Assembly: GCA_019747375.1 (NCBI GenBank)
Contig: JAIEQX010000139.1
Location: 1 to 32,121, forward strand
Origin: Beijerinckiaceae bacterium
GTDB taxonomy: Bacteria; Pseudomonadota; Alphaproteobacteria; Rhizobiales; Beijerinckiaceae
Reading direction: 5' to 3'
Length of the DNA: 32,121 bases
In this document: positions 1 to 32,121 of the stretch, piece by piece
Layout: each line of letters starts with the position of its first letter
Numbering within the stretch: position 1 is the stretch's first letter
Program-made: the position numbers and the translations under genes
Notes under the pieces: model-generated
What the model was told of the DNA's origin: nothing
Databases searched by the model: none
What the model saw: the letters and a program-made list of their open reading frames with translations, nothing else

Positions 1-1
1 G

Positions 2-916
2 TCCCTGATGCGCTCCGAACGTCTCGGCTACGGGGCTTTCCTGGTCCGCCGCGTCTGCCGCATCTATCTTCCCTTCGCCGCGTCCATTCTGCTCTCCGCG
101 CTGATCTACGAGATGATCGAGCCGCATCGCCTTGTCGGTCTCAACGCCTATTTCCAGAAGGAGATCTGGACCGTTGAGCCGAGCGCCAGCGTGCTTCTGG
201 CGCATCTGCTGATGCTGAACCGGCCGCAGGACATAACGCTCAACAATCCGATGTGGAGCCTCGTCATCGAGATGCGGATCTCGCTGCTGTTTCCGCTTCT
301 CTTTGCGCTCACGCAGGTCAGGCGGCATGCGGCGCTCGCATTCGCCGCCGCGTCGTCGGTCATCGCAGGCGCGATTTACGCCAAGACTCCCTGGAGCGGG
401 TTTCCCTACACCAATGGCGACGTCGCGCAGGCGCTTCTGCTGACGCTCTATTTCGCGCCGTGTTTCGCCTACGGCATGGTCCTCGCGCGCTATCGCCGAC
501 CGATCGAAGCCGTGTTCTGGGCGCTTCAAGGCTGGAAGCGGACCGCGCTCTGGATCTTCGCCTTCGGCGCCATGAGCCAGAATTTCGATCTGCTGTGCGG
601 GCTGGGCGCCATGCTGATCATCAGCCTGTCGCTCACGTCCCGGCGGGCCGCAGCACTCCTGTCGACCCCGCTGTTGAAATGGCTGGGCTCGATTTCATAC
701 AGCCTCTACCTCGTCCACATCATCGTCATCGCCGCTCTGATGCAGACCTATTTCGAGACCTTGCCCGTAACGCTCGTTCTCGCCATGGCGATCGTCGCAT
801 CGCTGGCCGCCGCTCAACTCATGTATGTGATCGTCGAGCGTCCGGCCATGAACCTCGGCCGGTTCCTGACGCGCCGCGGCGAGCGTCCGATCACGGCGCA
901 GCCGCTGGCGCCCTGA
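2..916 (+). CDS. Acyltransferase 3 (OafA/YrhL-like) family membrane protein, 5'-truncated by window edge
   Basis: Open frame runs to the window edge. Multiple hydrophobic segments; 'FLVRRVCRIYLPFAASI', 'NPMWSLVIEMRISLLFPLLF' and 'LGSISYSLYLVHIIVI' match acyltransferase-3 motifs. The usual N-terminal segment is missing. Confidence 0.85.
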   Translation, partial: SLMRSERLGYGAFLVRRVCRIYLPFAASILLSALIYEMIEPHRLVGLNAYFQKEIWTVEPSASVLLAHLLMLNRPQDITLNNPMWSLVIEMRISLLFPLLFALTQVRRHAALAFAAASSVIAGAIYAKTPWSGFPYTNGDVAQALLLTLYFAPCFAYGMVLARYRRPIEAVFWALQGWKRTALWIFAFGAMSQNFDLLCGLGAMLIISLSLTSRRAAALLSTPLLKWLGSISYSLYLVHIIVIAALMQTYFETLPVTLVLAMAIVASLAAAQLMYVIVERPAMNLGRFLTRRGERPITAQPLAP

Positions 917-922
917 GCCTGT

Positions 923-2248
923 TCAGCGAACCTGTGGCGCGTTGGCGGAAGACGTGTCCCGAAGCGTCAGGTCGCGCGCACCGCCGCGCTGCTGGTCGCG
1001 CTCGCGACTGACGCTCACGACATCGCCCGGCAGGACTTCATCGGTTTCGGAGATCACGAACGTCTTCTGCTGTCCGTCGACGCGGCGCGTGACGCGGAAC
1101 ACCGGGCGACGCTGCTCGCCATCCGGCCCGGCGACGTCGAGCGCGGGCTGATAGGCTTCCGAATTCGCCAGCAAGGCCTGCGCGGTTTCAAATTTTTCCG
1201 CGATCGTGGCCAGCTTGCTGCGAACTTCGTTGAGCATCACCAGCGTTTCCGTGCGGAATTTTCCGCGCAGCTCTGCAATCTCGCGATCCATCTTCGACAG
1301 ATCCTGCTTGGCGCGCAGCGAAGCGACGCTGACCTCCAGCCGGCTGGTGTCGAATTGCGCGGTGTTCTGCTCCAGCGACAATTGCCGGCCGCTGACCGCA
1401 AGGCCCTTGGCCGCCAGAGAGGCGATATTGTCGAGTTCGCGCTTGGCGAGTTCATATTGCCGCTCGAGGGACGCGCCCTTGGCTTTGAGAAAGTCGATCT
1501 CCTGGGCCAGAACGATCTTCGTGGCGTTCAGCGACGCGATCTGGGACTGCAGGCTGTCGCGGCGCGCATCGAACAGGAGCTGTTCTTCCCGCACGAGACG
1601 CGCGACGTCGCGGTCGGCGCTGCGCGACGCAATTTCGGGCGGCAGTGCAAGCTGGGCGGCATTGTCGAGTTCGGCCTCGAGCCGCGCCTGCCGGATCTTC
1701 AAAGTGAGCTGGTCGACGCTCAGCAGGCGGAGTTCTCCCCTGCCCGTCAGAGCTTCGCGCTCCATCTGTCCACCCGGCGAGATGGAGCGGAGCAAGCCGC
1801 CGCCGATGCTCAGGGCCTGCAACGCATTCAGGCCGGGCCGGTAAGGATATTCGCCAGGCGTCGCGACGGTGCCGAGAATGTAGAACGGCCGATATTCGGT
1901 GATTTCGACGGAGGCGTCGGGGCGCTGCGAAAGGCCGACCTTGGCCTGCAGCCGTTCGGCGATCAAGGCGGCGAACGCGCTTGTCGACAGGCCGGACGCC
2001 TTGACCTCGCCGATCAGCGGAAGCGAAACATTGCCGGAGGAATTCACGACGAATTCGCCAGAAAGCGCTTTCCATTCGTTTGCGTCGCCGACCGCGGTCC
2101 GCCAGTCGATCACCCGCACGCGCAGCTTGTCCTGAACGTCGAGGCGATATTCGCCGCCGGCTTGCGCCATGGCGAAGCCGCCGCCGAAGAAGGAAGCTCC
2201 CAAAAGCGTGAGCGCCACGAGAACGAGCTTAATCACCGCAATCTCCAC
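923..2248 (-). CDS. Polysaccharide biosynthesis/export protein (Wza/ExoF-like) with long coiled-coil segment
   Basis: Signal peptide, then 'YRLDVQDKLRVRVIDW...GEFVVNSSGNVSLPLIGEVKASGLS' (Poly_export) and 'FYILGTVATPGEYPYRPGLNALQALSIGGGL' (SLBB-like); long charged heptad-rich middle region. Confidence 0.9.
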   Translation of the reverse strand: MEIAVIKLVLVALTLLGASFFGGGFAMAQAGGEYRLDVQDKLRVRVIDWRTAVGDANEWKALSGEFVVNSSGNVSLPLIGEVKASGLSTSAFAALIAERLQAKVGLSQRPDASVEITEYRPFYILGTVATPGEYPYRPGLNALQALSIGGGLLRSISPGGQMEREALTGRGELRLLSVDQLTLKIRQARLEAELDNAAQLALPPEIASRSADRDVARLVREEQLLFDARRDSLQSQIASLNATKIVLAQEIDFLKAKGASLERQYELAKRELDNIASLAAKGLAVSGRQLSLEQNTAQFDTSRLEVSVASLRAKQDLSKMDREIAELRGKFRTETLVMLNEVRSKLATIAEKFETAQALLANSEAYQPALDVAGPDGEQRRPVFRVTRRVDGQQKTFVISETDEVLPGDVVSVSRERDQQRGGARDLTLRDTSSANAPQVR

Positions 2249-2559
2249 AGTCCGAACGCGCGCAAGATCGCAAGATGTAACTTACAACGCACTGCAACAT
2301 ATCATCTTTACGGCACAACGAGAACTAGTCCTCGTTAGAGGATCCTAAAGGCCATCTGGTGAACAGTTCGACAATGACATGCCGTCGTTTTTAGGGCCGA
2401 CCCCGTGACGTGGTTAATCTTTACCACGCTGGTTAAGCTGCGCGCGCGAAGTCTGTCCTGCCGAAATTGCCCGATTGCCGGACGCAATGCTAACTGTCGC
2501 AAAGGCGGGATAACGCAAGGACAGCGCGCGTCTAACGACACCGAAACGAATTCCGCGCC

Positions 2560-3645
2560 ATGGTGCGGATGCAGACCGAAGAAAGACGCCAATTGCCCAC
2601 TTCCTTCACGATCAATGGACGATTTTTCTCCCAGGCGGCGTCCGGCGTGCAGCGTTACGCTCAGCAGATCGTGGAGTCGATTGACCGACAGGCGGTTGGC
2701 GATGTCGTGCTGGCTCTTCCTCCGGGGGATGTAAGCCTGCCGCCATTCGGGAAGATCCGGCCCAAGACCCTCGGCGCCTCCAACGGCTACCTTTGGGAGC
2801 AGGTCATGCTGCCCGCTCTCGCCAGGGGGCCTTTGCTGAATCTCTGCAATCTGGGGCCGGTCGTGCGCAGCGACCAGATTGTCTGCATGCATGACGCCAA
2901 TGTCTACACGGACCCGAATTCCTACAGTCGCGCCTTTCAGCTCGCTTACCGGACGCTGCAACCCCTGCTGGCCCGACGCGCGGCGCGCGTGACGACCGTT
3001 TCGAAATTTTCCGCCACGATGCTGGCCAAATACCTGCCCATCAAGGCGACCGACATTCTGGTGCTGCCGAACGGGCACGAACACGTCCATGCCTGGGACG
3101 CCTCGCGCTCGACCATCCTGTCGTCAGGAGCGGCGCGGCCTTTCGTGCTGCTGATTGGCAGCAAGGCCAAACACAAGAATGCGGACCTCGTCCTGTCGCT
3201 GGCCGACGCGCTCGACGAACTCGGGCTCGATATTTACGTCGCCGGCGGACAGGGCCGCATCTTCGCCGCGACCGAGACCCGGGAGCGCGCCAACATCGTG
3301 CGCCTCGGCTTTGTCTCCGACGATGATCTTGCGGCGCTTTATGCGCGCGCATCATGCCTCGTGTTCCCGTCATGGAGCGAGGGCTTCGGGCTCCCCATCG
3401 TCGAGGCCATGGCGCTCGGCTGTCCGGTCATCTCGTCGGATCGCGCCAGCATGCCGGAGGTCGGCGGGGCCGCCGCCCGCTACGCCGCCCCGGATGATCC
3501 GGCCGGCTGGCTCGGCCGAATCCGCGAAATCGCCGGATCCGAGGCTTTGAGGCAGGACATGATTTCCGCCGGGCGGGAGCAGGCCCGGAAATTCTCGTGG
3601 ACCCAGTCCGCCGCGGGGTATCTCGAAGCCCTCGCGGCCATCTGA
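2560..3645 (+). CDS. Glycosyltransferase family 4/1
   Basis: 'FTINGRFFSQAASGVQRYAQQI' N-terminus and 'VFPSWSEGFGLPIVEAMALGCPVISSDRASMPEVGGAAARYAAPDDP' GT4 C-terminal motif. Confidence 0.93.
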   Translation: MVRMQTEERRQLPTSFTINGRFFSQAASGVQRYAQQIVESIDRQAVGDVVLALPPGDVSLPPFGKIRPKTLGASNGYLWEQVMLPALARGPLLNLCNLGPVVRSDQIVCMHDANVYTDPNSYSRAFQLAYRTLQPLLARRAARVTTVSKFSATMLAKYLPIKATDILVLPNGHEHVHAWDASRSTILSSGAARPFVLLIGSKAKHKNADLVLSLADALDELGLDIYVAGGQGRIFAATETRERANIVRLGFVSDDDLAALYARASCLVFPSWSEGFGLPIVEAMALGCPVISSDRASMPEVGGAAARYAAPDDPAGWLGRIREIAGSEALRQDMISAGREQARKFSWTQSAAGYLEALAAI

Positions 3646-3695
3646 GGCCGGGGGTATGTTGCTGAAACTCAAGTCGACCCGAGCCAGGATCTGAG

Positions 3696-5117
3696 ATGGA
3701 CATTCAACTGATCGGCCTCCTGGCCTTCGCCTTCGGCCTATCGGCGTTTCGCAATCTCCGTTTCGCGTTTTTCGCCTTCACGATCTCGTCTCTGCTCGGC
3801 TCGTCCGCCGCCGCCATTCTCACCTTCATGGGCGGGGCGAACGTCCAGCCGGCGCATCTGATGCTGGGTTTTCTGACGCTCGGCCTGATGACCCAGGCTG
3901 CGCGGCGCGAAAAATTCGAAATGCCGCGCGAGGGCGTCTGGCTTTCGCTCGCGGTCGGCTACGGGGTGCTGGGCGCCTTCTTCCTCCCGCGACTTTTTGC
4001 GGGTGAAACCTACATCAACGCCATCGGGGTGACTGAATTCGGCTTTGCGTCGATTCCAATTCCGCTCGGTCCGACTTCCGGCAACATCACCCAGTCGGTC
4101 TATTTCGTCGGCAATCTCGTCTGCTTTCTCGTGAGCTACGCTTTTGCGCGCTCGCCCGGCAACATCCGCGTCGCCTGCAACGCCTACATGACCTATTGCG
4201 TGCTCAATGTCGGTTTCGCGCTGGTGGATCTCGCCACTTACGCAACGGGAACCGCGTTCCTGCTCGATTTCATCAGAAACGCCACTTACACCCTGCATCT
4301 CGATACCGAGATCGACGGCCTGAAGCGCATCGTGGGTTCGTTCACCGAAACCTCGTCCTTCTCTTATGCGTCCATCGCCTGCCTGGGTTTCATGGGGCGT
4401 CTCTGGCTCGGCGGCGTGGCGCCTGCGCTCACGCTGACGATTTCGCTGGCGACAATTGCGCTGCTGATCCTGTCGACATCCACGACCGCCTATGTGGCCC
4501 TGCCGATCATGCTTTGCTTCCTGCTGATGACGGGCGGCTTCCGGCTGCTGAACAGCAAGACAAACGCCACGACGCTGCTCTTCGTCGTCATGACGCCCCT
4601 GCTGGCGATCCTGGCCCTGACCACGATCCTGCTGATCCCGTCCGTCTCGGACGCGCTCTATAATTTCATCGACATGTCGATCCTTCGGAAAGGGACGTCC
4701 GCGTCCGGGATCGAGCGGACGCAATGGAACGTCTTCGCGTTTCAGAACTTCATCGAGACCTACGGTCTGGGCGCGGGCGTGGGAAGCGTGCGCGCCTCGA
4801 GCTTCGTCATAGCTGTGCTGGCCAATCTCGGCGTCATTGGCGGCGGGGCTTATCTCATGTTCATCATACTCGTCGTGAGCGGCCAGAAAGCCCCGCGTGA
4901 AACCTATAACGGCGCCGTTCAGGCGGCGGCCCAGACTGCCTGTGTCGGCATGCTGATCGCCGCCACCATCTCGGGCGCCTTGATCGACCTCGGCCTGACC
5001 TTCTTCATCCTGGCGGGCCTTGCGACCGCCGTGAACGAGACCGCCGGCGCGCGAACCGTGGCGCGGCGTCGGCCGCCGCAGGCGGTCGCGGACTACACCC
5101 CTCAGGCGACCGCCTGA
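3696..5117 (+). CDS. Polytopic membrane protein, O-antigen ligase/polysaccharide polymerase-like (ExoQ-like)
   Basis: Roughly 10-12 hydrophobic segments, location between EPS genes, 'YGLGAGVGSVRASSFVIAVLANLGVIGGGAYL' resembling O-antigen ligase/polymerase C-terminal motif. Confidence 0.75.
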   Translation: MDIQLIGLLAFAFGLSAFRNLRFAFFAFTISSLLGSSAAAILTFMGGANVQPAHLMLGFLTLGLMTQAARREKFEMPREGVWLSLAVGYGVLGAFFLPRLFAGETYINAIGVTEFGFASIPIPLGPTSGNITQSVYFVGNLVCFLVSYAFARSPGNIRVACNAYMTYCVLNVGFALVDLATYATGTAFLLDFIRNATYTLHLDTEIDGLKRIVGSFTETSSFSYASIACLGFMGRLWLGGVAPALTLTISLATIALLILSTSTTAYVALPIMLCFLLMTGGFRLLNSKTNATTLLFVVMTPLLAILALTTILLIPSVSDALYNFIDMSILRKGTSASGIERTQWNVFAFQNFIETYGLGAGVGSVRASSFVIAVLANLGVIGGGAYLMFIILVVSGQKAPRETYNGAVQAAAQTACVGMLIAATISGALIDLGLTFFILAGLATAVNETAGARTVARRRPPQAVADYTPQATA

Positions 5118-5409
5118 TCGACGATCAAGGACTGGGGAAAGCATCGGCAAGTCGTTGTTTGGATTTACGATACCGAGACTTTAAGGGACTACCTCGGGAA
5201 ACCCGATGGGCATATGTCCGCCGATATGCGACAAGCGGCCTGCTTCGGACCGGGAGTTTGTCGAGGCCAACGCCTGGCCCGGCTGACACCGCCGCGGCCG
5301 ATTATAGAAGACTTGTCGATAAGCATTTAGAATTCAAAGACGTCCGAATCGGTAACTTGCCCTGACTGTATCGATGGGGCGTCGGCCGATCGGAATCCGG
5401 GAGCAGACC

Positions 5410-7014
5410 ATGTTGTATCGCGATCCGCCGCTCGACGGTCCCGCATTCGGCGACGACGAACTCGTCAAGGGCCCGCAGCGCAGCGTGCTCCTGATGGCTG
5501 TCGGCGCCATCCGCCGGCGCCTGAAGAGCCTGATCGCGTGGATCATCGGCTGCCTCGCGGCGGCGGCCATCTACATCATGGTCACGCCCGCCGAATTCGC
5601 CGCCACGTCGTTGATCATCCTGGAGCCGCGCCGTCCCGCGTTTCTCACCCAGAACGACGTCGGGCAGCTGCAGCAGAATCTCGACACGCCCCAGATCGAA
5701 AGCCAGGTTCAGATCATCAAGTCCGGCCGCATCGTCAGCGCCGTGATCAAGGAAATGGACCTCGCCTCCGATCCGGATCTGACCAACCCGCGCCGCGGCC
5801 TCATCGCCTGGGTCCGCGACCTCCTGTTCGACGAGGTCGAAAAGCCCGTCACGCTTCCGGTGGCCGTGTTCTCGGAGCGCATCAACGTTCGCCGCGTCGG
5901 CCAGTCGCTCGTTCTGGAGATCAGCGTCCGGGCTTCGACGCCCGAACAATCCGCCGCGCTCACCAACGCCGTGGTCGCCGCATATCTGTACGATCAGGTG
6001 AGTTCCAAGCTGGTCGATACGCGCCGGACCGGCGACTGGCTGCAAAGCCGCATCGAGGATATGCGCAACCAGCAGCAGGCCGCCCTCGCCGCCATGCGGA
6101 CGGGCATCGCCGCCGAAGTCCCCTTCCCGGCCGCCGACGTGCGCATTCTCAACACCGCGACGCCGCCGTCTGGAAAATCCTTCCCCAAGACCACGCTGAT
6201 CATGATCTTCGCCATGACCTTCGCGCTCGTCACCGGCGTCGGGGCGGTCGTCGTCGGCCGTCTCATGGACCGACGCGTCTGGAGCGTCGAGGATATGGCG
6301 GAAACGATCCGCAAGCGCTGCATCACGTCGGTGCCGCGCGTTCGCGGCCTGAAGCTGAAGGGTGGCGCGCGCCGGCCCGTGGCGCTCGAGCTCGCGACCC
6401 AGAAACCCTGGACCAGATTCGCGGAAAGTTTCCGCACCATCCGCAACGCCGTTCTCAACAACGGCCAGTCGGCCCCCCGCACGATCGGCCTCGTCTCCTG
6501 GCGCCATGGCGAGGGCACGACCATGATGTCCGCCAATCTGGCGCACACGCTTGCGGCTTCCGGCGCCTCCGTCGTGCTCGTCGACGCGGACATCCGCAGC
6601 GCCGTGCTGACGAGAACCATGACGCCCGACGCCACGATCGGGCTCGCCGACCTGATCCAGCCCGTCGATGGCGTTCAGCCCGAGCTGATCTCCATCAGCC
6701 GCTCGCTGAACTTTCTGCCCGCCCTGCAGAAGGGCAAGAAGGCCGAGCCGTTCCTGTTCGTCGGATCTCAGGCGGTCCGCGACCTCCTGCAGGATCTCAG
6801 CCGCGACAACATCGTCATCGTGGACATGCCGCCGATGTCGGAGTCCAACGACGCCGTCGCCATGGCGCCGCTCCTCGACGGCGTCATCCTGGTGATCGAA
6901 GCCGGGCGGACCAAGGTCGAGGAGGTCGCCCAGGCGATCGACGCGCTCGAACACGTCAAGACGCATGTGCTCGGCACCGTCATCAACAAGCAGCGCGAAT
7001 TGCCCGGCGCCTGA
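5410..7014 (+). CDS. Polysaccharide co-polymerase (Wzz/ExoP-like) with BY-kinase-like C-terminal domain, degenerate Walker A
   Basis: Wzz-type N-terminal TM, 'PPSGKSFPKTTLIMIFAMTF' second TM, 'GEGTTMMSANLAHTLAASGASVVLVDADIRSA' and 'IVIVDMPPMSESNDAVAMAPLLDGVILVIEAG'. ATG at 5410 is preceded by GGAG; ORF extends to 5374. Confidence 0.88.
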   Translation: MLYRDPPLDGPAFGDDELVKGPQRSVLLMAVGAIRRRLKSLIAWIIGCLAAAAIYIMVTPAEFAATSLIILEPRRPAFLTQNDVGQLQQNLDTPQIESQVQIIKSGRIVSAVIKEMDLASDPDLTNPRRGLIAWVRDLLFDEVEKPVTLPVAVFSERINVRRVGQSLVLEISVRASTPEQSAALTNAVVAAYLYDQVSSKLVDTRRTGDWLQSRIEDMRNQQQAALAAMRTGIAAEVPFPAADVRILNTATPPSGKSFPKTTLIMIFAMTFALVTGVGAVVVGRLMDRRVWSVEDMAETIRKRCITSVPRVRGLKLKGGARRPVALELATQKPWTRFAESFRTIRNAVLNNGQSAPRTIGLVSWRHGEGTTMMSANLAHTLAASGASVVLVDADIRSAVLTRTMTPDATIGLADLIQPVDGVQPELISISRSLNFLPALQKGKKAEPFLFVGSQAVRDLLQDLSRDNIVIVDMPPMSESNDAVAMAPLLDGVILVIEAGRTKVEEVAQAIDALEHVKTHVLGTVINKQRELPGA

Positions 7015-7454
7015 CCCGAAAGGGATCGCTGCAAGTTGTCGCAGGACGGCCCCGCTCGTCCCGCCGCCGCTTCGATGAGCGCAGAAGAACAGGGCATGCG
7101 CCGGCGGCTCTGTTCAGGCGTCGAATTGCGCCCCGTCCCTGCAGAAGTTTCCAGGACAAACAGCGCGACTTCTGACGATCTGAGCGAAGCGTTCGAGATT
7201 GTTCGTCGTCTGCGCCGGTTTAACTGAAGCTATTCTGACGTCTTGACCGCACAGCCGCGAGCGCAGGCTGCACAACAACTGTCAACTTTATTTCAAGTGA
7301 CGCTCACGCAGGCGGCGGTTTTTCTTGGGTGCGTTGCACCAATGCGTCGCGAATCGACCAAAATCGGCCGCGGACCGTCAAAGCGCCAAGCTCAAGTCAA
7401 GTGCAGACTGCCAAAATGATCGGCAAATCGCCGTCATCACAAGGAACTGATCTG

Positions 7455-7540
7455 CGACATTATTGTTAATCGCCTTAACCAATTAACGGAACCGCGCAAA
7501 AACCACCTAAAATCATGTTAAAAGTTTGTTAAATCACGTT
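7455..7540. promoter_or_regulatory. AT-rich TTAA-rich upstream region of the exoY-like gene (putative regulatory)
   Basis: 'TGTTAATCGCCTTAACCAATTAACGG...CATGTTAAAAGTTTGTTAAATCACG': at least five TTAA steps in a locally AT-rich tract within high-GC DNA. Confidence 0.4.
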
Positions 7541-7666
7541 GATTTCGAAACAGCAGTATGGGATAGTCACCAGACATTAAGGATACCCCTGTGCTTCAGG
7601 CCAAGGGAAAAAGGCGAAAAGCCTGTTCCGTCTCTTAGGATCTGTCCGAATTAGTGGGGTTGACCT

Positions 7667-8338
7667 GTGACGATCCATAACACGACTGACTACGACACGC
7701 TTCTTGGCCAGGATAGCCAACGCGCCATCGGGGGCAGCGCCAAGCGCGCCTTTGATCTTGTCGCAAGCGTCGCAGCGGCCATTGTCGTCGCTCCGCTCCT
7801 GATCATGCTCAGTCTCCTGATCCTGGTGACCAACGGCGGCCCGGTCACGATCCGGCACCAGCGCGTCGGCAAGGGCGGACGGAAGTTCGGCTGCTTCAAG
7901 TTCCGCACGATGGTGACCAATGGCGATGAAGTCCTGAAGCGCCACCTGGCGGAAAACCCCGCCGCCATGGAAGAATGGACCCGTAACCGCAAGCTCGTCG
8001 TCGACCCCCGCGTGACGCGTCTCGGCCGCATCCTCCGCAAGACCAGCCTTGATGAGCTCCCGCAGCTCTTCAACATCATTGCGGGCGACATGAGCTTTGT
8101 CGGTCCGCGCCCGATCGTCGAGGACGAGATCGTCCGCTACGGCAACGCCTTTGCGGAATACAGCCGCGCCCGTCCCGGCCTGACCGGCCGCTGGCAGATC
8201 AGCGGCCGCAACGACACCGGCTATGACGAGCGCGTCAAGCTCGACCGGGAATATGTGACCAACTGGTCGTTCAGCCGGGATATCGTCATTCTCGTGCTCA
8301 CCATCCCCGCTGTGATCAAGGCCCGGGGCGTCTACTGA
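7667..8338 (+). CDS. Undecaprenyl-phosphate sugar phosphotransferase (ExoY-like priming transferase)
   Basis: GTG start; 'KRAFDLVASVAAAIVVAPLLIMLSLLI', 'CFKFRTMVTNGDEVL', 'VTRLGRILRKTSLDELPQLFNIIAGDMSFVGPRPIVEDEI', 'ARPGLTGRWQISGRNDTGYDERVKLDREYV'. Confidence 0.95.
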   Translation: MTIHNTTDYDTLLGQDSQRAIGGSAKRAFDLVASVAAAIVVAPLLIMLSLLILVTNGGPVTIRHQRVGKGGRKFGCFKFRTMVTNGDEVLKRHLAENPAAMEEWTRNRKLVVDPRVTRLGRILRKTSLDELPQLFNIIAGDMSFVGPRPIVEDEIVRYGNAFAEYSRARPGLTGRWQISGRNDTGYDERVKLDREYVTNWSFSRDIVILVLTIPAVIKARGVY

Positions 8339-8459
8339 CGCCCTCGCGCATTGAAAATAATGCCCTGCTTTATGGGTTTTGGCTTTCGGTTCCGGGCCGT
8401 TTGGCGTTAGGAATCGGACAGCCCCTTCCATTCTTGCAAAGATTCAGCGGTCGACCAGC

Positions 8460-9332
8460 ATGAGAATAGCGATCGGAATTGCGACGATGGGACGCGCGCC
8501 GCTTCTGTCGGAGACGGTGCGGGACCTGAGCCGTCAATCCCACCCCGCCGACAGGATCATCATTTGTGGCGCTTCGCCTGCCGATTATGAGGGCCTGCAG
8601 GGTCTGGACGGCGTCGAGCTTCTGATCAGCGAGCCCGGCTCCACCAAGCAGCGCAACGCCATCATCGACGTGGCGAGCGACTGCGACATCATCCTCTTCC
8701 TGGACGACGACTTTCTGCTCGATGTCGACTATCTGCGCGTTTTCGTCGACGCCTTCGCGAATGATCCCACCATCGTGTCCGCCTCCGGCCGCGTCATCGC
8801 GGACGGCATCAATGGGCCGGGCTTCGATTTCAAGACCGGAATGAGCCTTCTCAACGGCAAGCGTCCGCCGCCGCCGGTTGGCGGGGCCGTCGTGGACATT
8901 CCCTATGGCTACGGCTGCAACATGGCCTTCCGGATGGCGACGCTCAACGGCAACGCCCTGCGCTTCGACGAGAGCCTGCCCCTTTACGCCTGGTATGAGG
9001 ACATCGATCTCATGCAGCGCACGGGCCGGCATGGCCGCGTCGTGCGCCTCATGAATGCGATCGGCGTGCATCTGGGGACGAAAAGAGGCCGCACCTCTGG
9101 CCGGCGCCTCGGTTATTCCCAGGTCGCCAATCCGGTCTATCTCGCCCGCAAGGGCACCTATCCCTGGCGCAGCGCCGTCGAGAGCATCGCCAAGAATTTC
9201 ACCGCAAATCTGGTGAAGTCGATCCGGCCTGAACATTACGTCGACCGGCGCGGTCGCCTGTTCGGCAACCTGCTGGGATTGCTCGACGTCGCGCGGCGCA
9301 CCGACCGTCCCGACAAGATCCTGGAACTCTAG
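8460..9332 (+). CDS. Glycosyltransferase family 2
   Basis: 'RIAIGIATMGRAPLLSETVRDLSRQS', 'GSTKQRNAIIDVASDCDIILFLDDDFLLDVDYL'. ATG at 8460 gives a canonical GT2 N-terminus. Confidence 0.92.
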   Translation: MRIAIGIATMGRAPLLSETVRDLSRQSHPADRIIICGASPADYEGLQGLDGVELLISEPGSTKQRNAIIDVASDCDIILFLDDDFLLDVDYLRVFVDAFANDPTIVSASGRVIADGINGPGFDFKTGMSLLNGKRPPPPVGGAVVDIPYGYGCNMAFRMATLNGNALRFDESLPLYAWYEDIDLMQRTGRHGRVVRLMNAIGVHLGTKRGRTSGRRLGYSQVANPVYLARKGTYPWRSAVESIAKNFTANLVKSIRPEHYVDRRGRLFGNLLGLLDVARRTDRPDKILEL

Positions 9333-9346
9333 AGCGTCCGACGCTC
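9332..9346. other. Small inverted repeat between convergent glycosyltransferase genes
   Basis: GAGCGT-CCG-ACGCTC overlaps both stop codons; no T-tract. Confidence 0.4.
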
Positions 9347-10223
9347 AGGTGTGGAGCCAGACGGGCGGACGGATCGATTGCCCGTCATCCGCACAACGCC
9401 AGCCCGCATACAGACCCATCGCGCGTGCAAAGCGCAGCCGGGCGTGGGCCGGGTGCAATTGAAGCAGCGCCACGAGCCCACCCGTCATCGCCCGACCGAT
9501 CCACCCCGCCACCCGCGCCTGACTCTCGTCATGCTTGCGCAGAACGCGCCCCATGCCGAGCGCATAACCCCAGTTCTTGGCCACGACGCCTGGAACGTTT
9601 GCGGGCGGCGCCAGCGGGTGAAACACTCTGATTTCGGGCGCATAGATCAATTTGTGTCCGTGCAGGGCCGCGCGGAGCAGCAGGTCCGTTTCCTCGCCCG
9701 ACTGGAACGGCCCCCGGCTCCCCAGTCCCAGATCCTCGTCGAAAAAGCCGACGGTCTCGAACACTTCGCGCCGAAGAAACATCGAGGTCGAAACGCCGCT
9801 GTGCCAGACGTTTTCACGCGTGATCGGCCCCGCGTTGCGACGCAGGCCGCCGGCGGAAACATTCCCGTTGAGATCCGTGCATCGGCCCGTCACGCCCATG
9901 ATGTCGCGGTCCGAGGAGAATGCAGCGTCCACGTTGGCGAGGAGATCCTGACTGTACCAGGCGTCATCGTCCGGGAATGCGAAGATCTCGCCCCGGGCGA
10001 CCGCAATGCCGACGTTGCGCGCCTTTGACAGGCCCTTTTCGCTCCGCAGATGCTGGATCGGAAACTTGTCGGAATAGTTCGCGACGATCGACTTCACCAG
10101 ATCGGCCGGCCCCTGATCGACCACGATGACTTCGAAGTCACGAAACGCCTGATCGACGAAAGACGCGAAACACCGGTCAAGTTCGGCCCGTCCGAGGGTC
10201 GCCACGATCAAGCTGAAACGCAT
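9345..10223 (-). CDS. Glycosyltransferase family 2
   Basis: 'MRFSLIVATLGRAELDRCFASFVDQAFRDFEVIVVDQGP', 'EKGLSKARNVGIAVARGEIFAFPDDDAWY'. Start chosen at the internal Met; ORF track begins at 10238. Confidence 0.93.
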   Translation of the reverse strand: MRFSLIVATLGRAELDRCFASFVDQAFRDFEVIVVDQGPADLVKSIVANYSDKFPIQHLRSEKGLSKARNVGIAVARGEIFAFPDDDAWYSQDLLANVDAAFSSDRDIMGVTGRCTDLNGNVSAGGLRRNAGPITRENVWHSGVSTSMFLRREVFETVGFFDEDLGLGSRGPFQSGEETDLLLRAALHGHKLIYAPEIRVFHPLAPPANVPGVVAKNWGYALGMGRVLRKHDESQARVAGWIGRAMTGGLVALLQLHPAHARLRFARAMGLYAGWRCADDGQSIRPPVWLHT

Positions 10224-10297
10224 TTCTTCCCCCCACACACACGCATCAGCTGCAGGCGAACTTCAGTCAGCCCCGTTCAAGCCTGCGACGCGCTTAC

Positions 10298-11341
10298 TCA
10301 GCCCACCTTCGGAAGCCTCAATCTGGCTCTGCCGTCTTTAAGCGCCGAAGGAATACCAGACATGTATGCTCTGACGATAGAAGATGATTGAGCTTTGTTT
10401 ACAATCATAATTCGCGGCAGATGCAGCGGACGATCGAGGTCCGTGGCTCTCAGAACGCGGCTCTCGGTGGAGAATGCGGTCGAAAACCCGGCCTCCGCGA
10501 CCAGAGCGGCCGCATGCGCCCCCACCTCATGAGGCTGCCCGAAAGGATAGGCGAACAGCGAGGCCGAGACGCCCGAAGCTTCGAGAATGCGCGAGCGACA
10601 GCCGGCGATCTCCGTCCGGGCCTCGTCTGCGCTGAGGCGGCTGAGCAACGGGTGGGTCATGGTATGGCCGCCGAATGCGCCCAGGCCGCTCGCGGCCATT
10701 TCCCGCACCATGCCCCAATCGAGCGCGAAATCGTAAGCAGCCTCGCGTGCGAGGTCCGAGGGATTGCTCGCCACAAGATCTTCGGTGGCGTCGCGAACCT
10801 GCGATGGCGTCATCTGGCGAAACAGGGCGTCGAGCCGGCGAAGGACAAGGGCTTTGTCCCTCAGACTGGACGTTTCATGACAAGCCCCGAGGAAATCGAC
10901 CCGGTCGTTGACGCAGACCACATGTTCCAGCACATGCCACCACATCGGATGCGTGCGATCCAGAAGGCCCGTCGTCAGAAAGATCGTGAAGGGTACGTCA
11001 TGCGCCCGGAAAACCGGATACGCGACCTCGTAATTGTCGCGGTAGCCGTCGTCGAGCGTAAAGGCGACAAAGGGCTTCGGGCTTCCCGCGCGCAGACGCG
11101 TCAGCGCCTCGGCCACCGACACACAAGCGATCCTGCGGGCTTTCAGGTCCAGAATGAGGGACGTGAGAAAGTCTGCCGAAACAGACATGCCGCCATGCGG
11201 AAGGATGCGGGTCTTTTCATTCGTGACGCCGTGGAGGCAGAGGACAGCCTGCCCCCGCAAGGCGAGCAGGTCGGCGAGCCGCCCGATCGCGGTCATCGAG
11301 AGCCGGAAGGGCAGCTCAGACATTGCATCCGCGATGGCCAT
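10298..11341 (-). CDS. Polysaccharide deacetylase (NodB-homology) family protein
   Basis: 'FVAFTLDDGYRDNYEVAYPVFRAHDVPFTIFLTTG', 'GGHTMTHPLLSRLS', 'FAYPFG' motifs. Confidence 0.93.
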   Translation of the reverse strand: MAIADAMSELPFRLSMTAIGRLADLLALRGQAVLCLHGVTNEKTRILPHGGMSVSADFLTSLILDLKARRIACVSVAEALTRLRAGSPKPFVAFTLDDGYRDNYEVAYPVFRAHDVPFTIFLTTGLLDRTHPMWWHVLEHVVCVNDRVDFLGACHETSSLRDKALVLRRLDALFRQMTPSQVRDATEDLVASNPSDLAREAAYDFALDWGMVREMAASGLGAFGGHTMTHPLLSRLSADEARTEIAGCRSRILEASGVSASLFAYPFGQPHEVGAHAAALVAEAGFSTAFSTESRVLRATDLDRPLHLPRIMIVNKAQSSSIVRAYMSGIPSALKDGRARLRLPKVG

Positions 11342-11463
11342 TGACCCAAAAACCCCGCAGCCGCGCCAGCATGGCGCCCGTAGCGTTAGAACCGTGACAA
11401 TAAGCCAACGGTTCAGGCTTTGAAATCAAAGACCTGCTTCAGAGTTACTTTGGACGGAATCGG

Positions 11464-12294
11464 TCAGTTCAGGGGGATCTGCATCAAGCCGTAGGCCCCC
11501 ACCCAGGTGCTGGCGAGGACGCTTTCCGACAGGGCCGGTCCAATGCCGACCAGAATGGCGTCCACGTCGCCCCGCACGAGCCGCTCCACCTCGGATACGG
11601 AGCTGACATCCGATGTGATGACGGAATTATGGACCGCCTCGCTGACCACTTTGCGCACGGACTCGCTCGTCGCGCCCAGCGCGCCGAGCGAAACGCGGCG
11701 GCCCTCGAGGTCATGCGCATCCGCCAGTCCCGGCCGAACCAGAAGCACGATCGCTTGCTGGGTGCTTTGCTTCGCGACGGATGGCGCCCGCTGGTCGCTC
11801 AATCGTGGCGTTGCGTGAACGATGGTGACGTTTGGATCGCGCGAAGCCATGCGGGATGCGTCTGCCGGTTCCCGCACGGGAGCGACAACGGTCGCCGGCG
11901 GCGTGACGGCCGGCTCGGCGCGTGCGGCAGAAACAGCAGGACTCGCCTGGGCGGGCGACGGAGCCTGAACCGGCGACGGGATCTGAATGGGAGACGAGGC
12001 CTGAGCGGCAGCCGTCGAGTCTCCGTCCGTCGGCGTGCTTTGCCCGGCCTGGCGAACATCAGCGGGCGACTCGGGCGCCGACTCGGGCGTGAATGCGTCG
12101 CGATTGCCCCAGGGTCTTGGAGCCGGGACTGGTCCAATGCGCGGGAGCCGACGAACCGCGACGCGGGGACGCGACCGCGTCGCCGCGCTTCCCGAACTCG
12201 GTCCGGGGCCAGAGTCGACATCGGCTGAGTCCGCCTCCGGCGGAGGGCTTTCCGGAACCGGGAACAGTTGCGACAAGGCCGGCGTCGTCATCAT
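11464..12294 (-). CDS. Secreted Pro/Ala/Ser-rich protein with C-terminal TAXI/periplasmic-binding-like subdomain; start probably further upstream (non-AUG)
   Basis: Low-complexity P/A/S-rich N-terminal ~170 aa, then 'ADAHDLEGRRVSLGALGATSESVRKVV...VDAILVGIGPALSESVL' resembling TAXI-type 'DLKGKRVSVGAPGSGTE...'. Frame is open upstream to 12427 and encodes a hydrophobic signal-peptide-like stretch. Confidence 0.65.
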   Translation of the reverse strand: MMTTPALSQLFPVPESPPPEADSADVDSGPGPSSGSAATRSRPRVAVRRLPRIGPVPAPRPWGNRDAFTPESAPESPADVRQAGQSTPTDGDSTAAAQASSPIQIPSPVQAPSPAQASPAVSAARAEPAVTPPATVVAPVREPADASRMASRDPNVTIVHATPRLSDQRAPSVAKQSTQQAIVLLVRPGLADAHDLEGRRVSLGALGATSESVRKVVSEAVHNSVITSDVSSVSEVERLVRGDVDAILVGIGPALSESVLASTWVGAYGLMQIPLN

Positions 12295-12668
12295 CCAGAA
12301 GATGCAGGCCGCCCAAAAAGCAACCTTGGGGCCGGCCGACGACGCAGTCGCCGACGAAGAAATTCGAGCCTTCCAACACTTTGCGAACAGTTCACTACTC
12401 CGCCGACGCGACCCGCAAGATTCACTGTAAAATCAGCCTGTCCAGACGCTAACATGGTTAACAAAAGAGCGGCAATTAAGGAGGAAGTCGTCCACAGGCT
12501 TCAAAATTTCAATCTACGGTAGTGTTGCGCTACAGTCGCATGACGCACCGCAACACGCGCAATGATTGTGCAGTCCACGCCTGCGCTTGACATTGAGAGG
12601 GGCAGGATCACAACACTCGCACACGGCCGCGCCCGCTGCGGCAACCGGGTCACGAGCGGCTGAATCAC

Positions 12669-13520
12669 TTGCGCTATCGCCTTGAATTTTTGCTGTTCCG
12701 CCTTGTGGCCGGCCTTGCTGTTCTCCTGCCGCTCGAAGCAGCGTCAGGATTGAGCGGCTGGCTCTGGCGCCTCATTGCGCCATGGCTCAAACGGCACAGG
12801 CGGGCGCTGGCTCATCTTCAACTGGCCTTTCCGGACCTCACCGAGGCCGAGCGCGAACGGATCGCCCGCGACATGTGGGAGACGCTGGGCCGCGTTTTCG
12901 CCGAATCATTTCACCTGACCGAACTCGCCGCGTCGGACCGCATCGTCATCGAGGACGAAGCGGCGCTGCGCGCCATGCTGGCCCCGACCAACGGCTTTGT
13001 CGCCTGCGCGGCCCACCAGGGCAATTGGGAGATCGCCGTCGTGGGCCTCGCCCGCCTGGGCTACCGCACCGCCGGCATCTACCAGCGGATCAAGAATCCC
13101 TATGTCGATGAAATGGCGCGCCGCCTGCGCGCGCCGCTTTATCCCGACGGGCTCTTTCCAAAGCAGCCCGCCACCGCGCTGACGCTGCTGCGCCACGTCC
13201 GGAACGGCGGGGTTCTGTCCATCATGGCGGATCTTCGCGAGACGCGCGGCGTCAAGGTTCCGTTTTTCGGTCGCCCCGCCCCCTCGACGCCGTTCCCGGC
13301 GCTGATCGCCGTGACGCAGAACAAGCCGCTTTTCGCCGCGCAGGTGATCCGCGAGCCGGGCGTGCGCTTCAGGATCTCGATGCGGCCCGTCGAAGTCTCC
13401 CGCACGGGCGACCGCGAAGCCGATATAGCCGCCACGACCGCCAGGCTTCAGGCCATGTTCGAGGAATCGATCCGCGCGCGGCCCGACCAGTGGATGTGGG
13501 GTCACAAGCGCTGGGGCTGA
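12669..13520 (+). CDS. Lipid A biosynthesis acyltransferase (LpxL/HtrB-like)
   Basis: 'CAAHQGNWEIAVVGLARLGYRTAGIYQRIKNPYVDEM' (HX4E), 'LSIMADLRETRGVKVPFFGRPAPSTPFPALIA', 'RPDQWMWGHKRW'. TTG start. Confidence 0.9.
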   Translation: MRYRLEFLLFRLVAGLAVLLPLEAASGLSGWLWRLIAPWLKRHRRALAHLQLAFPDLTEAERERIARDMWETLGRVFAESFHLTELAASDRIVIEDEAALRAMLAPTNGFVACAAHQGNWEIAVVGLARLGYRTAGIYQRIKNPYVDEMARRLRAPLYPDGLFPKQPATALTLLRHVRNGGVLSIMADLRETRGVKVPFFGRPAPSTPFPALIAVTQNKPLFAAQVIREPGVRFRISMRPVEVSRTGDREADIAATTARLQAMFEESIRARPDQWMWGHKRWG

Positions 13521-13576
13521 ACATCCCGGACGTCATGTTAGACTGTCGGCCAATCTCAAGTCCGGGACTCAACCAC

Positions 13577-14353
13577 GTGCGCATTTCGACATGGAACGTC
13601 AATTCGGTTCGCCAGCGGCTCGAGCACCTGCTCGGCTATCTCAAGGAGGTCGAGCCCGACGTCGTTTGCCTGCAGGAACTCAAGTGCACGGACGACGCCT
13701 TTCCGCGGCTCGAAATCGAAAGCGCCGGCTACAATGTCGCCGTCCATGGCCAGAAGGGGTTCAACGGCGTCGCCATCCTGTCGAAACTGCCGCTCGAAAC
13801 GCGCTCCGGGCTGCCCGGCGACGATGAAGACACGCACGCGCGCTACATCGAGGCGACCGTGCCCTATCAAAACGGCGTCCTGCGCGTCGCCTCGATCTAT
13901 CTGCCCAACGGCAATCCTGTCGGTACGGACAAATACGTCTACAAGCTCGCCTGGATGGACCGCCTCATCGCGCATTCGCGCGAATTGCTGAAGCTGGAGG
14001 AGCCGCTGGTCCTGGCGGGCGACTACAATGTCATCCCGGGGCCGCGCGACGCCTACGACCCGGCCGCCTGGGCCAATGACGCGCTGTTTTTGCCCCAGAC
14101 GCGCGAGAAGTTCCGCACGCTGCTCAATCTCGGCCTGACGGAGGCGCTGCGGTCGGTCACCGATGACGCAGGCCTTTACACCTTCTGGGATTACCAGGCG
14201 GGCGCCTGGCAGAAGAACCTCGGCATCCGCATCGATCATCTGCTGCTGTCGCCGCAGGCGGCGGACCGCCTCCAGTCGGTCGCGATCGACAAGCACATGC
14301 GCGCGATGGACAAGCCGTCCGACCATGTTCCCATCCGGATCGACCTCGCGTGA
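13577..14353 (+). CDS. xthA: Exodeoxyribonuclease III
   Basis: 'RISTWNVNSVRQRLEHLLGYLKEVEPDVVCLQELKCTDDAFP', 'GQKGFNGVAILSK', 'LAGDYNVIPGPRDAYDP', 'RIDHLLLSPQAADRL', 'KPSDHVPIRIDL'. GTG at 13577. Confidence 0.95.
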   Translation: MRISTWNVNSVRQRLEHLLGYLKEVEPDVVCLQELKCTDDAFPRLEIESAGYNVAVHGQKGFNGVAILSKLPLETRSGLPGDDEDTHARYIEATVPYQNGVLRVASIYLPNGNPVGTDKYVYKLAWMDRLIAHSRELLKLEEPLVLAGDYNVIPGPRDAYDPAAWANDALFLPQTREKFRTLLNLGLTEALRSVTDDAGLYTFWDYQAGAWQKNLGIRIDHLLLSPQAADRLQSVAIDKHMRAMDKPSDHVPIRIDLA

Positions 14354-16530
14354 CGCAGGCGTCGGGCGCCCGCGCGCGACGGATGACGGCCTGGCAAGCC
14401 AGGCTCGCCAATATCTTGACCGTGGCGATTCCGGTCGTTGTCGGCCTCTTCCTGACCATCGGAGATACCGCGCCCGTCGCGCAGATCCGCAACCTGCTCT
14501 TCGATCACTATCAACGCCTCGCGCCGCGACCCTGGAGCCCGGACCTGCCGGTCCGCATCATCGACATCGACGACGCCAGTCTCGCCCGCTACGGACAATG
14601 GCCGTGGCCGCGCGATACGATCGCCCACCTGACGCGCAAACTCGCCGAGGCGAAGCCCGCCGCCGTCGTGTTCGACATCCTCTTCGCCGAGGAGGACCGT
14701 TTCGCGCCGGAGCGTCTCGTGCGACGCCTCCCGGCCTCGCCGGAACGCGACGCCTTGGAGCGGAAACTCACTCCGACGCACGGCGATCCCTTCGCCGAAG
14801 CGCTGCGCGACGCTCCGTCCGTTCTGGCGCTCGCGCTGACCAACCAGCCCGCTCCCTTTGCGGGCTTCACGCCGAAATCCGGCTTCGTCGAACTGGGCGA
14901 TCGCGCCGCCCCCGCCCTGACGTCCTTCCCGCGCGCGATCCTTCCGCTTCCCGGATTGAGCGATGCGGCGCGTGGCCTCGGGGCCATCAATTACCTGCCT
15001 GATCGCGACCTGATCGTCCGCAACGTGCCGCTCGTCTTCGCCATGACGCGTGACGGCGCAGACATTCTCGTTCCCTCGCTCGACGCCGAGGCGCTGCGCG
15101 TCGCCCAGGGCGCCGACACGATCATCCTGAAGTCGACGCGCGCCGCCGGCGAACGCTCCTTCTCGTCGCGCAACGCCATCGTGGAAGCCAGGATCGGCGA
15201 CGCCCTGATCGCCACCCAGAAGGACGGCGCGGTGCGCGTGCGCTTCGCCGGCCATCAGGCCGCGCGCTACATTCCGGCCTGGCGCGTCATCGAGGGCGAG
15301 GCGCCCGCAAGCGAGATCCAGGACCGCATCCTGTTCGTCGGCGCCAGCGCCGCCGCATTGTCGGACCTGCGCTCCACCCCCATCGACACGGCGGTTCCGG
15401 GTGTCGAGATCCATGCCGAAATGATCGAGCATGTCGCCAGCGGCTCGCGCCTCACGCGGCTCGACTACGCCGAAGGCCTCGAAGCGGTCGCGCTCCTCGT
15501 GCTGGCGATCGTGACCGGCGCGGCGGCCGCGAAACTGCGGCCGATGCGCGCCGCGCTCATCACCGGCGCGCTACTCCTTGCGCTCGGCGCGGGCTCCTGG
15601 CTCGCCTTCCGCCATGCCGATCTGCTGTTCGATCCGCTGGTCCCCGGCGCCGCCGCGCTGGCGTCCTTCGGCGCCATGACGATGCGCGTCTTCCGCCGCA
15701 CCGAGCGCGATCGCCGGCAGGTGCGCGACGCCTTTTCGCGCTATCTCGCGCCCGCGGTGGTCGAGCGCCTCGCGGCCGATCCGTCGCGCCTGCGTCTGGG
15801 CGGCGAGGCGCGCGACCTCACCATCCTGTTCTGCGACGCGCGCGACTTCACGGCCCGCGCCGAAAAGCTCGACGCCGAAAGCGTCATCGCCTTTCTCAAC
15901 GCCTTGCACACCCCGCTCACCGCTGCGGTTCTGGCGCAGTCGGGCACCATCGACAAATATGTCGGCGACGGGCTCATGGCCTTCTGGAACGCGCCGCTCG
16001 ACGTCGACGACCACGCCTCGCGCGCCTGCGCGGCGGCCCTCGCGATGATCGAAGCGATCCCCGCCATCGACGCCCGTCTCGCCGAAGCGTCGCAGGGCCG
16101 GAAGGACATCCCGCCCCTCGTCTCCATCGGCATCGGCATCAACACCGGCGAGGCCTTCGTGGGCAATATGGGCTCGGAGCAGCGTTTCGATTATTCCGTC
16201 GTCGGCGACAATGTGAACATCGCCTCGCGGCTCGAGGCCGAAACCAAGCGCCTGCATGCGCCCATCGTGGTGTCGGAAGCAACCGCCCGCGCCGCGCAGG
16301 GCTTCCTGTTCCTCGATCTCGGCGACATCGCGCTGCGCGGCAAGACCGAGCGCGTCCGCGCCTTCGCGCTGCACGGGCGCGCCACCGGACAGGATGCGGA
16401 GTTTCACCAATTCGCCGAGACGCACGCCCGCGCGCTGGACGGCGACGCCGGGGCGCTGGCCGCCGCGCGCGCCCACCCGCTGGGCCGGGCCTATGCCGGC
16501 GTCTACGGCAGCATGGAAGCAGACGCCTGA
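14350..16530 (+). CDS. CHASE2 domain-containing class III adenylate/guanylate cyclase
   Basis: N-terminal CHASE2-like 'PVRIIDIDDASLARYGQWPWPRDTIAHLTRKLAEAKPAAVVFDILFAEEDR', three TM segments, cyclase domain 'DLTILFCDARDFTARAEKL...DKYVGDGLMAFW...YSVVGDNVNIASRLE' with metal Asps intact. Confidence 0.95.
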   Translation: MTQASGARARRMTAWQARLANILTVAIPVVVGLFLTIGDTAPVAQIRNLLFDHYQRLAPRPWSPDLPVRIIDIDDASLARYGQWPWPRDTIAHLTRKLAEAKPAAVVFDILFAEEDRFAPERLVRRLPASPERDALERKLTPTHGDPFAEALRDAPSVLALALTNQPAPFAGFTPKSGFVELGDRAAPALTSFPRAILPLPGLSDAARGLGAINYLPDRDLIVRNVPLVFAMTRDGADILVPSLDAEALRVAQGADTIILKSTRAAGERSFSSRNAIVEARIGDALIATQKDGAVRVRFAGHQAARYIPAWRVIEGEAPASEIQDRILFVGASAAALSDLRSTPIDTAVPGVEIHAEMIEHVASGSRLTRLDYAEGLEAVALLVLAIVTGAAAAKLRPMRAALITGALLLALGAGSWLAFRHADLLFDPLVPGAAALASFGAMTMRVFRRTERDRRQVRDAFSRYLAPAVVERLAADPSRLRLGGEARDLTILFCDARDFTARAEKLDAESVIAFLNALHTPLTAAVLAQSGTIDKYVGDGLMAFWNAPLDVDDHASRACAAALAMIEAIPAIDARLAEASQGRKDIPPLVSIGIGINTGEAFVGNMGSEQRFDYSVVGDNVNIASRLEAETKRLHAPIVVSEATARAAQGFLFLDLGDIALRGKTERVRAFALHGRATGQDAEFHQFAETHARALDGDAGALAAARAHPLGRAYAGVYGSMEADA

Positions 16531-16587
16531 GGGCAAACGCGATTCCGGGCCAAACGTGATCGCCCGCCGATTGACACCCCACGCCGA

Positions 16588-16609
16588 TATAATACTGTGA
16601 AATTTCACA
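16588..16609. promoter_or_regulatory. TATAAT-like element followed by perfect 14-bp palindrome TGTGAAATTTCACA (putative operator)
   Basis: TATAAT at 16588-16593; TGTGAAATTTCACA at 16596-16609, about 40 bp upstream of the DUF2848 start. Confidence 0.6.
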
Positions 16610-16648
16610 AGTCGCGGAGGCGATTTCAGACAAAGGGTGCAGCCGATC

Positions 16649-17338
16649 ATGCAGATCAAGTTCCACACCGGCGCCTCGCCGGACGCCCGCCCCGAAACCC
16701 GCGACGTGCTTGTGTCCCAGGCCATCGTGGCCGGCTGGACCGGACGCGACCGCGTCGCGCTTGAGAAGCACATCAAGGAGCTCGAGGAACTGGGCGTCGC
16801 CCGCCCCGCCTCCACGCCCATCTATTACCGGGTCTCCGCCGCGCGCGTGACGACCGATACGAAGATCCAGACCACCGGCGCTGCGTCCAGCGGCGAAGTC
16901 GAATTCGTTCTGGCCCAATGGGGCGGCGAAATGTGGGTGGGCGTGGGCTCCGACCACACCGACCGCGAGGTCGAGACCTACAATGTCACGGTGTCGAAGC
17001 AGATGTGCGAAAAGCCCGTGGCGGGCGAGGTCTGGCGCTTCGCCGACGTCGCCGGTCACTGGGACAGGATCATCCTGCGCTCCTACATTTTCGAGAACGG
17101 CGCGCGCGTCCTCTACCAGGAGGGAACCGTCAATGCGATGCTCGATCCCGCCGTCCTGATCGAGGGCTATGCGGGCAAGAAGGCGCTCGACGAGAATACG
17201 ATCATGCTCTGCGGCACCTTCGCCGCAAAAGGCGGCATACGCCCCGCAGACGTTTTCGAATTCGAGATGGAGGATCCGGTTCTGGGCCGCACGATCCGCC
17301 ACGGCTACGAGCTCGACAAGCTGCCGGTGCTGGGATGA
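16649..17338 (+). CDS. DUF2848 family protein with FAH-fold-like motifs
   Basis: Sequence looks like DUF2848; ExE ('GEVEF'), 'VGSDHTDR', 'SKQM...KPV' and C-terminal 'LCGTFAAKGGIRPADVFEFEMEDPVLGRTIRHGYEL' resemble fumarylacetoacetase-fold motifs. ORF track start is GTG at 16637. Confidence 0.75.
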   Translation: MQIKFHTGASPDARPETRDVLVSQAIVAGWTGRDRVALEKHIKELEELGVARPASTPIYYRVSAARVTTDTKIQTTGAASSGEVEFVLAQWGGEMWVGVGSDHTDREVETYNVTVSKQMCEKPVAGEVWRFADVAGHWDRIILRSYIFENGARVLYQEGTVNAMLDPAVLIEGYAGKKALDENTIMLCGTFAAKGGIRPADVFEFEMEDPVLGRTIRHGYELDKLPVLG

Positions 17339-18078
17339 GCGACAAGGCGGCGCTGCGCGAAGTCGAGCACCGGCCCTTGCCGGCGACGCCTGCGCCGCAG
17401 TCGTTTCCGTCGCCGCCGCCCTCCCCCAACGTCGTCTCCATGCCGGAGCCGCAATCGCTGCGCGACGCCGCCTATGAGGCGATCAAGCACCGCATCATCA
17501 CCTGCGCGTTCCGCCCTGGCGAATATATCAACGAGGCTTTCGTGTCGGCGACGCTCGGCATCGGCCGCACGCCCGTGCATCAGGCCATCGACCGCCTGAT
17601 GCTCGAAGGCATGCTGGACGTCATTCCCCGCAAGGGCGTGATCGTCAAGCCGGTCAGCCTCGACGAGATCATGCAGATCGTCGAGGTGCGTCTGCTCAAC
17701 GAAGGCTATTGCGTGCGGCTCGCCGCCGACCGGGCCGACAATGACGAGATCGCGCATCTCACCGACATCCTGGCGCGCGCGGCGCAATGGATCGACGCGC
17801 GCAACAGCGAGCAGTTGATGCGGCTCGACCGCGAATTCCACTGGGTGCTCGCCCGCGCCTCCAAGAACCCCGTGCTTGGCGACTGGCTCGCCAAGCTGCA
17901 CGACCGCTCCCTGCGCTTCTGGTTCATCTCGCTCAACAAGGCGGGCCATCACGAAAGCGTGCAGGCGCAGCACGAAGCCATTCTGGCGGCGATCCGCGCG
18001 AGAGACCCCGATGGCGCCGAGCAGGCCATGCGCGCGCACATCGACGCCTTCCGCGAGAATCTGACGCACAACATGTAA
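17335..18078 (+). CDS. GntR family transcriptional regulator, FCD (FadR) subfamily
   Basis: 'SLRDAAYEAIKHRIITCAFRPGEYINEAFVSATLGIGRTPVHQAIDRLMLEGMLDVIPRKGVIVKPVS' wHTH and FCD-type C-terminus. ATGA overlap with the upstream gene. Confidence 0.95.
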   Translation: MSDKAALREVEHRPLPATPAPQSFPSPPPSPNVVSMPEPQSLRDAAYEAIKHRIITCAFRPGEYINEAFVSATLGIGRTPVHQAIDRLMLEGMLDVIPRKGVIVKPVSLDEIMQIVEVRLLNEGYCVRLAADRADNDEIAHLTDILARAAQWIDARNSEQLMRLDREFHWVLARASKNPVLGDWLAKLHDRSLRFWFISLNKAGHHESVQAQHEAILAAIRARDPDGAEQAMRAHIDAFRENLTHNM

Positions 18079-18112
18079 TTCGGCGCGCCAAACGCGCAGC
18101 CGCATCGAGAGG

Positions 18113-19351
18113 ATGAAGACGATGAAGACGGACCAGAGAGTTCTGATCTCCGGCGGCGGGCCGGTCGGCCTGTTCTGCGCCCTCCTGCTCGGCCGCCAGG
18201 GCGTTCCCGTGCGACTGTTCGACATCAACAGCGAATTGCAGGACGATCCGCGCGCCGCCACCACGCATCCCGCCACGCTGGAAGTGCTCGGCCAGGCAGG
18301 GCTCGTCGAGGACATGGCGCTGCAGGGCCTCACCGCGCCGATCTTCCAGTTCTGGGACCGCCCGTCCGGCAAGCTCGTGGCGGAATTCGATCTCGCGCTG
18401 CTGGCGAAGGACACGAAATATCCGTTCGTCATCCAGTGCGAGCAGTTCAAGACCGCGCATATCATCATGAAGCGGCTGGTCGACATGCCCAACGTCGAAA
18501 TCATGTTCAGCCATGAAGTCGTCGCGGTCGAGCAGACAGCCGACAAGGTGACCGTGACGGTGCGCACCAAGGACGGCGAGGAGAAGCACGAAGGCGCCTA
18601 TCTGATCGGCGCGGACGGCGGCCGCAGCACCGTGCGCAAACAGGCGGAAATCCCCTTCGAGGGATTCACCTGGGCGGAGCGCTTCCTCGTGCTCACCACG
18701 CCGTTCGATTTCAACGCCCATCTCGGCTATTGCTATCGCAGCTATTTCGCCGACCCGGACGAATGGTGCAATTGCTTCAAGGTCGCGGCCGACGGGCCTC
18801 CGGGCCTGTGGCGCACCGTCTTCCCGACGGACCCGAACGCCAGCGAAGCCGAAATCATGAGCGACGAGGCCGTTCAGGCGCGCCTGCAGAAATTCTTCCC
18901 CGGCTCGCGGCCCTACGACATCGTCCATCGCAATCTCTACACGACGCATCAGCGCGTCGCCGCAACCTTCCGCAAGGGGCGCGTGCTTCTGGCCGGCGAC
19001 TCCGCGCACGTCAACAATTCCATCGGCGGCATGGGCCTGAACGGCGGTCTGCAGGACGCCGCAAACCTCTCCGAGAAGCTGGCGCAGGTTCTCGCCGGCG
19101 CGCCCGACAGCCTGCTCGATCTCTATTCGCTGCAGCGCCGCACGGTCTCCATCGAATTCGTGCAGGCGCAGTCGATCGCCAACAAGAAGCAGCTTGAAAC
19201 CAAGGAGCCGGTGGCCCGCAAGGCCACGCTGGACGAACTCGCCGCCACCGCGGCCGATCCCGTCAAGGCGCGCCAATACCTGCTGCGCAGCTCCATGCTG
19301 AGCATGCAGTCGCGCGCCGCCTCCATCACGCTGGAAGAGGCCGCGGCATGA
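18113..19351 (+). CDS. FAD-dependent aromatic monooxygenase (PHBH-type)
   Basis: 'VLISGGGPVGLFCALLLGRQGVPVRLFD' (GxGxxG), 'LIGADGGRSTVRKQ' (DG), 'GRVLLAGDSAHVNNSIGGMGLNGGLQDAANLSEKL' (GD). Confidence 0.93.
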   Translation: MKTMKTDQRVLISGGGPVGLFCALLLGRQGVPVRLFDINSELQDDPRAATTHPATLEVLGQAGLVEDMALQGLTAPIFQFWDRPSGKLVAEFDLALLAKDTKYPFVIQCEQFKTAHIIMKRLVDMPNVEIMFSHEVVAVEQTADKVTVTVRTKDGEEKHEGAYLIGADGGRSTVRKQAEIPFEGFTWAERFLVLTTPFDFNAHLGYCYRSYFADPDEWCNCFKVAADGPPGLWRTVFPTDPNASEAEIMSDEAVQARLQKFFPGSRPYDIVHRNLYTTHQRVAATFRKGRVLLAGDSAHVNNSIGGMGLNGGLQDAANLSEKLAQVLAGAPDSLLDLYSLQRRTVSIEFVQAQSIANKKQLETKEPVARKATLDELAATAADPVKARQYLLRSSMLSMQSRAASITLEEAAA

Positions 19352-20706
19352 GCCGCCCTCATCCCCGCTCCTTCGCCCGCGCTCTCGGCGATTTCGCCGC
19401 CGGGACGGACACGCCGCGCGACTTTCTCGAACGCTGCATCGACGAGATCGAAGCGCGCGACCCCGAGGTGAAAGCCTTCACGGCGATCAACCTCGAAGCG
19501 GCGCGCGACGCCGCCGACGCTTCGACGCAACGCTGGCATGAGGGCGCGCCCCTGTCGCCGATCGACGGCATGCCGATCGGCGTCAAGGACGTCATCGAAA
19601 CCGCCGACATGCCGACCGGCATGGGCTCGGGTCTCTTCGACGGCTACAGCCCCGGTCACGATTCCGCCTCCGTACACGCGCTGCGCGAAGCCGGCGCCAT
19701 CATCGTCGCCAAGACCGTCACGACGGAATTCGCGGCCACGCGTCCCGGCCCGACGCGCAATCCGCATGATCTCGCGCGCACGCCGGGCGGCTCCAGCAGC
19801 GGCTCCGCCGCGGCGGTGGGCTCCGGCATGCTGGCGGGCGCGCTCGGCACGCAGGTGGTCGGCTCCATTCTGCGTCCCGCGAGCTATTGCGGCTGCGTCG
19901 GCTTCAAGCCGTCGCTCGGCGGCATCAATCGCGGCGGCAGCCATGATTACATGAGCCAGAGCTGTCAGGGCGTGCTGGCCGCGACGCTGGAAGACACCTG
20001 GCAGATCGCGCGCGAGATCGTCGTGCGGGCCGGCGGCGATCCGGGCATGCCGGGCCTGATCGGTCCGGCCATCATGCCGGACGCAAGGACGCCCGCAACG
20101 CTGGCGTTTCTTGAAACCACCGGTTGGGATGTCGCCGTTCCGGAAGCGCGCGACGCCATGCTGCGCGTGCTGGACGATCTGCGCGCCGCAGGCGTGAAGA
20201 TCGTGACGCGCCACGATGACGCGCTCGTCGCCGCGCTCGAAGACGTCATCCCCGAAGTGCTGCCGCTGACGCGCAGGATCAACGCATGGGAGTCGCGCTG
20301 GCCGCTGAACACCTATGTCGATCGTGACGCCTCGAAACTCAGCCAGGGCATGATCGACCGCCTGCGCGAAGCCGAAGCCATGACGGTCGAGGGCTATCGC
20401 GCCGACATCGCGCGCCGCGAAGAGATCCGCGCCATTCACGCCAAAGTCTCCGCCGTGGCCGAAGCCTGCATCACCCTTTCGGCGCCCGACGCCGCGCCGC
20501 TCGGCATCGAGGCGACCGGCAATCCGGTCTTCGCCGTGCCGTGCTCGCTGCTGGGCGTCCCTGCCCTGTCGCTGCCGCTGCTGCGCGTCGGCCAGATGCC
20601 GCTCGGCGTGCAGACCATCGGCTATCGGGACGAGGATGCGGCGCTGTTCGCACTTTCGGCCGCCATCGTAGACATCATCGCCCCCGCCAATCAGAACGTA
20701 GCGTAA
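19348..20706 (+). CDS. Amidase signature family hydrolase
   Basis: 'MPIGVKDVIETADMPTGMGS' (catalytic Lys), 'GGSSSGSAAAVGSG' (cis-Ser), 'GTQVVGSILRPASYCGCVGFKP' (nucleophile Ser). Confidence 0.95.
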   Translation: MSRPHPRSFARALGDFAAGTDTPRDFLERCIDEIEARDPEVKAFTAINLEAARDAADASTQRWHEGAPLSPIDGMPIGVKDVIETADMPTGMGSGLFDGYSPGHDSASVHALREAGAIIVAKTVTTEFAATRPGPTRNPHDLARTPGGSSSGSAAAVGSGMLAGALGTQVVGSILRPASYCGCVGFKPSLGGINRGGSHDYMSQSCQGVLAATLEDTWQIAREIVVRAGGDPGMPGLIGPAIMPDARTPATLAFLETTGWDVAVPEARDAMLRVLDDLRAAGVKIVTRHDDALVAALEDVIPEVLPLTRRINAWESRWPLNTYVDRDASKLSQGMIDRLREAEAMTVEGYRADIARREEIRAIHAKVSAVAEACITLSAPDAAPLGIEATGNPVFAVPCSLLGVPALSLPLLRVGQMPLGVQTIGYRDEDAALFALSAAIVDIIAPANQNVA

Positions 20707-20716
20707 AGGCCAAATT

Positions 20717-22396
20717 ATGCAGGATCAGGCTCATCCCTTGCCGGCTTCCCTCGGCCGCTACATGGACGCGGACGAGGCGAAACACGCCTATCCCGACCTC
20801 CATGAACACGTGCTGGAGCTCGCGCGCCGCGGCTTGTTGATCGTCGTCGACGAACCGATCAACAAGGACACGGAAATGCATCCGCTCGTCCGCTGGCAAT
20901 ATCGCGGCGGCATTCCCGAGAAGGATCGCAAGGCGTTTCTCTTCACCAATCCGACCGACAGCAAGGGCCGCACATACGACACGGCGGTTCTGGTGGCCGG
21001 CCTCGCAGCCACGCCGGACGTCTATCGCACCGGCTTCGGCAAGCCGCTCGACAAGATCGGCGAGACCTGGATCAAGGCGATCGGCAATCCGATCGAGCCG
21101 CGCGTCGTTACCGCAGCGCCTTGCCAGGACATTGTCACCGAGGGCGATGCGCTCGACGCCGACGGCGCCGCGCTCGACGGCATCCCGGTGCCGATCTCGA
21201 CGCCCGGCTGGGACAATGCGCCCTATCTGTCCGCCGGTCATTACATCACCAAGGACCCCGACACCGGCGTCCAGAACATCGGCAATTATCGCGGACAGCT
21301 GAAATCCCCGCGTCGGCTGGGCATGAATCCGTCCGTCGAGCTGCGCGCCGGCATCTACGCGCACTGGCTGAAATACAAGAAGCTCGGCAAGCCCATGCCC
21401 TGCGCGGTCGTCCTCGGCTGTCCGCCCGCCGTGTCCTACACGTCGGTGCAGAAGCTCGCGGAAGGCGTCGACGAAATGGCCGTGGCGGGCGGACTTGCGG
21501 GCGCGCCCATCGACGTGGTCAAGGCGAAGACGGTCGACCTCATGGTGCCGGCCCAGGCCGAAATCGTCATCGAAGGCTATATCGACACGCAGTTCCTCGA
21601 GCCCGAGGCGCCGTTCGGCGAATCCCACGGCTACGTGAACCTGCAGGAATATAACGCCTTCATGGACGTCACGGCGATCACGCGGCGCAAGAACCCCATC
21701 ATCCCGTCCTTCATCAGCCAGGTGACGCCGAGCGAATCGAGCGTCATCCGCAAGGCCGCGATGGAGCCGGTCTATCTCAACCACCTGCGCAACGCGCTCG
21801 GCATCAAGGGCGTCAAGCGCGTCTCCATGCACGAGCCGCTGACGAGCCTCTACGCCGTCATCGCCATCGTGTTCGAGCGCGGCGTGCTGGAAACGGAAGT
21901 CTGGCGCGCGCTCTATGCGGCCTCGACCCTGCATCGCTTCGCCGGCAAATGGGTGATCGCGATCGACGAGGACATCGACCCCGAGAACGCCGATGCGCTG
22001 CTCTGGGCCATGTCCTATCGCTGCCAGCCGCAGCACGATCTCAAGATGCTCGACCGCAAGGACGCGGGCCATGGTCCGCGCGGACCGCGCGACAATGGCG
22101 AGAGCGCGTCCGTGCTGATCAACGCGCTGCTCAAGGGCGATTTCGCGCCCGTGGCTCTGCCCAAGCGCGAGTTCATGGAAAACGCCAAGGTGATCTGGGA
22201 GCGGCTCGGCCTGCCCGAACTGAAGCCCGAGACGCCGTGGCACGGCTACGATCTGGGCGTCTGGCCGGACAATCTCGCACGCCAGGCCGAGATGGCGACG
22301 CGCAGCGAATATTTCGAGTTCTCGGACGAACTCATCGCCGGCCGACGCTCCGACGTCGCCATGAACGATCCCGTGCCGAGGCCCGACGAAAAGTAA
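20717..22396 (+). CDS. UbiD family (prFMN-dependent) decarboxylase
   Basis: 'EIVIEGYIDTQFLEPEAPFGESHGYVNLQEYNAFMDVTAITRRKNPI' UbiD motif, 'VWRALYAASTLHRFAGKWVIAIDEDIDPENADALLWAMSYRCQP'. Confidence 0.94.
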   Translation: MQDQAHPLPASLGRYMDADEAKHAYPDLHEHVLELARRGLLIVVDEPINKDTEMHPLVRWQYRGGIPEKDRKAFLFTNPTDSKGRTYDTAVLVAGLAATPDVYRTGFGKPLDKIGETWIKAIGNPIEPRVVTAAPCQDIVTEGDALDADGAALDGIPVPISTPGWDNAPYLSAGHYITKDPDTGVQNIGNYRGQLKSPRRLGMNPSVELRAGIYAHWLKYKKLGKPMPCAVVLGCPPAVSYTSVQKLAEGVDEMAVAGGLAGAPIDVVKAKTVDLMVPAQAEIVIEGYIDTQFLEPEAPFGESHGYVNLQEYNAFMDVTAITRRKNPIIPSFISQVTPSESSVIRKAAMEPVYLNHLRNALGIKGVKRVSMHEPLTSLYAVIAIVFERGVLETEVWRALYAASTLHRFAGKWVIAIDEDIDPENADALLWAMSYRCQPQHDLKMLDRKDAGHGPRGPRDNGESASVLINALLKGDFAPVALPKREFMENAKVIWERLGLPELKPETPWHGYDLGVWPDNLARQAEMATRSEYFEFSDELIAGRRSDVAMNDPVPRPDEK

Positions 22397-22433
22397 TTCC
22401 TGTTCCGTCACACAAACCAGAGAGGCGCCAAAC

Positions 22434-22814
22434 ATGGCCATCAACAAGCTGCACGACGAATTCAAGACGCTCGACATGAGCGCCGGCTGGGAAGTTCCCG
22501 CCGGCTATCCGGCGGGCATCCAGCAGAAGATCCTGTCGGGCGCGCTCGACGAAGAGAACCGCAAGGGCAGCCGCACGCGGCTGCTGAAATTCATTCCCGG
22601 CACATACACGACCAAGCCGTTCGTGCATGAATATTGGGAAGAAGTGTTCCTGGTGTCCGGCGACCTGACGGTCGGCAACGACGAGCAGGGCAATGGCGGC
22701 GAATCCTTCAAGCCGTTCACCTACGCCTGCCGCCCGCCCGGCGCCTTCCATGGTCCCTTCAAGTCCGAAGAGGGCTGCCTGCTGCTCGAAATTCATTATT
22801 TCGATCCGGCCTGA
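22434..22814 (+). CDS. Single-domain cupin protein
   Basis: 'PFVHEYWEEVFLVSGDLTVG' and 'YACRPPGAFHGPFKSEEGCLLLEIHYF' match cupin motifs 1 and 2, with the first His of motif 1 replaced. Confidence 0.85.
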   Translation: MAINKLHDEFKTLDMSAGWEVPAGYPAGIQQKILSGALDEENRKGSRTRLLKFIPGTYTTKPFVHEYWEEVFLVSGDLTVGNDEQGNGGESFKPFTYACRPPGAFHGPFKSEEGCLLLEIHYFDPA

Positions 22815-22839
22815 TAGTTCGACAGCCGCGGAGGCGATC

Positions 22840-24180
22840 ATGGGTCCGACCCTCGAAACATTGGCGAACGATCTTGCGGAGGGCCGCACGACGAGCGTGG
22901 CTCTCGTCGAGGATTGCCTCGCGCGCATCGATCAGGACGGCGGCGAAGGCGCGCTTGTCTTCCTCAACGTGAACCGTGACAGCGCGCGGGAAGCCGCGCG
23001 CGCGATGGACGCCTTGCGCAAGGCCGGCGCCGCGCCGAGCCGTTACGCGGGCATTCCCGTCTCGATCAAGGATCTCTTCGATCTGGAGGGCGAAGTCACG
23101 CGCGCCGGTTCGCGCGTGCTCGACGACGCCGAGCCCGCCACGCAGGACGCCGCCGCCGTGACGCGCCTGAAACAGGCGGGTTTCGTCGTCATCGGCCGCA
23201 CCAACATGACGGAATTCGCCTTCTCGGGAGTCGGCATCAATCCGCATTACGGCACGCCGCGCTCGGTCTGGAAGCGCCAGGAAGGACGCGTTCCCGGCGG
23301 CTCGTCGTCGGGCGCCGCGATCGCCCTGACGGACGGCATGGCGCATGTCTCGCTCGGCACCGACACGGGCGGCTCCTGCCGCATTCCCGCGGCCTTCAAC
23401 GGACTCGTGGGCTACAAGCCGACCGCCCGCACGGTTCCTCTCGACGGCGCCTTCTCGCTGTCGACGACGCTCGATTCGATCGGCCCGCTCGGCCGCAGCG
23501 TCGCCTGCTGCGCCGCCGCGCATGCCGTCCTGTCAGGCGCGAAGGAGACGACGCTCGCGCCGCGCACGATGCGCGGATTGCGCATCGCCGTGCCCAAGGC
23601 CTATGTGATGGAGGACATGGATGCGGATGTGGCGCGCGAATTTCGCGCCGCGCTCGAACGCCTGACGCAGGCGGGCGCCATCGTCGAACACACGGCCTTT
23701 CCGGAAATCGACGCGATTCCCAAGGCCAATTCCCGCGGCGGATTCGCCGCCCCCGAAGCGCTCGCGACGCATCGCAAGCTGATCGAGGCGCATGCCGATC
23801 TCTACGATTCGAGAGTGCTGGTGCGGATCGAGCGCGGGCATGAACAGAGCGCCGCCGACTATGTCGATCTCGTGCGCACGCGGGCGCGGCTGATTGCGAC
23901 GTTTGAGAAACACATGCGGGACTATGACGTCCTCGCCTACCCGACCGTCCCGATCGCGCCGCCGCCGATCACGGCCTTCGACGCCGACACGGATTTCGCC
24001 CGCCTCAACATGCTGATCCTGCGCAATCCGGCGGTCATCAACATGCTGGACGGCTGCGCGATCTCTGTGCCCATGTCGCGCCCGCCGCAGGCGCCGACCG
24101 GCCTCATGCTCGCCCTTCCGGGCGGTCGCGACGCCGACCTGTTCGCCATAGCGGCCGGCGTCGAATCCTGCCTGTCGTGA
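22840..24180 (+). CDS. Amidase signature family hydrolase (second copy)
   Basis: 'YAGIPVSIKDLFDLEGEVTRAGS', 'VPGGSSSGAAIALTDGMAHVSLGTDTGGSCRIPAAFNGLVGYKPT'. ATG at 22840; ORF track frame starts at 22693. Confidence 0.95.
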   Translation: MGPTLETLANDLAEGRTTSVALVEDCLARIDQDGGEGALVFLNVNRDSAREAARAMDALRKAGAAPSRYAGIPVSIKDLFDLEGEVTRAGSRVLDDAEPATQDAAAVTRLKQAGFVVIGRTNMTEFAFSGVGINPHYGTPRSVWKRQEGRVPGGSSSGAAIALTDGMAHVSLGTDTGGSCRIPAAFNGLVGYKPTARTVPLDGAFSLSTTLDSIGPLGRSVACCAAAHAVLSGAKETTLAPRTMRGLRIAVPKAYVMEDMDADVAREFRAALERLTQAGAIVEHTAFPEIDAIPKANSRGGFAAPEALATHRKLIEAHADLYDSRVLVRIERGHEQSAADYVDLVRTRARLIATFEKHMRDYDVLAYPTVPIAPPPITAFDADTDFARLNMLILRNPAVINMLDGCAISVPMSRPPQAPTGLMLALPGGRDADLFAIAAGVESCLS

Positions 24181-24182
24181 AA

Positions 24183-24422
24183 TCAGGCCTCGGCGAGGTC
24201 GAAGGTTTCCTGCAGCTCGGTGAGCTTCATCTTGAGCGGAGCCCATTTCCGGCCCACGCTGTGGTCGGGATGGACCCGCGCGAGCTGCCAGGTCCGGTCA
24301 TGACGGTCGCGCGGAATCGGACGGACCTCGATGCGCTCCAGCGTCTCGTATCCCGGCGCGCTCCGAAGCGTTTCGAGGCAAACCTTTTCAAGAGCGACGC
24401 GGTCCAGGATCTTCTTTTGCAT
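24183..24422 (-). CDS. Hypothetical small protein (79 aa)
   Basis: 'MQKKILDRVALEKVCLETLRSAPGYETLERIEVRPIPRDRHDRTWQLARVHPDHSVGRKWAPLKMKLTELQETFDLAEA' looks protein-like; internal Met chosen over 24557. Confidence 0.65.
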   Translation of the reverse strand: MQKKILDRVALEKVCLETLRSAPGYETLERIEVRPIPRDRHDRTWQLARVHPDHSVGRKWAPLKMKLTELQETFDLAEA

Positions 24423-24687
24423 ATACGCCTCCGTGCCGCCCCCGTCGGGACATGACTGTTCGTGTCGCGAACAGGCGAGAGGCGCCATGCAGGCGCCTGG
24501 TCGGCAAATTGTGTTGAACCGGCGGCGCGACATCCACATCACGCCTCGCCTCGTCAACTCGTGGCGAAGGGCTTGGTTCCATGCCGTACGGATGCAGCTC
24601 CGCGTGGGGCCGCAACGAATGGCGGGCCGATTGGCTGCATGGGGCTGGAAGTTTCGACCCGCATCCGCGAAAGCGCGGGCCCGGCCA

Positions 24688-24716
24688 TAAAAAAAGGGCC
24701 CCTTGTAAGGGACCCT
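24688..24716 (-). terminator. Rho-independent terminator downstream of the cold-shock gene
   Basis: Minus strand GGGTCCCTTACAAGGGGCCC followed by TTTTTTT: 8-bp stem (one G-T pair), TACA loop, T-tract. Confidence 0.88.
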
Positions 24717-24772
24717 CGGAAACCAGACGACGGGCGCGGTTATGATTCCGCAATCGTCCCGATTGGTGCAGA

Positions 24773-24985
24773 TCAGCCAGCGACGCTGAGATTGCCAGCG
24801 GAAGACTTGCCAGTCCGACGGTCGGAGACGACCTCGTAGTTGACCTTTTGGCCTTCATTCAGGCCACGCAGGCCAGCCTGTTCGACGGCGCTGACATGGA
24901 CGAACACGTCCTTGCCACCCTGGTCAGGCTGGATGAATCCGTAGCCCTTCGTTGCGTCGAACCATTTTACAGTTCCCGTAGCCAT
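24773..24985 (-). CDS. cspA: Cold-shock domain protein (CspA family)
   Basis: 'MATGTVKWFDATKGYGFIQPDQGGKDVFVHVSAVEQAGLRGLNEGQKVNYEV'; AAGGA Shine-Dalgarno upstream. Confidence 0.97.
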   Translation of the reverse strand: MATGTVKWFDATKGYGFIQPDQGGKDVFVHVSAVEQAGLRGLNEGQKVNYEVVSDRRTGKSSAGNLSVAG

Positions 24986-25536
24986 GGGAGACGTCCTTCT
25001 AGATAAGCGCAGTCATCGGTCCGCGGAGCGAACCGCTCGGTATCGATATCCAATGGATGAGGTGTCAGCAGGCACCCTTGGGTGCTTGGCCAATTCCGCC
25101 AAGATCGATCCAGAGAACTTAGGGAAACGGGCATCGGGGCACAAGTGCCGGACCGATTTATTTTTGGCGGCTTCCGGACGCAGCCCGGAAGCCTTCGCGA
25201 GCCCCCGAATCTCAGTCGGAATTCGGCTCTTCCTCGTTCGACGCCAGCGCCGCATACGCACAGCACAATGACGCATCGGGATCCCAGGCGCGGACAGCGG
25301 ACACCATCCAGAGCGCACCCTCGAGACTGTTACAAGGGTGACGCACACCCGTTCCCTGCACCCACCAAATCAGCACGGCCAACTCCTACGGCTCAATATC
25401 CAAGAAGTAATCCGGCAGGCTTAACAATGTCTCTCCAATGTCGGCCGCGCGCGCGAAAGCGTGTCCTCGCCGGCGCGGAACGACGATCCTCCGCAGCACG
25501 TTCACGTCGCGACGCCACGGCTTGCGGGAGAGAGCC

Positions 25537-26598
25537 ATGCAACCCAACGACGATAATGGCCGCCTGCCTCCGGAAAAGCGCCCGCTGCGCGTTCTGGTCA
25601 TCGCGGGGTCCGATCGCCGGCAATACAATTGCCCCGGCGTGGACTCGAAGGCGCGATGGCTCGCGCTCCGCCTCGCCGACAGGCTGCCGGAAGACTGGGA
25701 GATCGATTTCGAAGATCTCGGCAATGTCTTCGGCCGCGCCCGCATCCAGAGCTGCAACGCCTGCGTGTCGACCGCCATGCCGCTCTGCGTCTGGCCGTGC
25801 AACTGCTACGAAAAAGCCAACAAGGACGAGCCCGACCTGATGTGGGACCTCGATCTTTACGCGCGGCTCGATCTGGCCGACGCCTGGGCCTTCGTGGCGC
25901 CCGTCAACTGGTATGCGCCGACCAGCAACATGAAGCTCTTCTTCGATCGTCTGGTGTGCATGAGCGGCGGCAATCCGCGCGAGGATCTCATCGATCACAA
26001 GGATCCGGAAATGGCCATGGCGCTCGAATCGCGCCCCGAATGGTCGGAGCTGAGCCGGAACCATCTCGAGGGCCGCACCGCCGCCTTCTTCAGCTATTCG
26101 GACGCGGGCGCCGACGAGATCGGCGGGGACGGCCGCCCGAAGATCCTGCGCCACAAGCCCTGGTTCGATCCCGACAAGGAGCCCTTCGCCGACATGCGCG
26201 ACGCCTATGCGCCGCTCGTCTGGCAATGCCGCTACAGCGGCGTGGAGGCGCCCGACGAACTCTGGGCGCATGCGCCCACCGGCGTCGGCCTGCCCTACAG
26301 CCGCAACCAGTCGGAACATGCGATCGCCGAGACGGATTTCGTCCGCGCCTTCGACGATTGGGGCGACAGACTCATGCGTCACATTGCGCACAAAGGCCCG
26401 GTGAAGCCCGGCCAGTGGCGCGCGTTCGATCGTGCGGCGCCCGGCCACAAGCTCGCGGACGCGAAACTGAAATGGCGCGAATGGCGCATGCGTCTGGGCA
26501 TTCCGCCGGCGGGGTCGTCGCCGCGGGCCCAGCAGCAGCTCGGCCTCAACAAGGATGCGGTTCTCGATCCCTCGCGCCCGCGCGGCGGACTGGACTAG
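25537..26598 (+). CDS. Flavodoxin-like NAD(P)H-dependent oxidoreductase
   Basis: 'RVLVIAGSDRRQYNCPGVDSKARWLALRLADRLPEDWEIDFEDLG', 'CNACVSTAMPLCVWPCNCYEKANKDEPDLMWDLDLYARLDLADAWAFVAPVNWYAPTSNMKLFFDRL' typical of NADPH-dependent FMN reductase family. Confidence 0.82.
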   Translation: MQPNDDNGRLPPEKRPLRVLVIAGSDRRQYNCPGVDSKARWLALRLADRLPEDWEIDFEDLGNVFGRARIQSCNACVSTAMPLCVWPCNCYEKANKDEPDLMWDLDLYARLDLADAWAFVAPVNWYAPTSNMKLFFDRLVCMSGGNPREDLIDHKDPEMAMALESRPEWSELSRNHLEGRTAAFFSYSDAGADEIGGDGRPKILRHKPWFDPDKEPFADMRDAYAPLVWQCRYSGVEAPDELWAHAPTGVGLPYSRNQSEHAIAETDFVRAFDDWGDRLMRHIAHKGPVKPGQWRAFDRAAPGHKLADAKLKWREWRMRLGIPPAGSSPRAQQQLGLNKDAVLDPSRPRGGLD

Positions 26599-26714
26599 CG
26601 CCCGCGGGCCATTGCCGCCTGTCGGCCGAAACCGTAGATTGCGCTCGTTCCGTCGGATGCGCCCCGGCGGAGCCATCGTCTCAGCGATGAAAGAGCGCAA
26701 CGGGAGTAGACGAC

Positions 26715-27746
26715 ATGATGGGTTTAAAGGGTTTGGCGCGTGCCGTTTCGGTCGCGGCCCTCGTGAGCTTCGCAATGGCTGCGCCGGCGGCCGCGCAGGA
26801 CGCAGCCGCCTTCTACAAGGGCAAGACCGTGAAGTTCATCGTCGGCCTCGGCGTCGGCGGCGGATTCGATGCTTATGCGCGCATGATCCAGCCCTATCTT
26901 TCCAAGGAACTCGACGCGACGGTCATCGTCGAAAACCAGCCCGGCGCGGGCGGCCTGCTCGCCCTCAACCAGATGTTCGCCGGCCAGGCGGACGGCACGC
27001 GCCTGCTGATCGTCAACGGCACGCCCGCAGCGCTCGGCCAGCTGCTCGAGCAGGACAATATTCGCTACGACCTCACCAAGGCCGATCATCTCGGCGTCAT
27101 CAGCGCCTATCCGTGGATGTGGCTCGTCGGCAAGCACACCGGCATGAAGACGGTGGCGGACGCGCAGCAGCCCGGCCGCAAGATTCGCTGGGGCGGGACC
27201 GGCCCGAGCGACGGTCCCGCCGACGGCGCGGCGATCACCTGTGAAGTCCTGAAGCTCGATTGCCAGATCGTGCTCGGCTACAAGAGCAGCGGCGACATTG
27301 CGCTTGCAATGGAGCGCGGCGAAATGGACGGCCTGTACCTCTCCGACAGTTCCGCCGCCAATTACGTGAAATCGGGCCAGGCGGTCGCGCTCGCCTCGAT
27401 GGGACGCGAGCGCTCCGCCCTGCTCCCGGACGTGCCGACCGTTTTCGAACAGACCAAGCTCAACGCCGATCAGGAATGGTGGCTGGATTTCCGCGCCAAC
27501 CTCAACGATCTCGGGCGCATTCTCATCACCACGCCCGGCACGCCGCCGGACCGCATCGCCTTCCTGCGCGCCGCCGTGAAGCGCGCCCTGACCAATCCCG
27601 ACCTGATCGCCGAAGGCGCCAAGTCGCAGCGCATGGTGGAATATCAGCCGCCCGAAAAGGCGCTGGAAATCACCCGCAAGGTTCTGAGCGGCATCACGCC
27701 TGAACAGAAGGCCCATTTGCGCACGGTGATCTTCAAGAACCGATGA
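26715..27746 (+). CDS. Tripartite tricarboxylate transporter substrate-binding protein (TctC/Bug family)
   Basis: Signal peptide; 'FYKGKTVKFIVGLGVGGGFDAYARMIQPYLSKELDATVIVENQPGAGGLLALNQMF', 'LLPDVPTVFE'. Confidence 0.9.
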   Translation: MMGLKGLARAVSVAALVSFAMAAPAAAQDAAAFYKGKTVKFIVGLGVGGGFDAYARMIQPYLSKELDATVIVENQPGAGGLLALNQMFAGQADGTRLLIVNGTPAALGQLLEQDNIRYDLTKADHLGVISAYPWMWLVGKHTGMKTVADAQQPGRKIRWGGTGPSDGPADGAAITCEVLKLDCQIVLGYKSSGDIALAMERGEMDGLYLSDSSAANYVKSGQAVALASMGRERSALLPDVPTVFEQTKLNADQEWWLDFRANLNDLGRILITTPGTPPDRIAFLRAAVKRALTNPDLIAEGAKSQRMVEYQPPEKALEITRKVLSGITPEQKAHLRTVIFKNR

Positions 27747-27753
27747 GCGTCGG

Positions 27754-27781
27754 GCGGTCGGCTCATCCGTGAGCCGACCGC
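27754..27781. other. Strong hairpin (12-bp perfect arms) between TctC and threonine dehydratase genes
   Basis: GCGGTCGGCTCA-TCCG-TGAGCCGACCGC; no T-tract downstream on either strand. Confidence 0.8.
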
Positions 27782-27846
27782 GCGTCCGGTCTTGCGAGGC
27801 CGGTGCGGCGGGCCCATGTTCTCAACCTCATGAAAGAGGGACGCAC

Positions 27847-29046
27847 ATGATCGGCCTTGCGGATATCGAGGCGGCGAGAGCCCGGATCGCAGGCAGCCTG
27901 CTCGTGACGCCCTTTCTCGAAGCGCGCGTGCTCTCGCAGATGACGGGCGCGCATATCTTCGTCAAATTCGAAAACCTTCAGTTCACGGCCTCCTTCAAGG
28001 AGCGCGGCGCCTTGAATCGTCTCGCGCTGCTGGATGAGGCGGAGCGGCGTCGCGGCGTCGCCGCCATGTCGGCCGGCAACCATGCCCAGGGCGTCGCCTT
28101 TCATGCGCATCGGCTCGGCGTCCCGGCGCTGATCGTCATGCCGCGCGCCACCGCCCTCACGAAGATCGAGAACACGCGCGCCCACGGCGCCGAAGTGCTG
28201 CTCGTCGGCGACACGCTGGCGGAAGCCCAGGCCGAGGCCCGTCGGCTTGCGGCCGCGCGCGGCATGACGTTCATTCATCCCTATGACGATCCCCTCGTCA
28301 TCGCCGGTCAGGGCACGGTCGCGCTGGAAATGCTCGACGTCGTTCCGGATCTCGACATGGTGGTGGCGCCCATCGGCGGCGGCGGCCTGATGGCCGGGAT
28401 GGCCGTGGCGCTTCGCGCCCGTGCGCCCGCCATCCAGATCGTCGGCGTGCAGGCCGCCTCCCACCCGGCCATGTGCGAACTCATTCACGCAGACGCGCGG
28501 GCCGAGGGCGCCGCCACCATCGCGGACGGCATCGCCGTCAAGCAGCCCGGCGCCCTCACGGGCGACATCATCCGCGCCATGGTGGACGACATCCTGCTCG
28601 CGCCGGAATGGTCGATCGAGAAGGCCGTCGCGTTGCTGCTCAATGTCGAGAAGACCGTCGCCGAAGGCGCCGGAGCCGCCGCGCTCGCCGCCCTGCTCGC
28701 CTTTCCGGATCGCTTTGCCGGCAAGCGTGTCGGCGTCGTCCTCTCTGGCGGCAATATCGACGCGCGACTGCTCGCATCCGTGCTGATGCGTGAACTCGTG
28801 CGTGAGAAGCGCATCGTCACCGTCCGCATTCCCCTGGCCGACAGGCCCGGACTTCTGGCGCGCGTCACGACCGCCATGGCGAATGCGGGCGCCAACATCA
28901 TCGAGGTCCAGCATCAGCGCACCTGGCTGGCGCTTGCCGCCAATGAAGCGACCGTCGATGTCGTCTATGAAGCCCGTGACGCCGCACATGCCGAAGACGT
29001 TCTGGACGCCCTGCGATCCGCCGGCTTCGAACCGGCGATTCTCTGA
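27847..29046 (+). CDS. Threonine dehydratase (threonine ammonia-lyase) with C-terminal ACT domain
   Basis: 'KFENLQFTASFKERGALNRL' (PLP Lys), 'AMSAGNHAQGVAFHAHRLGVPALIVMP', 'APIGGGGLMAGMAVALRA', 'VLSGGNID', ACT 'RIPLADRPGLLARVTTAMANAGANIIEVQHQR'. Confidence 0.94.
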   Translation: MIGLADIEAARARIAGSLLVTPFLEARVLSQMTGAHIFVKFENLQFTASFKERGALNRLALLDEAERRRGVAAMSAGNHAQGVAFHAHRLGVPALIVMPRATALTKIENTRAHGAEVLLVGDTLAEAQAEARRLAAARGMTFIHPYDDPLVIAGQGTVALEMLDVVPDLDMVVAPIGGGGLMAGMAVALRARAPAIQIVGVQAASHPAMCELIHADARAEGAATIADGIAVKQPGALTGDIIRAMVDDILLAPEWSIEKAVALLLNVEKTVAEGAGAAALAALLAFPDRFAGKRVGVVLSGGNIDARLLASVLMRELVREKRIVTVRIPLADRPGLLARVTTAMANAGANIIEVQHQRTWLALAANEATVDVVYEARDAAHAEDVLDALRSAGFEPAIL

Positions 29047-29050
29047 TCCT

Positions 29051-29066
29051 CGCCGGAAGACCGGCG
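29051..29066. other. Hairpin immediately downstream of the threonine dehydratase gene
   Basis: CGCCGG-AAGA-CCGGCG, 6-bp perfect arms, starting 5 nt after the stop codon. Confidence 0.6.
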
Positions 29067-29157
29067 GCTTGCGGCGCCGGGATCTTGAGACTAGCCTGCC
29101 TGCATCGAGAGGCCTCAAGGCCCTGACTTTCACAAGGTCCGATACGGGGAGTGAATC

Positions 29158-30186
29158 ATGCGCCTGACGGCTGGATTTTCCGCTGCGATCCTAGGTCTCG
29201 CCTGTCTGACGGGCGCTCCCGCGAGGGCCGAGACGCCTGCCGAATTCTACAAGGGCAAGACGGTCCGGCTGGTCAATGGCGGCAATGCCGGCAGCGGCTA
29301 CGACCTCTATTCGCGCATGCTGCAGCCATGGCTTGCGAAGGCGCTCAACGCGACCGTCATCGTGGAAGCCCGGCCCGGCGCCGGCATGCTCACCGCGATG
29401 AACCATGTCTGGACATCGCCTCCCGACGGATTGACCATCATGCTGGCGCCGGGCGAAGGCGCCGTTCTGGCGAAACTGACCGATGAACCGGGCGTGCGCT
29501 TCGACCTGACGAAATTTCCCATCGTGGCGCGCGTCAACACCGCGCCGCGCGTCCTCATCGTCAATCCGAAGGGCCCCTACAAGACGATTGCCGACTTTGC
29601 GGCCTCGAAGAAGCAGATCTTCATCGGCGCCAACGGCAAGACGGATGGCGCATCCGACACGTCGGCCGTGCTGTGCCACGCTCTGAAACTCAACTGCAAG
29701 ATCATGATCGGCTACAAGTCGTCGCGCGACTTCTCGATGGCGGCCATCAACGGCGAAGTCGACGGAACCGTGCTGGTGGAGGATTCCGCCAGCCGCTATT
29801 CCCAGGGCGATCAGCTACGTCCCCTCGTCGTCACGGCGCGCGAGAAATCCGTCATCATGCCGACGGTCCCGACCGTGTTCGAGGCGCTCAAACTCGACGC
29901 CGAGGCGGCATGGTGGCTCGACTTTCGCGAGGACCTGCGCAAGATCGGCCGCCTTCTCGTCGTGCCGCCCGACACCGACGCCGGGCGCCTCGCCTATCTT
30001 CGCGACGTGACGCGCAAGATCCTCAACGATCCTGAGGCGCTTGCCGAATTCGAGAAGCTGCAGCAGCCGGCGCTCTACGGCGAGCCCCGGGAAATAGAGG
30101 CATTCGTGAAGCGGGCTCTCGACGGATCGCTCGGCGCCGAGCGAATCCGCGAGATCAAGCATGTCATCACCGAAAAATATTATTGA
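29158..30186 (+). CDS. Tripartite tricarboxylate transporter substrate-binding protein (TctC/Bug family), paralog
   Basis: Signal peptide; 'EFYKGKTVRLVNGGNAGSGYDLYSRMLQPWLAKALNATVIVEARPGAGMLTAMN', 'IMPTVPTVFE'. Confidence 0.88.
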   Translation: MRLTAGFSAAILGLACLTGAPARAETPAEFYKGKTVRLVNGGNAGSGYDLYSRMLQPWLAKALNATVIVEARPGAGMLTAMNHVWTSPPDGLTIMLAPGEGAVLAKLTDEPGVRFDLTKFPIVARVNTAPRVLIVNPKGPYKTIADFAASKKQIFIGANGKTDGASDTSAVLCHALKLNCKIMIGYKSSRDFSMAAINGEVDGTVLVEDSASRYSQGDQLRPLVVTAREKSVIMPTVPTVFEALKLDAEAAWWLDFREDLRKIGRLLVVPPDTDAGRLAYLRDVTRKILNDPEALAEFEKLQQPALYGEPREIEAFVKRALDGSLGAERIREIKHVITEKYY

Positions 30187-32039
30187 GCGGAGGGCGCCGC
30201 GCGCAGAAGCACGGCCGACTGCCCGGGGATGAACCATCCTGCGTCGCGCTCGATCGCAGCCGTGCCGCCGCCGCCATAGGCTGCAGCTTCGCTCGACCAG
30301 AGCAGACGCCATCCGCACCGCATCGGCGGCGCCACCAGCGGATCGGCGATGCTGCGGCGGATCAGGTCCGGCCCCAGATTCACGAACAGCAGGAGATCGG
30401 ACCCGTCGGCGGCGAAATAGCGAAGGTAAAAGCACTCGCGATCGAGCACGCCGCCGTCCACGCCGAGCCGCCCTGCCCCGTGAAGCGTTGCGTCTGAACG
30501 CCGGAGCGCGATCAGATCGCGATGCAGCGCCAGCACGTGGCTGTTGCGCTCCACGTCCGACCAGTCGAGCTTGCTGGCCTCGAAGGTTTCGCGCGCATCG
30601 GGACGCGGGATCCGCGCCCGCATTTCCTCCGTCGCCAGCGTGTCGAACTGTTCCAGAAAGGTCTCGCGTCCTTTCGCCACCATGTCGGCGAGATCGCCCT
30701 CATGGTCGGCGAAATAGAAGAAGGGCGCGGATGAGCCGAATTCCTGGCCCTGGAACAGCATCGGGGTTCCGGGCGTGAGCAGCAGCAGGGCCGCCAGCGC
30801 GCGCGCCCGGCCCGGCGACGTCATGGCATGGAGGCGCCGGCCCGTCGCCGAATTGGCGACCTGATCGTGGTTCTCGGTGAACAGGATGAAATTTTCGGGC
30901 TTCATGTCGAGCGCCGGTCGTCCGCGCCGCCCGGCCTGATGGAAATAGATCTGCCCCTGGAACAGGAAACCGTGCTTCGCCGCCGAAATGAACTCCTGCG
31001 GCGAGCCGAAATGATCCTCGTAATAGGCGGGACGTCGCCCGGTCGCCGCCACCACGGCGCTGTGGTGGAAGTCGTCGTTCCAGAGCGCGTCGAGCCCGTG
31101 GCCTCCGGCTTCCGGCAGGCGCATCAGCTGGGCGTCCTGCGGCTCGTTCTCGCCCACGATGACGATGTCGCGCGGCGCCGCCGCGGCCCGGCAGCTGCGC
31201 ACGAGTTCCGACAGGAGATGTTCGTGCGACATGTCGAAAATGCTCTGCGTCGCATCGAGCCGCAGGCCGTCGAAATGAAACTCCTCGATCCAGTAGCGCG
31301 CATTGGCCAGCACCAGCTCGCGCATGGGCGCGGGCCCGTCGGTCTCGAAATTCAGCGCTTCGCCCCAGTCGTTCTTGTAGCGGTCGGTGAAATAGGCGGT
31401 CGAGAAATGCCCGAGATAATTTCCGTCAGGCCCGAGGTGGTTGTAGACGACGTCGAGGATCACCCCGATGCCCGCCGCATGGGCGGCGTCGACGAAGCGC
31501 CGCAGGTCGTCCGGCTCGCCATAGATTTCACTCGGCGCGAACAGCAGGACGCCGTCATAGCCCCAGCCGAACGTCCCCGGAAAACACGCCACCGGCATCA
31601 TTTCGATCAGGGTCACGCCGGTGCGCTTGAGGTGATCGAGCTTGCCGATGGCGGCGGCCCATGTGCCCTCCGGCGTGAAGGTCCCGACATGCATCTCGTA
31701 GATGATCTGCCCGTCCATGCGGCAGCCGCGCCATCCACGGTCCGTCCAGGCGAAGGGCCGCGCATCGACCAGCGCCGAGGCGAGATGCGGTCCCTCCGGT
31801 TGAAAACGCGACGCGGGATCGGCGAACGGGCCCCTGCCGTCGGTGCGGTATCGATAGCGCGCGCCCGGCTTCAGTCCCTCGACGTCGAGCGAAAAATAGC
31901 CCGCGTCCTCGCGCGTCATCCGGCGCTCCGGCTGGCCCTCGATGCAGAGATCGACCCGCGCGCATGCGCCCGCAAAGACGCGGAACGACGCGCGTCCGTC
32001 GACAAATTCGGCGCCCACCGGATAACGTCTGTCAGTCAT
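30180..32039 (-). CDS. treZ: Malto-oligosyltrehalose trehalohydrolase
   Basis: 'IIYEMHVGTFTPEGTWAAAIGKLDHLKRTGVTLIEMMPVACFPGTFGWGYDGVLLFAPSEIYGEPDDLRRFVDAAHAAGIGVILDVVYNHLGPDGNYL', 'HFDGLRLDATQSIFD' GH13 TreZ motifs. Confidence 0.93.
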   Translation of the reverse strand: MTDRRYPVGAEFVDGRASFRVFAGACARVDLCIEGQPERRMTREDAGYFSLDVEGLKPGARYRYRTDGRGPFADPASRFQPEGPHLASALVDARPFAWTDRGWRGCRMDGQIIYEMHVGTFTPEGTWAAAIGKLDHLKRTGVTLIEMMPVACFPGTFGWGYDGVLLFAPSEIYGEPDDLRRFVDAAHAAGIGVILDVVYNHLGPDGNYLGHFSTAYFTDRYKNDWGEALNFETDGPAPMRELVLANARYWIEEFHFDGLRLDATQSIFDMSHEHLLSELVRSCRAAAAPRDIVIVGENEPQDAQLMRLPEAGGHGLDALWNDDFHHSAVVAATGRRPAYYEDHFGSPQEFISAAKHGFLFQGQIYFHQAGRRGRPALDMKPENFILFTENHDQVANSATGRRLHAMTSPGRARALAALLLLTPGTPMLFQGQEFGSSAPFFYFADHEGDLADMVAKGRETFLEQFDTLATEEMRARIPRPDARETFEASKLDWSDVERNSHVLALHRDLIALRRSDATLHGAGRLGVDGGVLDRECFYLRYFAADGSDLLLFVNLGPDLIRRSIADPLVAPPMRCGWRLLWSSEAAAYGGGGTAAIERDAGWFIPGQSAVLLRAAPSAQ

Positions 32040-32121
32040 GTCGCCGCCCTTGCAATGTGTGAAACGACAATGCGTTCGGGCATCAACGCGCTATTGCGCG
32101 ATTTCGACGCGCACGACGTGA

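Follow-up and report, generated by a model that had tools for sequence, protein, structure and literature searches.

Described co-polymerases with altered kinase domains

E. coli cannot make capsule without the helical bundle of the co-polymerase Wzc, and the kinase/phosphatase cycle is regarded as necessary too. Blocking phosphorylation through the K540M mutation gives a homogeneous, unphosphorylated and stable Wzc octamer, while removal of the helical bundle leaves octamers and kinase activity in place, and no capsule is produced (PMC8285477). Part of what keeps the octamer together is the Tyr tail, which sits in the active site of the neighbouring subunit (PMC8285477).

In PssP2 of Rhizobium leguminosarum (586 aa), the periplasmic region is short and neither a Tyr cluster nor any recognised Walker motif is present; the protein was predicted to be kinase-inactive (PMC4182512). 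A pssP2 mutant with a partial deletion of the C-terminal domain produces more EPS, in longer chains, which indicates that such C-terminal domains matter (PMC5748678). Four fused PCP-2/BY-pseudokinases (SMc01795, Mlr8439, BCETI_6000729 and VV1_2305) are named, after Cuthbertson 2009, in a passage of the paper on EcpK; there, EcpK and HfsB are proposed as scaffold pseudokinases that act independently of phosphorylation (PMC12004946). On the export side, OPX proteins (outer-membrane polysaccharide export) of the ExoF type, which carry a helical domain of the MFP type, were described in alphaproteobacteria in 2010, and that paper draws no link between the OPX helix and the state of the co-polymerase (PMC2850547).

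The window analysed here, that is, the whole stretch of 32,121 nucleotides, is an entire contig of a metagenome-assembled genome that is 88% complete. It encodes a polysaccharide co-polymerase of 534 aa with a BY-pseudokinase domain, and an ExoF-type OPX 3.2 kb away. Judging from the sequences, we consider it probable that this protein serves a Wzx/Wzy-type exopolysaccharide pathway as the co-polymerase of the inner membrane and that its cytoplasmic BY-kinase domain acts as a pseudokinase scaffold, a contact with the OPX being the weaker part of this reading.

The closest published kind is PssP2 together with the fused PCP-2/BY-pseudokinases, so the lysine-less, tail-less form is already known; new here are how far the clade extends, the fact that Lys was lost repeatedly once the tail had gone, and the constant pairing with an ExoF-type OPX. 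PssP2, whose co-polymerase role was shown genetically, shares with the window protein a Wzc-like topology, a short periplasmic region (a large gap relative to PssP) and the absence of a Tyr cluster. However, all three Walker motifs (A, A' and B) are reported as missing from it, whereas A' and B persist in the window protein, which has lost mainly the Lys; both this likeness and that to the four fused proteins, which also join a co-polymerase and a degenerate BY-kinase domain in one chain, are drawn from descriptions. EcpK/EpsV of Myxococcus xanthus and HfsB/HfsA of Caulobacter resemble the putative system of the window as phosphorylation-independent PCP-2 systems with a BY-pseudokinase, but their pseudokinase is a separate protein, while that of the window is fused and its periplasmic part is much shorter; compared with EcpK, Walker A' and B are present in the window protein only. 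ExoP of Sinorhizobium meliloti (786 aa) occupies the same pathway position, together with ExoF, a homologue of the window OPX. Unlike the window protein, ExoP has the Lys (DEGKS), five Tyr in its tail and a coiled coil.

The co-polymerase and its gene cluster

The co-polymerase gene lies at 5410-7014 (+), with its stop at 7014 and an alternative in-frame ATG at 5374; the start at 5410 is matched by the first residue of a 70%-identical sister (L034). The product has Pfam matches to Wzz (1.5e-6), GNVR (1e-4) and ParA/AAA_31, an NCBIfam match to eps_transp_fam (5e-37, below the cut-off), and sequence matches to the structures of CapB, BceF, VpsO and Wzc. Its layout is that of PCP-2a, namely a Wzz domain, two TM helices and a C-terminal BY-kinase fold in a single chain; the cytoplasmic P-loop domain (residues 330-530) sets it apart from PCP-1 (Wzz), and the absence of catalytic residues and of a Tyr tail from the BY-kinase fold makes it a BY-pseudokinase co-polymerase. 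An AlphaFold2 model built with only the sister sequence added reached a pLDDT of 35, below usable quality.

The predicted TM helices correspond to the hydrophobic stretches LIAWIIGCLAAAAIYIMV (residues 41-58; 5530-5583, +) and TTLIMIFAMTFALVTGVGAVVVGR (residues 262-285; 6193-6264, +). The periplasmic part between them (5584-6192, +) had been estimated at about 210 aa and comes to about 203 aa, against 383-411 aa in 20 long relatives. As had been proposed, it lacks the long coiled coil: alignment with 43 short and the 20 long relatives shows that an insert of about 177 aa is absent.

The Walker A loop, SWRHGEGTTMMSANLA (6496-6543, +), lacks its Lys. The replacement by Thr named in the original prediction is borne out, since Thr370 (ACG, 6517-6519) occupies the column that holds the Lys in long BY-kinases. 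In the profile alignment, Thr370 stands opposite the Met of the Wzc K540M structures, which is the mutated residue (PMC8285477). The usual P-loop had been given as GEGKS/TT; its Lys is indeed constant, but the first Gly varies (NEGK, KEGK and DEGK occur in long members), the constant element being E-G-K-[ST]. Walker A' (VVLVDAD, 6571-6591, +) and Walker B (IVIVDMPP, 6811-6834, +) are both retained, as predicted. The C-terminus, INKQRELPGA, has no Tyr among its last 11 residues, so the Tyr-rich tail is missing as well. In these respects the window protein resembles both Wzc mutants together, K540M and the bundle-less form.

The gene stands in a cluster for exopolysaccharide synthesis. Upstream lie an Acyltransferase_3 protein, possibly a decorating enzyme (8-916, +; Pfam 3e-24), the OPX gene (923-2248, -), a GT4 glycosyltransferase (2560-3645, +; Pfam 6e-22) and a polytopic membrane protein (3696-5117, +). 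The latter matches no family and is probably the Wzy polymerase, being kept near the co-polymerase in L034. Downstream follow an initiating phosphoglycosyltransferase with a WbaP-like catalytic domain (7667-8338, +; Pfam 1.4e-59, NCBIfam WbaP 3.7e-88) and, by Pfam, two GT2 glycosyltransferases (8379-9332, +; 9345-10238, -) and a polysaccharide deacetylase (10298-11341, -). The sister locus L034 shares the Wzy, co-polymerase, sugar transferase, GT2 and deacetylase genes. No flippase was found in the window. As to a cognate Wzb, the two low-molecular-weight phosphatase matches of the genome sit on other contigs, one of them beside an arsenite-efflux-like gene, and neither is a clear partner.

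Beyond the cluster, a CHASE2 and adenylate cyclase protein adjoins it (14350-16530, +). The region 17300-30200 contains FAD monooxygenase, amidase-like and UbiD-family decarboxylase genes and TctC-like binding proteins; it resembles an aromatic-acid catabolic block and is unrelated to the cluster. At 30180-32039 (-) lies a malto-oligosyltrehalose trehalohydrolase (TreZ), which scores above the cut-off. On contig C310 (L002) of the same genome there is a second co-polymerase, with a coiled coil, and the contig ends before the kinase domain.

Extent of the short clade and order of loss

Relatives were sought in 199 family genomes, 398 order genomes and 397 family genomes, the last by profile, and the family and order searches yielded about 40 full-length short relatives. 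Class-wide and phylum-wide samples gave no short-type genomes beyond the order, with only the best three candidates per genome scored, so that weak cases may escape. Plasmid records, on the other hand, hold further short members in Rhizobium etli, R. tropici and Paracoccus. The Paracoccus plasmid member is short, lies outside the order and has Cys at the Lys position, and the idea of an order-restricted type is thereby ruled out.

The alignment set consists of 43 short, 4 intermediate and 20 long proteins, with periplasmic lengths of 199-235, 250-291 and 383-411 aa, respectively. The 43 short proteins form a tail-less clade, nearly all from one order. The original prediction had called for a survey of the lysine-less loop in this clade: Lys is absent from 35 of the 43 short members and present in the other 8, in 3 of 4 intermediate and in all 20 long proteins, and it is replaced by Ala, Arg, Thr, Cys, Val, Asn, Ser or Ile. 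At least two Tyr near the C-terminus occur in 19/20 long proteins and, among the short ones, only in the aberrant L075 (two Tyr in a seven-residue end). In two short members, L075 and L083, the P-loop is gone entirely. Lys-bearing close orthologs, which would have spoken for a sequence error or a recent mutation, were not found within the genus; the closest relatives that carry the Lys share about 35% identity. Sequencing error or chance as the origin of Thr370 is ruled out because the congeners are Lys-less too, the same-genus relatives L034/L049 and L064 carrying Ala. The Lys-less, tail-less state is thus an inherited and lasting form, common to many relatives.

A tree was built without the P-loop columns by a quick method, with SH-aLRT support only. 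The short proteins form one group (97-98), in which the window protein, L049 and L064, all of one genus, make up a clade with support 100 and carry Thr, Ala and Ala, respectively, at the Lys position. Their neighbours L050, L077, L084 and L085 keep the Lys and have no Tyr tail (support of the joint clade 90-94). As the window's lineage adjoins these tail-less, Lys-bearing members, loss of the Lys came after that of the tail and the coiled coil in this lineage. The Lys state changes at least five times on the best tree, or three times if only starred branches are trusted; the position of L075 and L056, both long-branch rows, is uncertain. With this graded series (Lys without tail, no Lys, no loop), the order in which the parts disappeared can be put to the test. 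Since eight short relatives keep the Lys without a tail, this residue may serve a role besides tail phosphorylation.

Could the kinase domain simply be decaying and functionally irrelevant, with only the Wzz-like periplasmic part at work? For pairs of the three congeners, dN/dS is 0.25-0.36 for the kinase domain and 0.09-0.15 for the membrane and periplasmic part, values that are rough because synonymous sites are near saturation in the deeper pairs. The higher ratio of the kinase domain, the many different residues found in place of the Lys and the extreme loss in L075 and L083 fit decay. However, the ratio is well below 1, the length of the domain is kept across 43 diverged proteins, Walker B Asp (38/43), Pro474 (43/43) and Arg342 (35/43) are conserved, and truncation of the PssP2 C-terminal domain changes EPS, all of which makes decay very unlikely. 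The kinase-like domain is under purifying selection and is less constrained than the rest of the protein.

Another reading keeps a nucleotide in play. Because Walker A', Walker B and the P-loop glycines persist, the domain may still bind nucleotide; it might bind ATP, and perhaps slowly hydrolyse it, via another basic residue such as Arg365, and so be regulated by nucleotide in a manner loosely resembling MinD-type P-loops, whose signature Lys is displaced. Arg365 has the spacing of the MinD signature Lys, the Asp residues of Walker A' and Walker B and the P-loop Gly are largely retained, and a basic residue occurs at 365 in 12/36 Lys-less rows versus 1/31 Lys-bearing ones (Fisher p 0.002, uncorrected for descent). 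Phylogenetically independent pairs, however, give no association of a basic 365 with loss of Lys, the sister L049 has Thr there, and L075 and L083 have no P-loop at all. Compensation for the lost Lys by Arg365 was rejected on this ground, being enriched yet not independent of descent, and we regard the ATP-binding reading as unlikely.

Phosphorylation or activation of the co-polymerase in trans, by a separate active BY-kinase of the same genome, is highly improbable. A BY-kinase-like P-loop protein with an intact GVGKS exists (L038, contig C138), but it is encoded on another contig beside a membrane-protein gene of its own, and the window protein offers no Tyr tail as phosphate acceptor. L038 is a stand-alone protein that itself has no Tyr tail, and the ORF after it is a polytopic, Wzy-like one.

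A phosphorylation-independent scaffold would be the simplest account of the window protein, and one that the sequence supports well. The designation pseudokinase-type chain-length regulator likewise appears to be the best reading, given that catalytic Lys, acceptor tail and helical bundle are absent, that their loss dates far back and extends to relatives, and that fold motifs are under selection. The co-polymerase presumably does not autophosphorylate, and its assembly would therefore not be driven by a cycle of phosphorylation and dephosphorylation. The pseudokinase domain may instead form a structural ring beneath the membrane cage, comparable to Wzc K540M, which is still octameric, and help the periplasmic Wzz-like ring to hold and pace the polymerase. 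Since the tail partly holds the Wzc octamer, its absence might weaken, not lock, the ring of the window protein. The ExxRxxR motif, the oligomerisation motif of BY-kinases, is present as ESFRTIR (6424-6444, +); in the alignment its Arg342 is found in 35/43 short and 20/20 long proteins, while Glu339 is kept in 18/20 long and only 9/43 short ones, a point against the scaffold ring.

Partnership with ExoF-type OPX proteins

What the original prediction overlooked was the extent of the state across a whole clade, the published precedents (PssP2 and the fused PCP-2/BY-pseudokinases) and the neighbouring OPX of the coiled-coil type. This protein of 441 aa combines Poly_export (Pfam 5.7e-15) and SLBB with a long MFP/HlyD-like helical region (TIGR01843 HlyD, 3.7e-18 over residues 171-362), as in the alphaproteobacterial proteins described earlier (PMC2850547), and is 38-39% identical to S. 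meliloti ExoF across residues 33-414. A heptad scan places the HlyD-like hairpin at residues 178-363 (1160-1717, -), and a single-sequence AF2 model, of low confidence (pLDDT about 68-73), has helices at 212-288 and 299-363.

An OPX lies within the fetched region at 34 of the 43 short-clade loci and is of the ExoF type in every case; with a 35th, about 10 kb away in the same genome (L078), all 35 loci with an OPX in reach have this type. The same is true of L087, L105, L109, L111 and L112, the five tail-less proteins of intermediate or long type for which an OPX is in reach, whereas 8 of 9 tail-bearing long co-polymerases with a classified OPX have a Wza-like one (two SLBB, no coiled coil), the ninth being ExoP with ExoF. 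In our sample, a short co-polymerase always goes with an ExoF-type OPX, but the converse fails: in a sample picked by OPX alone, the ExoF type also stands beside bipartite and coiled-coil co-polymerases. Coiled-coil co-polymerases with an ExoF-type OPX include ExoP, L087 and L129-L132. A strict swap of the coiled coil between the two partners is thereby rejected, and the hairpin alone does not account for the shortening. Moreover, the OPX label changes only about two times on the tree, so that the pairing comes close to a single historical event and is no statistical proof.

Contact with the outer-membrane exporter could run through the ExoF-type OPX, whose HlyD-like hairpin might replace the missing periplasmic helices; we propose such a bridge, and a transfer of the coiled coil's role from the co-polymerase to the OPX, as hypotheses only, since the tree explains the pairs by about two changes. 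A broader scenario is tentative and rather doubtful: in alphaproteobacterial systems with an ExoF-type OPX, the hairpin would have taken over periplasmic bridging, which made the coiled coil, and then the Tyr tail and kinase Lys, dispensable, and in the resulting phosphorylation-independent clade the OPX partner, not a kinase cycle, would set assembly. Set against the requirements held for E. coli, this family has dropped bundle, tail and Lys, yet it remains in polysaccharide clusters. The short clade is natural material for asking what the kinase cycle is for and whether an exporter can supply the bridge.

Two further arrangements were observed at loci with ExoF-type OPX genes. In L065, L067, L068 and L069, a second, Wzz-only co-polymerase-like ORF of about 330 aa (e.g., L067:2972-3976, +) adjoins and slightly overlaps the ExoF-type OPX gene, and the main co-polymerase carries Cys at the Lys position. 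In L130 (11504-14863, -) and L131 (4866-7952, +), ORFs of 1029-1120 aa, measured from stop to stop, combine a coiled coil and a kinase-like region with an odd, Tyr-poor C-terminus.
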